Assembly: GCF_003173715.1 (NCBI RefSeq)
Contig: NZ_CP029550.1
Location: 5,627,501 to 5,691,500, forward strand
DNA length: 64,000 bases
DNA from: Methylobacterium durans
GTDB taxonomy: Bacteria; Pseudomonadota; Alphaproteobacteria; Rhizobiales; Beijerinckiaceae
Direction: 5' to 3'
Part shown: piece by piece, positions 1 through 64,000 of the stretch
Layout of the letters: each line of letters begins with the position of its first letter
How positions within the stretch are numbered: position 1 is the first letter of the stretch
The notes under the pieces: model-generated
Told to the model about the DNA's origin: nothing
Database searches by the model: none
What the model saw: only the letters and a program-made list of their open reading frames with translations
Position numbers and translations under genes: made by a program

Positions 1-118
1 GCATCCCGACCCCGACCGGGCCCCCTCCGACGGCCCGAACATGGTGGCGCTGAGGGACATGCCGGCGCTTCTCGAAACCCTCGGCGCCTTCGACCGGGTG
101 GCGAAGGGGCGGGGCTGA
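1..118 (+). CDS. kdsA: KDO-8-phosphate synthase, C-terminal end (partial)
   Basis: The reading frame is open from the window edge to a TGA at 116-118. The 38 visible residues contain the stretch HPDPDRAPSDGPNMVALRDM, which matches the conserved C-terminal segment of 2-dehydro-3-deoxyphosphooctonate aldolase. That cytoplasmic enzyme condenses phosphoenolpyruvate with arabinose 5-phosphate to make the KDO precursor of lipopolysaccharide. The active-site barrel lies upstream of the window and cannot be checked. Having eno close downstream fits, because enolase makes the phosphoenolpyruvate. Confidence 0.8.
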   Translation, partial: HPDPDRAPSDGPNMVALRDMPALLETLGAFDRVAKGRG

Positions 119-279
119 GACGGGCCGAGCCTGGCGCGGACGGCGAGCGCCAGTTTTCGCCGGATGAGGCCGGGTGTCTCCGCAAGGAACGCCTCAGCTT
201 CGTCCCGGCTTTTCGGGGAACGACTTGGCCGCGAGGACGTTTGAAACTCCAATCGTGTCATCGATCACGAAAGGATATC

Positions 280-579
280 ATGCGCAAGCTCGCACTCATC
301 TCCGCTGTCGCCCTCTCTGTTGGCGCCATGGCCGCCACCTCTGCCGATGCCCGTCCGCGCGGCCACGGCTACGGCTACGGCCATAATCACGCCTACGGCT
401 ACGGGAACGGCTATCGCGGCCGCCGCGGCATCGGCACGGGCGCGGCCGTCGGCCTCGGCATCGCGGGCCTCGCCGCCGGTGCGATCGCCGCGGGCGCGAC
501 GCGTGACGCCTATTACCGCGATGGCTATTACGATCGCGGCTACGGCCCGGGCTACGGCGCCTACGGCTACGGCTACTGA
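280..579 (+). CDS. small secreted Gly/Tyr-rich protein
   Basis: This is a 99-residue protein of unknown function. The ATG at 280 follows an AAAGGA ribosome-binding site at 269-274 and opens a signal peptide of about 23 residues ending near SADA. The mature part begins with a Gly-Tyr-His-rich stretch, has a hydrophobic glycine-zipper-like segment in the middle (GTGAAVGLGIAGLAAGAIAA), and ends in a Tyr-Gly-rich tail. This composition is common in uncharacterised periplasmic or outer-membrane-associated alphaproteobacterial proteins. An in-frame TTG at 241 was not used because it lacks a good ribosome-binding site. Confidence 0.75.
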   Translation: MRKLALISAVALSVGAMAATSADARPRGHGYGYGHNHAYGYGNGYRGRRGIGTGAAVGLGIAGLAAGAIAAGATRDAYYRDGYYDRGYGPGYGAYGYGY

Positions 580-638
580 GCCACGCGACAGAGATTGCAC
601 GAGGGCGGCCGGGGTGACCCGGCCGCCCTTCTTTTGCG

Positions 639-1121
639 TCAGCGTGCCCGGTAGGGCGGGACGCCCGGATCGGGCAGCCAGACGGATTTCGGAGGCTCGC
701 CCGTCTGCCAGAACACGTCGATCGGGATGCCGCCGCGCGGGTACCAGAAGCCGCCGATCCGCAGGTAGCGGGGCTCCAGCAGCGTCGTCAGCCGCTTGCC
801 GATCGCGACCGTGCAATCCTCGTGGAAGGCGCCGTGGTTGCGGAAGCTCGTGAGGTAGAGCTTCAGCGACTTCGACTCGACCAGCCAGCGGTCCGGCACG
901 TAATCGATCACCAGGATCGCGAAATCGGGCTGCCCCGTCACCGGGCAGAGCGAGGTGAATTCCGGCGCGGTGAAGCGGGCGAGGTAATCCGTATCGACGT
1001 GCGGGTTCGGCACCCGGTCGAGGCGGGCCTCCTCGGGCGAGGTGGGCTGCGGCGTCGCCTGCCCGAGCTGCAGGTCCGACGCGGCCGCGTCGGTGATGTC
1101 GTTCGTCAGGTCGTTCGTCAT
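639..1121 (-). CDS. queF: NADPH-dependent 7-cyano-7-deazaguanine reductase
   Basis: This 160-residue protein is QueF of the short, single-domain type. It reduces preQ0 to preQ1 in queuosine biosynthesis for tRNA wobble modification. [13 protein letters not shown] carries the expected thioimide-forming Cys59 and general-acid Asp66. VESKSLKLY at 81-89 is the QueF family signature that binds NADPH, and NHGAFHED follows near 95-102. The first 30 residues or so are a poorly conserved extension. The gene is transcribed away from eno, and no other queuosine gene is visible nearby. Confidence 0.93.
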
Positions 1122-1350
1122 GGACCGCCCTATACCCCTCGGGCCGGGTCAGCGCATCCCCGCCCGCCTGCGCCTCATCCCTGCCGAGCCGAAGCCCCCG
1201 CGGGCGCTTGCCCGTCGCTCTCCGTTGACGGATAAGCCCGATCGCCGATTCCCGCGCTTCGGCCTGCGGCGCCCGCCAGCCTGTGGCACCCGCATCGGAC
1301 CGAACCGGGGCTGGACGATTCAGCCCGCCGCCTCGAGAGGGGGACCATAG

Positions 1351-2640
<1,290 letters not shown>

Positions 2641-2658
2641 CGGACGCCATCGATCGGG

Positions 2659-2677
2659 CAGGGCGCCCGCCGCCCTG
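2659..2677 (+). terminator. possible intrinsic terminator after eno
   Basis: CAGGGCG and CGCCCTG form a 7-bp stem with a 5-base loop, starting about 19 bases after the eno stop. The following sequence is only weakly T-rich, so termination may be partial. The ftsB-like gene starts 37 bases further on. Confidence 0.35.
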
Positions 2678-2713
2678 AAGCCTTTGTTAACCTTGCGCGG
2701 CGATGGTCGGCCC

Positions 2714-3025
2714 ATGGTCGTCCGCCGCCGCGTCAGATCCGTCCTCATGCCGCTCGGTCTCTGGACCGTGTCGGCCCTCGTCGTGAGCTACTTCGTCCAT
2801 CAGGCGGAGAACGGCAGCCGCGGCCTCGAGGCCAAGCGCGCCGTCAAGGAGCAGGCCTTCGGGCTGATCCGCGAACTCGCCACCGTCAAGGCCGACCGGG
2901 CGATCTGGGAACACCGCGTCGCCCTCCTGCGCAGCGAGCAGATCGATCGCGACCTCTTGGAGGAGCGGGCCCGCGTCGTGCTCGGCCGCGTCCACGCCAA
3001 CGATGTCGTGATCATCGACCCCTGA
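2714..3025 (+). CDS. septum formation initiator (FtsB/DivIC-like)
   Basis: This 103-residue single-pass membrane protein has a short basic N-terminus, a membrane segment at about residues 11-28 (MPLGLWTVSALVVSYFV) and a predicted coiled coil from about 33 to 75. This is the FtsB/DivIC layout, in which the coiled coil pairs with an FtsL-type partner in the divisome. The ATG at 2714 was chosen because the upstream part of the frame is Arg/Ala-rich and overlaps eno. An FtsB-type gene just downstream of eno is a known arrangement in proteobacteria. Confidence 0.75.
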   Translation: MVVRRRVRSVLMPLGLWTVSALVVSYFVHQAENGSRGLEAKRAVKEQAFGLIRELATVKADRAIWEHRVALLRSEQIDRDLLEERARVVLGRVHANDVVIIDP

Positions 3026-3108
3026 TCCGGCGCCGGTCCCGCGCATTCGGCAACGTGCGGCAGCAGCCTCGCAGAATTACTCAACTCAAGATCGCAATGG
3101 TGTCGCGG

Positions 3109-3140
3109 CCCTCTGACAAGAGCGCGGCGCTGTCAGAGGG
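3109..3140. other. perfect 10-bp inverted repeat upstream of pdhA
   Basis: CCCTCTGACA at 3109-3118 is repeated in inverse as TGTCAGAGGG at 3131-3140, with a 12-base loop. It lies 84 bases after the ftsB-like stop and 69 bases before the pdhA start. It could end the upstream transcript, although no clear T-run follows, or it could be an operator or leader hairpin for the PDH operon. Confidence 0.55.
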
Positions 3141-3208
3141 GCGGCCCTCGCTTTCCGGCAGACCCTGCACTAAACCGTGGCTGAGAGACAGATCACGGGA
3201 GGTCGCCG

Positions 3209-4282
3209 ATGGATGCCGCGAAAGAAGCGGGGCAGCCGAAACCCGATGAGGCGCAGTCCGAGGCGAAGGGCTCTCCGGAAGCCGCCCACCGGCCCGCACC
3301 GAACGCGCCGCAATTCACCCGCGACGAGGATCTCCACGCCTACCACGAGATGCTGCTGATCCGCCGCTTCGAGGAGAAGGCGGGCCAGCTCTACGGCATG
3401 GGCCTGATCGGCGGTTTCTGCCATCTCTACATCGGCCAGGAGGCCGTGGTCATCGGCATGCAGATGGCCTCGGAGGAAGGTGATCAGGTGATCACGGGAT
3501 ACCGGGATCACGGCCACATGCTCGCTTGCGGCATGGACCCCAAGGGCGTGATGGCCGAGCTGACCGGGCGCCGCGGCGGCTACTCGCGCGGCAAGGGCGG
3601 CTCGATGCACATGTTCTCCCGCGAGAAGCAGTTCTTCGGCGGCCACGGCATCGTCGGGGCGCAGGTCTCGCTCGGGACCGGCCTCGGCTTCGCCGACGCC
3701 TACCGGAAGAACGGCAAGGTCAGCCTCACCTACATGGGGGACGGTGCAGCCAACCAGGGCCAAGTCTACGAGAGCTTCAACATGGCGGCCCTCTGGAAGC
3801 TGCCCGTCGTCTACGTGATCGAGAACAACCGCTACGCGATGGGCACCTCGGTCGTCCGCGCCTCGGCCCAGACGGATTTCTCGAAGCGCGGCCTCTCCTT
3901 CGGCATCCCCGGCGAGCAGGTGGACGGGATGGACGTGCGCACCGTGCGCGAAGCGGCGGCGCGCGCCATCCAGCACGCCCGCACGGGCGAGGGCCCCTAC
4001 ATCCTTGAGATGCAGACCTACCGCTACCGCGGCCATTCCATGTCCGACCCGGCGAAGTACCGCTCGAAGGACGAGGTCTCGAAGATGCGCGAGGAGCACG
4101 ACCCGATCGAGATGGTGCGCAAGCGCCTGATCGAGCTGCACGGCGTGCCCGATGGCGACCTGAAGGCCACCGACGCCAAGGTGCGCGAGATCGTCAACGA
4201 TTCCGCCGAGTTCGCCACCCACGATCCCGAGCCCGATCCCTCGGAGCTCTGGACCGACATCCTCTTGGAGGCGCGCGCCTGA
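3209..4282 (+). CDS. pdhA: pyruvate dehydrogenase E1 component, alpha subunit
   Basis: This 357-residue protein is the alpha half of the E1 component, which uses thiamine diphosphate to decarboxylate pyruvate and acetylate the E2 lipoyl arm. The cofactor motif GDG...NN is present as [13 protein letters not shown] through VIENN. The phosphorylation-loop-like [15 protein letters not shown] near the C-terminus is typical of E1-alpha. The first 33 residues are a charged, low-complexity extension. A GGGAGG ribosome-binding site precedes the ATG at 3209. It is the first gene of the pdhA-pdhB-DUF5076-pdhC-lpdA cluster. Confidence 0.97.
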
Positions 4283-4346
4283 CGGCGCGCCGCCCCGCTT
4301 CGCCCTCAGGCCGCCGCGCCAGACGCCCCTCCGACAGAGTCCTTCC

Positions 4347-5798
<1,452 letters not shown>

Positions 5799-5799
5799 G

Positions 5800-6084
5800 A
5801 TGAAGGACTTCCAGGAACTCTCCCCGCCCCCCGACGCCCTCGAGAAGGGCGGCGTCGAGGTCCTGCGCGCGAGCGTCGTCGACGGCGCGGTCAGCATCGC
5901 CCTGCGCCGCTCCTTCGACGATCCCTTCACCTGGGGCGTGCTGCTGATCGACCTCGCCCGCCACGCGGCCCGGATCTACGCGCTCGAGACCGGCCTCACG
6001 GAGGAGGAGGCCTTCGCGCAGATCCGGGAAGGCCTCGCCTCCGGCGGCAGCGAGGATCCCGAGCCCGGCGCCGCCCTCAACTGA
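5800..6084 (+). CDS. DUF5076 family protein
   Basis: This is a 94-residue protein of unknown function encoded between pdhB and pdhC. Its ATG at 5800 lies one base after the pdhB stop, so translational coupling is likely. The sequence has a short acidic N-terminus ([17 protein letters not shown]), a central beta-rich part with [20 protein letters not shown], and an acidic tail. Small DUF5076 proteins occur inside PDH operons of related alphaproteobacteria. The position suggests a role linked to the complex, but nothing in the sequence shows an activity. Confidence 0.8.
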
Positions 6085-6133
6085 CCGCTCACGCACTCAT
6101 TCCAGGCCCCTGGCCGCTCAGGATCATCACGCG

Positions 6134-7558
6134 ATGCCCATCAACGTCCTGATGCCCGCCCTCTCACCCACGATGGAGAAGGGCAACCTCGCCAAGTGGC
6201 TGAAGAAGGAGGGCGATGCGGTCAAGTCCGGCGACGTGCTGGCCGAGATCGAGACCGACAAGGCCACGATGGAGGTCGAGGCCATCGACGAGGGCGTGCT
6301 CGCCAAGATCCTGGTGCCCGAGGGCACGGCGGACGTGCCGGTCAACGACCTCATCGCGCTGATCGCCGCCGAGGGTGAGGATCCGGGCAGCGTCCAGGCC
6401 CCGTCGGGCGGTGGCGCGGCCCCGGCCGCGGCGAAGGAAGCCCCGAAGACGGACGCGTCCCCTGCCTCCCAGAACACCACGCCCGGCGGCGGCCACATGA
6501 GCTACGAGCGGGTGAACGAGGCGCCGGGCGGCGCCGTGCCCGGGGCGAGGGGCGACGGCGTTGCGCAGGCCGCGCCCGCGGGCGGGCGTGTCTTCGCCTC
6601 GCCGCTGGCGCGCCGCATCGCCAAGCAGGAGGGCATCGACCTCGCAGGCGTGCAGGGCTCGGGCCCGCACGGGCGGGTGATCGAGCGGGACGTGCGCGCG
6701 GCCGCCGCGAACGGCACGGGCAAGGCCGCGGCCGCCAAGCCCGCCGAGGCCCCGGCCGGGAAGCCCGCCGTCGCGGCAGCGCCCGCCCCGAAGGCAACCG
6801 CGAGCGCGCCGTCGGGCCTCAGCCTCGATCAGGTCCGCGGCTTCTTCGACAAGGGCGCCTACGAGGAGGTGCCCCTCGACGGGATGCGCAAGACCATCGC
6901 CAAGCGCCTCACCGAGGCGATGCAGGTGGCCCCGCACTTCTACCTCACCGTCGATTGCGAGCTCGACGCGCTGATGCGCCTGCGCGAGCAGCTGAATTCC
7001 AGCGCCGGCAAGGACAAGGACGGCAAGCCGCTCTTCAAGCTCTCGGTGAACGACTTCGTCATCAAGGCGATGGGCCTCGCGCTGATGCGCGTGCCGGCGG
7101 CGAACGCCGTCTGGGCCGAGGACAGAATCCTGCGCTTCAACAACGCGGAGGTCGGCGTCGCGGTCGCGATCGACGGCGGCCTGTTCACTCCCGTGATCCG
7201 CAGGGCCGACCAGAAGACGCTCTCGACGATCTCGAACGAGATGAAGGACTTCGCCGCCCGCGCCCGGGCCAAGAAGCTGAAGCCCGAGGAATACCAGGGC
7301 GGCGTCACCTCGGTCTCGAATCTCGGCATGTTCGGCATCAAGCACTTCACCGCCGTGATCAACCCGCCCCAATCGACGATCCTGGCGGTCGGCGCCGGCG
7401 AGAAGCGGATGGTGGTGAAGGGGGACGCTCCGGCCGTGGTGCAGGTGATGACCTGCACCCTCTCCTGCGATCACCGCGTCCTTGACGGCGCGCTCGGCGC
7501 CGAGCTGATCGCCGCCTTCAAGAGCCTGATCGAGAACCCGATGGGCATGCTGGTCTGA
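6134..7558 (+). CDS. pdhC: dihydrolipoyl acetyltransferase (PDH E2)
   Basis: This 474-residue protein transfers the acetyl group from E1 to coenzyme A and forms the core of the PDH complex. In order it has one lipoyl domain (1-80, Lys43 in [10 protein letters not shown]), a linker, a peripheral-subunit-binding domain near residues 155-190 ([17 protein letters not shown]), a second Ala/Pro-rich linker and the catalytic domain from about residue 250. The catalytic signature [12 protein letters not shown] lies near the C-terminus. It follows the DUF5076 gene and is followed after 13 bases by lpdA. Confidence 0.97.
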
Positions 7559-7571
7559 GCCGGAGCGCACG

Positions 7572-9011
7572 ATGTCCGACACCTACGACGTCCTCATCAT
7601 CGGCGCCGGGCCCGGCGGCTACGTCACGGCGATCCGCTCGGCGCAGCTCGGTTTCAAGACCGCGGTGGTCGATCGCGAGCACCTCGGCGGCATCTGCCTG
7701 AACTGGGGCTGCATCCCGACGAAGGCCCTGCTGCGCTCCGCCGAGATCTACCACTACATGCAGCACGCCACCGATTACGGCCTCTCGGCGGAGAAGGTCG
7801 GGTTCGACGCGGCCGCCATCGTCAAGCGCTCGCGCGGCGTCTCGGGCCGGCTCAACGGCGGCGTCGGCATGCTGCTCAAGAAGAACAAGGTCGACGTCAT
7901 CTGGGGCGAGGCCGCGATCGATTCCCCGGCCAAGGGCAACCAGCCGGGGCAGGTCACCGTCAGGGAGACGAAGCGCGCCGAGGCGCCGAAGGGGGCCAAG
8001 GGCGCGGGCACCTATCAGGCCAAGCACATCATCGTGGCCACCGGTGCGCGCCCGCGCGCCATCCCCGGCATCGAGCCGGACAAGAAGCAGATCTGGACCT
8101 ACTACGAGGCGATGGTGCCGGAGGCGATGCCGAAGAGCCTCCTCGTGATGGGCTCGGGCGCCATCGGCATCGAGTTCGCCTCGTTCTATCGCACCATGGG
8201 CGCCGAGGTGACCGTGGTGGAATTGCTGCCGCAGATTCTGCCGGTCGAGGACGCCGAGATCGCCGGGCTCGCCCGCAAGCGCTTCGAGAAGCAGGGCATC
8301 AAGATCCTCACCGGGGCCAAGGTGACCAAGGTCGAGAAGAGCGCCGATTCGGTGACCGCGACGGTCGAGGCGGCGGACGGCAAGTCCCAGACCATCACGG
8401 CGGAAAAACTGATCTCGGCGGTCGGCGTCGTCGGCAACATCGAGAACCTGGGCCTCGAGAAGCTCGGCGTGACGATCGACCGGGGCATCGTCGTCACCGA
8501 CGGGCTCGGCCGCACCAACGTGCCGGGCATCTACGCGATCGGCGACGTGGCCGGCCCACCAATGCTTGCCCACAAGGCCGAGCACGAGGGCGTCATCTGC
8601 ATCGAGACCATCAAGGGCCTGCACACGCACCCGATGGACAAGGGCAAGATCCCGGGCTGCACCTATTGCCAGCCGCAGATCGCGAGCGTGGGACTGACCG
8701 AGGCTAAGGCCAAGGAGCAGGGCTTCTCGGTCAAGGTCGGCCGCTTCCCCTTCGCGGGCAACGGCAAGGCGATCGCCCTGGGCGAGCCGGATGGGCTGAT
8801 CAAGACGGTATTCGACGCCAGGACCGGCCAGCTGCTCGGCGCCCACATGGTCGGGGCGGAGGTCACCGAGCTGATCCAGGGCTACGTCGTGGCGATGACG
8901 CTGGAGACCACCGAAGAAGAGCTGATGCACACGGTCTTCCCGCACCCGACGCTCTCGGAGATGATGCACGAGAGCGTGCTCGACGCCTATGGCCGGGTGA
9001 TCCACACCTGA
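7572..9011 (+). CDS. lpdA: dihydrolipoyl dehydrogenase (E3)
   Basis: This 479-residue flavoprotein reoxidises the dihydrolipoyl groups of the PDH complex with NAD+. It has the FAD-binding GAGPGG, the redox disulfide Cys42/Cys47 in GGICLNWGCIPT, an NAD-binding GSGAIGIEFASF, and the C-terminal active-site pair His458/Glu463 in FPHPTLSE. It is the last gene of the PDH cluster. Its final 126 bases, including the catalytic His and Glu codons, lie within a 128-base sequence repeated exactly at 26856-26983. The present 3' end was therefore probably supplied by the island that integrated here. Confidence 0.98.
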   Translation: MSDTYDVLIIGAGPGGYVTAIRSAQLGFKTAVVDREHLGGICLNWGCIPTKALLRSAEIYHYMQHATDYGLSAEKVGFDAAAIVKRSRGVSGRLNGGVGMLLKKNKVDVIWGEAAIDSPAKGNQPGQVTVRETKRAEAPKGAKGAGTYQAKHIIVATGARPRAIPGIEPDKKQIWTYYEAMVPEAMPKSLLVMGSGAIGIEFASFYRTMGAEVTVVELLPQILPVEDAEIAGLARKRFEKQGIKILTGAKVTKVEKSADSVTATVEAADGKSQTITAEKLISAVGVVGNIENLGLEKLGVTIDRGIVVTDGLGRTNVPGIYAIGDVAGPPMLAHKAEHEGVICIETIKGLHTHPMDKGKIPGCTYCQPQIASVGLTEAKAKEQGFSVKVGRFPFAGNGKAIALGEPDGLIKTVFDARTGQLLGAHMVGAEVTELIQGYVVAMTLETTEEELMHTVFPHPTLSEMMHESVLDAYGRVIHT

Positions 9012-9013
9012 TC
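8886..9013 (+). repeat. attL: 128-bp direct repeat at the lpdA 3' end
   Basis: Positions 8886-9013 are identical base for base to 26856-26983. Before 8886 and after 9013 the two copies differ, although partial similarity continues for about 45 bases downstream, around ACCAAA and ACAAGCTGTT. Left of the repeat is intact lpdA and right of it is island DNA. This is the structure left by site-specific integration. The exact crossover cannot be placed inside a perfect repeat. Confidence 0.93.
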
Positions 9014-9129
9014 TTTGGGTTGACCAAAAGCCTCGCTGGAACAAGCTGTTAACGGCAGCAGCCTAGCGGGGCTCAGTCTCTATGGTCAAGCCAGGGAGGG
9101 CGCTTGGTGCCTCTCTGAGCAGCCCGCCG

Positions 9130-9151
9130 TGTGCCAAGATTGTGCCAGCGA
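9130..9151 (+). repeat. candidate integrase arm site, left
   Basis: This 22-base sequence contains TGTGCCA twice, 11 bases apart, so the copies face the same side of the helix. It recurs with one mismatch at 26745-26766, near the other end of the island and in the same orientation. It lies about 120 bases inside attL. This layout suits arm-type binding sites for the integrase or an excision factor; no binding has been shown. Confidence 0.5.
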
Positions 9152-9252
9152 TAACGGTGAGGGAAGGGCGTCAGGTGACTGAAGACAAGCAATCCAACCA
9201 CCGCAGGTCGCGCTTCTGAACGCCAACCTCAGCTACTTGAGGAGCCCCAGGC

Positions 9253-9411
9253 TCACCGAGAGTGACGTGCGGCCCCCACAAGGCTTGTCGTCGCGATCAC
9301 ACAGCCGAGCCCGAGAAGGCAGAAGAAACCCAGGACGTGTGCCGGGCGCCCCCGTGCGAGAAGTACAGCCACAACCAGCAAGGTTATGAAAAGGCCAGTG
9401 AGTACGCTCAT
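9253..9411 (-). CDS. 52-residue predicted membrane protein
   Basis: The protein begins MSVLTGLFITLLVVAVLLA and has a second hydrophobic stretch (VLGFFCLLGLGCVIATTSLV), so two membrane segments are predicted with a short basic turn between them. The ATG at 9411 follows a strong GAGGAGAGG ribosome-binding site, which is the main reason to accept so short a gene. Function is unknown. A similar-sized two-helix protein is encoded at 17197-17352 in the same island. Toxin-like, holin-like or simply structural roles are all possible. Confidence 0.55.
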   Translation of the reverse strand: MSVLTGLFITLLVVAVLLARGRPAHVLGFFCLLGLGCVIATTSLVGAARHSR

Positions 9412-9506
9412 AGGGTCCTCTCCTCACATGTGCCTGGAGGAGCCTAGAGCCGCTTACGGCCAAGACAACTGCAAAGGTTAATAGCGGCCCACAGGCTGCC
9501 CACAGG

Positions 9507-9570
9507 TTATCCGCAGCCTATTCGCAGGGTGTAAAGGGCCTCTGTGGTGCTCCGGTCCCCGATATCCACA
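9507..9570. promoter_or_regulatory. cluster of DnaA-box-like nonamers
   Basis: TTATCCGCA (9507-9515), CTATTCGCA (9518-9526) and ATATCCACA (9562-9570) each resemble the DnaA box TTATCCACA within one or two changes, inside 64 bases upstream of the first island gene on the plus strand. Such nonamers arise by chance. The cluster is noted because the island also encodes a polymerase-like protein. Confidence 0.25.
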
Positions 9571-9645
9571 ACCCTATCGGTGCCGGTAACCGAACGTTAA
9601 CCCCGCAAGTGTGTTCTCATTCCGTTCTCAGATGGGAGCACATCG

Positions 9646-9879
9646 ATGCTGAAGGCTGAAGCGCTCGCTACCCCGGCCACGGAGGTTCCTGCTGGTCCGG
9701 TGGAGGAGATTGCCCAGGCGTACCTCAGGACAGCCTATGGCGACGCTGGGGTGGCCCTCAGGTGCGCCATCACGGATGCGCTCGCTAATCTGCTTGAGGC
9801 TGAGTGCCGGGAAAAGAACAGGGAACGCCTGATCAGCGTCGGGTACGTTCGGGTTGGGCTGCGCCGGATGCATCAGTAG
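9646..9879 (+). CDS. hypothetical protein (77 residues)
   Basis: This small, mostly helical soluble protein starts at the ATG at 9646 behind a GGGAG ribosome-binding site (GATGGGAGCACATCG). The middle is acidic to neutral (VEEIAQAYLRTAYGDAGVALRCAITDA, shown in parts) and the end is basic. No family was recognised. It is the first plus-strand gene inside the left end of the island, downstream of the DnaA-box-like cluster, a place where integrative elements often carry regulators. No DNA-binding motif is evident. Confidence 0.5.
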   Translation: MLKAEALATPATEVPAGPVEEIAQAYLRTAYGDAGVALRCAITDALANLLEAECREKNRERLISVGYVRVGLRRMHQ

Positions 9880-10222
9880 TCAGCATGGCACGCAGGCTTG
9901 GCAAGCGTGTCCACGCCGCAACAAGCGCCGTCCTAACGGATACATTCACGTACCACCTGGCACCCTGCGTATCCGGAGCGAAGAAAGCGGCGGTCAATGG
10001 GTAACCAGCTAAGGGTCTATCGTTGATGCGCTTTTCGGGCCGCACCATCCGTATGGCGATGGGCTGGAAAGGGTTAACCCACCTTATCTAGTACCATTCC
10101 GCACGGTCAACATAGGTTGATCCTGCCAAATTCATCATTCATATGATCGTTACGGCGCCTGATTCGTCTGGCCCCGGGTATAGTTCCACACAAATCCCAG
10201 TCCATATCTGAAAGGTCATTGA

Positions 10223-10483
10223 ATGGCCAGGTATTTCTTTGATGTTAGCGATGCCGATTTCACGACTTATGACTATGATGGTACTGAGTTTTTAGACTTG
10301 AATACTGCTTTGGACGAGGCGCTTCGTTCGGCTTGCGAGATTGCTGCCGACCAACCTCAGAGATATACTCTGAGAAATCTTGAGGTGCGCATCCGCGACG
10401 AATCGAGGAACGTTGTTTGTTCGTGCTCCGTCAAACTTTCTGTTGTGGGCCATGGTGCTAACAAGCTCCTCACAGCAGCCTGA
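10223..10483 (+). CDS. DUF6894-type small protein
   Basis: This 86-residue protein opens with MARYFFDVSDAD and ends its conserved part with VRIRDESRNVVCSCSVKLSV. This is the pattern of the small 'YFFD' family found in many copies in Methylobacterium and relatives, which has no known function. It is one of five family members in this window (also at 22024, 28245, 31335 and 35066). The coding sequence is clearly richer in A+T than the core genes, with codons such as TTA, TAT and GAT, consistent with acquired DNA. AAAGG precedes the ATG. Confidence 0.8.
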   Translation: MARYFFDVSDADFTTYDYDGTEFLDLNTALDEALRSACEIAADQPQRYTLRNLEVRIRDESRNVVCSCSVKLSVVGHGANKLLTAA

Positions 10484-10861
10484 ATCTACAATGACCGACT
10501 GCGAAATAGCTCTCCATGATCACTCGATCATCCTGCCGTTCTTGATAGTGGGGAGAGGATGATCTCTCAACATCACCCCGTGGCGCCATAGCCGAGCGAC
10601 AAGACAATCTGGGCTGATCCCTGGGCTTTGCCTTGGTGCTGCTGGTGGTCGAGCCTTAGTGAAGGGAAGTGGGCAATGAAGGAGGCGGTGTGGGGACCGG
10701 CTCTGCAACCATCAGCCCGTTCGGTCTAGCCTTTAGGTCACCCTGTAGTTGTCGGGCAACGCAGACCCGAACGTGCGCTCACTGACGTGGGGCAACCTTC
10801 GCTGAAACCGTCTGGTCAGCGCCCGCGTTTGGTGCGGCAATTCACACGACCGAGCACCGGC
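10484..10861. other. gene-free stretch in the island
   Basis: No convincing gene is visible. Short open frames on both strands lack good ribosome-binding sites. It presumably holds the promoter of the secreted-protein gene at 10862. Confidence 0.4.
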
Positions 10862-11275
10862 ATGATGCGTATCACCTTCGCGTTTGCAGCCCTTCTGATC
10901 GCCTCCGGAAGCCCGTTCGCAGAGGAGGTTCAGTACTACTGCGCGGAAGAAGGCAGGGTTGCACTTGCCCATCAAGGCAATGACACCGCACCCGTGAAGC
11001 AGGACGCGCAGCGGTTTAGCATCGACATTGATGACGAGACGGTGTTCATCAAAGATGCCTACACGGGTATATACCGCTGCGCCCCTATTGATGGTGCCGG
11101 TTCGAGTGCGTTGTATTGCCGGTCCCCGGACCACAGAACTGTGTTCACGCTGGATTACGGAAGCCAGAAGTTCTCATTGGCTCGCCTGAACACCAGCGAT
11201 GCTGCCCCTCCCTTCATGTCGACCGGTCAATGTTCCAAGCGGCAGGCAGCTAGCAACCCGCGCACGCCCGGCTGA
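10862..11275 (+). CDS. secreted hypothetical protein, paralogue of the pseudogene at 27097-27522
   Basis: This 137-residue protein has a signal peptide (MMRITFAFAALLIASGSPFA) with likely cleavage before EEVQYYC. The mature domain has four to five cysteines and the segments DETVFIKDAYTGIYRC and KFSLARLNTSD. No known family was recognised. A clearly related but nonsense-mutated copy lies on the minus strand at 27097-27522, outside the right attachment repeat. Start choice is between adjacent ATG codons at 10862 and 10865. A terminator hairpin follows at 11313. Confidence 0.7.
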   Translation: MMRITFAFAALLIASGSPFAEEVQYYCAEEGRVALAHQGNDTAPVKQDAQRFSIDIDDETVFIKDAYTGIYRCAPIDGAGSSALYCRSPDHRTVFTLDYGSQKFSLARLNTSDAAPPFMSTGQCSKRQAASNPRTPG

Positions 11276-11312
11276 GGGGAGTTGCGCTTGAACAGATGCT
11301 TTGAGCAACAAC

Positions 11313-11357
11313 ACCGATAGCAGCCCAGGATAACCCTGAGTCACTATCGGTTTTTTT
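11313..11357 (+). terminator. intrinsic terminator
   Basis: ACCGATAG (11313-11320) pairs with CTATCGGT (11344-11351) and is followed at once by a run of seven T. A smaller inner hairpin (CAGG/CCTG) sits in the loop. It ends the 10862-11275 transcript and lies against the end of the convergent gene at 11359. Confidence 0.8.
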
Positions 11358-11358
11358 C

Positions 11359-11652
11359 TTAGTCCCACGTCTCGGAGCCATCGGGGTTTATGGTGCTGAT
11401 GCCTCTCCGACGCTGCGGAGCTTCCTCAGGTGGAGCATCCAGATTGAGGAGCACACCCTGCCTGCCTCGGCGGTCCTGGGTCCACAGGTTACCCTGAGAG
11501 TCAGAAAAGCCTGTGGTCCCATTGGAGCACGAGAGATGGCCTCCGTACTTGATGCGATCCGCAAAGGAGAGCTGGGTAAACAGGAGAAAAACAGAGACGA
11601 ATGCTGCAGTCGCCTTCAAAGGAAAACTCCACACCCATGGCAGTTGGGACAT
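11359..11652 (-). CDS. secreted or membrane-anchored hypothetical protein
   Basis: This 97-residue protein starts at the ATG at 11652 behind GAGGT. Its N-terminal hydrophobic segment (residues about 10-31, KATAAFVSVFLLFTQLSFA) looks like a signal peptide. The mature part contains DRIKYGGHLSCSNGTTGFSD, then an Arg-rich stretch and a short acidic tail ending GSETWD. It resembles small DUF4124-like or beta-rich periplasmic proteins only loosely, and no family is claimed. The IS630-type element begins 62 bases upstream of the start and may have displaced its promoter. Confidence 0.55.
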   Translation of the reverse strand: MSQLPWVWSFPLKATAAFVSVFLLFTQLSFADRIKYGGHLSCSNGTTGFSDSQGNLWTQDRRGRQGVLLNLDAPPEEAPQRRRGISTINPDGSETWD

Positions 11653-11714
11653 GATACCTCTTCGGTGCTTCCGATTACAACATTGAAAGCATCGGCGGTT
11701 ATAGTACGACCTTA

Positions 11715-12884
11715 TACCAAGTCTCACTGATCAGCACTCATGAGCCCAGGTGCGTCGGCCGATGGAGACGATGTGCCAGGGCTCATCAATGAGCCTGTTC
11801 CAGGCATGGCAGCAGTGATCGACGATGTCGTCGTAGGAGCCGAAGATCCGGTTGCCGAGCCAGTTTTGGCGTAGAAACTGCCAGATGGCCTCGACCGGGT
11901 TCAGCTCAGGCGAGCGCGCCGGCAGCGGCATGAGGGTGAGATTGCCCGGCACGACAAGCTTCTTGGTGAGATGCCAGCCTGCTTGATCGAGCAGCAGGAC
12001 GGCGTGAGCGCCCGGTGTGACATGCTGGGCGATCTCGGAGAGATGATGGTTCATCGCCTCGGTGGTGCAGCGTGGCATGACGAGACCGGCGCCCTTAGCG
12101 AGTGCAGGGCAGAGCGCTCCGAAGATGTAGGCGGATTCGGTACGCTGATCCTTCGGAGCTGCCGGCCGTGTGCCGCGGCGTGCCCATCGCCGGGTGATGG
12201 TGTTCTTCTGGCCGACACGGGCCTCATCTGAGAACCAGATCTCTATCGGCTTGCCGCCGGTTGCCTGCGCGATCTCTGCCAGATGGGCCGGGAAGTCTTT
12301 TTAAAAACCTCCGCCGCCTGCAGATCCTGGGCGTGGTGGCGAGGCCGCGCCGAGAGCTTACGGAAGCCCATGGCGCGCAGGACGCGGCTCAGCGTCTGCT
12401 CGGAAACCGAGACACCGTGGTCCTCACACAGGATCTGGGCCAGATCGACCAGGCGCCAGCGCACCACACCGTGGGCAGCTGGCGTCGGGCCTTGCTCCAC
12501 CATGGCCCGCAGCGCCTCGCATTGGGCCGCATTCAGGCGCGGGCGCGCACCGGGCGCTTTGCCGTCGATCAGGCCGTCAGGTCCCCGTGTGTTGAAGGCC
12601 AGCACCCAATCGCGCACGGTCTGCAGCCCGACCCCGCCGATCTGCGCCGCCTCCGAGCGCGATCGGCCGGCATAGATGGCTGAGAGTGCCAGGAGACGGC
12701 GTGTCTGGGCTGGAGTCCGTGAGGTCTTGGCGAGCGCGCGCAGCCTCGGCGCATCGAAATCTGACCGGAGCGGCACGGGAGCGGCCATCACATCCTCCTC
12801 GGGCAACCACGCCCAGAGAAGGAATCACACCCGGGTTCGCTGGGCTACTCACCCCACGTGAGTCACCCTCACCGAGGACTGGTA
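11715..12884 (-). mobile_element. IS630-type insertion sequence, copy 1
   Basis: The element is about 1,170 bases long. Imperfect inverted ends begin TACCAAGTCTCAC at 11715 and TACCAGTCCTCGG (read from 12884 inward). TTA flanks both sides (11712-11714 and 12885-12887), consistent with the TA target duplication of the IS630/Tc1-mariner group. It encodes one transposase in two overlapping frames. It is related to, but clearly different from, the element at 25101-26260. Confidence 0.88.
11731..12806 (-). CDS. IS630-type transposase in two frames
   Basis: The N-terminal frame (from 12806) has two helix-turn-helix-like regions (GRSRSEAAQIGGVGLQTVRDW) and reads past FRKLSARPRHH to an out-of-frame end. 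The C-terminal frame, minus one relative to it, holds the DDE catalytic core with WFSDEA, LLLDQAGWH and PELNPVEAIW. The frames meet at 12295-12310, where the coding strand reads GTTTTTAAAAAGAC. A minus-one slip there would join them, as known for this IS group. A single missing base is the alternative. Confidence 0.82.
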
Positions 12885-12958
12885 TTAGTGTAACTTATTC
12901 ACAACAGTGCGTCTCGATCAATTATGCAGCAATGCAGCAGAGGCGGGGTCGATTTAGT

Positions 12959-14224
12959 TCAAGCAATCAATAGCCCCTTAGTTGCCCTAGGAAGCCCGCA
13001 GACAACCTTCGTCACTACAGGCAGCCTCGCTCCCACGATCTCCTCTGAAGCCGCCTCCAGGGCCCTCTGAGCAGCCTCCTGCTGACTCACCGCCACCATG
13101 AGCCCATCGTGCATCCCCAGGGCCACCACGCCCTGCATCATGAGCCGATCCAAGGCGCCGATCAGGATTCGGCTTTCGGTGTGCATCAAGGCGTAGCCCA
13201 CCGTGGTCTGGAACAATGGCGCAAGGGCTGGGTGCTTGGCTTCCAGGGCAGCCCTCAGGTGCTTGTGGTTCGTTCCAGGGGGCAGCTTCGCCTTGATCTC
13301 AGAGCAGTCAGCAGCACCACCAAACAGAAGAGCGCTGAAGCCGTTCTTCACGCCATCTCGGTGCAGATCGTTGTGGTAGCCGGGAAGGAAACCGGAAAGG
13401 TCATAGGCGTCGTCCTCAGGCATCTCCTGGCCCACATGGAGATAAGCAAGGCGGGCAAAGGCATTCTTGAGGTCGAGGTCAGCGACAGGCTCACCACCAA
13501 TGCGAAGGCCATCCCTGCGCTCGCGCTTTAGCTGCTGCCAGAACCCACCGAAGAGCCGGCCCCCGAGGTCCCACCGGACATCCTTACGGCTCAGCAGGGA
13601 GAACCGGCGCTGCATAGTGCGGTCCTCGGTGCAGACCTGAGGCGAGAGCCCATCGTCCACGAACGAGATATCAGCCTCTCTCAGGAACGCGTTGAGCTTC
13701 CTAAGCCACTCACGGCGAGCAATGGTCTCAGCAGTGTCGGTGTAATCGATCCACTCAGGAATCTTCCGCCACACTACTCCCTCGCTCGTGTGAGCCAAAC
13801 CCTTAGACTTGTGGCTGAGGATGATGACCTCTTCATTAGGGTCTCTGCCAAAATCCTCTATGGTGATGCTGTGCTGATCCACCAAAGATAGAAACCAGTC
13901 TCTTGGCTCTATCGTTGAGGTCTCCGATCTGTGGCGTCCCTTGGTTAGCTGGAGAATGTTTCCGTCTAGAAGATTGATGACCTTCCTGAGATTGGTGACA
14001 GCCAGCAAAGGGTGCTGGTAGCGAAGTCGCTTAGTCCCTGTGTTCATTGGAACCACAAGACGACCAGAGTCGGTAGGGCGAAGGACCATGTAGGCGAGAT
14101 TTGCAATGACTGCCTCGATAGCTCGATCATAGGCAGCCTGGGCTTTATCGTTTCTCTTGCGCTGCCTCTTGGGCTCAAGGTGGCTTAGGTGCGTCTTGGT
14201 CGATCCAATTAGGAGCTTCAGCAT
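12959..14224 (-). CDS. putative compact family A polymerase-like protein
   Basis: This 421-residue protein has three spaced motifs that match the palm and fingers of family A DNA polymerases and T7-like RNA polymerases. Motif A is VADLDLKNAFARLAYL (residues 247-262, metal ligand Asp251 or Asp249). A motif B/O-helix follows in RDGVKNGFSALLFG (Arg289, Lys293, Phe301-Gly302). Motif C is LGMHDGLMVAV (His372-Asp373). GGRLFGGFWQQL precedes motif A. No exonuclease or primase domain is visible, and the N-terminal 200 residues are not recognised. A good AGAAGG site precedes the ATG. The role is unknown; island replication, repair or defence are possible. Confidence 0.6.
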   Translation of the reverse strand: MLKLLIGSTKTHLSHLEPKRQRKRNDKAQAAYDRAIEAVIANLAYMVLRPTDSGRLVVPMNTGTKRLRYQHPLLAVTNLRKVINLLDGNILQLTKGRHRSETSTIEPRDWFLSLVDQHSITIEDFGRDPNEEVIILSHKSKGLAHTSEGVVWRKIPEWIDYTDTAETIARREWLRKLNAFLREADISFVDDGLSPQVCTEDRTMQRRFSLLSRKDVRWDLGGRLFGGFWQQLKRERRDGLRIGGEPVADLDLKNAFARLAYLHVGQEMPEDDAYDLSGFLPGYHNDLHRDGVKNGFSALLFGGAADCSEIKAKLPPGTNHKHLRAALEAKHPALAPLFQTTVGYALMHTESRILIGALDRLMMQGVVALGMHDGLMVAVSQQEAAQRALEAASEEIVGARLPVVTKVVCGLPRATKGLLIA

Positions 14225-14299
14225 CTCACCTTCTGCGACAAGCTGAAGTAGCCCCCTAAATGACCGGACACGGGCTCACGCTTGTGGAAGTGTGTGCCT

Positions 14300-14716
14300 A
14301 TGACCGATCCTATGGTGAGTTTTAACGATCCGCCCCGCGCCGAGCGCGTCGAGGTGATCACCTCCGTCCAGCGCCGGCGGCACTGGACCACGCAGGAGAA
14401 GGTGCGCCTCGTCGAGGAGACGTATCTGCCCGGCCAGTCTGTCTCGCTCGTCGCCCGCCGCCACGGGCTGAACGCCAACCAGCTGTTCACGTGGCGTCGG
14501 CTGATGGCGCGCGGCGCCCTCACGGCCGCCGGGGCCGGCGAGGAGGTGGTGCCAGCCTCCGAGCTTCGCGCTGCCCTGCAGCAGATCCGCGAGCTACAGC
14601 GGCTCCTGGGCAAGAAGACGCTGGAAACCGAGATCTTGCGCGAGGCGATGGAGCGGGTCGCCGCCCCCAAAAAGTTGCCGCTGCGCATGACCTCGTGGCT
14701 GGGGGACGGCCGGTGA
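14300..14716 (+). CDS. IS3-family transposase OrfA
   Basis: This 138-residue protein has an N-terminal helix-turn-helix ([18 protein letters not shown] through [17 protein letters not shown]) and a C-terminal leucine-rich coiled coil (about residues 85-120, [19 protein letters not shown]). This is the usual OrfA layout of the IS2-like group. The ATG at 14300 is preferred to one 18 bases earlier because the shorter form fits the family. Its stop overlaps the GTG start of orfB at 14713. Confidence 0.85.
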
Positions 14717-15569
14717 GCGCGGTGGCTTCGGCTTTGGGCTTATCGCGCCCGCACCTCGCCTCCTCCCGGCAGACGGCCCCGCCCGGAAGCCCATAGCGCG
14801 ACGCGGTCGTCCGCCTGCACCCGACGCCGAGCTGCTCGGCGCGATCCAGGCGCTCATCGCGGATCTGCCGACCTACGGCTATCGGCGCGTCCACGCCCTC
14901 TTGCGCCGGCAGGCCGAGCGGGACGGCCGGCCTGCGCCGAACGTGAAGCGCGTCTACCGAGTCATGAAGGCGCACGACCTCCTGCTTCAGCGACACGCGG
15001 GCGGAGCCGAGACGCGCCGTCATGAGGGCAAGGTGGCGGTGGCCGTCCGCAACACGCGCTGGTGCTCGGACGGGCTAGAGATCGCGGCGGAGAACGGTGA
15101 GAGGGTGCGGGTCGCCTTCGCGCTCGACTGCTGTGACCGGGAGGCGATGAGCTACGTGGCAACCACGGCGGGCATCACGGGCGAGGACGTCCGCGACCTG
15201 ATGGTGGCGGCCGTCGAGCATCGCTTCGGGCCAGTCAACCAGCTGCCGAGCCTGATCGAGTGGCTGACCGACAACGGCAGCTGCTACTTGGCCCGCGACA
15301 CGCGCCGCTTCGCTCGCGACCTCGGATTGGTGCCGAAAACGACGCCGCTGGAGAGCCCTCAGAGTAATGGCATGGCCGAGGCGTTCGTGCGGACCTTGAA
15401 GCGCGACTACGTGCGCGTCTCGATCCTGCCGGATGCTGAAAGCGTGCTGCGCCAGCTTCCCGTTTGGCTGGCGCACTACAACGACCTTCACCCTCATCGC
15501 GCGCTGGGCTACCGCTCGCCGCGCGAGTTCATCGCCCGATCAACCCAGGAGACCGTGTCCGGTCTTTAG
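14713..15569 (+). pseudogene. IS3-family transposase OrfB, frameshifted
   Basis: The GTG at 14713 overlaps the orfA stop and opens [14 protein letters not shown], the normal start of an IS2-like OrfB, but that frame stops at about 14794. The rest (PAPDAELLGAIQALIADLPT onward) continues in another frame to 15569. It contains the integrase-core residues in WCSDGLE, FALDCCDREAMS, LTDNGSCY and NGMAEAFVRTLK. The shift near 14755-14790 fits one missing base in a C-rich run. The element is either inactive or affected by a sequencing error. Confidence 0.75.
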
Positions 15570-15579
15570 GGGGCAACAA

Positions 15580-15732
15580 CACAAGCCAATGGTCCAGCCA
15601 TCGCTCCTTGTCTGGCTTGATTGGTTCTACGATCCCATCCTCATTGTCAGGATCGTTATTAGGCCCATAGGGACCCATAGCCTCTAGAGGGCTAATGCTA
15701 TCCTTAGGTATGTATCTACATGTTATATCCAT
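15580..15732 (-). pseudogene. short reading frame cut by the IS3 element
   Basis: The ATG at 15732 follows an AGGTGAA ribosome-binding site and reads 51 codons (MDITCRYIPKDSISPLEAMG onward, acidic) into the right end of the IS3 element. The element is 1,326 bases, a multiple of three. If it is removed, the frame continues through about 10 more codons (FSLSQKVRC) and stops at a TGA that overlaps the ATG of the polymerase-like gene. The original arrangement was therefore probably a small gene translationally coupled to that gene. No family was recognised. The lack of a target duplication leaves some doubt. Confidence 0.4.
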
Positions 15733-16028
15733 AAAGGTTCACCTCTAGGTACTGTATGGAAAGACGGTAAGAGAAAAGGGGATCACACGTGCGCTGTTGA
15801 TCTGATTGGACACATGCTCTGATGATATCTGTATGGAGAGGCCGTCAGTTGGCCCAGGATGCCTGTGGAGGCTGTATGGCGTTCACGTGCGACTTGTGGC
15901 GCTCCATGCCGATCAAGAGCCCTACAAGCCTTTTCTGCCGATTGCGGCTGTCGCGTTCAGGGTTGATCGAACAACGTCGAAGTGGGTCCCTATTGCGCGC
16001 CGATTGATTGCACGGGCTTTCCAGGCCC
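15733..16028. other. gene-free stretch upstream of the interrupted small gene
   Basis: This A+T-richer stretch probably holds the promoter of the minus-strand gene starting at 15732. Open frames on both strands here are short and have no good starts. Confidence 0.35.
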
Positions 16029-16175
16029 TCAGGAGCCCGCTTGAGCCTCTTGAGCAATCTTAGCAGCCTCGCCAGCATCCAGCGGGTAACTGGCGTCCTG
16101 AGGCTTCCCTGTGGGCGACTGGGCCACTTTCTGGGTCTGCAGTGCTTGCGTTCTACGGCAGCGTGCTTTCTTCAT
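16029..16175 (-). CDS. small basic protein (48 residues), hypothetical
   Basis: The ATG at 16175 follows AAGGAT and encodes a Gln/Ala-rich peptide that starts MKKARCRRTQALQTQKV and ends EAAKIAQEAQAGS. The basic first ten residues could contact nucleic acid. It is transcribed in the same direction as the polymerase-like gene and its coupled upstream frame, so it may belong to the same transcript. No family was recognised, and it may be chance coding. Confidence 0.35.
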   Translation of the reverse strand: MKKARCRRTQALQTQKVAQSPTGKPQDASYPLDAGEAAKIAQEAQAGS

Positions 16176-16578
16176 GGGCTATCCTTATTGCGGCATAATC
16201 CGATCCATCTGAGCACGAGTTGGCATGATAAGTCTGTCGGCCCGGCGTATCGGTTCGACCAGCAGATGCCTATGGATTACAGAAGCGTTTTGCTTTTGAT
16301 CAAGAGTGCAAGGACTATTAGTCCTCTGACAATGGCTCTTAAGCCTCTGGCCCAACACACTCAGGCTGGCTGAAAAAAATTTGCTGAGGAGGAGTTGGGG
16401 AGGACTAAGGCATCTGTCCTGGGCGGCCGTCACTCCTGCTGAAGCCTTGAGCGCCTAGGCCGCATAGTGAGCAACATCCGGGGACGTCCATTAGGCCCTG
16501 CCTGTGTGAGACACGCTTCACGCCCAACCTTCGCCGTCCAATAGAATGGTGTTGACGTTTCGGACGTGTCGTCTCACA
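16176..16578. other. gene-free stretch upstream of the serine recombinase
   Basis: No convincing gene was found. A minus-strand frame of about 80 codons (16185-16433) has weak start signals and unusual composition. The region likely holds divergent promoters for the recombinase and the minus-strand genes. Confidence 0.35.
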
Positions 16579-16601
16579 GTGTCTTTGACATCATCGGACA
16601 C
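16579..16601. promoter_or_regulatory. inverted repeat before the serine recombinase
   Basis: GTGTC (16579-16583) and GACAC (16597-16601) flank a 13-base spacer. A further GTGTC at 16566-16570 lies just upstream. The pair ends 23 bases before the recombinase ATG. Resolvases commonly bind dyads next to their own gene, so it is a candidate res subsite or operator. The arms are short, so chance is possible. Confidence 0.3.
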
Positions 16602-16624
16602 TTCAGGGGCCTTCGGTAGGGCAC

Positions 16625-17179
16625 ATGCTCATTGGCTACGCGCGCACATCGACCTTGGAGCAGGAAGCGGGCCTGGAGGCTCAGATAAGAGACCTCAGAG
16701 CTGTGGGATGCGAGAAGCTGTTCTCGGAGCAGACCTCCAGCATTGGGCCACGTAACGCCCTTGAGACCGCAGTGGAGTTCACGCGTGAGGGCGATACGCT
16801 GGTGGTGACGAAGCTGGACCGCTTGGCCCGCTCAGTGACCCACATGGGGACCATCATCGCTGCCCTGGCGGCAAAGGGAGTGGCCCTTCGCATCCTCAAC
16901 CTGGGCGTGGACACCGCGACACCCACAGGCAAGCTCATCCTGACCGTTATGGGCGGAATCGCTGAGTTCGAGCGGGAGATGATGCTGGAGCGGCAGAGGG
17001 AGGGTATCGCCAAGGCCAAGGCAGAGGGTGCCTACAAGGGCCGCAAACCGACTGCGCGGGCCAAGAGCGCCGATGTGCTGGCTCTTCATGGGCAGGGAAA
17101 GAGCCCCACCGAGATAGCCAAGGCTCTCGGGATTGGCCGGGCGAGTGTCTACCGCATCATCGAAGCTCAAGCGGCGTAG
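16625..17179 (+). CDS. serine recombinase (resolvase/invertase family)
   Basis: This 184-residue protein has the small resolvase/invertase layout. Ser9 in GYARTSTLEQEAGL is the expected nucleophile, and LVVTKLDRLARSV (about 59-71) and IAEFEREMMLERQREGI (about 112-128) are the family's catalytic and dimer-helix motifs. The C-terminal 45 residues form a helix-turn-helix (SPTEIAKALGIGRASVYRII). Such enzymes resolve cointegrates or invert segments. No invertible segment is obvious. The ATG at 16625 directly follows a short inverted repeat. Confidence 0.93.
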   Translation: MLIGYARTSTLEQEAGLEAQIRDLRAVGCEKLFSEQTSSIGPRNALETAVEFTREGDTLVVTKLDRLARSVTHMGTIIAALAAKGVALRILNLGVDTATPTGKLILTVMGGIAEFEREMMLERQREGIAKAKAEGAYKGRKPTARAKSADVLALHGQGKSPTEIAKALGIGRASVYRIIEAQAA

Positions 17180-17196
17180 GACTTGGAGACGCGATC

Positions 17197-17352
17197 ATGC
17201 TCGCCATCCTCTCACTCCTAGCTGCCCTTGCAGTTATGACCTTCAGCCAGAAGGCTTTTGGCGGTCCCTTCGCGTTCGTTGGGGTCGCGTATGTGAGCTT
17301 CTGTCTTTGGCTCTGCGGTGCCATCGTGCTTCGTGCCCTCGGGCTGTCCTAA
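17197..17352 (+). CDS. 51-residue predicted membrane protein
   Basis: The ATG at 17197 follows a GGAG site 17 bases after the recombinase stop, so the two genes may share a transcript. The protein has two hydrophobic segments (MLAILSLLAALAVMTF and FAFVGVAYVSFCLWLCGAIV) and a short basic end. No family was recognised. It resembles the 52-residue membrane protein at 9253-9411 in size and layout, but not clearly in sequence. Confidence 0.5.
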   Translation: MLAILSLLAALAVMTFSQKAFGGPFAFVGVAYVSFCLWLCGAIVLRALGLS

Positions 17353-17482
17353 GGAAGCTTCGGCAACAGCCTTGGCCTGTCCACAGAAGCCTCAGGACTG
17401 GCACGATTGCTCCCATTGCGGCGAAGCCCTGTGCGCTGCCACAGGGGGCTCAGGAGCCACCTATGGGCATCCCTGAGGCCAC

Positions 17483-17941
17483 ATGCGCATCTCTGCCACT
17501 CTGACCATCATCGGCACCTTCCTGGCCCTTGTTGGTGCGCCTGCTTCGGCCTCCACCATGTCTGCCGTCTGTAAGGACGTCCAAGGCCTTAGGGTCGATG
17601 ACACAGGCGAAAAGCTAGAGTTGGACCAGGACCGCCTTGTCGACGTGTCCTGGGCCTACACGGGCGACGAAAAGACGAACCAGGGCGCGCTCATCCTCCA
17701 GAGTTCCAAGATGGCTGGCGGGCAGCCTTCGGTGGAGAAGGCCCTTGTTCAGCGGATGGCGTCTGGCCACTGGAGCTTTGTGAGCATCCTAGGGGATGCC
17801 GTGTGGGTCCATTCGATCTACCCGGCTACTGGGCGGCTGCTGGTGACCCAGAGCACCAGCGGTGCAACCGGGGCTCTCTCGGGCAAGATGATGGCTGGCA
17901 AATGCAAGGTGACGATGAGGCAGGCTGGGCTGGTGACCTAA
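17483..17941 (+). CDS. secreted hypothetical protein
   Basis: This 152-residue protein has a signal peptide (MRISATLTIIGTFLALVGAP, likely cut after ASA). The mature domain begins STMSAVCKDVQGLRVDD and ends MAGKCKVTMRQAGLVT, so two cysteines may form a disulfide. The composition suggests a beta-rich periplasmic protein. No family was recognised. A hairpin follows its stop directly. Confidence 0.65.
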   Translation: MRISATLTIIGTFLALVGAPASASTMSAVCKDVQGLRVDDTGEKLELDQDRLVDVSWAYTGDEKTNQGALILQSSKMAGGQPSVEKALVQRMASGHWSFVSILGDAVWVHSIYPATGRLLVTQSTSGATGALSGKMMAGKCKVTMRQAGLVT

Positions 17942-17944
17942 ACG

Positions 17945-17966
17945 AAGACCCAATGTCGCGGGTCTT
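17945..17966 (+). terminator. hairpin after the secreted-protein gene
   Basis: AAGACCC and GGGTCTT form a perfect 7-bp stem around an 8-base loop, starting 4 bases after the stop codon. The next 15 bases are pyrimidine-rich but not a T-run, so this is a probable but weak terminator. Confidence 0.45.
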
Positions 17967-18363
17967 GCCTCTCGCTTTGTCTATGTCTATGCCGGGGTTG
18001 AGCCTGAGTCTGCACTGAGGCAGCGCTTCGAGAGATGAATACAGGCTGCCTGCGGCGGAGAGTGGATTGGCGTTGATCGGAGTCCTAGGGTCCCATCACG
18101 CTCTTTCTGGGTCGGAGCCCCACCCCCACCACTTTCAAATTTCGGCTAAAGCCTCGCGTTGTTGTTCAGCCTTCGAGCGTGTTGTGGTACTCACAGAAAT
18201 CTTAGGTCGGTACAATTGTAATGGTGTCTTGATAAGAGCGAAACATCGAGCATTGTTTGGACGGATGCACGCTCGGAAGCGCGACGACAGAGTGGGATAG
18301 TTGGTGCGGTGCCAAACGCTCATTAGGGCGCGGTTCTCGACGAGTCGCTTAACACTCTGGCAC
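17967..18363. other. gene-free stretch between convergent genes
   Basis: No gene is supported. A minus-strand frame of 62 codons (18135-18323) has no good ribosome-binding site and a composition unlike its neighbours. Confidence 0.4.
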
Positions 18364-19662
18364 TTACTTCAGCACCTCGGCTGGCTTCGGCGCAGGTGCT
18401 GCCGGCCCCCGTTGCGCGGGTTGCGGTGAGGTGGGCTGATCCGAGAGCTGCTGGCGGGTGTCAGCAAGCTTGCTCTGCGCATCCGCAAGTTCCTGACGCG
18501 TTGACTTCAGGCGCTCCTCAAGGGCTGCCAGTTCCTTGTTTCGCGAGGCCATGCCGTCATTGAGCGTTGCGAGTTGTGCCTGCGCCTCGGCTTGCCGCTT
18601 CTGGAGCGCCTCTAGCTCAGATGCTTGACGCTGGCGGTCGTCGCCCAGCTTCCTGATGCTCTGCTCAGTCTGACCGCGTTCAGTACTGAGGCGGTCGCGC
18701 TCTGCCTGCACACCGGCTACCTCCTTCTGCGCTGATGCGAGCCTTTCCTGGGCCTGCTGAATTTGCTGCTCGCGCTGCTTCAGGTCAGCGGTTCGCGCTG
18801 CAAGCTCTTGGCCGATCGCGGTGAGATCGTTACGCAGCTTCGTTTCCTGCTGGCGGACCTCTCCGAACTGGTCGCGTGCTTTCTGCGTCTGCTGCTCAGC
18901 CTGCCTACTCTCAGCGGACAGCCTTTCCCGATTGGCCGTAAGGACGGTGATGGCCTGCTGAAGCTCGGTCCGCTGTTGCGACAGCCGCTCAGCTTCCGCA
19001 CGCGCTCCGGTAAGGTCCCGCTGTGCCGCTTCCATCGCGGAGCGAGCCTGCCGTTGGTGCTGTTCGGCTTCTGAGATCGAAGCTCGCTTCGTTGCCGCTT
19101 CTTGTGAGAGGACCGCGATTTCGTTGCGGAGCTTGGCTTCCTGCTGACGGGCTTCCTCCAGCCGACGTCCACCCTCCGCTAAATCCTGCGTATGCGTCTT
19201 GGCCGTTTGCTCTGCGAGCGAGGCAGCGGCTTGGATGGTCTTCAGATTCTGCTCTGCCTGCTGCTGCTGCTTCTGCAAGTCGGCCAACCGCTGGGTTTGT
19301 CCGGCGGTTGTTTGCTCAATCTCAGCACTCTTTCGCTCGGCCTCTGTCCGCTGCTCCTCAAGGCTTGCGATTTGCGCCCGCGTCAGTGCGAGTGTCTGGT
19401 TGGCATCCTGGATGCGCCGCTCTCCGGTGACGATGCGGGTCTGTAACTCCGTCGCTGTGCCGGCCAGCGATTTGAGGCGGTCAAAGTCAGCCTGAATGGC
19501 TGCCTGTACTCCGAGGAGACCAGCAACCTGATCCTGATGCCGCCGCAGGTCCTCAGATCGAACGACGGCCAGCACGATTGTGGTGAGGAGAAGCAGCCCA
19601 GCGATAGCCGCAAGCGTCAGCGTAACCGGCCGGCGGAGTTCTGACCGAACGTCGAGTGCCAT
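18364..19662 (-). CDS. membrane-anchored long coiled-coil protein
   Basis: This 432-residue protein has one membrane segment near the N-terminus (residues about 13-33, VTLTLAAIAGLLLLTTIVLAV). Gln/Glu/Arg-rich heptad sequence follows from about residue 40 to 405, which should form a long coiled coil. The end is Pro/Ala-rich (PAPKPAEVLK). Internal segments such as RQQEAKLRNEIAVL and RQQETKLRNDLTAI are near repeats. No catalytic motif is visible. A scaffold or envelope-spanning role is plausible but unproven. Its promoter region is shared with the divergent hemerythrin gene at 19835. Confidence 0.75.
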   Translation of the reverse strand: MALDVRSELRRPVTLTLAAIAGLLLLTTIVLAVVRSEDLRRHQDQVAGLLGVQAAIQADFDRLKSLAGTATELQTRIVTGERRIQDANQTLALTRAQIASLEEQRTEAERKSAEIEQTTAGQTQRLADLQKQQQQAEQNLKTIQAAASLAEQTAKTHTQDLAEGGRRLEEARQQEAKLRNEIAVLSQEAATKRASISEAEQHQRQARSAMEAAQRDLTGARAEAERLSQQRTELQQAITVLTANRERLSAESRQAEQQTQKARDQFGEVRQQETKLRNDLTAIGQELAARTADLKQREQQIQQAQERLASAQKEVAGVQAERDRLSTERGQTEQSIRKLGDDRQRQASELEALQKRQAEAQAQLATLNDGMASRNKELAALEERLKSTRQELADAQSKLADTRQQLSDQPTSPQPAQRGPAAPAPKPAEVLK

Positions 19663-19834
19663 GGATTTTCTCGCAAGATGGCAGGGGAGCCTTGATTAAC
19701 GCGATGCAGTGGTCGGAAGCTCCGCGTTTAGGCACATCCTTCAGCACGCTTAAGGGACCGGCCTGTTGCAATGCGGGGTGCCGGAACGCTGACCGGTCGC
19801 GGAGGTTGGGAGGTACTACTTACAGGAGCGAAGC

Positions 19835-20965
19835 GTGGACCTTTGGCGATTTATCGAGCGAGATCACGAGAACATCTCGCAGCTCATCCGAGACATTCCC
19901 TATGCGCTGAACGGTCCCGGGGTGGTCCGGAGCAGAGAGCGCCTTCTCAGCGACCTCATCGGTGAGCTTGAGGCCCACTCTAAGGCGCTGGAGGCCAGCC
20001 TCTATGCGCCCCTGCGCCAACACGAGAAGACCGCCAAGCTCGTCACGGACCTGCATCGTGAACACGGCGCGTTCATGAAGCAGCTCGGTGCCCTAGCGAA
20101 ATATCGGCGCAAAGGCTCAGAGGGCTGGCTCAACGCTTTTGAGGACGCGACCTTCCTGGTTGACCAGCACCTGCACAGGCACGCGCACGAGTTGGTCCCG
20201 CCTGCCCGGGCCCTACTCTCCTCTGAGGAGATCGAGGCTGCCACGCGGGCCTATGTGCGGGCGAAGGTGAAGGTGCTGAAAGCTCGTAGGGGTGTGCTGG
20301 GTAGGCTCGGCGCTGAGGAGGTTGCTCTGATCGCAACTGTCGGCGCGGTCGCTGCGGGTTTGGGCTTCCTCGCTTGGCGCACTGGGCTGCTACGAGGGGT
20401 TGATCTGCCCGGCCTTGGCATCCGTGGTGCCGGCAGGCAGGGGCATGCGGCCTCCGCTAGAAACCCTCAGCGGCACCTCGATGACAACCCCTTCTCAGCC
20501 ATGTTCCTGCGGATGTCTGCTGAGGAGGCCCAACAGCAGGAAGCCACCGGCGGCGGCACACTCTGCACGTTCGATCTGAAGGGCCGTTCCTTGCGGCGGG
20601 ACGTTCTGCCGGTCCTTGAGGAGGCGAACCGTGGATGGCTGGAGCACGGCTATCAGGTTTACCTTGAAGACAAGACGCTGACGAAAAGCCGCGACCGCGA
20701 GGCAGACCGTCCAGCGCTTGCGTTCCAGATTGCCAAAGCAACGCTGCCGCGCGATCTCGTTGCTGCTCAGACCTTTGGGTTCTCCTTCGAGGCCGACAAG
20801 GGCAGCCGCAATGTGAGCTTCGCCGTTCACGATCCTCATTCGAGCGAAGGTGCTCAATGGTCTGGTCCGCAGCTTGGCGCTTCGGAAGGAAGTGAACTCA
20901 CGTCTGACCAACTACAACAGGTGCTGGGATACGCACTACGCTTGGCTCTTTCCAAGCCTGTGTGA
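19835..20965 (+). CDS. hemerythrin (HHE) domain protein with a membrane segment
   Basis: This 376-residue protein begins with a four-helix hemerythrin-type region. His11 in ERDHENI, EAHSKALEASLY, HREHGAF and the final DQHLHRHAHELVPP give the spaced His/Glu residues expected for a di-iron or metal site. A hydrophobic segment (about residues 169-187, VALIATVGAVAAGLGFLAW) anchors it. The C-terminal 180 residues form a separate unrecognised domain with FDLKGRSLRRDVLPVLEEAN. Such domains bind oxygen or act in redox and iron sensing. An AGGAG site precedes the start at 19835. Confidence 0.72.
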   Translation: MDLWRFIERDHENISQLIRDIPYALNGPGVVRSRERLLSDLIGELEAHSKALEASLYAPLRQHEKTAKLVTDLHREHGAFMKQLGALAKYRRKGSEGWLNAFEDATFLVDQHLHRHAHELVPPARALLSSEEIEAATRAYVRAKVKVLKARRGVLGRLGAEEVALIATVGAVAAGLGFLAWRTGLLRGVDLPGLGIRGAGRQGHAASARNPQRHLDDNPFSAMFLRMSAEEAQQQEATGGGTLCTFDLKGRSLRRDVLPVLEEANRGWLEHGYQVYLEDKTLTKSRDREADRPALAFQIAKATLPRDLVAAQTFGFSFEADKGSRNVSFAVHDPHSSEGAQWSGPQLGASEGSELTSDQLQQVLGYALRLALSKPV

Positions 20966-21055
20966 TTAAGGCCGGCCTGTGAGCTGCAATAGGATCGGAA
21001 ACCGTAGCGGCCTAGCAGCGTTAGAGCGGGACGTTCGTTTGTAGGAGTAACATCG

Positions 21056-21325
21056 ATGATGAAGACGCTTGCTACTGCTGCTGCGCTCTCTTTCGCGCTG
21101 TCCGGCGCTGCCCTTGCTCAGACCACTGGCGGCGGCTCTGCGGAGAAGAACCTCAACAACCCTGGCAGCGTGAAGAGCAACGCTGAGAAGGGTATGCCGA
21201 GCCGTGACGTGCCGACTACCCTGGGCACTGCTCCTGGAGCGGCTACAGCCCCAGCCGGCAGCACCGAGCGCAACCTGAACAACCCGGGTAGCGTGAAGAG
21301 CGACGCTGAGAAGGCTGGGCGCTGA
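21056..21325 (+). CDS. small secreted protein with a duplicated NLNNPGSVKS motif
   Basis: This 89-residue protein has a signal peptide (MMKTLATAAALSFALSGAALA, cut before QTT). The mature part contains the same motif twice, as EKNLNNPGSVKSNAEK and ERNLNNPGSVKSDAEK, separated by about 32 residues rich in Ala, Pro and Thr. Similar short secreted proteins are common in Methylobacterium-type genomes, but I do not know a function. A GTAGGAG site supports the start at 21056 or the next ATG at 21059. Confidence 0.75.
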   Translation: MMKTLATAAALSFALSGAALAQTTGGGSAEKNLNNPGSVKSNAEKGMPSRDVPTTLGTAPGAATAPAGSTERNLNNPGSVKSDAEKAGR

Positions 21326-21469
21326 TGCTCTAGCGAGCGAATCAGGCTGCCTTGAGTTTCGAAACTTCGCATCGCACCACGAGTTATTGCAGTGCGGTGC
21401 CTTGTCGTGTCCCCCCTTCGCTGGGCACCGCGTCCCTGCTTATGGGCAGGCGTTTCCTCCCAAGACTTC
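21326..21469. other. sequence between the NLNNPGSVKS gene and the terminator module
   Basis: Nothing coding is supported here. The last 30 bases carry GCGTTTCCTCCC and GACTTCGGG, which recur before the second terminator at 22858. Confidence 0.35.
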
Positions 21470-21496
21470 GGGCCGTCCTTCGGGGCGGTCCTTTTT
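21470..21496 (+). terminator. intrinsic terminator, module copy 1
   Basis: GGGCCGTCC pairs with GGGCGGTCC (two G-T pairs) around a TTCG tetraloop and is followed by five T. A near copy, including about 25 bases of upstream sequence, lies at 22858. The bases from 21497 to 21669 hold no gene. Confidence 0.75.
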
Positions 21497-21669
21497 GTTT
21501 GGTAAGCTTCCTAGCTGCCAGCCTCTCGATCTAATCCGATTCAGCCGGGGTTCAGGTCGCCCGAGCCCTACTCCGTTGCCGTAGAAGGGTTTATTATCGC
21601 CAAGCACTGAACGGCATCCTCATCGGAAAGCCACGGTGTAGCGGCGCTCGCCTAGGATGAGGTGAGGAG

Positions 21670-21903
21670 ATGTTGGCAGATACACCGGACGACACGATCC
21701 AGCCCGAGGAACATCTGCTTCATCGCTATCGTGCCTTTGTCCTCGATGCAGACGGTAGGGTCCTGCGCTCCGATCCGATTGCAGCACAGGACGATGAAGC
21801 TGCCCTCAATCTTGCCAGCGCCAGGGTAGGCAGCCATTCGGTCGAACTCTGGGATGGGATGCGCTTCATCGAGCACCTCGATCCACACGGCCCTACCAAA
21901 TAG
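21670..21903 (+). CDS. small protein of the ELWDGxRFIEH type, copy 1
   Basis: This 77-residue protein reads HRYRAFVLDADGRVLRSDPI, then an acidic helix (AAQDDEAALNLASARV), then VELWDGMRFIEHLDPHG. A clear paralogue with the same order is encoded on the minus strand at 23478-23699. The layout (beta strand with D-G turn, helix, WDG-RFIEH) recalls the small DUF6894 proteins but lacks their YFFD start. Function is unknown. The start at 21670 follows GAGGTGAGGAG. Confidence 0.7.
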   Translation: MLADTPDDTIQPEEHLLHRYRAFVLDADGRVLRSDPIAAQDDEAALNLASARVGSHSVELWDGMRFIEHLDPHGPTK

Positions 21904-22023
21904 GTCAGCGCGCCACGGAACGATTGCTGGATGTTAGCTTTTGCTCTCTACCGGCTTTGGTGGGAGCTTAAGCAGTGTCGCGCGAAGCCTCAAGCCAAGC
22001 CATTGTTTTGGTAGCGTAAGGCC

Positions 22024-22323
22024 GTGACGCGCTTCTTCTTTGACCTGCATAGCGATAGCTTGTCCGCATGGGACGATGAGGGTCGAGAGTGCAGTGACGC
22101 TGACGAGATACTGCGCCACGCACTAAGGATGCTGGATGATCTGCCTGAGGCCCCGACCCATGGAAGCAGCCCCGCCGTCGTTTCCGTCCACGATGTTAGC
22201 GGACAGGTAGTGCTGACTGCGACCCTCAAGCCGAACTCGGAGCCGAACCTGAGGTGGACAAAGGAAGGACCTTCTGAGGGTGTGTCCACTGTGCCATTAC
22301 CTCCCAAGTCTTCAGCGCTTTAG
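22024..22323 (+). CDS. DUF6894-type small protein
   Basis: This 99-residue protein opens (from a GTG at 22024, behind AAGG) with TRFFFDLHSDSLSAWDDEGR and continues VVSVHDVSGQVVLTATLKPN, the family's usual strand pattern. The last 25 residues or so (Pro/Ser-rich) extend beyond the typical end. It is one of two family members inside the intact island. Function is unknown. Confidence 0.75.
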   Translation: MTRFFFDLHSDSLSAWDDEGRECSDADEILRHALRMLDDLPEAPTHGSSPAVVSVHDVSGQVVLTATLKPNSEPNLRWTKEGPSEGVSTVPLPPKSSAL

Positions 22324-22399
22324 CGGCTCCCCTTTGGACACCCCGCTCTGTGTGGTTTGGTTGACGGCCAGTTAAGCCGGTTCCGAGCCGAGTGCTCAG

Positions 22400-22681
22400 C
22401 TATTTCGACTGGCGCTCAACCAAGGTCATGACCTCGATCTCAGCCGCAACGTCTACGAGGTAAGACGTGATGCGCTGCCCAGCGGCTGAGTCTCGGCACT
22501 CGACACGAAGCACCACGTTGAGTCCTGTTCCTTCAAGTCTGCGCAAGATGGTGTCAGCAGCATTGGCAGCCGAGCGTTCGGTGGACCCAGTGATACGGAC
22601 TTGGTGGACGCCGGAAGCAATCACGATGGTGCAGAACGGCTCGGCCATCTCACGCAACGCTGCAAGCCGCTGCCGGTTCAT
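22400..22681 (-). CDS. hypothetical protein (93 residues)
   Basis: Starting at the ATG at 22681, the protein reads MNRQRLAALREMAEPFCTIV, then VHQVRITGSTERSAANAADT, and ends IEVMTLVERQSK. It looks like a small alpha/beta domain. An ATG 81 bases upstream (22762) has a slightly better ribosome-binding site, but that extension contains a strong hairpin (AGGCTCG/CGAGCCT), so the shorter form was preferred. No family was recognised. Confidence 0.5.
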   Translation of the reverse strand: MNRQRLAALREMAEPFCTIVIASGVHQVRITGSTERSAANAADTILRRLEGTGLNVVLRVECRDSAAGQRITSYLVDVAAEIEVMTLVERQSK

Positions 22682-22857
22682 GTCGAGTGCACACGCCGGA
22701 ACTGCTTCCAGAAACAGAACAGGCTCGCCTTGCGACGAGCCTGCCTGACAACCTGAGCCCATGGAACTCCCCCAACTTCCTCAAGTTGACAGAAGGCAAC
22801 TCCGGTATTGGCGTTCCGGAATTGCAAAGCTCCTTGGGCGTTTCCTCCCTAGACTTC

Positions 22858-22883
22858 GGGCCGTCCCTTGGGGCGGTCTTTTT
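22858..22883 (+). terminator. intrinsic terminator, module copy 2
   Basis: CCGTCC pairs with GGGCGG around a CTTG loop, followed by TC and six T. The preceding bases GCGTTTCCTCCCTAGACTT match those before the first copy at 21470 with one change, so a terminator-containing segment has been duplicated within the island. No plus-strand gene directly precedes this copy. Confidence 0.7.
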
Positions 22884-23060
22884 TCTGGGCTGTTGCTACA
22901 GGTTAACTCGCGATCATGCAATTGGTTCTCAGGGCTGGCTCGCGGATGGTGTCAATGTGAGCGCCAACGTAAAGCGCTTTGGAAGTATGCCGGCGAATCC
23001 AGCCGCTTCAGCAAGCCACGCTTAACCAGAGCGATTTTCACTCGTCGGAAGCTTCGCAAT

Positions 23061-23417
23061 ATGGCTCCAAGCGAGCGGCTGGGAACTTGGGGCAATCCCG
23101 AGTCTGGCCTCAACGAACAGCACTGGTGGCGAGGTACGGGCATGGCGCTGACAGGACGGTTCTGGTTCCGCAAGACGTGGACAGGCAAACTGGTTCTCCT
23201 GGTAGAGGAGAAAAAGCCACGCTGGTTCCGCAAGGGTGCCTTCAGGCTACGGTGGCGAGATGCGATGCTCCTCGATCTGGCCGAGAACGAGATGCGCCCA
23301 CTGATGGAGCTTGAGCGTTCTCACCGGTCGGACTACGGGGCGCGACGCTCTCCCAGCCTACATGCTGTCACATCGGTGAAGCCTGAACCTTCGGGAGCAA
23401 GCAAGACAGCAGCCTAG
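23061..23417 (+). CDS. hypothetical basic protein (118 residues)
   Basis: From the ATG at 23061 the protein reads MAPSERLGTWGNPESGLNEQ, then an aromatic-rich stretch (GRFWFRKTWTGKLVLLVEEK, KKPRWFRKGAFRLRWRDA), then a helical acidic segment and a Ser-rich tail. The alternation of Trp, Arg and Lys suggests a beta sheet with a basic face. No family was recognised. The frame is open further upstream, but that part contains the terminator at 22858, so the later start was used. Confidence 0.5.
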   Translation: MAPSERLGTWGNPESGLNEQHWWRGTGMALTGRFWFRKTWTGKLVLLVEEKKPRWFRKGAFRLRWRDAMLLDLAENEMRPLMELERSHRSDYGARRSPSLHAVTSVKPEPSGASKTAA

Positions 23418-23477
23418 AACGAGGGCACCTTTGGAGGTTGGGCATCAAAGGTTCCTGGCCAACCGAAGGTTTCCGCG

Positions 23478-23699
23478 CTACTCGTGCTTCGGTTCAAAGT
23501 GCTCGATAAAGCGCACTCCGTCCCACAGTTCGGCAGCATGCCCATCAACGAATGCACGAGCCTGCATCATCGCCTCATCGTCACCGGACGCTGTTAGATG
23601 CTCGGTCAGGATGATGTGACCGGAGTCGTCCAGTAGTGTCACTCGGTATCGGGCAGTAGACCTACCGCCTGATGTTTGCTGCCCTCCCTGATTTGCCAT
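23478..23699 (-). CDS. small protein of the ELWDGxRFIEH type, copy 2
   Basis: This 73-residue protein starts at the ATG at 23699 behind GGAGG. It reads ARYRVTLLDDSGHIILTEHL, an acidic helix (ASGDDEAMMQARAFVDGH), then AELWDGVRFIEHFEPKHE. It is a paralogue of the protein at 21670-21903, on the opposite strand. Two diverged copies 1.6 kb apart point to an old duplication or to separate captures by the island. Confidence 0.7.
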   Translation of the reverse strand: MANQGGQQTSGGRSTARYRVTLLDDSGHIILTEHLTASGDDEAMMQARAFVDGHAAELWDGVRFIEHFEPKHE

Positions 23700-23858
23700 T
23701 CGGCGCCTCCCCCTGCTTTGCCAGCAACAAGCTGAGGAGTGTGCCGCCTGCATCAAGCGGGGCATTAACCTGCATCATAGCTGCACTCGGGCAGCCCTGT
23801 GAAAGGGCATCGAAGCAACCCGCTAACTTCCGGAACCCAGATCGGCTACCTTCACGGC

Positions 23859-24470
23859 ATGAGCTATGTGGACCGCATCGCCCGCTTGCGCATCGTGCTG
23901 GATGACACAGAGCCGACCATCTGGCGCACGGTGGAGGTGCCGCTCACGATCAGTCTCAACGGCCTGCACGAGGTCATCCAAGCGGCAATGCCGTTTGAGA
24001 ACTACCACCTATTCGACTTCCGGATCGGTGACCGGCGCTTTGCCATCCCAGACCCTGAGTTCGACGGGCGGGAGACCCGCAGTGCCAAGGTAGCGAAGCT
24101 TGGGGCGGTGCTAGAGAATGGGATCAAGCAGTTCGCGTACACCTATGACTTTGGCGACAACTGGCAGCACACCATCACGGTCGAAGAAGTTTTCGACGCC
24201 GACCCAGCCACAGAGTACCCGCGGTTCCTAGAAGGTGAGCGGCGAGCGCCGCCTGAGGATGTGGGCGGCACGTTCGGCTTCGATGAGTTCCTAGAGATTC
24301 TCTCCAAGCCCCGCCACCGCGAACGCAAGAGCCTGCTGGAGTGGTGCGGTGGGTCCTTCGAGCCTGCGGTGGTGGATACCGAGGCCATTCAGGCGCAGAT
24401 GAGCAAGCTGGCGCGGCGCAGGACGATAGGTAAGGCGGGATTCGCAAAGAGTCGCTTGCCACCCCACTGA
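23859..24470 (+). CDS. plasmid pRiA4b ORF-3-like protein
   Basis: This 203-residue protein matches the pRiA4b ORF-3 family (PF07929), common on plasmids and mobile elements. It shows IVLDDTEPTIWRTVEVPLTI, then LHEVIQAAMPFENYHLFDF, then the characteristic FAYTYDFGDNWQHTITVEEV, and PEDVGGTFGFDEFLEIL. Biochemical function is unknown. The ATG at 23859 was chosen because the family domain starts immediately after it. It converges on the integrase gene across an inverted repeat. Confidence 0.85.
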   Translation: MSYVDRIARLRIVLDDTEPTIWRTVEVPLTISLNGLHEVIQAAMPFENYHLFDFRIGDRRFAIPDPEFDGRETRSAKVAKLGAVLENGIKQFAYTYDFGDNWQHTITVEEVFDADPATEYPRFLEGERRAPPEDVGGTFGFDEFLEILSKPRHRERKSLLEWCGGSFEPAVVDTEAIQAQMSKLARRRTIGKAGFAKSRLPPH

Positions 24471-24484
24471 CTACCAAGAGCAAA

Positions 24485-24530
24485 CTCCTGGGCATCTGTT
24501 GGCACCTAAGCCGGTGAGAAAGCCCAGGAG
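24485..24530. terminator. inverted repeat between convergent genes
   Basis: CTCCTGGGC (24485-24493) and GCCCAGGAG (24522-24530) are perfect inverted copies with a 28-base loop that contains a smaller CACC/GGTG stem. It lies between the pRiA4b-type gene and the integrase end and could serve as a two-way terminator, although no T-run follows. Confidence 0.4.
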
Positions 24531-25100
24531 AATCCTCGTTAGCGGATGGGCTGTTCCGGCCGCTTCTTCGCTGTCTGAGCCAGCTTCTCGGCGAGCGCTT
24601 CCGGCCTCAAATGTGTGTAGCGCATCAGCATCCGCGTATCTCTGTGCCCGCTGATAAGGGCCACCTCCGGAATGCTCAGGCCCATCTCAAAGAACCGTGA
24701 GACGGCCTCGTGTCTGAGGTCGTGGTAGCGGAAGTCGGGCAGGGGAGCCCGCATCATGATCCTGCGCCATGCCATTTTCACGGCATCCTCGGTGGTGGGG
24801 AACACCAAGGCATCCGCTGGAGCAACAGCAGGCCTACGCTGACTGAGGATAGCCAGCGCTCTCCCGGTGAGGGGGATCGTTCTTTCGTGGCCGTTCTTGG
24901 TTCGAGGGATGTGCAGGGTCCTCCTTGTGAGGTTGATATCGCCCCACCGGACGCCCAGCACCTCGCCGCGCCTCATGGCCGTCTCTAGGCCAAACTCCAC
25001 CATGTAGAGGACGTGAGGGTTCCGAGAGCGGCGGCAGGCTTCCCGAAGCTGTTCCCATTCGCCGGGCTCTAAGCGCCTTGAACGCGCATCAGACACCTTA

Positions 25101-26260
25101 TACCAATCGGTGGTGATCATAACTGATAGGCCCAGTCACGCAGGCCGATGGACATGATCTTCCAAGGCTGGTCGATGAACCGGTTCCAGACCTGACAGCA
25201 CTGCTCGACAATGTCCTCGTAGGACGAGAAGACGCGGTCGCCGAGCCAGTTGTCGCGCAGGAACTGCCAGACATTCTCGACCGGGTTGAGTTCCGGGGCG
25301 CAGGCTGGCAGCGGCAGCAGGGTGATGTTGGCGGGCACGACGAGGTCGTGGGCGACGTGCCAGCCCGCCCCATCGAGGATCAGCACGGCGTGGGCGCCTT
25401 CCTCGACGCTGCAGCTGATCTCCCTGAGGTGCTCGTTCATCGCCGCGGTATCGCATCTCGGCATGATGAGGCCGGCACCCTTGCCCTTCTCGGGACAGAT
25501 CGCTCCGAAGATGTAGGCGTGGGCCGTGCGTTGGTCCTTGGGCGCCGAGGGCCGGCTGCCGCGGCGCGCCCAGCGGCGGGGCAGCGTGTTCTTCTGGCCG
25601 ACCCGAGCCTCGTCTGACCACCACACCTCGATGGCCGCGCCAGCCGGCAGCCGGGTTCGGATCGCCCTCACCTCGGCGGGCAAGTTTTTTTGAAGGCTGC
25701 CAGTGCGGCCGGGTCCTGCTCATGATGGCGCGGGCGTGCCGACAGCTTGCGGAAGCCGAGTTGTTTCACCGTGCGGCCCACCGTGCTCTCGTCCAGGCTC
25801 ACGCCGAAGCTGGCGTAGATCCAGGCGGCGAGATCCTTCAGCCGCCAGCGCACCACGCCGTGTCGATCCGGGTCCGGCCCGCTCTCGACGATCTGCGCCA
25901 GCGCTTGACGCTGCGCATCGCTCAACTTGGCTGGGTTGCCCGGGGCCTTGCGGTTGATCAGCCCGGCCGGGCCAGCTGCGTTGAAGGCGAGCACCCAATC
26001 GCGCACCGTCTGCAACCCTACCACCCCGATCCGAGCCGCATCCGTGCGGCTGCCGCCCTCGTAGATCTCGGCCAGCGCCAGCAGCCGGCGGCTCTGGCCC
26101 GCGTCTCGGCTGGCCTTGGCCAGACGTCGAAGATCGTCGGCGTTGAAATCCTCACGCAGAGCAACCGCAGCGGACATGGCAAACCCTCCCGGTTTGCCTC
26201 ATCGAACCAGATCCGCCGCCGATACGAAACCTCGTGAGTCGCTATCACCGTCGACCGGTA
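25101..26260 (-). mobile_element. IS630-type insertion sequence, copy 2, inside the integrase gene
   Basis: The element is 1,160 bases long. The left end TACCAATCGGTGGTGAT and the inverted right end TACCGGTCGACGGTGAT share 16 of the first 24 positions. TTA flanks both sides (25098-25100 and 26261-26263), consistent with a TA-type target duplication. It carries a two-frame transposase. It is related to the copy at 11715-12884 but differs throughout, so the two arrived separately or diverged long ago. Confidence 0.92.
25117..26177 (-). CDS. IS630-type transposase in two frames
   Basis: The N-terminal frame (25668-26177) holds the helix-turn-helix part (GGSRTDAARIGVVGLQTVRD, HGVVRWRLKDLAAWIY). 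The C-terminal frame (25117-25683) holds the DDE core (WWSDEARVGQK, LILDGAGWH, PELNPVENVW). They meet at a run of seven A on the coding strand (GCCTTCAAAAAAACTTGC, about 25680-25697). A minus-one slip at AAAAAAA gives one protein of about 350 residues, a known mode of expression for this group. Confidence 0.88.
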
Positions 26261-26744
26261 TTAGGCTTCCTCACCAACGAGAAGGGGTTCTCATGGATTG
26301 GGATACCCCAGGTGCGCCGAGCTACCTCAAAGGCATGCTGATAGATGGCGAGTTCTCGATTGATGCTGGCGGGCTTGATGGTTTTGAGTCGGGCGTCCCG
26401 GTGAGCCGCTACCCTGGCCACTGTGAGGGCGCTTAGGGGCACCTTGGAAAGTGCGTGCCTCAAGAGAACCCTGATCGCCATGGTCTCCCGAAAGGCGCCG
26501 CGCTTCGTGGGTGTGACCTCATCCCGATAGCGAATCAGGATGTCTCCCACAGTCAGGTCATCGAGCATCCTGAGGCCCACCGGGAGGCCCCTGCGGTCTG
26601 CCTCGGCTTCTATCTGTCTCGCCCAGGTCTGGGCATCGGCTTTGGTGGAGAATGAACGGGTGAGGGCAGAAGACCCTTTGCGGCGCACTTGAGCGTGCCA
26701 CCGATCCCCGCGCTTTCTAAAGGTTGCCATTAGGCTGGTCTCAC

Positions 26745-26766
26745 TGTGCCAAGAGTGTGCCAGCGA
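26745..26766 (+). repeat. candidate integrase arm site, right
   Basis: This sequence matches 9130-9151 at 21 of 22 positions and again has TGTGCCA twice with 11-base spacing. It lies between the integrase start and attR, 90 bases inside the repeat. The matching position near both island ends suggests integrase or excisionase binding sites. Confidence 0.5.
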
Positions 26767-26855
26767 GTTCCAGACAGGCCTTTGGTGATCCTCAGTAGCT
26801 CAGATGTGTGATGAGACCCGAGGCCGCCATGTGCCTACGAGTGCTCAGCTTTTCG

Positions 26856-26983
26856 GTCGTGGCGATGACGCTGGAGACCACCGAAGAAGAGCTGATGCAC
26901 ACGGTCTTCCCGCACCCGACGCTCTCGGAGATGATGCACGAGAGCGTGCTCGACGCCTATGGCCGGGTGATCCACACCTGATC
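26856..26983 (+). repeat. attR: 128-bp direct repeat of the lpdA 3' end
   Basis: The sequence is identical to 8886-9013 and encodes the last 42 residues and stop of LpdA, without the rest of the gene. Downstream sequence (ACCAAAGGCCTCGCC, ACAAGCTGTT) is similar but not identical to that after the left copy. This suggests that the island's own attachment site came from a related but different lpdA locus. Confidence 0.93.
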
Positions 26984-27096
26984 CGTGGGATTACCAAAGG
27001 CCTCGCCAGGACAAGCTGTTGTCGGCAGCCACTCAACATGCTGCCGAATGAGACCTGACGGTTCACCCTTCGGCCGGATTAGGTTCCTCGATCAGG

Positions 27097-27522
27097 TCAC
27101 CACACGCATTTTCCGGAGGAGAGGACGGGCGGGATCTCATCCTCCGTGCTGAGGCGGGCAAGCGAGACGTGCCGGTTCGCTCGGTTGAGCGCGAAGACCA
27201 GCTTGCGGTCGGGGGATTGGCCGCAAGTCATCACCCCCTTGTCTTCCCCCGTCTTCCTGCATCTGTAGATGCCGGTATCGGCATCCTTCACGAACATCGT
27301 GTCGCCGTCGTCAATCTAGGCGGCGAATCGAATGGGTTGATGGCTGACGTTGGCAATCGTCTTCTTGGGAAACGGACGCGGCACCTTGGAATTCTTCGTG
27401 CAGAACGACCTGACCTCTTCGGCGAATGCGCTGTCCGTCCCGATCAGTACAGCCGCGAGCACGAACGCGATCCGTGTCGTGAAGCCTGCCCAAGCCTCCT
27501 GGCTGCCCTCAATGCGCGGCAT
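27097..27522 (-). pseudogene. nonsense-mutated paralogue of the island secreted protein
   Basis: The frame from the ATG at 27522 encodes a signal peptide (IAFVLAAVLIGTDSAFA) and EEVRSFC, then hits an in-frame TAG (27316-27318). It then continues IDDGDTMFVKDADTGIYRC to HVSLARLSTEDEIPPVLSSG. The intact relative at 10862-11275 aligns along the whole length (DETVFIKDAYTGIYRC, KFSLARLNTSD). One stop codon is the only visible lesion. The gene lies outside the intact island, in the stretch interpreted as an older island remnant. Confidence 0.8.
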
Positions 27523-27612
27523 TTGCCACAGGTTGCATCGGTAGCGCGAGGCGGGGAACACCTTCCCCGATCCCCCGGTTGCCGTCACCTACGGCAATCG
27601 ACGGAGAGTATC

Positions 27613-27846
27613 ATGAAGGCCATCACCACATTCGGGGCCGCGCTCGCCCTGACGCTTCTCGTGGGCGGCTCAGCGGCGGAAGCCAAGGGCTGCATCAAGG
27701 GCGCCGTCGTCGGCGGAGCGGCCGGCAGCATGGCAGGCCACGGCAAAATGGGGGCAGCCGCCGGTTGCGCCGTGGGTCACCACAGGGCCAACAAGAAGGA
27801 TCAACAGCAGCAGGGTGGGTCTCAGGGCCAGGGGCAGGCTCGGTAA
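27613..27846 (+). CDS. small secreted glycine-zipper protein
   Basis: This 77-residue protein has a GGAG site before the ATG at 27613 and a signal peptide (MKAITTFGAALALTLLVGGS, cut near AEA). A glycine-zipper segment follows (GAVVGGAAGSMAGHGKMGAA), with two cysteines nearby, and a Gln/Gly-rich tail. Glycine-zipper proteins of this size are common in the alphaproteobacterial envelope. The exact role is unknown. Confidence 0.72.
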   Translation: MKAITTFGAALALTLLVGGSAAEAKGCIKGAVVGGAAGSMAGHGKMGAAAGCAVGHHRANKKDQQQQGGSQGQGQAR

Positions 27847-27990
27847 TCGTCAGCGCAAGCGGAGCGAGGCTGCGACAGGCGCAGCCCGCCTCGCCCCGGG
27901 CCTCTGACCGGCGGCGGGACCGGGCCGGAACTGAGGGCTTCCATCGTAAGTTAAACTCGCGTGGCTTCACTCAACGGCAACGGTGCTCTC

Positions 27991-28146
27991 ATGGAGACTG
28001 ACGCTGCCTTCGTCGCTCGCCTGAAGACGCAAACTCGGCCTCCGACTTGGACAGAGGTTCGGCGCCTGCGCGACCTGTTGCTTCGGGTGGATTGGGACCA
28101 GATCTCAGACTGGGCCAGGGCAGGCGACACTTCTCGCGTCCACTGA
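27991..28146 (+). CDS. hypothetical protein (51 residues)
   Basis: From the ATG at 27991 the protein reads METDAAFVARLKTQTRPPTW, then LLLRVDWDQISDWARAGDTS, and looks like a small helical soluble protein. A GTG at 27961 would add ten residues. No family was recognised and start signals are weak, so the gene is uncertain. Confidence 0.4.
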   Translation: METDAAFVARLKTQTRPPTWTEVRRLRDLLLRVDWDQISDWARAGDTSRVH

Positions 28147-28244
28147 ACTGCGAAGCTTACAGCTTCCTGCTCTCAGTCAATCGCATCTCTCAGCTTCGAC
28201 CTTCAAGACTGGTTCGACCACTGCTGACCTAAGTACCGGATCAA

Positions 28245-28463
28245 CTACCAGACCGAAAAAGTCTTGCGGGCGGAGCCTTTCTCATCCCTGATGACCAGCT
28301 TCCAGCTTCCTTCCAAATCGTCAAGCTCACTGCCCGATCGTATTTCTCGTAGAGCTTCCAGCGCTTCGATGACAGCTTCGTTGATGTCGGCCGCCAAAAC
28401 ACCTTCCGTGTCAAGGAAAGTAGTATGGCCGTCCGTAAGATCGAAATAGAAGCGCTTTGCCAT
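28245..28463 (-). CDS. DUF6894-type small protein
   Basis: This 72-residue protein opens AKRFYFDLTDGHTTFLDTEG and ends WKLVIRDEKGSARKTFSVW, the family pattern with a central helix (ADINEAVIEALEALREI). It lies in the older island remnant. The coding sequence is A+T-richer than the core genes. Function is unknown. Confidence 0.75.
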   Translation of the reverse strand: MAKRFYFDLTDGHTTFLDTEGVLAADINEAVIEALEALREIRSGSELDDLEGSWKLVIRDEKGSARKTFSVW

Positions 28464-28944
28464 CCGATTATTCGGCCGAAACTCTCACCGTGATTTGCTC
28501 GAGAGTATATACGAGTACCACGTTTGACCAATCAGCATTGGCCTTTGTCAATCTGCAATTTGGTAGAGGCCGGTGCGCGCGGTGTGACTTTTTGGGGCTA
28601 GGTAGAGTTTGGCATTCGCTCTACAATAGGATTCCGCATCAGATGAGGTCCGGTTCTCCGTCCGGTCTCTGACTCTGATGCCGAGGCAGCGGCCCTGAGG
28701 TTTTCGTACCATGGTGTACGCGAGCGTGCCCGTCAGCAAGTTGAGTTCGGATGACGACCCGCGCAGGAAGACCGAGGTTCGGCTCCACGTGCGATACGTT
28801 GTGCGGAAGGTCGTCACGCACTTGGCAAGCCAGAAGCTCAATCGAAACCCATCATCCGATCAGCCGGAGAGGGGCTAGCGGGGCAGCCACGGCAGGGCCG
28901 GCGATGGGCCGGAACCGTCAGGTCCGACCGAGTCTCATGCGGAG
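28464..28944. other. degraded stretch in the older island remnant
   Basis: No gene is well supported. A 55-codon plus-strand frame (28711-28878) and a 97-codon minus-strand frame (28548-28841) overlap each other, and neither has convincing start signals. The composition is intermediate between the island and the core. Confidence 0.4.
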
Positions 28945-29000
28945 GCAGCGTCTCGGCAAGCGTCTCCGGCCGCAGATGCGTGCACCGCATCAGCATACGA
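28945..29000 (-). pseudogene. fragment of a tyrosine integrase C-terminus
   Basis: On the minus strand this fragment encodes LMRCTHLRPETLAETL, matching LMRYTHLRPEALAEKL at the end of the island integrase (24549-24640). The active-site Tyr position is changed to Cys. Everything upstream of this part of the gene has been lost. It directly abuts the degenerate lpdA-like sequence at 29002, which marks it as the relic of a second integrase of the same type. Confidence 0.7.
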
Positions 29001-29001
29001 T

Positions 29002-29077
29002 CCTCCCGTACCCGACGCTCTCGGAGATGCTGCACGGGCGCGCTCCACGCGTTCGGCCTGGTGATCCACGCCCGATC
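29002..29077 (+). repeat. degenerate third copy of the lpdA 3' attachment sequence
   Basis: CGTACCCGACGCTCTCGGAG and GTGATCCACGCCCGATC match the attR bases GCACCCGACGCTCTCGGAG and GTGATCCACACCTGATC, with the intervening bases in the same order but with many changes. It corresponds to about the last 75 bases of lpdA plus the stop region. It is best read as the far attachment site of an earlier integration. Confidence 0.7.
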
Positions 29078-29115
29078 GGCGCGCGTTCCCGCACCGGCGA
29101 GCCGATGAGCGCGCC

Positions 29116-29898
29116 TCACGCGGCGAGGCGCAGGTAGAGATAGCGCAGGCGGCCGCTCCGTTGCAGGTCGCGCAGGATCGCGCCGCCGGTCCGGTCGGCG
29201 CGCTCGTCGGGCGCGATGGTGTGGTAGCTCGGCCCCGTATGTGCCGTGGCGTCGTGCACCGTCAGGGCGAATCCGGCCCGCGCCGCGTCGCGCCGGATCT
29301 CGGCGAGCGAGACCCACTTGGCGGGCCAGGGGCCGAGGTCGGCCTCAAGTCGATCGGAGAGCGCAGCGAGTCCGTCCGGCGGCGGCGTCAGGAGGATGTC
29401 GCTCATCACCAGGACCCCGCCGCGGCGCAGGACCCGGCGCGCCTCCGTCAGGAAGTCGAGGCGGCTTCGAAAATGGAACGCCGCCTCGACGCAGAGAAGC
29501 CGGTCGAAGATCGCCTCCGCGAAGGGAAGGCGACAGGCATCGGCGGCGATCCAGGTTGCATTCATCGGCGCGGCGTCGCGCCGGAGGCTGACCGCGAGCT
29601 GGCGCGCATCGACGTTGAGTCCGACGAGGGCGGCGGTGGGATGGCTCCGACGGAGCGCGCGCAGGGTTCCGCCGAAACCGCTGCCGACATCGAGCACGCG
29701 GTCGGTGGGCCCGACGTCCAGCATCGCGACGAGCCGCTCACTCAGGCGCGCCTGAGCCTCGGCGAAGCCCGCGCGCGCGCGCGACGGCGTCACCGCCTCC
29801 GGCTCGTCCCAATGCCCGAGATGGACATGGTCGATCTCCGCCCCCTGTGCGATGGCTGCCAGGAACGCGTCGAAATAGGCGGGGACCCGTGGCACCAC
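29116..29898 (-). CDS. SAM-dependent methyltransferase
   Basis: This 260-residue class I methyltransferase has the SAM-binding motif VLDVGSGFGGTLRAL (about 66-80), a second-strand region LVGLNVDARQL, motif II-like DRLLCVEAAFHF and the later VLRRGGVLVMSDILL. The order resembles small-molecule C- or O-methyltransferases of the UbiE/sterol type; the substrate is unknown. It starts 3 bases after the stop of the upstream oxygenase gene, so the two are almost certainly co-transcribed and may act on the same compound. It is the first intact gene beyond the older island remnant. Confidence 0.85.
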   Translation of the reverse strand: MVPRVPAYFDAFLAAIAQGAEIDHVHLGHWDEPEAVTPSRARAGFAEAQARLSERLVAMLDVGPTDRVLDVGSGFGGTLRALRRSHPTAALVGLNVDARQLAVSLRRDAAPMNATWIAADACRLPFAEAIFDRLLCVEAAFHFRSRLDFLTEARRVLRRGGVLVMSDILLTPPPDGLAALSDRLEADLGPWPAKWVSLAEIRRDAARAGFALTVHDATAHTGPSYHTIAPDERADRTGGAILRDLQRSGRLRYLYLRLAA

Positions 29899-29901
29899 CC
29901 C

Positions 29902-30720
29902 TCAGCCCCAGCAATAGACGCCGTCGCCGTCGCGCGAGGCCGCCATGAAGGAGCAGGCGGTCCATCTCCGGGCGGGGCCGCCCACGGGGGAGACGTGGTG
30001 CAGGAAGCGCCCGGATCTCAGCAGCACGATCGTGCCCGCCTCCACGTCGAAGGCGTGGCGGGCGAAGGCCGCGACGTCCGGCTTCGGCTGCGGCCGGTCA
30101 CGGTTCTGGAAGCGGGCGGACCACGCATCCGCCTTCGCGTCGAAGACTTCGAGCATGCCGCCCCGCTCCGCCCGGGACAGCGTCAGCACGAAGGAGAAGA
30201 TGTCGCCCTCGATCAGGGTCTCGAGATGCTCGTAGCTCGGCCGCGTCCGCTGCTCGTTGTCGAAATGCGGGGGGATGTAGCCGCCCTCGCGGTGCGAGCG
30301 GAGGGTCGTGATCATGTAGGGGCGGCCACCGAGGGGCCCGGGCGGCGCCCGGTAGGGGCGCCCGCCATCGATGGCCGAGAACAGCGCCATCACGCGCGCC
30401 TCGAAGCCCCCGTAGGGGGTCATCAGCGCAGCGAGGCTGCCGGAGAAATGCGGGACCATCCCGAAATACCCGTCGAGGCCCGGATCGGCGAGATTGAGAT
30501 TCATCCCGTAGAAGGAGGAGCGGAATGGCGTTGGGAAGGACGTAGTCGGGAAATCCTGGGCGTTCCGCTCCAGATCAGCGACGATTGCGGCGCATTCGGC
30601 CGCGGTGAGCACGTTCCGGATGACGACGGCCTGCTCGTCGTCGGCGCGCAACCGACTCAGGGCATCGCCGTTCGACGCCGCCTCCGATGCATCGAATGCG
30701 CGTGTCCGCAGAAACGTCAT
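29902..30720 (-). CDS. 2-oxoglutarate/Fe(II)-dependent oxygenase
   Basis: This 272-residue protein has the iron-binding facial triad of this superfamily: His and Asp in PPHFDNEQ (about 153-160) and the distal His in GRFLHHVSPV (about 246-255). The 2-oxoglutarate-binding Arg region RRWTACSFM follows. The ATG at 30720 is preferred to one 12 bases earlier. It forms a tight pair with the downstream methyltransferase. Hydroxylation of a small molecule or peptide followed by methylation is a reasonable guess, but no substrate clue is visible. Confidence 0.8.
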   Translation of the reverse strand: MTFLRTRAFDASEAASNGDALSRLRADDEQAVVIRNVLTAAECAAIVADLERNAQDFPTTSFPTPFRSSFYGMNLNLADPGLDGYFGMVPHFSGSLAALMTPYGGFEARVMALFSAIDGGRPYRAPPGPLGGRPYMITTLRSHREGGYIPPHFDNEQRTRPSYEHLETLIEGDIFSFVLTLSRAERGGMLEVFDAKADAWSARFQNRDRPQPKPDVAAFARHAFDVEAGTIVLLRSGRFLHHVSPVGGPARRWTACSFMAASRDGDGVYCWG

Positions 30721-30945
30721 GGCAGCCCCCACGGCCCCGGATGCCTGTCAGACATCGCGGCCCCGGTCCCCACCTAGTCCGAGTCCGCGGGCCACTCAAC
30801 GGCGGCGGGTGCGGGACGAAGCGTCCCTGGCAGGACAAGCGGCGCGTTAGCGCACGTTCCGAGCCGGGCTGCGGAACCGCCGCCGCCAAGCTCCGTAATC
30901 TTGTGAGGCCCGCCCGATCGAAGCCCCGGGCCCGGAACGGCGACG

Positions 30946-31197
30946 ATGCGCGCACGCGACACGGCCCTCACCGCCTTCGAGGCGACCGTCTCCGGCCTCG
31001 CCAAAGCGGCCGCGCACAACGAGCGCCTTGCGGGCGATTACGCACGCCTCGCAGCCTACATCGCCCGGGAGGGCCGTACCTCTGCGGCGGACCTTTTCGA
31101 GAGCCTGAGCCGCCACCACGCCATCCGGGCGCTCGAGGAGCGGGCCCGGCTCGGAGCCGTCCTTCACGAGCGGAACGGGCTGGACGGCGAAGACTGA
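30946..31197 (+). CDS. hypothetical helical protein (83 residues)
   Basis: From the ATG at 30946 the protein is almost wholly helical and charged (TAFEATVSGLAKAAAHNERL, SLSRHHAIRALEERARLGAV). It could form a short coiled coil or two-helix hairpin. No family was recognised. It lies divergently from the oxygenase gene and is followed by a DUF6894 gene in the same direction. Confidence 0.55.
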   Translation: MRARDTALTAFEATVSGLAKAAAHNERLAGDYARLAAYIAREGRTSAADLFESLSRHHAIRALEERARLGAVLHERNGLDGED

Positions 31198-31334
31198 GTT
31201 TCCGTCCCTGCGGTCCGGTGAGGCCAAATGCCCGGCCGATATCGGCCCGCGGCTCCCGGGCGAGACACGGAACAGAAACGTTTTCCGTCTACGGCATCCG
31301 GGCTGCCTTCGCGGCCTCCCGACCGGATGACTTC

Positions 31335-31571
31335 ATGCCGCACTATTTCATCGACCTTCACGACGGCGCGCATCACATTCAGGACAAAGAAGGATTTGAG
31401 GCTGCCAATCCTGACGTCGCGCGGGAGCGCGTGGTCGGCATCATGTCTGCCGTGGCCCAAGGTTTCCAGGCCGACGCCGACCATCAGCATTGCGTGGCGG
31501 CCGTCCGGGACGAGAGCGGGACCGTTCTGTTCCGCGCCCGCCTGTCCCTCAATTTCGACGCGGCCGAGTAG
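31335..31571 (+). CDS. DUF6894-type small protein
   Basis: This 78-residue protein opens MPHYFIDLHDGAHHIQDKEG and ends VAAVRDESGTVLFRARLSLN, a clear member of the YFFD family with an intervening helix. Its composition is GC-rich like the core genome, unlike the A+T-richer island copies. Function is unknown. Confidence 0.82.
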   Translation: MPHYFIDLHDGAHHIQDKEGFEAANPDVARERVVGIMSAVAQGFQADADHQHCVAAVRDESGTVLFRARLSLNFDAAE

Positions 31572-31598
31572 GACCCATCGCGAAAGGGGCCCTCCTTG

Positions 31599-31775
31599 TC
31601 AGCCCTCGCCGCGCTCGGGCCGGTCCACGTTCTGCTCCGGCTCGCCGCTGGTGAAGCCGTCGAGCCAATCGGCACTTTCCTGAGAACCGGCCTCGTACGG
31701 GTTCGCGGTGTCGGGCTCGCCGGCGCGCCGGGCCGCGTCGCCCTCGTTCCACTGCTGCGAGGGGGTCGATGCCAT
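31599..31775 (-). CDS. CrpP/ribosome modulation factor-like small protein
   Basis: The ATG at 31775 follows a strong AGGAGGAG site. The 58-residue product reads QQWNEGDAARRAGEPDTANP, then NPYEAGSQESADWLDGFTSG. The spacing G-x-x-A-x-x-x-G ... NPY ... W-x-x-GF is the signature of the RMF/CrpP fold family. RMF dimerises ribosomes in stationary phase, and CrpP relatives have disputed other roles. The Asp/Glu-rich content differs from basic RMF, so ribosome binding should not be assumed. Confidence 0.7.
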   Translation of the reverse strand: MASTPSQQWNEGDAARRAGEPDTANPYEAGSQESADWLDGFTSGEPEQNVDRPERGEG

Positions 31776-31829
31776 GGATACTCCTCCTGATCGAGAACAC
31801 GCGCCGCAGCGACTCTGCCAAACGCTGCC

Positions 31830-32330
31830 TTACCAGCAGGCGCGGGGTAGGCGCCGCTTCCAGCGCTCGCCGCGGGCGAGGTCGGGCAGCAGCCTGGGGC
31901 TGGCCTTGCGCCGCGGCGCGGCAACGGGGTCGTCACCGGGCGCGGAATGCACGGCCGGCTTCGCGACGACGATGGGCTGCGGCACGGGGTCGGGCTTCTC
32001 GGGAAGCGCCACCGCATCGGCCGGACGCAGCTTCACGCGGCGGACCCGCGGTAGTGGCGGCTCCTTGGCGGGGGGCAATTCCGGCTCGGGCGCCTGAGGC
32101 TCGGGGACGAGCAGGCTCGGCAGGACGCGCCGCGCCTCGCCCTGCGGGGGCGGAGCCACGTGCTCGGGCACGCGCTCGGCCTTCAGCCAGAGGCTTGACG
32201 CGTCGACGGAGCGCGCGTCGGCTTGCCGGGGCGGGTCGGGAACGCGGGAGGGAATGGTGAGGCCGTGGCCCTGCCGGCCGCTCGATTTGACTTCGACGGT
32301 AAAGGGCCGCCGCACGCGACTGCGCGACAT
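31830..32330 (-). CDS. proline-rich hypothetical protein
   Basis: This 166-residue protein starts MSRSRVRRPFTVEVKSSGRQ, followed by a long Pro/Ala/Glu-rich disordered region and a basic end (ERWKRRLPRACW). The basic SRSRxRRPFTVEVK start is seen in other uncharacterised Hyphomicrobiales proteins as far as I recall. The function of the rest is unknown. A nucleic-acid-binding N-terminus is a guess from charge only. Confidence 0.6.
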   Translation of the reverse strand: MSRSRVRRPFTVEVKSSGRQGHGLTIPSRVPDPPRQADARSVDASSLWLKAERVPEHVAPPPQGEARRVLPSLLVPEPQAPEPELPPAKEPPLPRVRRVKLRPADAVALPEKPDPVPQPIVVAKPAVHSAPGDDPVAAPRRKASPRLLPDLARGERWKRRLPRACW

Positions 32331-32627
32331 GATGTGCTTGAGACTCGGCTATGTTGAAGGCAAAGCGATCGAAACGATCACTCTGGAGATAAGGCAATTC
32401 AGGATTTTGTCGAGAGGAAATGACGAATTGGTTTCCGACCCAGCCAAAGATCAGCTTGCGTGCGCGTGGATCGGCTGCACCCGCGCCTGAAAGCCTGTGC
32501 TCGAAGGCGTACTTCCGCACGTTCGGCCGCGATATTGCCGTTCTCGCACGCTTCAACGGCCGCCGAGCGAGCGAGCGCGAGGTCTTCAGCGTATGAGCGT
32601 GCGGGTGGCCGTCGGGCCGGTGCGGCC
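32331..32627. other. gene-free divergent region
   Basis: This A+T-rich stretch between divergent genes at 32330 and 32628 includes GATAAGGCAATTC and AAATGACGAATTGG. It probably holds their promoters. Nothing coding is supported. Confidence 0.4.
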
Positions 32628-32771
32628 GTGAACCCGATTGCCTTCACCCTGGCCTGGGCCGGCGTCCTCGGCTTCATCGGCATGGTCGGGTACGCGTCCG
32701 AGGGTGGGGCGGCCTGGGTGTTCGCCGCCATCGTCCTCGCCGTCATCGCCTTCATGATCCGCTGGCGATAG
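32628..32771 (+). CDS. 47-residue predicted membrane protein
   Basis: From a GTG at 32628 the product has two hydrophobic segments (AFTLAWAGVLGFIGMVGYA and AAWVFAAIVLAVIAFMIR) joined by a short Glu-Gly-Gly turn and ends IRWR. The layout suits a small inner-membrane hairpin protein. The frame is open further upstream, but that part is Arg/Ala/Ser-rich and lacks a convincing start. No family was recognised. Confidence 0.45.
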   Translation: MNPIAFTLAWAGVLGFIGMVGYASEGGAAWVFAAIVLAVIAFMIRWR

Positions 32772-32951
32772 GCCGGAGGCCCGACGTGGGCCCAGCCGCA
32801 CGCGCGCGGGCGCCGATCCATCCCGAATACTTCAGCCAGAGCGTGAATTTCTGTACGCCTGTGTCCGCGCGGATGCAGTCACCACACAGGCCGGCATGCG
32901 AATCCGGTCGAGGACGGTCGCTCGACGTCCGTTGGTTGCCTGATCGTTCCG

Positions 32952-33998
32952 ATGAGTCCGTCCCGCCTCGCCAGCCTCCGTGTCTTCCTCGCCGGGCTCT
33001 GTCGCTCCGGAGCGCTTCTAGCCGCTCCCACGCTTATCCGGGCCGAGCAGGGCGCCTCCGAACCCGGAGGCGAGACGAGTGACAGGGGCCCGAACGATGC
33101 GGGCAAGGATAAGGACGGCAAGGCCAAGGACAGCAACGGCAAGGACGGAGACGACGATCGGAAGGGGTCGGACGCTCAGGACGAGGTCGACACCGAGAAC
33201 CTGTTCGGCTTCACGGAAGGATCCGAGACCGGCAAGCGCGGCGAGCAGGAGATCCTCCTCGACAGCATCGGGCGGTTCAGCAAGCGCCGCGCCGATACTG
33301 GTCCTTCCCGCTACCGGGTCTCGAACACGAAGCTGAGCTATCAGTTCGATCCGACCGACAATTTCAGCATCGACCTCGGCATCTTCGCCGATGCCCGCAG
33401 CGTCCGGAACATCGCCGATCTGCCCGACAAGTCCTACGGCACGTTCGACGGCGCCTCCGCGGAGTTCAAATACCGGTTCCTGAAGGCCTCGAACGACAAC
33501 CCCCTCGGGCTCGCGGTGGAGTTGCGGCCGCGCTACGCCCGCATCCTGCCGGTGGAGGGGCAGGGGGCCGACATCTTCGACATGGAGAGCCTGCTGCAGC
33601 TCGACGTCCAACTCGTGCCGGACAAGGTCTGGTACGGCAGCAACCTCAGCTTCGAGCCGAGCGTCGGGCGCCTGCGCAGCACCCGCGAGGTCGACCGCTC
33701 CTCGACCTTCCTGTGGTCGCACGCGGTCGTGGCGCGCGTGACCCAGGATACCTTCGTCGGCCCGGAACTCCGCTACCTGCGCGCCTATGACGGGGCCTTC
33801 CTCAACCGCTTCGAGGGACACGCCGTCTTCCTCGGCCCGGCGCTCGACCACCGCTTCGGCGAGAAGGCGTTCCTGACCCTGGCCCACTCGACCCAGATCG
33901 CCGGGCACGACCGGGATCCGAGCTACACGCGGCGCGCATTCGACCTCACCCATTTCGAGCGCCACGCCGTTCGGGTGAAGCTCGGGCTCGAATTCTGA
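32952..33998 (+). CDS. predicted outer-membrane beta-barrel protein
   Basis: This 348-residue protein has a signal-like N-terminus (RVFLAGLCRSGALLAAPTLI, cut near RAEQ). A highly charged Lys/Asp/Gly-rich linker follows (about 35-80), then alternating strands from about residue 110 (YRVSNTKLSYQFDPTDNFSI) to the terminal Phe (VRVKLGLEF). The C-terminal Phe and even spacing of aromatic strands fit an outer-membrane barrel of about 10-12 strands. The charged linker is unusual and could bind divalent metals. Substrate and partner are unknown. Confidence 0.68.
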   Translation: MSPSRLASLRVFLAGLCRSGALLAAPTLIRAEQGASEPGGETSDRGPNDAGKDKDGKAKDSNGKDGDDDRKGSDAQDEVDTENLFGFTEGSETGKRGEQEILLDSIGRFSKRRADTGPSRYRVSNTKLSYQFDPTDNFSIDLGIFADARSVRNIADLPDKSYGTFDGASAEFKYRFLKASNDNPLGLAVELRPRYARILPVEGQGADIFDMESLLQLDVQLVPDKVWYGSNLSFEPSVGRLRSTREVDRSSTFLWSHAVVARVTQDTFVGPELRYLRAYDGAFLNRFEGHAVFLGPALDHRFGEKAFLTLAHSTQIAGHDRDPSYTRRAFDLTHFERHAVRVKLGLEF

Positions 33999-34096
33999 GG
34001 CCGGCACTGCGTTCGCCGAAGCAGACGCCGGCCCGGCGCGGGACGACCCATTCAGTGCAACGAGACGAGGGAGAAGATGACGGGAGACGAGCGGGC

Positions 34097-34749
34097 ATGA
34101 CGAACCCTCTGCGCGCGTTCTGGCTGCGTCCGCGACTCCTCGGCTCCCTCGTCCTCGTCGGGGCGCTCGCCGTGGCGCTACCCGTCGAGAAGCTGCCGAC
34201 GCGCCTCCTCATCGGCTGGTGCCTCGGGGTCGGCGTCTATATCGGCCTCGTCTGCTGGCAGGCCGCCCGCCGGCCGGGGAGGCTGCGCGACGAGGCCTCG
34301 CGCCTCGACGACAGCGCGATGACGATCTCGGTCTTCGCCCTGCTCGCGGCGGCAGCGAGCATCGGCGCGGTCACCATGCTGGTCCTCGGCGAGGGCGGGA
34401 ACGATCCGATGCGGGGCCCCCACCTCGTCCTCGCGGCAGCGACCCTCGTCTGCGCCTGGGCCTTCGTGCAGGTCGTCTTCGCGATCCATTACGCCCATCT
34501 CTACTACGGCGAGGCCGGCGCGGGCGGGGCCCGGGCGGCCTCGACTTCAACGGGGACGCCGAGCCCGACTTCTGGGACTTCCTGTACTTCTCGGTGACGA
34601 TCGGGGCGACGTCGCAGACCTCCGACACCGACATCACCGCGAAGGTGATGCGGCGCATCGCCACCCTGCAGACGATCTACGCCTTCTTCTTCAACACGAG
34701 CATCCTGGCGCTCGGGATCAACCTCGCCGCGGGGTTCGCGCAGCACTGA
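34097..34749 (+). pseudogene. DUF1345 membrane protein with an apparent frameshift
   Basis: The N-terminal frame (from the ATG at 34097) encodes four or so membrane segments and reaches FAIHYAHLYYGEAG, typical of DUF1345. It then goes out of frame at a G/C run near 34524-34530. The minus-one frame continues LDFNGDAEPDFWDFLYFSVT to FFFNTSILALGINLAAGF and stops at 34749, completing a normal family member of about 217 residues. One missing base explains it, so either a pseudogene or a sequencing error is possible. Confidence 0.82.
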
Positions 34750-35065
34750 GTCCGATGCCTCGCCGTCCCCGTGGGCAATTCGCGTTCCCGGGAAAGCAGA
34801 TCGGCCCGTTCCTTGGTGCAAGGCACCAAGTGCAGCGCAGCGTGGTACTGACGAATACACTCGCCCTGCGAATACCGATCAGCGGTTGCATCGACACAGC
34901 GCGTCGCTTTTACGTGGCGGACTTGCTCAAGTACGTTTATGCACTTAAACTATGTTAATGCCTTGGTGAGGCCAAGTTTCTAGCTCGATGCGGTCGCCCG
35001 GCGGTGAGCCGCATCGCGCGGGTGACTGGAACTTTCCGATCTCGCCGACCCGCCGGATGCGCCTC
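34750..35065. other. gene-free stretch
   Basis: No gene was recognised. The right half is A+T-richer than its surroundings and includes TTATGCACTTAAACTATG, and probably holds the promoter of the DUF6894 gene at 35066. Confidence 0.4.
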
Positions 35066-35353
35066 ATGGCCCGCTACTTCTTCGACGTTCACGACAGCCA
35101 GGTCACCACCCTCGACGAGTACGGCGCGGAATGCGCCGACCGGGCCGCGGTCGCGGACGAGGCGTTGCGCGTGCTGTGCGAGATCGCGGGTGACTGGCCG
35201 CAGCGACATCTCCATCACGGCCTGCGCGTGACGGTGCGCGACGGCAGCGGTCACATCGTGCACGCCGCCTCCATCCAGCTCTCGGCTCAGTGGCTCGACG
35301 AGGACCGGCCGGCCACCACGCCGAGCACGCGCACGTCCGGCATCGCCGCCTGA
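35066..35353 (+). CDS. DUF6894-type small protein
   Basis: This 95-residue protein opens MARYFFDVHDSQVTTLDEYG, has a helix with ADEALRVLCEIAGDWPQRHL and then GLRVTVRDGSGHIVHAASIQ. It is strikingly similar in order to the A+T-rich island copy at 10223 (ALRSACEIAADQPQRY), although the base composition differs. Function is unknown. The ATG at 35066 fits the family's start. Confidence 0.85.
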   Translation: MARYFFDVHDSQVTTLDEYGAECADRAAVADEALRVLCEIAGDWPQRHLHHGLRVTVRDGSGHIVHAASIQLSAQWLDEDRPATTPSTRTSGIAA

Positions 35354-35437
35354 CCGCCCGACCCCGCGCTTGACGCTCCGCGACGCCCGGCTATCTGGCT
35401 TTCTCTGCCGGGACGCTCCGGCGGGGAGCCGAGAGGG

Positions 35438-36205
35438 GTGTGCGTGCAGGGGTTGACGCGGGTCTGTCTGGTCGCCGCGGCGAGCCTTTTCGCCGGCACG
35501 GCGGGGTGGGCCGAGGAGATGACCGTCGATCCGGCTCATTGGCCCTTCACCGCCATCGGCAAGCTCAACGTCGTCACGGGGCCGGGCAGCCGGCAGTTCT
35601 GCACGGCGACGCTGATCGGGCCGCGCCTCGTCCTCACCGCGGCGCACTGTCTCTGGGACCGGCCGCGCCAGCGCTGGGTCGAGCCCGAAGCGATCCACTT
35701 CGTGGCCGGCTACGACCAGGGCCATTACGTCGCCCACGCGCTCGCGAGCAGCGTGCGCAAGCCGCCGGAATACGTCTACGCCTACGGCACGAGCCGGCCG
35801 AACATGCCGAACGACTGGGCTCTGATTGAGCTCGCGAGCCCGATTCCCCTCCGGCCCCTGGCCCTCGAACACCTCGCCGCCCCCGGCGAGGCGCGGCGGA
35901 CCCGGATCGACATCCAGCGGGCGGGCTACCGCCGCACCACCTCGCAATTGATGAGCGCGCAGAACAAGTGCGCCGCCCGCCTGACGGACGGGCCGTCCCC
36001 GCTCCTCGTCCACGATTGCCGCGCGATTCCGGGCGAGTCCGGCTCCGCGCTGCTCCAGGTCGAGGACGGGCAGCCGACGGTGATCGGCGTCCTCGTGGCG
36101 GGCCCCCGCGCCGGCGGGCCGGCCGGCCCCTCCTTCGCGGTTCCGACGAGCGCCTTCCTCGGTGCGGCGCGGGAGATCCTGGGCCGCCAGATCGCGACGC
36201 CCTGA
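35438..36205 (+). CDS. secreted trypsin-like serine protease
   Basis: This 255-residue protein has a signal peptide (VCLVAAASLFAGTAGWA) and the chymotrypsin-fold catalytic triad: His in LVLTAAHCLW, Asp in MPNDWALIELASP and Ser in IPGESGSALLQ. Cysteine pairs near the His and Ser are positioned for disulfides. It resembles bacterial V8/trypsin-like periplasmic proteases without PDZ domains, so a degradative or regulatory envelope role is likely. The GTG at 35438 is the annotated start; GTG codons just after it are alternatives. Confidence 0.88.
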   Translation: MCVQGLTRVCLVAAASLFAGTAGWAEEMTVDPAHWPFTAIGKLNVVTGPGSRQFCTATLIGPRLVLTAAHCLWDRPRQRWVEPEAIHFVAGYDQGHYVAHALASSVRKPPEYVYAYGTSRPNMPNDWALIELASPIPLRPLALEHLAAPGEARRTRIDIQRAGYRRTTSQLMSAQNKCAARLTDGPSPLLVHDCRAIPGESGSALLQVEDGQPTVIGVLVAGPRAGGPAGPSFAVPTSAFLGAAREILGRQIATP

Positions 36206-36212
36206 GAGCGGT

Positions 36213-36605
36213 TCAGCCGCTGGCGAGCGGCGCGGCCGGCTTCGGCCGGGTGCAGATCAGGACGAGGGAGAGCACGAAATCCACGTCCCGGGTCGTGACG
36301 GTGCGCAGCATCGCGCCGGTGCGGCGGTTGAGCCGCAGCGTCTCGTCGGGGCGCGCGCACTCGACGACGCCCGGACGGGCCCGATCCCGGTGGCAGGCGA
36401 AGCGGGCGACCGCGTTGTTCGAATCGTTGATCAGGACGAGGCTCGCCCCCTTCGCGTCGAGGTTGATCGAGACACCCTTGCCCTCGACCGCGTCGACCGC
36501 CTCGGGACTGCCGTCCTTCAGGACGGTGGTCGCTCCCTTGGTGACGCAGGCGAACATCTCGGCCCCGGCCGGACCGGGCGCGAGGAGGGCCGCGAGCAGG
36601 ACCAT
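36213..36605 (-). CDS. secreted hypothetical protein
   Basis: This 130-residue protein starts at the ATG at 36605 with a signal peptide (MVLLAALLAPGPAGA). The mature part reads MFACVTKGATTVLKDGSPEA, then INLDAKGASLVLINDSNNAV, and ends VDFVLSLVLICTRPKPAAP. Four cysteines may form disulfides. It converges on the protease gene with only 7 bases between the stops. No family was recognised. The frame remains open upstream with Arg-rich sequence, so the start is not certain. Confidence 0.6.
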   Translation of the reverse strand: MVLLAALLAPGPAGAEMFACVTKGATTVLKDGSPEAVDAVEGKGVSINLDAKGASLVLINDSNNAVARFACHRDRARPGVVECARPDETLRLNRRTGAMLRTVTTRDVDFVLSLVLICTRPKPAAPLASG

Positions 36606-37008
36606 CCCGGACCACCGGCGGAGAGCCCGAGCGGCGCCGAACCCGGCATCGCGACGTGATCCGTCGGCGTTCGTGTGGCGCAAGCGAGGCTCCCGATTCG
36701 CGGCGTCGGCCCGTGGGGCGGGCGAGGATCCGCGATAGACACGATCCCGCGCGGGCCCACAAGAACAGGACGGCAACACCGGACCGTCGCCGCGTCGCGC
36801 GCCGATGCGGCCCGGATCACGAAAGAGTAGCGGTCGCAGCGGGTTAGAATCGCCTTCGCGATCCGTTCACGAAGCCGCGCGCGAGGTTTCGCGGGGCTAC
36901 CCGCAAGTCCTGTTCGAGCCCGTCCAGGCTATAACCGATTTGCCATCAAGCTTGGCTTGAGGCATCACTGTCGGCAACGATTCGAAAACAGGGGTCGAGA
37001 GGGGCTGC
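36606..37008. other. gene-free divergent region
   Basis: About 400 bases between divergent genes. The right third, around CAAGTCCTGTTCGAGCCC and CCATCAAGCTTGGCTTGA, includes the palindrome TCAAGCTTGGCTTGA. No gene is supported. Confidence 0.4.
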
Positions 37009-37659
37009 ATGCAGGGTATCCGGGGCACGAGATCGGCTGTCTATATTGGACTTATCCTTGCGCTGCCCGGGCTCGGTGCCTGCCAGCTCACTCCGAATAC
37101 TGATCTGACAACGGGATCGATCGGCCGTGCCAAGCCCGTCGCGGCGACCTCGGCCGAGCGCGAGTGCCTCGCCCGCGCCATGTACTTCGAATCGAATCGC
37201 AGCGATGAAGAGGGTTTGCTCGCGGTCGGCACCGTGGTGATGAACCGCGTGGACGCGACCGCCTACCCGGACCGTATCTGCGACGTCGTCGGTCAGCCCC
37301 GGCAATTCGCTACCGGCGTCCTGACGAAGCCGATGCGGGTGCAGGACCGGCCGCGCATCGAGCAGGTGGCCGACGCCGTGCTCGCGGGCGAGCGCCACCC
37401 GCAGGTGGGCCGCGCCATGTTCTTCCACACGGCCGGGCGCCGCTACCCCTACGGCAACATGCACTACGTGGCGCTGGCCGGGGGCAACGCCTTCTACGAG
37501 AAGCGCGGGCGCGGCGCGCCCGAGCCGGCGCCCGCGATGGTCGCCGCGACGGGCTTGGCCCGGCCGGAGCCGGAGATCGCGGCCGCGCAGACGATCCTCA
37601 ACGAACCGGCCCGCAACATCTGCCGGGTGGCGGCGCTCGGCGCGGCCAGCCACGGCTGA
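37009..37659 (+). CDS. cell-wall hydrolase (SleB-type) lipoprotein
   Basis: This 216-residue protein has a lipobox-like LPGLGAC at residues 19-25, so the mature protein is probably lipid-anchored. The domain from about 50 shows ECLARAMYFESNRSDEEGLL, VGTVVMNRVDATAYPDRICD and MFFHTAGRRYPYGNMHYVAL. This is the pattern of SleB/cell-wall hydrolase 2 enzymes, where the Glu in YFE is the likely catalytic acid. It probably cleaves peptidoglycan glycan strands. The C-terminal 45 residues are Ala-rich and less conserved. Confidence 0.87.
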   Translation: MQGIRGTRSAVYIGLILALPGLGACQLTPNTDLTTGSIGRAKPVAATSAERECLARAMYFESNRSDEEGLLAVGTVVMNRVDATAYPDRICDVVGQPRQFATGVLTKPMRVQDRPRIEQVADAVLAGERHPQVGRAMFFHTAGRRYPYGNMHYVALAGGNAFYEKRGRGAPEPAPAMVAATGLARPEPEIAAAQTILNEPARNICRVAALGAASHG

Positions 37660-37819
37660 CGCCCCTCTTCCCGAGGCCGCGAAGCGCGCGTTTCGCGACC
37701 GATCGACGGGGTCACGGCCGCGATCCGGGATCGCATCCCGCCGAGGCTCCGCATTGCGGGGGTCGGCGCGCAGGCGCCCGCAGATCTCCAGCTGCGCCCG
37801 GATCCCGACGCGGGACCGC

Positions 37820-38035
37820 TCAGCCCGCGCCCTCGGGCCCCGCCTCCGGCCTGCGCCGGGCAGCCTGCGCCATCCGGATCAGTTCGCGCGCCGTGAGGCC
37901 GCGTCCCGGCGCGGGCGGCGGCTCCCGCCACTCCGCGGCCGGCGCCCGTGCGCAGCCGCTCGTGCCGAGGCGCGGATCCTGCTCCCGCATCGCCTGCCGC
38001 CACCGTACCGCCCTGCGCAACGCCGAGACCATCAT
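37820..38035 (-). CDS. hypothetical basic protein (71 residues)
   Basis: From paired ATG codons at 38035, behind GGGAG, the product reads MMVSALRRAVRWRQAMREQD, then a Pro/Arg-rich middle and LTARELIRMAQAARRRPEAG. It is strongly basic with one Cys. No family was recognised. The gene could be a chance frame in GC-rich DNA, but the ribosome-binding site is good. Confidence 0.4.
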   Translation of the reverse strand: MMVSALRRAVRWRQAMREQDPRLGTSGCARAPAAEWREPPPAPGRGLTARELIRMAQAARRRPEAGPEGAG

Positions 38036-38185
38036 CGCTCCCACCAGCAAATCACTGTGGACAAGCGTAGCCGCAGGCGGGCGGTTAGGAAATTCTTGAC
38101 GGGTGCGGGCCGCGCCCTACGGATCCGCATCCATGCACGCGGCGGGAGGCCCCCGTGCGTGCGGCGCGCGGGGGCCGGCCGCGGC

Positions 38186-38686
38186 TCAGGACTTCTTCCT
38201 GTACTCGAAGGCCGGGGCGTTCTTGAGCTCGTCCTTCGAGGTGTTGACGAGCGCGCGCAGGCGATCGTCCTTCTTCGACAGCGTGACGCTCGCCGGGCTG
38301 ACCGCGACGTAGCGCTCGCCGATGCCGAGGAAGCCGCCGACGCCGATGATGACCGCATGGATCGTCTTGCCGTCGAGGATCACGAAATCCTCGATCTCGC
38401 CGACCGTCTCGTTGCTGTTGTTGTAGACGCTGAGGCCGACGAGCTTCGAGGTGAGGGTGTCGGCCGGCTGCGTCGTGATGAACTGCACCTTCGCGGTGGC
38501 GCTGTCGGCCATCTTCATGCCCCCGTCCGCGACGGCCGCGGCAGAGGAGGAGTTCGGCGTCGGCGAAGCGGTGGCCGAGGGGGCCGCACCCGGCTTGCCG
38601 GCGTCGGGCTTGGCCGTCTCCTGGGCCAGGGCGAGGCTCGGGAGGCCGGCGACGAGCGCGGCGGCGAGGAGGGTTCTGATGGTCAC
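38186..38686 (-). CDS. secreted PRC-barrel domain protein
   Basis: This 166-residue protein has a signal peptide (MTIRTLLAAALVAGLPSLAL, cut before QET). A Pro/Ala/Ser-rich linker follows, then a PRC-barrel domain from about residue 78: LVGLSVYNNSNETVGEIEDF, VILDGKTIHAVIIGVGGFLG, and YVAVSPASVTLSKKDDRLRA. Secreted PRC-barrel proteins are common in Hyphomicrobiales and often linked to stress, with no clear biochemical role. The gene is single and divergent from the GlsB-type gene at 38873. Confidence 0.85.
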   Translation of the reverse strand: MTIRTLLAAALVAGLPSLALAQETAKPDAGKPGAAPSATASPTPNSSSAAAVADGGMKMADSATAKVQFITTQPADTLTSKLVGLSVYNNSNETVGEIEDFVILDGKTIHAVIIGVGGFLGIGERYVAVSPASVTLSKKDDRLRALVNTSKDELKNAPAFEYRKKS

Positions 38687-38872
38687 GGGATTCGGTCCCT
38701 TCGAAGAGGGGGCACCATTTTCGGCACCCGAATGCCGCTTGTAACGGCAGCCCTCCGAACAGGGTTCCGGTTTCCTGCACAGGCATTGGGCAGGCGGTCG
38801 GACGGCCGCGGGCTGGACTCCCGGTGCGGCTTCGGACCATGCTCCGCGACCGTGAGAGAGGGGATCGGCTCG

Positions 38873-39163
38873 ATGGACGGACAGGTCTACGGCGCGCTCG
38901 GGCAGCCCGGCGTCGGCTTCCTGATGGCGATCGTCATCGGGGCGATCGCCGGCTGGCTCGCGGAGAAATTCACCTCCTCCGACATGGGCCTGTTCTCGAA
39001 CATCATCATGGGCATTCTGGGCGGGCTGCTCGGCAACTTCCTCGCCGCCAAGCTCGACATCGCGGTGTTCGGCTTCTGGCGCAACCTCCTCTCGGCGACG
39101 ATCGGCGCGATCATCATCATCACGATCTACCGGGCGATCCGCGGACGCAGCATGCGTTACTGA
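38873..39163 (+). CDS. GlsB/YeaQ/YmgE-type membrane protein
   Basis: This 96-residue protein has three hydrophobic segments (FLMAIVIGAIAGWLAEKF, LFSNIIMGILGGLLGNFLAA and LLSATIGAIIIITIYRAI) with the glycine-rich GAIAGWLA and GILGGLLGNF repeats of the transglycosylase-associated/GlsB family. These small inner-membrane proteins are linked to general stress. The N-terminal 14 residues are longer than in most relatives. The ATG at 38873 follows GAGAGGGGA. Confidence 0.9.
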   Translation: MDGQVYGALGQPGVGFLMAIVIGAIAGWLAEKFTSSDMGLFSNIIMGILGGLLGNFLAAKLDIAVFGFWRNLLSATIGAIIIITIYRAIRGRSMRY

Positions 39164-39298
39164 CAGGCCCGGCTGTCGCGACGCGCCGCCGCGCCGGTTT
39201 GCGGGCGCGGGCTGGAGGCCCTAAGTCAGGGGACCCGATCCCAGGATCATCCGACGTCCCGCCGTCAGGCGCGGGCCTTAGTCCTCGCGCGGTGTGGC

Positions 39299-40288
39299 AT
39301 GGCCGTCGTCCTCGACCTCCTCAAGAACGATCCCCGTCCGGCCGTCCCCGTCCGCCTGCGCCACCCGGAGAAGGCGCACCGGCCGGACCAGCCTGTTCAG
39401 GCGAAGAAGCCCGACTGGATCCGCGTGAAGGCGCCGGGCTCGCCCGCCTATGCCGAGACCCGCGCCATCGTGCGCGAGCACGGCCTCGTGACGGTCTGCG
39501 AGGAGGCGGGCTGCCCGAATATCGGCGAGTGCTGGGAGAAGCGGCACGCCACCTTCATGATCATGGGCGACACCTGCACGCGGGCCTGCGCCTTCTGCAA
39601 CGTGCGCACCGGCCTGCCCGGCGCCCTCGACGCGGACGAGCCCGAGAAGATCGCCGATTCGGTGGCCAAGCTCGGCCTTCACCACGTCGTGATCACGAGT
39701 GTCGACCGGGATGACCTCGCCGACGGGGGCGCGGAGCACTTCGCCCGCACCATCGCGGCGATACGGCGCCGCAGCCCCGCCACCACGGTCGAGATCCTCA
39801 CCCCCGATTTCCTGCGAAAGGACGGGGCGCTGGAGGTCGTGGTCGCGGCAAAGCCCGACGTCTTCAACCACAATCTCGAGACGGTGCCCGGCAATTATCT
39901 GACCGTGCGGCCCGGCGCCCGCTACTTCCACTCGGTGCGCCTGCTGCAGCGGGTAAAGGAGCTCGATCCGACCATCTTCACCAAGTCCGGCATCATGGTC
40001 GGTCTCGGCGAGGAGCGGAACGCGGTCGTGCAACTCATGGACGATCTGCGCTCGGCCGACGTCGACTTCCTCACCATCGGCCAGTACCTGCAGCCGACGA
40101 AGAAGCATCACGAGGTGGTGCGCTTCATTCCCCCGGACGAGTTCAAGGCTTTCGAGACCACCGCCTACGCCAAGGGCTTCCTGCTGGTCTCGGCGACCCC
40201 GCTCACCCGCTCTTCCCACCATGCCGGCGAGGATTTCGCCCGGCTGAAGGCGGCCCGCCTCGCCCGGCTCGCCCCCGAACACGCCTGA
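39299..40288 (+). CDS. lipA: lipoyl synthase
   Basis: This 329-residue radical-SAM enzyme inserts two sulfurs into the octanoyl chain of lipoyl domains. It has the auxiliary-cluster motif [12 protein letters not shown], the SAM-cluster motif CTRACAFC, and a C-terminal [11 protein letters not shown] that matches the RSSYHA cluster-ligand segment. Its targets include the lipoyl domains of PdhB and PdhC encoded about 30 kb upstream. The COQ10/RatA-type gene starts 14 bases after its stop, a pairing often seen in alphaproteobacteria. Confidence 0.97.
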
Positions 40289-40302
40289 GACGAAGCCTCC
40301 CG

Positions 40303-40764
40303 ATGCCGTCCTTCCGGATCTCCCGCACGGTGCGCCACAGCCCCGAGCAGATGTACGACCTCGTCGCCGACGTGGAGCGCTACCCTGAATTCCTGCCGCT
40401 CTGCGAATCCTTGCGGGTGCTGCGGCGCCAGCCGGGGCCGGGCGAGGGCGTCGAGATCCTCGTCGCCGAGATGGCGGTCGGCTACAAGGCGATCCGCGAG
40501 CGCTTCACCACCCGCGTGACCCTCGACCGATCGGCGCTGAAGATCACCGCCGAATACATCGACGGGCCGTTCCGGCACCTGGAGAATCGCTGGGCGTTCA
40601 AGCCGGGACCGAACGGCGGCTGCAGCATCGACTTCTTCATCACCTACGAGTTCAAGAGCTTCGCCCTCGGCCTCCTGATGGGGAAGATGTTCGACAAGGC
40701 CTTTCGCAAGTTCACCGACGCCTTCGAGAGCCGGGCCGACCGGGTCTACGGCGCGGCGGCATGA
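40303..40764 (+). CDS. COQ10/RatA-type START-domain protein
   Basis: This 153-residue protein shows the family start FRISRTVRHSPEQMYDLVAD, then VERYPEFLPLCESLRVLRRQ and GPFRHLENRWAFKPGPNGGC, and ends AFESRADRVYG. Eukaryotic COQ10 binds ubiquinone for respiration, and the bacterial relatives are annotated either as ubiquinone-binding or as RatA toxins. In alphaproteobacteria beside lipA the ubiquinone-binding role is the more likely one. Its end overlaps the end of the convergent monooxygenase gene by 19 bases. Confidence 0.9.
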   Translation: MPSFRISRTVRHSPEQMYDLVADVERYPEFLPLCESLRVLRRQPGPGEGVEILVAEMAVGYKAIRERFTTRVTLDRSALKITAEYIDGPFRHLENRWAFKPGPNGGCSIDFFITYEFKSFALGLLMGKMFDKAFRKFTDAFESRADRVYGAAA

Positions 40765-41972
40765 GGAACCGCGACGTGCTCCGGCCGGAAGCCGAGCCCG
40801 ACGAGGCGGGCCGGTAGGCGCTGCAGCCAGGGCACCCGGCCGAGCAGGCGCAGAGCCAGGGGCGGGGAGAGGGGCGCTCCGGAACCGTCGAGGACGCGGG
40901 CGATGACCCGGTCCTGCACGAGACGCTGCAGGCGCTGGGTCATCCGGGTCGGGGGCATGCGCCGGGCCTGAACCCTGGCGAGGTCGTCCTCGGTCAGGCG
41001 CCCTTCGAGGAGGGGCGCGCTCAGGAGGTTCGCCGCCGCCACCGCGTCCTGAACCGCGAGATTCACCCCGACGCCGCCGATCGGCGACATCGCGTGCGCC
41101 GCGTCGCCGAGGCAGAGGAGGCCCGGCCGGTGCCAGCGCTTCAGACGGTCGACGCGCACCGTGAGGAGCTTGACCGCGTCCCAATCCCCCAACTCGCCGA
41201 CCCGGTCGCCGAGGAAGGGCGCGAGGTTCGCCACCGCGGCGCGGAACGCCTCGAGCCCCTGCGCCCGCAACGCGGCGTCGCCGCCCTTCGGCACCACGTA
41301 GGCGCATTGCCAGTAATCCCCCCGGTCGAGAGTGACGAGGATGCTGCCGCGCCCGAACCGGCCGCCGGTGGCGTCGGTGTCGCTCGGGCGCCGGCCGAGG
41401 CGGAACCAGAGCACGTCCATCGGCGCGCCGAACTCCTCCCGCTCGAACCCGCCCTGCTCGCGGATCCGGGAATGGCGCCCGTCCGCCGCGATGACGAGGT
41501 CGGCCGCGATCGTGACGTCTCCCTCCGGCGTCCGCGCCCGCAGGCCGGTGACGCGGCCGCCCGTCTCGATCAGGTCGGTCCCCTCCGTCTCCATGAGGAG
41601 GTGGAAGCCCGGATAGCGCCGCCCGACGCCGGCGAGGAAGTCGAGGAAATCCCATTGCGGCATCATCGCGATGAAGCGGTTCTTCGTCGGCAGGTGCCGG
41701 AAGTCGGCGATCCCGAACTTGTCGGCGCCGACATAGGCCGTCAGCGTCGCAACCTTGCGGTGGGGCAGGGCGAGGAAGGCCCTCCGCAGGCCGAGCTCCT
41801 CCATGACGTCGAGGGTCGAGGGGTGGATCGTGTCGCCGCGGAAATCGCGCAGGAAGTCGGCATGTTTCTCCAGCACGGTGACGTCGAGGCCCGCCCGGGC
41901 CATCAGCAGGCCCGCCATCATCCCCGCCGGCCCGCCGCCGACGATGCACACCTTCGTGGAGAGCCGGTCCAT
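40746..41972 (-). CDS. FAD-dependent monooxygenase (UbiH/PHBH-like)
   Basis: This 408-residue flavoprotein begins with the dinucleotide-binding VCIVGGGPAGMMAGLLMARA. It has the DG-type motif VIAADGRHSRIRE and the second FAD motif LCLGDAAHAMSPIGGVGVNL. This is the group A flavin monooxygenase layout, which covers ubiquinone hydroxylases and aromatic-ring hydroxylases; the substrate cannot be told. The ATG at 41972 follows GGGAGG. It is a lone minus-strand gene between the COQ10-type gene and the kinase. Confidence 0.88.
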   Translation of the reverse strand: MDRLSTKVCIVGGGPAGMMAGLLMARAGLDVTVLEKHADFLRDFRGDTIHPSTLDVMEELGLRRAFLALPHRKVATLTAYVGADKFGIADFRHLPTKNRFIAMMPQWDFLDFLAGVGRRYPGFHLLMETEGTDLIETGGRVTGLRARTPEGDVTIAADLVIAADGRHSRIREQGGFEREEFGAPMDVLWFRLGRRPSDTDATGGRFGRGSILVTLDRGDYWQCAYVVPKGGDAALRAQGLEAFRAAVANLAPFLGDRVGELGDWDAVKLLTVRVDRLKRWHRPGLLCLGDAAHAMSPIGGVGVNLAVQDAVAAANLLSAPLLEGRLTEDDLARVQARRMPPTRMTQRLQRLVQDRVIARVLDGSGAPLSPPLALRLLGRVPWLQRLPARLVGLGFRPEHVAVPHAAAP

Positions 41973-42150
41973 GGGTCGCCTCCCGGTCAATGCGCCCATC
42001 CTACACCCGGGCGGCCGGACCTGGGCAGCCCGCCCGGAGCGTCCCGCTTCCCCTGTCGGCAGCCGAACCGACGATCGTGCGTTCCTCTCGGAAGCTTTTC
42101 CGTTACAGGGTCGGGCTCGGGCGGCTCGGCAGCCTGACAGGGTGGCAGGT

Positions 42151-44379
42151 GTGAGCGAGACCGAGAGCCTACAGCGGCGCGCCGAGGATCTGGAAGCCGA
42201 GAACGCCCGCCTCCGGACGGACGAGCAGGCGCAGCGCGCGGCGCTCGCCGAGCGCGAGCAGCGCTACCGGACCCTGTTCGAGCAGATGGACGAGGGCTAC
42301 TGCGTCATCGAGTTCCTCGACGGTCCGCACGGTCCGCTCAGCGACTACGTGCATGTCGAGGCGAACCGGGCCTACGCGCAGCATGCCGGCATCGAGAACG
42401 TCGTCGGGCAGAAGCTGCGCGACATGGTGGGGGAGGAGGCGGAGGGCTGGCTCGAACTCTACGGGGGCGTCCTCAGGACCGGTCAGTCGATCCGCTTCCA
42501 GCGCGAGCTGGTGGCGACCGGACGCCACCTCGAACTGTCCGCCTTCCGGATCGAGCCCCCGTCGCGCCGGCAGGTCGCCGTCCTCTTCCAGGACATCACC
42601 GAGCGCAAGCGCGCGATCGAGGCGCTCCAGAAGAACGAGGCGCGCCTGCGCTTCCTCGACGCGCTCGCCCGGGAGACCGCGCGCTGCGCGAGCGCCGACG
42701 ATCTTCTCGAGGTGACGACGCGCATGGTCGGCGAGCACATGGGCGTGTCGAACTGCGCCTACGCCGACATGGACGCGGACCAGGACGGGTTCACGATCCG
42801 CGGGAACTGGGCGGCGCCCGGCTCGCCCAGCATCATCGGGCGCTACAGCCTCGCGGCCTTCGGCGGCCTCGCCGTCCGCAACCTGCGCGCCGGCGAGCCC
42901 TTGATCATCGACGACAACCTGCGAGAGTTGGCCCCCGAGGAGGCCGCGACGTTCCAGGCCATCGGCATCACCGCGACGATCTGCATGCCGCTGGTGAAGG
43001 AGGGCCGGCTGACCGCCCTGATGGCGATCCACCACAAGGCGGCCCATGCCTGGAATGCGGACGAACTCGCGCTGATCCGGGAGGTGACGGACCGGTCCTG
43101 GGCGCATATCGAGCGCGTCGGGGCGGCGGCCGAGCTGCGCGTCAGCGCGGAGGCGCTCGCCGCCCTCAACGAGACCCTGGAGCAGCGGGTCCGCGAGCGG
43201 ACCGCCGAGTTGATGCGCGCCGAGGAGCAGCTGCGTCAGTCGCAGAAGATGGAGGCGGTCGGCCAGTTGACCGGCGGCCTCGCGCACGATTTCAACAACC
43301 TGCTGACTGGCATCACCGGCAGTCTCGAACTCCTCAGCAACCGGATCGCGCAGGGGCGCCTGCGGGACGTCGAGCGCTACGTCACGGCCGCGCAGGGGGC
43401 CGCGCGCCGCGCCGCCGCGCTGACCCACCGCCTGCTCGCCTTCTCGCGCCGCCAGACCCTCGACCCCAAGGCCACCGACGCCAACCGCCTCGTCGCCGAG
43501 ATGGAGGAGCTGATCCGCCGCACGATCGGCCCTTCGATCGCGCTCGAAGTCGTGGCGGCCGGCGGCCTCTGGCCGACCCTCGTCGATCCGAACCAGCTGG
43601 AGAACGCCCTCCTCAACCTCTGCATCAACGCCCGCGACGCCATGCCGGAGGGCGGCCGTATCACCATCGAGACCGGCAACCGCTGGCTCGACTGGCGCAG
43701 CGCCAAGGAGCGGGACCTGCCGATCGGGCAGTACATCTCGATCTGCGTCTCCGACACCGGCACCGGTATGACGCCGGAGGTTGTCTCGAAGGCCTTCGAC
43801 CCGTTCTTCACCACGAAGCCGATCGGCCAGGGCACCGGCCTCGGCCTGTCCATGATCTACGGCTTCGCCCGCCAATCGGGCGGCCAGGTGCGGATCTATT
43901 CCGAGGTCGGCCAGGGCTCGATGGTCTGCGTCTACCTGCCCCGGCACGTCGGGGCGGTGGCGCCGCCCGACGAACCGCACGACGCGGCCGGCACCCTGCG
44001 CTCGGCCGAGGGCGAGACCGTGCTGATCGTCGACGACGAGCCGAGCGTCCGGATGCTGGTCACCGAGGTGCTGGAGGAGCTCGGCTACGCCGCGATCGAG
44101 GCGGCGGACGGGCCGTCCGGGCTCAGGATCCTGCAATCGGACGTCCGGATCGACCTTCTCATCACGGATGTGGGGCTGCCGGGCGGCCTGAACGGCCGGC
44201 AGATGGCGGACGCGGCCCGGAACGTGCGCCCGGATCTCCGGGTCCTGTTCATCACGGGCTACGCGGAGAACGCCGTCATCGGCAACGGGCACCTCGACCA
44301 CGGCATGCACGTGATGACGAAGCCCTTCGCCCTGGAAGCGCTTACCGCCCGGATCCGGGAACTGATCGCGGCCGCCTGA
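42151..44379 (+). CDS. hybrid sensor histidine kinase
   Basis: This 742-residue protein has in order a short N-terminal coiled coil, a PAS domain (about 30-150), a GAF domain (about 170-320), and a coiled coil leading to the phosphoacceptor His in GGLAHDFNNLLTG. An ATPase domain follows (NALLNLCINARDAMPEGG, GTGLGLSMIYGFARQSGG), and a C-terminal receiver domain with the phospho-Asp in LLITDVGLPGG. No membrane segment is visible, so it senses a cytoplasmic signal. The HDFNN box is typical of Hyphomicrobiales hybrid kinases. The GTG start at 42151 is likely. Confidence 0.92.
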   Translation: MSETESLQRRAEDLEAENARLRTDEQAQRAALAEREQRYRTLFEQMDEGYCVIEFLDGPHGPLSDYVHVEANRAYAQHAGIENVVGQKLRDMVGEEAEGWLELYGGVLRTGQSIRFQRELVATGRHLELSAFRIEPPSRRQVAVLFQDITERKRAIEALQKNEARLRFLDALARETARCASADDLLEVTTRMVGEHMGVSNCAYADMDADQDGFTIRGNWAAPGSPSIIGRYSLAAFGGLAVRNLRAGEPLIIDDNLRELAPEEAATFQAIGITATICMPLVKEGRLTALMAIHHKAAHAWNADELALIREVTDRSWAHIERVGAAAELRVSAEALAALNETLEQRVRERTAELMRAEEQLRQSQKMEAVGQLTGGLAHDFNNLLTGITGSLELLSNRIAQGRLRDVERYVTAAQGAARRAAALTHRLLAFSRRQTLDPKATDANRLVAEMEELIRRTIGPSIALEVVAAGGLWPTLVDPNQLENALLNLCINARDAMPEGGRITIETGNRWLDWRSAKERDLPIGQYISICVSDTGTGMTPEVVSKAFDPFFTTKPIGQGTGLGLSMIYGFARQSGGQVRIYSEVGQGSMVCVYLPRHVGAVAPPDEPHDAAGTLRSAEGETVLIVDDEPSVRMLVTEVLEELGYAAIEAADGPSGLRILQSDVRIDLLITDVGLPGGLNGRQMADAARNVRPDLRVLFITGYAENAVIGNGHLDHGMHVMTKPFALEALTARIRELIAAA

Positions 44380-44390
44380 GCCGGATCCGG

Positions 44391-44894
44391 CTATCGAGGT
44401 TCGGCCAGTGCGCCTTCGAGCAATCCGAGGGCGTCGGCCACCGCGCGGGCGCGGATCTCGGCCCGGCCCAAGCTCCCGTAGCGGCGCTCCAGGTGGCGAA
44501 CGTTCCCGCCCCGCCTCGCCAGCCCGAAATGAACGAGCCCGACAGGCTTCTCCGGGCCGCCGCCGCCGGGGCCGGCGATGCCGGTGATCGCGACCGCGAC
44601 GTCGGCCCGCGAGGCCTCGAGCGCGCCCTCCGCCATGGCGCGTGCGACCGGCTCGCTCACCGCGCCGTGGCTGGCAACGAGATCGGCCGGCACGCCGATC
44701 GCCTCGCTCTTGGCGGCGTTCGAATAGGTGACGAAGCCCCGCTCCAGCACCGCGGAGGAGCCCGGCACCGCCGTGATCAGGCCGGCCACGAGGCCGCCCG
44801 TGCAGGATTCGGCGGTCGCGACCGTCAGGCCCGCCGCCGCGAACCCGGCGACGAGCGCCTCGGCGCGGGCGAGGAGGGCGGCGTCGGCGAGCAT
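44391..44894 (-). CDS. pncC: nicotinamide-nucleotide amidohydrolase (CinA C-terminal family)
   Basis: This 167-residue protein is the stand-alone CinA C-terminal domain, with LTVATAESCTGGLVAGLITA, SSAVLERGFVTYSNAAKSEA and VAITGIAGPGGGGPEKPVG. The family deamidates nicotinamide mononucleotide in the pyridine nucleotide salvage cycle. Its ATG at 44894 lies 4 bases after the ispDF stop, so the two genes are translated from one message. Confidence 0.92.
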   Translation of the reverse strand: MLADAALLARAEALVAGFAAAGLTVATAESCTGGLVAGLITAVPGSSAVLERGFVTYSNAAKSEAIGVPADLVASHGAVSEPVARAMAEGALEASRADVAVAITGIAGPGGGGPEKPVGLVHFGLARRGGNVRHLERRYGSLGRAEIRARAVADALGLLEGALAEPR

Positions 44895-44898
44895 CGCC

Positions 44899-46194
44899 TC
44901 AGCCCTGGCGCATCGCCGTCTCGGCCTGGGCGTCGACGAGCGTCGCGCCCTCCTCCTCGGGCAGCCGCACCGTCGCCGCGGCCTGGGCCGCGAGACCCTC
45001 GGCCCGGCCGACGAAGCCGAGCTTCTCGGTCGTCGTCGCCTTGATCGAGACGGCCGAGAGCGGCACGCCCGCAATCTCGGCGATGCGCGCCCGGATCGCC
45101 TCCCGATGGCGGCCGATGCGGGGCGCCTCCGCCAGCACCGTGATGTCGAGATGATCGATCCGCCCGCCGCGCGCCCGCACCAGCGAGCAGGCATGGGCCA
45201 GGAACTGGTCGGAGGCGGCCCCGCGCCACTTCTCGTCGCTCGGCGGGAAATGGGTGCCGATGTCGCCGTCGGCGATGGCGCCGAGGAGCGCGTCGGTGAG
45301 CGCGTGCAGCGCCACGTCGCCGTCCGAATGGGCGAGCACGCCCCGGTCGGCCGGGATGCGCACGCCGCCGAGCCAGACGTGATCGCCTTCCGTGAAGGCG
45401 TGCACATCGAAGCCGGTGCCGAGGCGGGTGACGTATTGGGTCATGGCAGAGAATCCCGGAGCGGAGGCAGCCGACCCGAAGGCGCGGTCGGCCTCGATCA
45501 GGTCGGCGGGCTGGGTGATCTTGCGGTTGCGCGGATCGCCCTCGAAGGTGACGACCGACAGGCCCGCCCACTCGGCGAGCGCCCCGTCGTCGGTGAAGCC
45601 GTGGAGGCCGGCCTCCGCCGCAGCCCGATGCCCGTCGAGGAGGGGGCGGAAGGCGAAGGATTGCGGGGTCTGCACGGCGCGCAGGGCCTCGCGCGGGGGC
45701 GTCTCGCGCACGCGCCCGATCCCGGCGCCCGCATCGTCCACGATCTTGATCGTGTCGCTGACGGCGATGCCGGGCACCGCGGCGCGATGGTTGCGGCCCG
45801 CCGCGATCGCCCGGTCGATCAGACCGAAATCCACGTGCGGACGCGCCGCGTCGTGCACGAGGACGAGGTCGGGCGCGCCCGCGCGCTCCAGCGCCTCAAG
45901 CCCGGCGCGGACCGATTGCTGGCGGGTCTCGCCGCCGGGCACCGGCGCGGCGAGCTTGCCTCGCACGATCGGATCGAGCTCGCCGAGGCATTCCTCGTAG
46001 AAGGCGGCGGCGTCAGGCGCGATCACGGGCTGGATGCGTGCGATGCCCGCATGGCAGCCGAGCGCCGCGAGCGTGCGGGTAAGGACGGCTTGCCCCCCCA
46101 CGCGGCGATACTGCTTGGGCATGCCGCCGCCGATGCGGATGCCGCGACCCGCCGCGACGACCACCGCGGCAACGCTGAACGCGGTGCTGGACAT
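44899..46194 (-). CDS. ispDF: bifunctional IspD/IspF enzyme of the MEP isoprenoid pathway
   Basis: This 431-residue fusion carries two non-consecutive steps of non-mevalonate isoprenoid synthesis. Residues 1-235 or so are the cytidylyltransferase IspD ([45 protein letters not shown]). Residues 275-431 are the cyclodiphosphate synthase IspF ([48 protein letters not shown]). The DVHAF and AHSDGDV histidines and aspartates are the expected metal ligands. Fusion is normal in alphaproteobacteria. The ATG at 46194 is preferred to one 75 bases upstream. Confidence 0.96.
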
Positions 46195-46418
46195 GGGACT
46201 TCTGATACCCTTCAGGCCCGCGCCCCGGCACTGCCGGTCCGGGCTGGTGCCATCATGACGCCGGGCCACGGTGCGACATTCGGTCAGGGTCGGCCGAATC
46301 GCTGCAGCGCGGCGCGCAGGCCCGGCCGGGCCGCTCGTCGTTTAAGCGGGGCACGACCCGAAATCAAATCGCCCGCCCGGCTTGCGTCCGGCCGGCTTTT
46401 GTCTATTCCTTGTGCAGA

Positions 46419-47471
46419 ATGACGAATGATCATTATTTGAGCGTTGTGCGCTCGGGGGCTTCCGCGGACGCGGCCGGCACGCCGGCCCCGCCGGTCCTGC
46501 TGGCGCCGCTCTCCGGCGTCACGGACTTGCACATGCGCCGAATCGCGCGGCGTCTCGGCGCCAGCGCCGTCGTGTCCGAGATGGTGGCGGCGGCCGAGTT
46601 CGCCCGCGGCGCCAGCGAGGCGCGCCTGCGTGCGGAAGGGGCGGGGGTGAGCCCGCACGTCGTGCAGCTCGCGGGCTGCGCGCCGGAGGCGATGGCTGAG
46701 GCCGCGCGCCTCTGCGAGGCGGCCGGCGCAGACGTCATCGACGTCAACATGGGCTGCCCGGCCAAGACCGTCACGGGCGGGGAGGCGGGTTCCGCCCTGA
46801 TGCGCGACCTCGACCACGCCGCCCGCATCCTCGCCGCCGTGCGGGACGCCGTGCGGGTGCCGGTCACGGTCAAGATGCGCCTCGGCTGGGACCATGCGAG
46901 CCTCAACGCCGCCGAACTCGCTCGCCGGGCCGAGAGCCTCGGCCTCGCGGCGGTCACCGTGCACGGCCGCACCCGCCAGCAATTCTACAAGAGCAGCGCC
47001 GATTGGGCGGCGATCCGCGCGGTCGTGGCGGCTGTGTCGCTTCCCGTCATCGCCAACGGCGACGTCACGGATCTTGCAGGCGCACGGGCCTGCCTCGCGG
47101 CCTCCGGCGCGGCGGGCGTGATGGTCGGGCGCGCGGCGGTCGGCCGGCCCTGGCTCGTCGGGCAGATCGCGAACGCCCTCGCCGGGCGGCCCGTGCGCGA
47201 GCCGAGCCCGGCCGAGAAGGCCGACATCGCCGCCGAGCACTACCTCGGGCTGATCGACCTCTACGGGGCCGCCATGGGTGTGCGCCACGCCCGCAAGCAC
47301 CTTGCGGCCTATGTCGAGGCGGCGGACAACGGAGGGACGGGCGGGCCGGCCCTTGCGCCCGCCGACCGCACCCGGCTCCTCACCACCCACGATCCGGACG
47401 TCGCGCGCGCGCTCCTGCGCCGCGCCTTCCTGGAGCCGGCGTCGGCGGGACCGATCGGGGAGGCCGCATGA
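46419..47471 (+). CDS. dusB: tRNA-dihydrouridine synthase B
   Basis: This 350-residue flavoenzyme reduces uridines in tRNA. It has [30 protein letters not shown], the catalytic Cys in [20 protein letters not shown], and the FMN-phosphate region VIANGDVTD with [14 protein letters not shown]. It is the first gene of the dusB-ntrB-ntrC set, an arrangement conserved in alphaproteobacteria. The ntrB start overlaps its stop (ATGA). The ATG at 46419 is preferred to one 9 bases earlier. Confidence 0.95.
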
Positions 47472-48622
47472 GCGAGGAGGGGGATTGGAGCCGGGACGCC
47501 GGCGGGCGGGGCCGCGGCTCGCCGACCTCGGAGGCCGTGATCAACGCCCTGCCGCTGCCGGTGCTCACCGTCGGCGCGGACGAGCGCATCCTCCACTGCA
47601 ACCACGCTGCCGAGAACTTCTTCGACCATTCGGCGCGCCTGATGCAGCGGCGGCGCCTGCGCGACATCATCCCGTTCTCCTCGCCGATCATCGCCCTCGT
47701 GGCGGAGGTGCGCCGCAGGCGTGCCAGCGTCAGCGAGTACCGGGTCGAGCTGACCCAGCCCCGCTCCGGCCAAGAGCGCAGCGTCGACGTGTTCGCGACG
47801 CCGCTCGGCGACGAGGGCGACGCGGTGGTGCTGATGCTCCAGGAGCGCACCATCGCCGACAAGATGAACCGCCAGCTCACCCATCGGGGCGCCGCGCGCT
47901 CGATGATCGCCCTCGGCGCCATGCTCGCCCACGAGATCAAGAACCCGCTCGCCGGCATCCGAGGCGCCGCCCAGCTCCTCGAGCAATCCGGTGCCGAGGA
48001 GGACCGGGTGCTGACCCGGCTGATCTGCGACGAGTCGGACCGGATCGTGCGTATCGTCGAGCGGATGGAGCTGTTCGGCGACGAGCGCCCCGTCGAGCGC
48101 GGCTCCGTCAACGTGCACGGCGTGCTCGACCAGGTGAAGCGCTCGGCCCAGTCGGGCTTCGCCCGTCACATCCGCTTCGTCGAGAACTACGATCCGTCGC
48201 TGCCGCCGGTGCTCGGCAATCGCGACCAGCTCATCCAGGTGATCCTCAACCTCGTGAAGAACGCGGCCGAGGCGATCGGCGCCGACGCAGTCGACGGCGA
48301 GATCACCCTCTCGACCGCCTTCCGGACGGGCCTGCGCCTGCAGATCCCGGGCTCGCGCGAGCGGGTGAGCCTGCCGATCGAGGTGGCGGTGCGCGACAAC
48401 GGGCCCGGCGTCACCGCCGAACTCCTGCCGGACCTGTTCGACCCCTTCGTCACCACCAAGGCGCAAGGGTCCGGCCTCGGTCTTGCATTGGTGGCCAAGA
48501 TCGTCGGCGATCACGGGGGCATCGTCGAGTGCGATCCCGTGCCCCGCCGCACCACCTTCCGCCTTCTCCTCCCCATGTCGAGCGCCCGGGATGGGCGCGA
48601 ATCGGTCGTGGAGGCCGAGTAA
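47468..48622 (+). CDS. ntrB: nitrogen regulation sensor kinase NtrB
   Basis: This 384-residue soluble histidine kinase has a PAS domain at about 25-130. The phosphoacceptor His is in [20 protein letters not shown], and the ATPase motifs follow ([35 protein letters not shown]). NtrB responds to PII signalling and phosphorylates NtrC under nitrogen limitation. Its ATG overlaps the dusB stop, and ntrC begins 6 bases after its own stop, so the three genes form an operon. Confidence 0.96.
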
Positions 48623-48627
48623 GAGTC

Positions 48628-50094
<1,467 letters not shown>

Positions 50095-50124
50095 GCGCGG
50101 ACCGGCCCGCCCCGCAGGCGGTCC

Positions 50125-50703
50125 TCAGTGCCGGTTCTCGTCGGTCGGGTCGCGCAGGTAGCGGGCGAGCTCGAAGCCGATCTCGATCATCAGCCCGTCG
50201 ACCATCTTGGCGAGCATCGGGCGCTGCAGCGCGCCCGCGAGGCCGCGCAGGGCGATCACGTGTTCGGCCATGCGATTCACGAGACGCTCGGTGTGCTGCA
50301 GGTTCGCGGCGCGGTTCTCCGTGAGGTCGATGGCGATGCCGCAGCCCCGCGCGGCGCGGCCCGAGGCGTCGCGATCGATCCGACCGCGCATCAGCAGGCT
50401 GCGCACGCCGCTGCGCGCGTCGAGGGCGCGGAATTCCGCCTCGAAGGGGCCGCCCGCCTCGCCGGAGGCGTGGAGATGGTTCTCGACCCGGACCCGGTCC
50501 TCCGGATGGGTGCGCTCCAGGAAGGCGGCGAGGGGAACGCCCTTGGCCGCCGCGTCCGGATCGATCCCGAGCAGGCGCGCGAAGGCGGCGGAGAACGCGA
50601 GCCGACCGCTCCAGTGGTCGTGCTCCCAGGCGCCAACGACCCCGGAGGCGTCGAGCGCCGCCTGCAGATCGCCGGTCCCCGGTAGCGTCAGGGCTTCACC
50701 CAT
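50125..50703 (-). CDS. PAS-domain protein
   Basis: This 192-residue protein has one PAS fold at about 15-130 (GVVGAWEHDHWSGRLAFSAA, PLAAFLERTHPEDRVRVENH, GCGIAIDLTENRAANLQHTE). A helical tail follows (about 135-185) that could dimerise, but no kinase, GGDEF or DNA-binding domain is present. It may be a stand-alone sensor or a partner of another signalling protein. It converges on ntrC. Confidence 0.8.
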   Translation of the reverse strand: MGEALTLPGTGDLQAALDASGVVGAWEHDHWSGRLAFSAAFARLLGIDPDAAAKGVPLAAFLERTHPEDRVRVENHLHASGEAGGPFEAEFRALDARSGVRSLLMRGRIDRDASGRAARGCGIAIDLTENRAANLQHTERLVNRMAEHVIALRGLAGALQRPMLAKMVDGLMIEIGFELARYLRDPTDENRH

Positions 50704-51200
50704 GCCTGTCCTTGAGCCGGTCCGTCTCGCGCTCCGGCTGCCGTTCTGCCGCGCGAAATTAACTTGAGGTTTAAAGACCGATCTATCGAAGGGCCGTCAG
50801 ATCGAGATCTAGGGTACGGCCGCCGCTGTGGAAAGGGCAATATTTCGTGGCATCGGAATTGTGACAACCTGAGATTATATTTGTCCGCTCGCGCGTCCGG
50901 CGCCGCGTCGTTCCCCGATCCGATGCGTCCGACGCCCCGGTGCAGGGCGCCCGCGTCCCGCCCTCCGCACGACGCGGCGGAGAGATGGCTTAACGTCCCG
51001 TTAACCATGATCGGCCAAACCGGGATCATCGCATCCTTGGGTCACAGGACGAATCGGCCTCTCCGCCCGCCGGAGAACGTCGAACCGAACCGCCGGTCCC
51101 GCCTCGACAACGGGAAGGCCGCGCGGAGCCACGTCCGTTTTGTAACCTAAAGTTGCTAAACCTTTCGCAGATCCGGGTTTCGGTTGCAGAGGACGTCAGG
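50704..51200. other. gene-free stretch upstream of parA
   Basis: About 500 bases hold no supported gene. An A+T-richer part (50755-50880) includes AAATTAACTTGAGGTTTAAA, and CTTAACGTCCCGTTAACC (50990-51006) contains the inverted pair TTAACG/CGTTAA. These may be promoter or operator sequences for parA or the divergent PAS gene. Confidence 0.4.
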
Positions 51201-51839
51201 ATGAAAGCCATCACCTTCGTCACGCAGAAGGGAGGCAGCGGCAAGAGCACGCTCTGCATCTCGCTCGCCGTCGCCGCTCAGGAGGCCGGCCACTCGGTCT
51301 GCATCCTGGAGATGGACCGGCAGGCCACGATCAGCGACTGGCTCGACCATCGCACGGCGGAGGGGCCCGAGGTCGCCCAGATCGACGCCACGCAGATCGA
51401 GGCCGTGATGGCGCAGCTGCGCGAGTCGGCCTACGATTTCGTCTTCATCGACACGCCGGGCGTCGACTCGACGGGCACCCTCTCGGCGATCCGCGCGGCC
51501 GACCTCTGCATCATCCCCTGCCGGCCGACGCCCGCGGACCTGCGCGCCTTCAAGCCGACGCTCGCCGCCGTCTACCGGCTGGAGAAGAAATTCGCCTTCG
51601 TGCTGAATCAGACGCCGCCCCGCTCCTACCGCATCCGCGACGCCGCCGACGGCCTCGCCGTGCTCGGCGTGCTGCCCGACGTGAACATCGTCGCCCGCAC
51701 CGACCATCAGGACGCGATCGGCGTCGGCCAGGGGGTGACCGAGTTCAACCCGAAGGGTCAGGCGGCCACCGAGGTGCGCCGGCTCTGGACCTGGATCGAG
51801 CGGCGGACGCAGGGGGCCAAGCATGTCAAAGCCGCCTAA
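51201..51839 (+). CDS. ParA-family ATPase
   Basis: This 212-residue protein has the deviant Walker A FVTQKGGSGKSTLCISLAV, a Walker B-like FVFIDTPGVDSTGTL and PCRPTPADLRA. The short length and absence of an N-terminal helix-turn-helix place it with the small ParA/MinD-type proteins of plasmids and orphan chromosomal loci, not with the chromosomal ParA near the origin. Its stop overlaps the start of the next gene by 17 bases, so the two are coupled. It may position a cellular cargo. Confidence 0.88.
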   Translation: MKAITFVTQKGGSGKSTLCISLAVAAQEAGHSVCILEMDRQATISDWLDHRTAEGPEVAQIDATQIEAVMAQLRESAYDFVFIDTPGVDSTGTLSAIRAADLCIIPCRPTPADLRAFKPTLAAVYRLEKKFAFVLNQTPPRSYRIRDAADGLAVLGVLPDVNIVARTDHQDAIGVGQGVTEFNPKGQAATEVRRLWTWIERRTQGAKHVKAA

Positions 51840-52179
51840 GCTGAACCTCGCCTCGATCGTCGCCGCCGCGGCCCCCCCGCCGAAACTCGCGCCCGTGAAG
51901 CCCGCGCCGATCCCGGCGCTCGCCCCGGTCCCGCAGAGTGCGGAGATCGTCCAGCTCGACGTCGCGCCGGCCCCGGCCCGCCGCCCGAGCGCCACGCTGA
52001 AGGAACGGGCGCGCCAGATGTCGGTCTATCTCGAGCCGCCGGTCTACGACCAGCTGCGCGACCTCGCCTACGCCGAGCGCACCAAGATGCACGCGCTGAT
52101 GCTGGAGGCCCTCGACCTGCTGTTCAAGCAGCGTGGAGCCCGCTCGATCGAGCAGCTGAACGAGAATCCGCCGCGCTGA
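51823..52179 (+). CDS. ribbon-helix-helix partner of the ParA-family ATPase
   Basis: This 118-residue protein has a disordered Pro/Ala-rich N-terminus (residues 1-55) and a C-terminal ribbon-helix-helix-like domain: RQMSVYLEPPVYDQLRDLAY, then AERTKMHALMLEALDLLFKQ. Small ParG-type centromere-binding proteins have this layout and stimulate their ParA through the flexible N-terminus. The 17-base overlap with parA supports a functional pair. DNA binding is inferred. Confidence 0.72.
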   Translation: MSKPPKLNLASIVAAAAPPPKLAPVKPAPIPALAPVPQSAEIVQLDVAPAPARRPSATLKERARQMSVYLEPPVYDQLRDLAYAERTKMHALMLEALDLLFKQRGARSIEQLNENPPR

Positions 52180-52624
52180 CGGCGCGGGCCTGAGCGGCCC
52201 TCCCAAGTCTCGGGCCCGTCCGGGACTTGCCCATTAAGGGCGAGACCCACACGCCAAAGAGTCGTTTTACGCTTACGCCTCAGTAGTTTGCTCTGACATC
52301 CTCATGCGCTGCAGGAGCCGGTCGGGCGCGCTCCCCGAGATCCTGGGTATGAAGCGCGGCGGCGCGTCATCCGCCCGCTGATGAAGCTTCGTTCATTGAT
52401 ATTCTTCAAGGACTTGCTTGGCGCCGTTCAACCGACGCGTCAACGATGATCCGCGCGCCCGTTCGGCTGGCGGCCGCCCCGTTCAGCCTTCCTTTACGTC
52501 GCCTCGACAATCCTCGGGGTCGCCCCCACCGGCCTCCGGTCGGGGCGAGGTCCGCCCGTATCGCTCACCGCGCCGGGCCGGGCCGGGCGCGTGGCGTGAC
52601 GCGGTGAGACCCGAGTGGTTGGTG
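52180..52624. other. gene-free stretch upstream of rlpA
   Basis: No gene is supported. CCCAAGTCTCGGGCCCGTCC-GGGACTTG near 52202-52229 contains the inverted pair CAAGTC/GACTTG and could end the parA transcript. The A+T-richer part (52250-52420) may hold the rlpA promoter. Confidence 0.4.
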
Positions 52625-53872
52625 ATGGTGCGTTCGACGAAGGCCGGGACGGCGGGGATCGCCGCGTTCCCGCTCCGCCGGATCCTCGCGGTCTCGGCGA
52701 TCGCGCTGGCCACCGCCAATTGCAGCAACAACCCGCAGAAGCTCGCAGCCACCGCGCCCGGCAACGGGATCGATCCGAAATACGGCGTCAAGGCGAGCCC
52801 GCGCCTCTACAACGAGGGCGACGTGATCCCGAAGGGCGGCGGGCGCCGCTTCTCGGGCAAGCCCTACGTGGTGGCCGGGCGCACCTACGTGCCGCGCGAG
52901 GACGCCCGCGGTTACGTGCGGGAGGGCCTCGCCTCCTGGTACGGCAGCGCCTTCCACGGGCGCCAGACCGCCAACGGCGAGGTGTTCGACCGCCACTCCA
53001 TCGCCGCGGCCCACCCGACCCTGCCGCTGCCGAGCTACGCCCGCGTCACCAACACCGCGAACGGCCGCTCGATGATCGTGCGCGTCAACGACCGCGGCCC
53101 CTATCACGCCGACCGGGTCATGGACGTCTCGGAAGCCGTGGCCGAATCGCTCGAATTCCACCGGCGCGGCACCACGCGGGTGCGCGTCGAGTATATCGGC
53201 AAGGCGTCGGTCGCCGGCAGCGACGACCGCAAGCTGCTGGCGACGTTGCGCACCGACGGCCGCCCGGCCGCGATCGGCGGGCGCAGCCCGGTGATGCTGG
53301 CCGATCTCGGCTCCGACGCCGCGGAGGCAGCGCCCGAGCCGGTCCGCGCCCGCGCGCCGCTCGCCTTCAGGCCGCAAGAGGAGCGCCAGCAGGAACGCCA
53401 AGTGGAGGAGGCGCCCCGCCCGGTGCTCCGCCCGGCCCCGGTGCTCGTTGCGCGCGCCGCCGCGCCCGTGCCGCCGGCCCTCCAGCCGACCGCGCCCCGC
53501 GGCGCCCCCTTCCGGCCCGTGCTCGCCGCGGCCCCGATCCAGGCTCCGCCCGTCCAGCTTGCCGCCGCGAAGGGACGACCCAGCACTTCCGCAGCGCCGG
53601 TCCGCCTCGCGGGTGCCGCGCCGCACCCGGCCTCGAAGGGCGGCCCCGTCCAGATGGCGAAAGCCCTCCCGCCGCCCGCGGCCAAGGTGGGCCCAGCCGG
53701 CCACGCCGCCTCCGGCCGCCTCGCCGCGAGCCCGATGCCCGCCGCCTCGCGGCTGGCGATGGCCAAGCTCGCCGCCGCCCCGCCGCCGCATCCGCAGGCC
53801 AAGCCGAGCCCGGCCTCCGCGCCCGGCAAGGCGCCTGCCCAGCGCCGCTCCCGCCTCGCGGAGGTGAACTGA
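52625..53872 (+). CDS. rlpA: RlpA-type septal lytic transglycosylase
   Basis: This 415-residue protein has a lipobox-like LATANC near residue 32, so it is probably an outer-membrane lipoprotein. The double-psi beta-barrel domain shows the RlpA pattern GLASWYGSAFHGRQTANGEV, AAHPTLPLPSYARVTN and IVRVNDRGPYHADRVMDVSE, with the catalytic Asp and His expected there. About 190 residues of Pro/Ala-rich sequence follow, and no SPOR domain is visible. RlpA acts on peptidoglycan glycan strands during daughter-cell separation. The ATG at 52625 is preferred; GTG at 52604 is possible. Confidence 0.9.
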   Translation: MVRSTKAGTAGIAAFPLRRILAVSAIALATANCSNNPQKLAATAPGNGIDPKYGVKASPRLYNEGDVIPKGGGRRFSGKPYVVAGRTYVPREDARGYVREGLASWYGSAFHGRQTANGEVFDRHSIAAAHPTLPLPSYARVTNTANGRSMIVRVNDRGPYHADRVMDVSEAVAESLEFHRRGTTRVRVEYIGKASVAGSDDRKLLATLRTDGRPAAIGGRSPVMLADLGSDAAEAAPEPVRARAPLAFRPQEERQQERQVEEAPRPVLRPAPVLVARAAAPVPPALQPTAPRGAPFRPVLAAAPIQAPPVQLAAAKGRPSTSAAPVRLAGAAPHPASKGGPVQMAKALPPPAAKVGPAGHAASGRLAASPMPAASRLAMAKLAAAPPPHPQAKPSPASAPGKAPAQRRSRLAEVN

Positions 53873-53985
53873 GCGCGCCTTGCGCGTGTCGCGCGGCGAT
53901 TGGACGTTCGATTCACGCGGGAAACCGCTGTAAGGTCTCGCTTCCGGCGGGGCAGGGCGCCGGGCGTGCAGGCGAGGGTTGTGGG

Positions 53986-55182
53986 ATGCGTACGACGTCG
54001 ATCCGGGTGTATCTCGCCGCGGCCTGCCTGCTGCTGGCGCCCGGAACGTACCGGCCCGCGGCCGCGCAGAATTTCCAGACGAGCGCGCCCCACGCCATCC
54101 TGATCGACGCGGATTCCGGCTCGACGCTCTTCGAGAAGGCGGCGGACGAGTTGTTCGCCCCGGCCAGCATGGCCAAGCTGATGACCACCGAGATCGTGTT
54201 CGGCGCCCTGAAGGAGGGCCGCCTGAACATGGACACCGAGTTCACGGTGACCGAGGACGCGTGGCGGCGCGGCGGGGCGGGCGGCGGCGGCTCCTCGATG
54301 TTCGCGCAGGTCAACAGCCGCATCAAGCTGTCGGACCTCCTGCGCGGCCTCATCGTCCAGTCCGGCAACGACGCGGCCATCACGATCGCCGAGAACATGG
54401 CCGGCACGGAGGGCGCTTTCGCCGGCATGATGAACGCTCGCGCCAAGGAACTCGGCCTGACGCGCTCGACCTTCCGCAACGCGACCGGCTACTCGGCGCC
54501 CGACCAGAAGGTCAGCGCCCGCGACCTCGCGAAGCTCTCGCTGCACATCATCGAGACCTATCCGGATCTTTACAAGATCTTTGCCGAGCGCGAATTCACC
54601 TGGAACAAGATCAAGCAGCAGAACCGCAACCCGTTGCTCGCCCTCGACATCGGCGCGGACGGGCTGAAGACCGGCTATCTCGAGGAATCCGGCTACGGCC
54701 TCACCGGCTCGGCGGTGCAGAACAACCAGCGCCTCGTCATGGTGGTGAGCGGCCTCAAGACCGCCCGCGACCGGGCCGCCGAGTCCCGCAAGCTGATGGA
54801 ATGGGGCTTCCGCGCCTTCGAGCCGCGCCAGATCTTCACGGCCGGCGAGACGGTGGCCGAGGCCTCCGTCTACGGCGGCGAGAAGGGCAGCGTGCCCCTC
54901 GTGGCGAAGAAGCCCGTGCGGCTCCTGCTCCCGCGGGGCTCGGGCGAGCGCGTCACGGCGAAGGTGGTCTATCAGGGACCGCTCTCCGCGCCCGTGGAGC
55001 AGGGCCGGGAGATCGGCCGCCTGCGGGTCATGCGCGGAGACACCCTCGCCCTCGACCAGCCCCTCTACGCGGGCGAGGCGGTCGGCTCCGGCACGATCCC
55101 GCAGCGGGCTCTCGACGCCGCGCTCGAGGTCGGCACCGGCCTGTTCCGGCGCGCCTTCAGCAAGGCCGGCAACCCGTCGTGA
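53986..55182 (+). CDS. dacF: D-alanyl-D-alanine carboxypeptidase (DacF/PBP6-type)
   Basis: This 398-residue periplasmic enzyme trims peptidoglycan stem peptides. It has a signal peptide (VYLAAACLLLAPGTY through AAAQ) and the serine-peptidase motifs SMAKL (Ser nucleophile and Lys), SGNDAA and LKTGYLEESGYGL. A C-terminal beta domain follows from about residue 290. It follows rlpA and precedes tmk with overlapping stop and start, an order common in alphaproteobacteria. Confidence 0.95.
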   Translation: MRTTSIRVYLAAACLLLAPGTYRPAAAQNFQTSAPHAILIDADSGSTLFEKAADELFAPASMAKLMTTEIVFGALKEGRLNMDTEFTVTEDAWRRGGAGGGGSSMFAQVNSRIKLSDLLRGLIVQSGNDAAITIAENMAGTEGAFAGMMNARAKELGLTRSTFRNATGYSAPDQKVSARDLAKLSLHIIETYPDLYKIFAEREFTWNKIKQQNRNPLLALDIGADGLKTGYLEESGYGLTGSAVQNNQRLVMVVSGLKTARDRAAESRKLMEWGFRAFEPRQIFTAGETVAEASVYGGEKGSVPLVAKKPVRLLLPRGSGERVTAKVVYQGPLSAPVEQGREIGRLRVMRGDTLALDQPLYAGEAVGSGTIPQRALDAALEVGTGLFRRAFSKAGNPS

Positions 55183-55902
55183 CGGCGCGCCCGGCGCCTC
55201 CCGGGCCGCCTCGCCGCCCGGCCGCTTCATCACCTTCGAGGGCGGGGAGGGGGCGGGCAAGTCGACCCAGCTCGGCCGCCTCGCCCGGACGCTGCGCGAG
55301 GCGGCGGGCCGCCATGTGGTGACGACCCGCGAGCCCGGCGGCACGGAGCGGGCCGAGGCGATCCGCGCGGCGCTCCTCTCCGGAACCGCCAAGCCCTACG
55401 GGCCCTTCGCCGAGGCGCTGCTCTTCGCGGCGGCGCGGATCGACCATCTCGACCGCCTGATCCGCCCGGCGCTGCGGAACGGCGAGATCGTGCTCTGCGA
55501 CCGCTTCGCGGACTCGACCCGCGCCTACCAGGGCGCGGCGGGGGGCGTCGAGGCGGGGACGCTGCTGGCGCTGGAGCGCGTGGCTGTTGGGAGCACGCGG
55601 CCCGACCTGACCCTCATCCTCGACCTCCCCCGGAGGCCGGCCTCGCCCGGGCGCGGGCGCGGGCCGCAGCGGGGGAGGCGCCCGACCGCTTCGAGGCGGA
55701 GGCGCTCGCCTTCCACACCCGCCTGCGCGAGGGATTCCTGGCCATCGCCGCGGCCGAGCCGGAGCGCTGCGCCGTGATCGACGGCGCGCAGGCTCCCGAG
55801 GCGGTCGAGGCCGCGATCCGCGCCGCAGTCTCAGCCCGCCTGCCGGGCCTGCTGCCGGAGGCGCCCGCGTCAGGCCGGGAGGGGCGCGACGATGCCGCCT
55901 GA
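55179..55902 (+). pseudogene. tmk: thymidylate kinase with two apparent frameshifts
   Basis: The GTG at 55179 overlaps the dacF stop, but the P-loop region (GRFITFEGGEGAGKSTQLGR) is in the minus-one frame, and the C-terminal third (LARARARAAAGEAPDRFEAE) is in the next frame again. The second shift lies at five C (55627-55631). Adding one base at each point gives a normal dTMP kinase with TREPGGT and CDRFADSTRAYQG. As tmk makes dTDP and is normally essential, base-calling errors are more likely than true loss. The stop overlaps holB. Confidence 0.85.
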
Positions 55903-56953
55903 GCGCCCCGACGACGACGTCGAGGCGGGCGACCTCGCCGACGTGCCGCGCCCGCGGGAGTGCACGCGCCTGGTCGGCCACGCGGCGGCCGAGGCCGCCT
56001 TCGCCGGGGCGATCGCTTCGGGCCGCCTGCACCACGCCTGGCTGATCGGCGGCGCGCAGGGCATTGGCAAGGCGACGCTCGCCTACCGGGTCGCCCGCTC
56101 CCTTCTCGCCAACCCGGAGCCGGGCGCGGGGCCGGCGAGCCTCGACGTCGACCCCGCGCACCCGGTCGCCCGCAAGGTGGCCGCACTCTCGCATCCGAAC
56201 CTCGTCGCCCTGCGCCGCCACCGGCAGCCGGGTGCGAAGGCATTGCCGACGAAGATCGGCGTCGATGCCGCGCGCAGGGCCCTCGACCTGTTCGGCTCGA
56301 CCGCCGGCAACGCGGGCTACCGGATCTGCATCGTCGACAGCGCCGAGGACCTCAACGCCAACAGCGCCAACGCTCTCCTCAAGATGGTCGAGGAGCCGCC
56401 GCCGCGTTCGCTCTTCCTCATCGTCAGCCACGCGCCGGGGCGCCTCCTGCCGACGATCCGCTCCCGCTGCCGGGCGCTCAGCCTGCGCCCTCTCTCCGAG
56501 GCGCAGGTGACGGAGGTCGTCGCGGGATTCCCCGGCCCCTTCCGCGCCCCCAGTCCGGAGGCGCTCGCCCGCGCGGCCGCGCTCGCGGAGGGCTCGGTCG
56601 CCCGCGCGGTCCAGATGCTCGACCCGGCCACCGCCGGCCTCGTCGCCGAGGTCGAGGCCCTGCTGGCGGGGATCGAGCGGCCGGATTGGCGCCGCATCCT
56701 GGCGCTCGCCGAGACGCTCGCGGGCCGCGAGGCCGAGCCCCTGTTCGAGGCGAGCCTCGACACCGTGTTCCGCTTCGTCTCGTCCGAGCTCGACCGGCGC
56801 CGGGCGGAGCCGCCCGCTCGCCTTGCGGCCCTGGTCGAGGTGTGTGACAAGACCGCCCGCGCCGCCCGGGAGGCCGCGACCTTCAACCTCGACCGCCGGC
56901 CCCTCGTCCTCTCCCTGTTCGGGGACCTCGCGGGCGCGGTGCGGGCGGCCTAG
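55892..56953 (+). CDS. holB: DNA polymerase III delta' subunit
   Basis: This 353-residue clamp-loader subunit has the AAA+ fold with P-loop-like GGAQGIGKATLAYRVARSLL, then ICIVDSAEDLNANSANALLK and VEEPPPRSLFLIVSHAPGRL and LPTIRSRCRALSLRPLSEAQ (the SRC motif). The first 27 residues are an acidic extension. Delta' helps load the sliding clamp. The tmk-holB-metG-tatD-MBL order is widely conserved. Confidence 0.94.
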   Translation: MPPERPDDDVEAGDLADVPRPRECTRLVGHAAAEAAFAGAIASGRLHHAWLIGGAQGIGKATLAYRVARSLLANPEPGAGPASLDVDPAHPVARKVAALSHPNLVALRRHRQPGAKALPTKIGVDAARRALDLFGSTAGNAGYRICIVDSAEDLNANSANALLKMVEEPPPRSLFLIVSHAPGRLLPTIRSRCRALSLRPLSEAQVTEVVAGFPGPFRAPSPEALARAAALAEGSVARAVQMLDPATAGLVAEVEALLAGIERPDWRRILALAETLAGREAEPLFEASLDTVFRFVSSELDRRRAEPPARLAALVEVCDKTARAAREAATFNLDRRPLVLSLFGDLAGAVRAA

Positions 56954-57040
56954 CCGACCTGCGCGCGATCTCCGATCCTGTGATCCCGGCGTCCCGGGAT
57001 CGGGGGAGACCATGAACCGCCTATCCGGGGAACCTTCGAC

Positions 57041-58612
57041 GTGACGGCCCAACCGCCGGCCAAGGGCCGCTTCAGCCTCACCACCGCGATCTCCTACCCG
57101 AACGGCGCGCCGCATATCGGCCACGCCTACGAGGTGATCGCGACCGACGCCATCGCCCGCTTCCACCGGCTCGACGGCTACGAGGTGCTGTTCTCCACCG
57201 GCACCGACGAGCACGGCCTGAAGATCCAGCAGACGGCCGCCCGCCAGGGCACGACGCCGCGCGCCCTGGTCGACGCCATGTCGGAGAAGTTCCGGCACAT
57301 GGCCGAGGCCCTGAATTGCAGCCACGACCGCTTCATCCGCACCACCGAGCCCGACCACTACGCCGCCGCGCAGGCGATCTGGGCCCGCATGCGGGACAAC
57401 GGCGACATCTACCTGTCGAAGTACATCGGCTGGTACTCGGTGCGCGACGAGGCGTGGTACGGCGAGGACGAGACGGAACTCGGCCCCGACGGGATCCGCC
57501 GCGCCAAGGCGACCCAGACGCCCGTCGAGTGGACCGAGGAGGAGAATTACCTGTTCCGCCTCTCGGCCTATGCCGACAGGCTCCTCGCGCTCTATGAGAA
57601 CCAGCCCGACTTCATCGGCCCCGAGACGCGCCGCAACGAGGTGGCGAGCTTCGTGCGCCAGGGCCTGAAGGACCTCTCGGTCAGCCGCACCACCTTCGAT
57701 TGGGGCGTGCCGGTGCCGGATGCGCCGGGCCACGTCATGTACGTCTGGGTCGACGCGCTGACGAACTACCTCACGGTCTGCGGCTTCCCCGACGAGGCCG
57801 ACCTGCGCTGGCGCAACTGGCCGGTCGACCTCCACGTCATCGGCAAGGACATCGTCCGCTTCCATGCGGTCTACTGGCCGGCCTTCCTGATGTCGGCGGG
57901 GCTGCCGCTCCCCAAGCGCGTCTTCGGCCACGGCTTCCTGCTCTCGAAGGGCGAGAAGATGTCGAAGTCGCTCGGCAACGTCGTCGACCCGATGGACCTG
58001 ATCGCGACCTACGGCGTCGACCAGCTCCGCTACTTCGTGCTGCGCGAGGTCCCCTTCGGCGGCGACGGCAATTACAGCCACGAGGCGATCATCGGGCGCA
58101 TCAACGCGGACCTCGCCAACGACCTCGGCAACCTCGCCCAGCGCTCGCTCTCGATGCTCGCCAAGAATTGCGAGGGCCGGGTGCCGCAGCCCGGCCCCCT
58201 CACGGAGGCCGACCGGGCGCTCATCGCCGCCGCCGACGCGCTGCCGGGGAGAGCGCGCGCCGCGATGGCCGACCTTGCGCTGCACAATGTGCTCGCCGAC
58301 ATCTGGACGGTGGTGGGCGACGCCAACCGCTACTTCGCGGCCGAGGAGCCCTGGAAGCTCCGCAAGACCGATCCGGAACGGATGGGCACGGTGCTCTACG
58401 TCACGGCCGAGACCCTTCGGGCGGTCGGCATCCTGGTCCAGCCCTTCGTACCGACAGCGGGCGCGGCGCTCCTCGACCTCCTCGGCCTCTCGCCCGAGGC
58501 GCGGATGCTGGGGCATGTCGGCGCGGAAAACCGCCTCGCGCCCGGCGCGAGCCTGCCCGCGCCGGCCCCGATCTTCCCTCGCTTCGTCGAGCCGGACGCG
58601 CCGGCCGCCTGA
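57041..58612 (+). CDS. metG: methionyl-tRNA synthetase
   Basis: This 523-residue class I synthetase charges tRNA-Met. It has the HIGH motif in [20 protein letters not shown] and the KMSKS motif in [20 protein letters not shown]. The length and lack of zinc-binding cysteine pairs fit the short alphaproteobacterial form, without the C-terminal dimerisation domain. The GTG start at 57041 gives the usual N-terminus. It lies 88 bases after holB. Confidence 0.96.
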
Positions 58613-58671
58613 GGCGGACGTTTCCCTCCTCTCCTTGCGGGGAGAAGAGGGCCCACACAGACCTGACAGCC

Positions 58672-59454
58672 ATGCTGATCGACAGCCACTGCCATCTCGA
58701 CTTCCCGGATTTTGCCGCCGACATCGCGGGCGTCGTCGCTCGCGCCGAGGCTGCGGGCGTGTCGCGGATGCTCACGATCTCGACCCGCGTGGCCAAGGCC
58801 GACACCTACCGGGCCATCGCGGAGGCGCACGGGGCCGTCTGGTACACGGTGGGCACCCACCCGCACGGGGCAGGCGAGGAGCCGGACGTCCCGGCCGAGG
58901 CGATCGCGGCGCTGACCGATCATCCCCGCTGCATCGGCATCGGCGAGGCCGGCTTCGACTACCATTACGCGGACGCGGCGCCGGAGGCCGTGCAGGAGCG
59001 GGTGCTGCGCGCCCATATCGAGGCCGCCCGGGCGAGCGCGCTCCCTCTGGTTATCCATTCCCGCGACGCCGACGCCCATATGGAGGCCGTGCTGACGGAC
59101 GAGATGCGCAAGCGCCCCTTCACGGGCGTGCTGCACTGCTTCTCCTCCGGCCGGCGCCTCGCGGAAGCCGGCGTCGAACTCGGACTCTTCGTCTCCTTCT
59201 CCGGCATCGTCACCTTCCGGCGTTCGCACGAGCTGCGCGACATCGCCCGGGCGGTGCCCCGCGACCGCATCCTCGTCGAGACCGATGCGCCCTTCTTGGC
59301 GCCCGAGCCGCACCGGGGCCGGACGAACGAGCCGGCCTACACGGCCGACACCGCCCGCTCGCTGGCCGCGACCCTCGACATCCCCTTCGAGGACTTCGCG
59401 CGGGCGAGCACGGACAATTTCCACCGCCTGTTCACGAAGGCCGAGAGGGCATGA
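58672..59454 (+). CDS. TatD-family metal-dependent hydrolase
   Basis: This 260-residue protein starts LIDSHCHLDFPDFAADIAGV with the HxH metal ligands. It then has IGIGEAGFDYHY with the Glu ligand, LPLVIHSRDADAHM, VLHCFSSGRRLAEAGVELGL and LVETDAPFLAPEPHRGRTNE. This is the complete metal-binding set of TatD DNases (YcfH type). It lies between metG and the MBL hydrolase as in many proteobacteria. The true substrate is debated; DNA end processing is the usual assignment. Confidence 0.93.
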   Translation: MLIDSHCHLDFPDFAADIAGVVARAEAAGVSRMLTISTRVAKADTYRAIAEAHGAVWYTVGTHPHGAGEEPDVPAEAIAALTDHPRCIGIGEAGFDYHYADAAPEAVQERVLRAHIEAARASALPLVIHSRDADAHMEAVLTDEMRKRPFTGVLHCFSSGRRLAEAGVELGLFVSFSGIVTFRRSHELRDIARAVPRDRILVETDAPFLAPEPHRGRTNEPAYTADTARSLAATLDIPFEDFARASTDNFHRLFTKAERA

Positions 59455-59497
59455 CAGGGGCGGGTGCGGTCGGCTACCAACCGGGCGGGAGGTCCGG

Positions 59498-60301
59498 ATG
59501 GCGACGCTGACCCTGCGCATCCTCGGCTGCGGCTCGTCCGGCGGCGTGCCCCGGGTCGGCTACGGCTGGGGCGCCTGCGACCCCGCCGAGCCGAGGAACC
59601 GCCGCCGCCGCTGCTCGCTGCTCGCCGAGCGCCGGGACGGGGAGGGGGCGACGACGCTCCTCGTCGACACCGCGCCGGACCTGCGCGAGCAGCTCATCGA
59701 CGCGGAGGTGAGCCGCCTCGATGCGATCCTGTTCACCCACGCCCACGCCGACCACACCCACGGCATCGACGACGTCCGCCCCCTGGTGATCCACATGCGG
59801 CGGCGCATCCCCGTCTACGCCGACGCGACGACGCGGCGCCTCCTCGAGATCCGCTTCGGCTACTGCTTCGAGACACCGCCCGGCAGCGCCTACCCGCCGA
59901 TTCTCGACCTGAACGACCTCGCGGAGGGCGAGCGGCTGACGATCGACGGGCCCGGCGGTCCGCTCTCCGCGCTGCCCTTCGGGATGGAACACGGCAACGA
60001 GGCGGCGCTCGGCTTCCGCTTCGGCCCGGCGGCCTACGCGCCCGACGTCAGCCTGATGCCCGAGGCGAGCAAGGCGCATCTGCGCGGCCTCGACCTCCTC
60101 ATCATCGACGCGCTCCGCGATACGCCCCACCCGACTCATTACTCGGTCTCTGATGCCCTCGCCCTGATCGAGGAGGTGGCGCCGCGCCGCGCCATCCTGA
60201 CGAACCTGCACACCGACCTCGACTACGCGCCCCTCGCCCGCCGGCTGCCGCCGGGCGTCGTCCCGGCCCATGACGGGCTCACCGCGACGGTGGATCTGTG
60301 A
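59498..60301 (+). CDS. MBL-fold metallo-hydrolase
   Basis: This 267-residue beta-lactamase-fold protein has the metal-binding FTHAHADHTHGIDDVRPL and ILTNLHTDLDY near the C-terminus. The GCGSSGGVPR start and GEGATTLLVDTAPDLREQLI are typical of the PhnP/YycJ-like group that follows tatD in alphaproteobacteria. The substrate is not known and may be a cyclic phosphodiester. A CGGGAGG site precedes the ATG at 59498. Confidence 0.9.
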   Translation: MATLTLRILGCGSSGGVPRVGYGWGACDPAEPRNRRRRCSLLAERRDGEGATTLLVDTAPDLREQLIDAEVSRLDAILFTHAHADHTHGIDDVRPLVIHMRRRIPVYADATTRRLLEIRFGYCFETPPGSAYPPILDLNDLAEGERLTIDGPGGPLSALPFGMEHGNEAALGFRFGPAAYAPDVSLMPEASKAHLRGLDLLIIDALRDTPHPTHYSVSDALALIEEVAPRRAILTNLHTDLDYAPLARRLPPGVVPAHDGLTATVDL

Positions 60302-60530
60302 GAGGACGGTTCGTGCGGTTCCCGACCGACGGCATGGGAACCGCGCGGCTCTCGGCGGCGGTCTCCGGATGAGACTGGGCGGAGGACCGGGAAACCCGCG
60401 TCCCGGCTGAATTTCTGCCGGGATCCTCCCCTCCCGGGATCCCGGGATCCTGCAATCCCCGGTCGCAAATGCCGCCGGAACGCCCCGATTCGTATTAATT
60501 TCGCCACACTGTTGTGGCCTTGCATCAGGC

Positions 60531-62906
60531 ATGCCGTTTCTGCGACGCTCCCGCACCTCGGGTGCCCCTCATCAGGGCGCCGACGTGACCGGCGCTCCCT
60601 CCGAGGGAGCGGGCCCGGCCGAGGGCCATGGCGGGGTCGCCGACGCCATGCGGCCCGGCCCCCGCGGGCCGGGCTGGATCGGGGCCGCCATCGTCGCTCT
60701 CGCCCTCGTCTCGGCCATCGCCACCTTCCTGATCCTGGCGGGCGTCATCCGCGTCACCCCGACTCCGACGATCGGCGTGACGCTGCTGGCCATCAACGTC
60801 GCCCTCGTCCTCGGCCTCGTCATCATCATCGCCTGGGAAGCCCGCGTCTTCCTGCAGGCGCGGAGGGCGAACGCGGCGGTGGCGCGGCTGCACACCCGCA
60901 TCGTCGGGCTGTTCAGCCTGATCGCGATCCTGCCGACGATCCTGCTCGCCGTCGTCGCCTCGGTGACGATCGACCGCGGCCTGTCGCTCGGGTTCACCGA
61001 CCGGGTCCGCGACGTGGTTCTGAAATCCGTGGAGGTGGCCGACGCCTACCAGGAGAACCAGTGCCAGAGCCTCGCCCGCGAGATCCGCATCCTCGCCGAC
61101 GACCTCACCCGGGCCCGGCCGAACTTCGACGTGAACCGCGACTGGTTCCAGGGCTTCCTGACCACCCGCGCGACCAATCTCGGGCTGCCCGTCGCGCAGA
61201 TCATGCGGGGCCCGAGCGAGGTCGTCGCCCGCGCCAAGATCGACATCCTGAAGGAGACGCGCCTGCCCTCGGCCGCGGCCTTCGAGGAGGCGGGCAAGTC
61301 GAACGACCCGATCTGCCTGCTGCCGACGGAGGGTCGCGTCTTCGCCGCCCTCCTCAGGATGCCGGCCTACGACGCCGCCGTGCTCCTCGTGCAGCGCGAG
61401 GTGACCCAGCTCGCCATCGAGTTCCCCGGCGTCTCGCGGGCGGCGGCGGCCGAGTACCTGACCTACGACGCGCTCAAGCGCTCGATCCAGGTCACCTTCG
61501 CCTCGGTCTTCGTGCTGATCGCGCTCATCGCCCTGCTCTCGGCGATCTGGTTCGGACTCAACTTCGCCAACCGCTTCGTCGCCCCGATCCGGCGCCTCAT
61601 CAACGCCGCCGACCAAGTCGCCTCCGGCAATTTCTATGCGCAGGTGCCGGCCCGCAAATCCGACGGCGACCTCGCCCATCTCGGCGAGAGCTTCAACAAG
61701 ATGACGCAGGAGCTGCGCCGCCAGCATGCCGGGCTCACCGCGGCGAGCGACCTGATCGACCGCCGCCGCCGCTTCACGGAGGCCGTGCTCTCGGGTGTCT
61801 CGCCGGGCGTCATCGGCGTCGATGCGGGCGGCATCGTCACCATCGCCAACCCGGCGGCCGAGCGGATGCTGGGCCTCGCCAGCGACGCTCTCGTCGACGT
61901 GCCTCTGACCCAGGCCGTGCCCGAGCTCGGGCCGCTCCTGCCCGAAGGCGAGGGGCGGCAGCGGGCGCTCCAGCAGCAGATCCAGCTCACCCGCGACGGG
62001 CGCGAGCGCACGGTGACGGTCCGGATCACCACCGAGCAGGCGCAAGGGGGCGCCCGGGGCTTCGTGGTGACGCTCGACGACATCACCGACCTCGTCTCGG
62101 CCCAGCGCACCTCCGCCTGGGCGGACGTGGCGCGCCGCATCGCCCACGAGATCAAGAACCCGCTCACCCCGATCCAGCTCTCCGCCGAGCGTATCCGGCG
62201 CAAGTACGGGAAGGTCATCGTCAGCGACCGCGAGGTCTTCGACCAGTGCACGGCCACGATCGTGCGACAGGTCGACGAGATCAAGCGCATGGTCGACGAG
62301 TTCTCCTCGTTCGCCCGCATGCCGAAACCCGCGATCGCCGAGCAGGACCTCACAGAGATCGCCAAGCAGAACCTGTTCATGATGCGGGTGGCTCACCCGG
62401 ACCTCGACTTCACCTTCTCGGCCCGCGGGCTCGACGGGGCGGAGCGGGTCACAGCGGCTTTCGACATCCGCCTGCTGTCGCAGGCGCTGACGAACATCCT
62501 CAAGAACGCCGTCGAGGCGGTGGCCGCGGTGCCGGAGGCCGAGCTTGGCAAGGGCCACGTCGACCTCGCGCTCGCCGTCGAGGAGGAGTTCGCGGTGATC
62601 GAGGTCACCGACAACGGCAAGGGCTTCCCCGCCGAAGGCCGCCAGCGCCTCCTCGAGCCCTACATGACGACCCGCGAGGGCGGGACGGGGCTGGGCCTCG
62701 CCATCGTCAGCAAGGTGCTCGAGGAGCACGGCGGCGGGATCGAGCTCAACGACAATCCCGCCGGCCGGGGGGGACGCGTGCGCCTGCGGGTGCCGTGCGC
62801 CCTCGCGGCGGACGCGGCGCCCGAGACGCGCGCGAAGATCATCGAGACGGGCGCCGCACGGACGGCCCCTCAGGTCGCGGAGAAGATGCCGGAGATGCAG
62901 CCATGA
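60531..62906 (+). CDS. ntrY: NtrY-type membrane sensor kinase
   Basis: This 791-residue kinase has three membrane segments near the N-terminus (about 49-71, 81-103 and 122-144). A periplasmic-type domain follows, then a fourth segment (about 320-345), a HAMP linker (RLINAADQVASGNFYAQVPA), a PAS domain (TEAVLSGVSPGVIGVDAGGI), and the His box [20 protein letters not shown]. The ATPase domain ends it (NILKNAVEAVA, GGTGLGLAIVSKVLEEHGGG). NtrY works with NtrX in nitrogen and redox control. The stop overlaps the ntrX start (ATGA). About 230 bases upstream are free of genes. Confidence 0.95.
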   Translation: MPFLRRSRTSGAPHQGADVTGAPSEGAGPAEGHGGVADAMRPGPRGPGWIGAAIVALALVSAIATFLILAGVIRVTPTPTIGVTLLAINVALVLGLVIIIAWEARVFLQARRANAAVARLHTRIVGLFSLIAILPTILLAVVASVTIDRGLSLGFTDRVRDVVLKSVEVADAYQENQCQSLAREIRILADDLTRARPNFDVNRDWFQGFLTTRATNLGLPVAQIMRGPSEVVARAKIDILKETRLPSAAAFEEAGKSNDPICLLPTEGRVFAALLRMPAYDAAVLLVQREVTQLAIEFPGVSRAAAAEYLTYDALKRSIQVTFASVFVLIALIALLSAIWFGLNFANRFVAPIRRLINAADQVASGNFYAQVPARKSDGDLAHLGESFNKMTQELRRQHAGLTAASDLIDRRRRFTEAVLSGVSPGVIGVDAGGIVTIANPAAERMLGLASDALVDVPLTQAVPELGPLLPEGEGRQRALQQQIQLTRDGRERTVTVRITTEQAQGGARGFVVTLDDITDLVSAQRTSAWADVARRIAHEIKNPLTPIQLSAERIRRKYGKVIVSDREVFDQCTATIVRQVDEIKRMVDEFSSFARMPKPAIAEQDLTEIAKQNLFMMRVAHPDLDFTFSARGLDGAERVTAAFDIRLLSQALTNILKNAVEAVAAVPEAELGKGHVDLALAVEEEFAVIEVTDNGKGFPAEGRQRLLEPYMTTREGGTGLGLAIVSKVLEEHGGGIELNDNPAGRGGRVRLRVPCALAADAAPETRAKIIETGAARTAPQVAEKMPEMQP

Positions 62907-64000
62907 GCGCCGATATCCTGATCGTCGACGACGAGGCCGACATCCGCGACCTCGTCGCGGGGATCCTGGACGACGAGGGGCACCGCACCCGCACCGCGGG
63001 CGGCTCCGACGAGGCGCTCGCCGCCATCGAGGCCCGCCGTCCCCACCTCGTCTTCCTCGACATCTGGCTGCAGGGCTCGCGCCTCGACGGGCTACAGGTG
63101 CTCGACCTGATCAAGGCCGGCCATCCGGACCTGCCGGTGGTGATGATCTCGGGCCACGGCAACATCGAGACCGCGGTCGCGGCCATCAAGTCGGGCGCCT
63201 ACGACTTCATCGAGAAGCCGTTCAAGGCCGACCGGCTGATCCTGGTCGCTGAGCGGGCGCTGGAGGCTTCCCGCCTCAAGCGCGAGGTCAAGGACCTCAA
63301 GGCCCGCTCCGGCCAGGCGAGCCGGCTCGTCGGCGCCTCGGTTGCCATCAACCAGCTCCGCCAGACCGTCGAGCGCGTGGCGCCGACGAATGCCCGCGTC
63401 ATGATCTCGGGCGCGCCGGGCTCCGGCAAGGAACTCTCCGCGCGCACGCTCCACGCCGCCTCGGGCCGCGCCAACGGGCCGTTCGTCGTCATCAACGCGG
63501 CGACGATCACGCCCGAGAACATGGAGGCGGAGCTCTTCGGGGTCGAGGGCGGCGAGGGCCGGGTACGCCGCGTCGGCGCGCTGGAGGAGGCCCATGGCGG
63601 CTCCCTCTACATCGACGAGGTCGCCGACATGCCCCGCGAGACCCAGAACCGCATCCTTCGGGTCCTGGTCGATCAGAACTTCCAGCGGGTCGGCGGCACC
63701 ACACGGGTCCACGTGGATGTCCGCATCGTCTCGTCCTCCTCGCGCGATCTCGCCGAGGAGATCGCGGGCGGCCGCTTCCGGGAGGACCTGTTCCACCGCC
63801 TCTCGGTGGTGCCGATCCGGGTGCCCTCGCTCTCGGAGCGGCGCGAGGACGTACCCGAGCTGATCACGTTCTTCATGGACCAGATCTCGGCCGCCACCGG
63901 CCTGCCGCGCCGCCGCATCGCGGAGGACGCGATGGCGGTGCTGCAGTCGCACGACTGGCCCGGCAACGTCAGGCAGCTGCGCAACAACGTCGAGCGGCTG
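62903..64000 (+). CDS. ntrX: NtrX response regulator (partial, cut by the window end)
   Basis: The 366 codons in the window show a receiver domain (DILIVDDEADIRDLVAGILD, phospho-Asp in LVFLDIWLQGSRLDG), then an AAA+ domain with an altered Walker A (SGAPGSGKELSARTL) and Walker B-like GGSLYIDEVADMP. The GAFTGA loop needed for sigma-54 contact is missing: the region reads LFGVEGGEGRVRRVGALEEA. This is a known feature of alphaproteobacterial NtrX, so it probably does not activate sigma-54. The C-terminal DNA-binding domain lies beyond the window. Confidence 0.95.
   Translation, partial: MSADILIVDDEADIRDLVAGILDDEGHRTRTAGGSDEALAAIEARRPHLVFLDIWLQGSRLDGLQVLDLIKAGHPDLPVVMISGHGNIETAVAAIKSGAYDFIEKPFKADRLILVAERALEASRLKREVKDLKARSGQASRLVGASVAINQLRQTVERVAPTNARVMISGAPGSGKELSARTLHAASGRANGPFVVINAATITPENMEAELFGVEGGEGRVRRVGALEEAHGGSLYIDEVADMPRETQNRILRVLVDQNFQRVGGTTRVHVDVRIVSSSSRDLAEEIAGGRFREDLFHRLSVVPIRVPSLSERREDVPELITFFMDQISAATGLPRRRIAEDAMAVLQSHDWPGNVRQLRNNVERL

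Follow-up and report, generated by a model that had tools for sequence, protein, structure and literature searches.

The window analysed here, a stretch of 64,000 nucleotides of the Methylobacterium durans genome (contig NZ_CP029550.1), harbours an open reading frame of 421 codons at positions 12959-14224 of the minus strand, and the question it raises is which kind of polymerase it encodes and what such an enzyme would do on an island. The initial annotation had recognised three family A polymerase motifs in the right order in this frame, leaving its strand unstated, and had put it forward as a candidate for an undescribed activity. The frame is real and the motifs are where they were described. 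We propose, with a probability of about 0.72, that the gene encodes a family A polymerase of the TV-Pol/divPolA2 type with a presumed primase-polymerase role and is part of an integrative element some 18 kb long.

In order to examine the conservation of the 421-aa protein (P0001), relatives were collected from whole genomes (matches in 47 of 149 including its own, 42 in the same genus and five elsewhere in the order), from a pattern search of GTDB genomes, which gave 95 confirmed loci, 80 of them kept and mostly proteobacterial by their titles, and from IMG/VR (three loci). The cluster of P0001 (cluster A) comprises 88 members in 83 loci, 78 of these members being at least 390 aa long. Alignment A4, consisting of P0001 and 77 relatives of at least 390 aa, shows a mean column identity of 24% over its 78 sequences and omits L103, the second site in the genome of L102. 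The three motifs are positioned and conserved in A4 as follows.

13439-13486, minus strand: motif A, residues 247-262, with the catalytic Asp251 at 13472-13474 (Asp in 78/78)
13319-13360, minus strand: O-helix motif RxxxK, residues 289-302 (Arg289 in 78/78, Lys293 in 78/78)
13094-13120, minus strand: motif C, residues 369-377 (His372 in 78/78, Asp373 in 77/78)

Asp251, Lys293 and the His372-Asp373 pair, whose invariance had been suggested as a check, are therefore kept throughout the family but for a single Asp373, and the loss of the two aspartates in homologues, named beforehand as an argument against a polymerase, is not what the family exhibits. Only 13 columns are invariant, including R223, D251, R289, K293 and H372, and because four of them are catalytic positions such conservation is unlikely to have arisen by chance; D272, E350 and D373 are each kept in 77 of the 78 sequences. 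In one relative (L045:9836-11179) motif C reads His-Asn instead of His-Asp, accounting for the one Asn in A4, and judging by this substitution the protein may be inactive. Some longer relatives (L027-L030) match P0001 only around residues 217-382; they bear a long C-terminal tail and an HDSF motif C, which is the form found in T7 RNA polymerase, and L027-L029 measure 571-716 aa. Three further TV-Pol-like proteins (L026, L031 and L032) end, by eye, in an XRE-type helix-turn-helix, backed by Pfam in the case of L031 (HTH_31, E=6.3e-6; HTH_3, E=5e-5). A single Rhodobacteraceae HTCC2083 scaffold carries two distant sites (L102 and L103) with TV-Pols of equal length whose nearest neighbours are alike, which suggests that one was recently duplicated or transposed.

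A Pfam search with P0001 returned no family and no exonuclease, the only match being at chance level (E=0.24), in agreement with the earlier statement that the protein lacks an exonuclease, and no nuclease domain appears among the best 25 of the 30 families found at E<=1 for the 78 members. PF00476 (DNA polymerase I) does not match P0001 at E<=10, and among PDB sequences neither phmmer with P0001 nor the family profile found any match at E<=10. Pfam and NCBIfam give scattered weak matches in one to three of the 78 members (best E 0.0031 and 0.01, respectively), so that annotation by the PDB, Pfam and NCBIfam libraries would miss this family. P0001 matches one PHROG, phrog_4756, of unknown function (E=1.1e-23, residues 60-400). 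In the phage and plasmid collections it finds no phage and three plasmids at E<=1e-3; with the Rhodanobacter relative L088 as the query, 122 phages are found at E<=0.01 (115 of Rheinheimera and seven of Vibrio), the matches listed covering 39-46% of its length.

The fold was approached by means of an AlphaFold2 model of P0001 computed with A4, which reached a mean pLDDT of 94.0 and a pTM of 0.90. In the predicted structure motif C lies at strands 368-370 and 374-378, a strand is also present at motif A, helix 285-300 carries RxxxK and a helix at 165-183 precedes the palm. The invariant R223 is placed in strand 221-226 and corresponds, in a comparison by eye, to the invariant Arg of TGR in host Pol I. 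Foldseek against the PDB gave 17 matches at E<=1e-3 (best E=1.3e-4), the best 50 matches being Pol I-type family A polymerases (Taq, Bst, Aquifex, apicoplast and others); these include 1u45 and 2hhq, whose titles do not name the enzyme and which we take to be of this type. The query TM-scores are low (0.28-0.37), as would fit a correspondence largely limited to palm and fingers. Among viral models there were 32 matches at E<=1e-3, headed by 11 whole proteins 400-450 aa long (E from 2e-19 to 9e-15; TM-scores as high as 0.73). Of these 11, three are named, all from phages, the first in rank being the Rheinheimera phage Barba31A 'DNA polymerase' (E=2e-19); a Zamilon virus DNA replication protein (E=3.2e-5) also appears among the viral matches, and rank 38 is taken by a phage RNA polymerase (E=2.6e-3). 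The family A palm and fingers suspected at the outset are thus supported by invariant catalytic residues and by a model resembling Pol I-type polymerases. A proof of kinship with Pol I from sequences was dropped, given the empty PDB sequence search and an hhalign comparison of the family profile with 11 host-type Pol I domains that was not significant (probability 1%, E=0.052). Since comparing sequences with host Pol I alone shows no significant similarity, this kinship must be deep, and the assignment to family A rests on the predicted model, the invariant motifs and the literature.

The open reading frame is the 5'-truncated part of a longer gene, not the whole gene. The pieces are the following, the inserted element being presumably of the IS3 family.

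12959-14243, minus strand: larger (C-terminal) piece of the TV-Pol gene after the insertion, in which the frame 12959-14224 begins at an internal ATG
14244-15581, plus strand: IS3-family element of 1338 bp splitting the TV-Pol gene
14282-14716, plus strand: orfA of this element (PF01527)
14901-15569, plus strand: orfB of this element (PF00665)
14239-14243 and 15582-15586: 5-bp target duplication GCTTG flanking the element
15582-15732, minus strand: 5' piece of the TV-Pol gene beyond the insertion, with the start ATG at 15732

The inverted ends of the inserted element span 25 bp and are 84% complementary, and the genome carries three more full-length copies, listed as 100% identical. Compared by eye, the end of the 5' piece (KPDKERWLDHWL) is like the N-terminus seen in other family members, for example L004. 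The insertion has cut off the first ~50 codons together with the native start, leaving a complete catalytic core devoid of any internal stop. The small size that had been remarked upon is consequently real for the frame itself, and partly an artefact of the insertion as regards the protein, given that 76 of the other 77 sequences in A4 have more than 421 residues (median 443), 72 of the 77 reach 425 aa and the closest relative, at L033 9923-11260 in Methylobacterium sp. Leaf99 and 51% identical, has 446 aa.

The gene sits within an integrative element that entered the chromosome at the 3' terminus of lpd, whose product we take to be dihydrolipoamide dehydrogenase. The features that define the element are listed below; "IS630-type" is the family name that we presume for the second pair of transposase genes.

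7572-9011, plus strand: lpd, pyridine nucleotide-disulphide oxidoreductase (PF07992, E=4.1e-68), whose 3' end is the attachment site
8886-9059: left attachment repeat of 174 bp, sharing 94% identity with 26856-27029 and 128 bp of it exact
9014-28992: stretch missing at the equivalent position in a related genome (G021, L135), the empty site
16625-17179, plus strand: small serine recombinase (resolvase), intact (PF00239, E=5.7e-39; profile of cluster B, the resolvase cluster of TV-Pol neighbourhoods, E=1.9e-69)
24539-25120, minus strand: tyrosine integrase, C-terminal piece (PF00589, E=1.8e-26; cluster E profile, E=1e-59)
25117-26177, minus strand: IS630-type transposase genes between the integrase pieces (PF13358, E=7.3e-26; PF13592, E=6.6e-20)
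26245-26730, minus strand: tyrosine integrase, N-terminal piece, adjoining the right repeat (cluster E profile, E=5.7e-35; weak Pfam match to Int_N, E=0.0024)
26856-27029: right attachment repeat, 174-bp direct repeat
28993-29077: third, partial copy of the lpd 3' end (82%)

The terminal 126 bp of lpd (8886-9011) are repeated exactly at 26856-26981, and the element measures 17,970 bp from the start of one repeat to the start of the other (8886-26855). In the related genome G021 the match up to window position 9013 joins directly the match from 28993; the other site examined, in G005, is uninformative because its downstream gene order differs. The GC content is 60.7% between the repeats vs 69.2% to the left of the element and 71.1% to the right of 29100. 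The analysis supports the island location postulated initially. Some 2 kb (26984-28992) separate the right repeat from the third copy of the lpd end, which suggests the remnant of a second tandem insertion; this stretch is probably what is left of another insertion. A frame at 28838-29317 on the minus strand includes, by eye, a fragment resembling the integrase C-terminus, which hints at an older element. Second copies of the lpd 3' end were also noticed at G015:C367 (~20 kb away, 94%) and G022:C22 (~31 kb away, 88%), and the lpd 3' end looks like an insertion hot spot.

A second TV-Pol element is present in the same genome (L116), in which both the TV-Pol and the integrase are split by IS630-type transposase genes, the resolvase being intact; the pair interrupting this TV-Pol is nearly identical to that at 25117-26177. 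With the TV-Pols found in this genome (2/2) and their neighbouring integrases all interrupted by insertion sequences, the element is probably immobile here.

The protein and its surroundings correspond to the TV-Pols (transposon-virus polymerases), which Iyer, Abhiman and Aravind defined in 2008 by a superfamily A core reduced to a minimum, with a pair of Asp residues, a further Asp and RxxxK in the fingers, an Arg supplied by a hairpin and no nuclease domain, and predicted to be prim-pols (PMC2579912). All of these attributes were found in our family: the palm aspartates D251 and D373, the finger D272 (77/78) with R289 and K293, the hairpin Arg, absolutely conserved according to that definition, in the form of R223 (78/78), and no nuclease domain in P0001 or in the listed member families, within a comparable size (400-600 aa). 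TV-Pols are reported in mobile elements together with a gamma-delta resolvase, a lambda-type integrase, IS630/IS605 transposases and restriction-modification genes, and the published alignment includes Methylobacterium nodulans and M. populi (PMC2579912). Our window holds all three neighbour types, namely resolvase, integrase and RNase H-fold transposase. The differences are that the copy here is split by an insertion sequence, that no D5 helicase is seen nearby and that the family profile does not match phage Ma-LMM01, the one carrier listed by Iyer that was searched (best E=0.083). A linked or fused D5-like helicase characterises only the viral and prophage subset of TV-Pols (PMC2579912), and no such helicase was found among the 25 commonest of 107 and the 25 commonest of 96 Pfam families for two sets of neighbours (144 neighbours of at least 300 aa).

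The phage side of the family leads to divPolA2, reported in 2024 as a novel PolA of Barba phages in the accessible portion of PMC11348598. The family profile matches Barba1A gp034 with 83.8 bits and all motifs aligned; from the phage and the motifs we infer that gp034 is the divPolA2 of that report, and in view of this match divPolA2 and the present family appear to be one. Besides homology and fold, both share a palm with an unusual N-terminal domain and no exonuclease, and we count as a further likeness that divPolA2 lies outside the PolB replication context of its phage; the evident difference is a phage genome there and a chromosomal integrative element here. As for the thumb, that of TV-Pols consists of two antiparallel helices (PMC2579912), and no homologous thumb was found in divPolA2 according to the same portion of PMC11348598, which mentions TV-Pol as background and does not draw the link between divPolA2 and bacterial islands. 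With its features and gene neighbourhood those of TV-Pol and its phage branch that of divPolA2, this kind of enzyme can no longer be called undescribed. The host DNA polymerase I, encoded elsewhere in the genome (G000:C1:1875721-1876866), shares palm, fingers and motif order with the family, which differs from it in having no exonuclease found and no equivalents of Glu710 and Phe762. A relative's genome contains, besides its polA, a second and unusual PF00476 match (G007:C2:412333-413409), in two stretches of one 1047-aa frame.

Recombinases are frequent beside these genes. Over the 83 loci the small serine recombinase cluster occurs in 52, the large tyrosine integrase cluster in 51 and another tyrosine integrase cluster in 11; the clusters are named from representatives, and these counts are rough lower bounds, as many loci have flanks truncated by the end of a contig and gene calling relied on a simple script. 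The resolvase lies upstream on the same strand in 44 of the 50 placements listed within seven genes, unlike the copy at 16625-17179, which is opposite in strand to its TV-Pol. A further recurrent neighbour is a zinc-motif protein, D, present in 37 loci, L076 being one that bears it, and an immediate same-strand neighbour of TV-Pol in 34 of them. The predicted structure of D is helical and finds no PDB match at E<=1e-3, and a C-C-C-H motif is invariant in its sequences. D was found neither in the window nor beside the second TV-Pol copy of the genome. Both a free-standing helical gene next to TV-Pol and a predicted zinc domain are mentioned by Iyer and colleagues (PMC2579912), and D may represent either. 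Its identification as an OB-fold SSB was rejected on account of the helical model lacking such a PDB match, as was the possibility of a detached piece of the polymerase (hhalign E=0.59).

CCPol, which as of 2020 was the only characterised TV-Pol relative known to its authors, makes primers de novo in vitro when bound to MP and keeps Glu710 and Phe762 of Pol I, according to the consulted sections of PMC7581432; the theme was extended in 2023 by Rice to PolA-SSB pairs in Bacillota (PMC10061031, in excerpt). Both CCPol-MP of SCCmec and the PolA-SSB pairs resemble our system in joining an exonuclease-free family A core to an integrative element with a serine recombinase, and as described in those excerpts they differ from it in their OB-fold partner and helicase operon, not found here, where the frequent partner is the helical D. 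Further, the nucleotide-selecting residues are different. At the position four residues after the O-helix Lys (Phe762) A4 has N in 44, S in 20, Q in 8, A in 3 and other residues in 3 of 78 sequences, never Phe or Tyr; at the fifth position after the motif A Asp (Glu710) there is no Glu in 78 (G 20, A 17, F 16, others); and at the +8 position, that of Tyr766 in Pol I, Phe occurs in 49 and Tyr in 2. The Pol I rows of alignment A8 (11 of 14 Pol I loci) keep both the Glu710 and the Phe762 equivalents. The nucleotide choice of CCPol is not transferable to a family with 0/78 at each position, and the earlier view that a dNTP or rNTP preference cannot be assigned remains valid.

For the intact protein, a primase-polymerase copying the integrative element is the role best supported by these data. 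In an intact element the tyrosine integrase and the resolvase would move and resolve the element, and the polymerase would prime and extend DNA strands on it through a two-metal palm active site, acting either after excision or upon entry of a single-stranded copy into a new cell. An RNA polymerase of the T7/mitochondrial type, or an RNA primase, transcribing or priming the element with ribonucleotides is a possible although unlikely alternative: the missing filter residues do not show the use of rNTPs, no promoter-recognition domain was identified and the best 50 PDB matches contain DNA Pol I types and no RNA polymerase. A role of the polymerase in the defence of the island instead of its replication is improbable, even though restriction-modification (type I in some cases), GmrSD, TIR effector and other defence genes do occur in the loci, two of the 78 members weakly match PADLOC RTasPolA, a model of a DRT system (best E 0.0015), and defence is one of the possibilities named for PolA-SSB pairs in the excerpt of PMC10061031; P0001 itself matches no PADLOC family at E<=0.1, and the commonest neighbours are recombinases, the defence genes varying from locus to locus. 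Finally, the complete core might let the 421-aa frame still be made from its internal start and act as a free-standing host polymerase, which we regard as very improbable, a full insertion element having removed the native start and the second TV-Pol of the genome being likewise split. Within the primase-polymerase reading we would venture, as a conjecture that is rather unlikely as it stands, that the resolvase-linked proteobacterial TV-Pols and phage divPolA2 form one family of family A primases devoid of the deoxynucleotide filter, starting chains with ribonucleotides or with either kind, in which the helical zinc-motif protein would be the template-gripping subunit.

The gene is a known but little-studied kind of enzyme, first described in 2008 (PMC2579912), preserved here in a broken copy. 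The analysis delimits a TV-Pol element by its attachment repeats and an empty site, and ties the phage divPolA2 proteins to island polymerases by sequence and fold. The ribonucleotide-excluding residues that CCPol keeps, as far as the excerpted report goes, are absent from all 78 sequences, turning the choice between DNA and RNA primers into a testable question for this TV-Pol branch. If the conjecture were true, these enzymes would represent a further solution beside DnaG and AEP, distinct from the OB-fold partner of CCPol.
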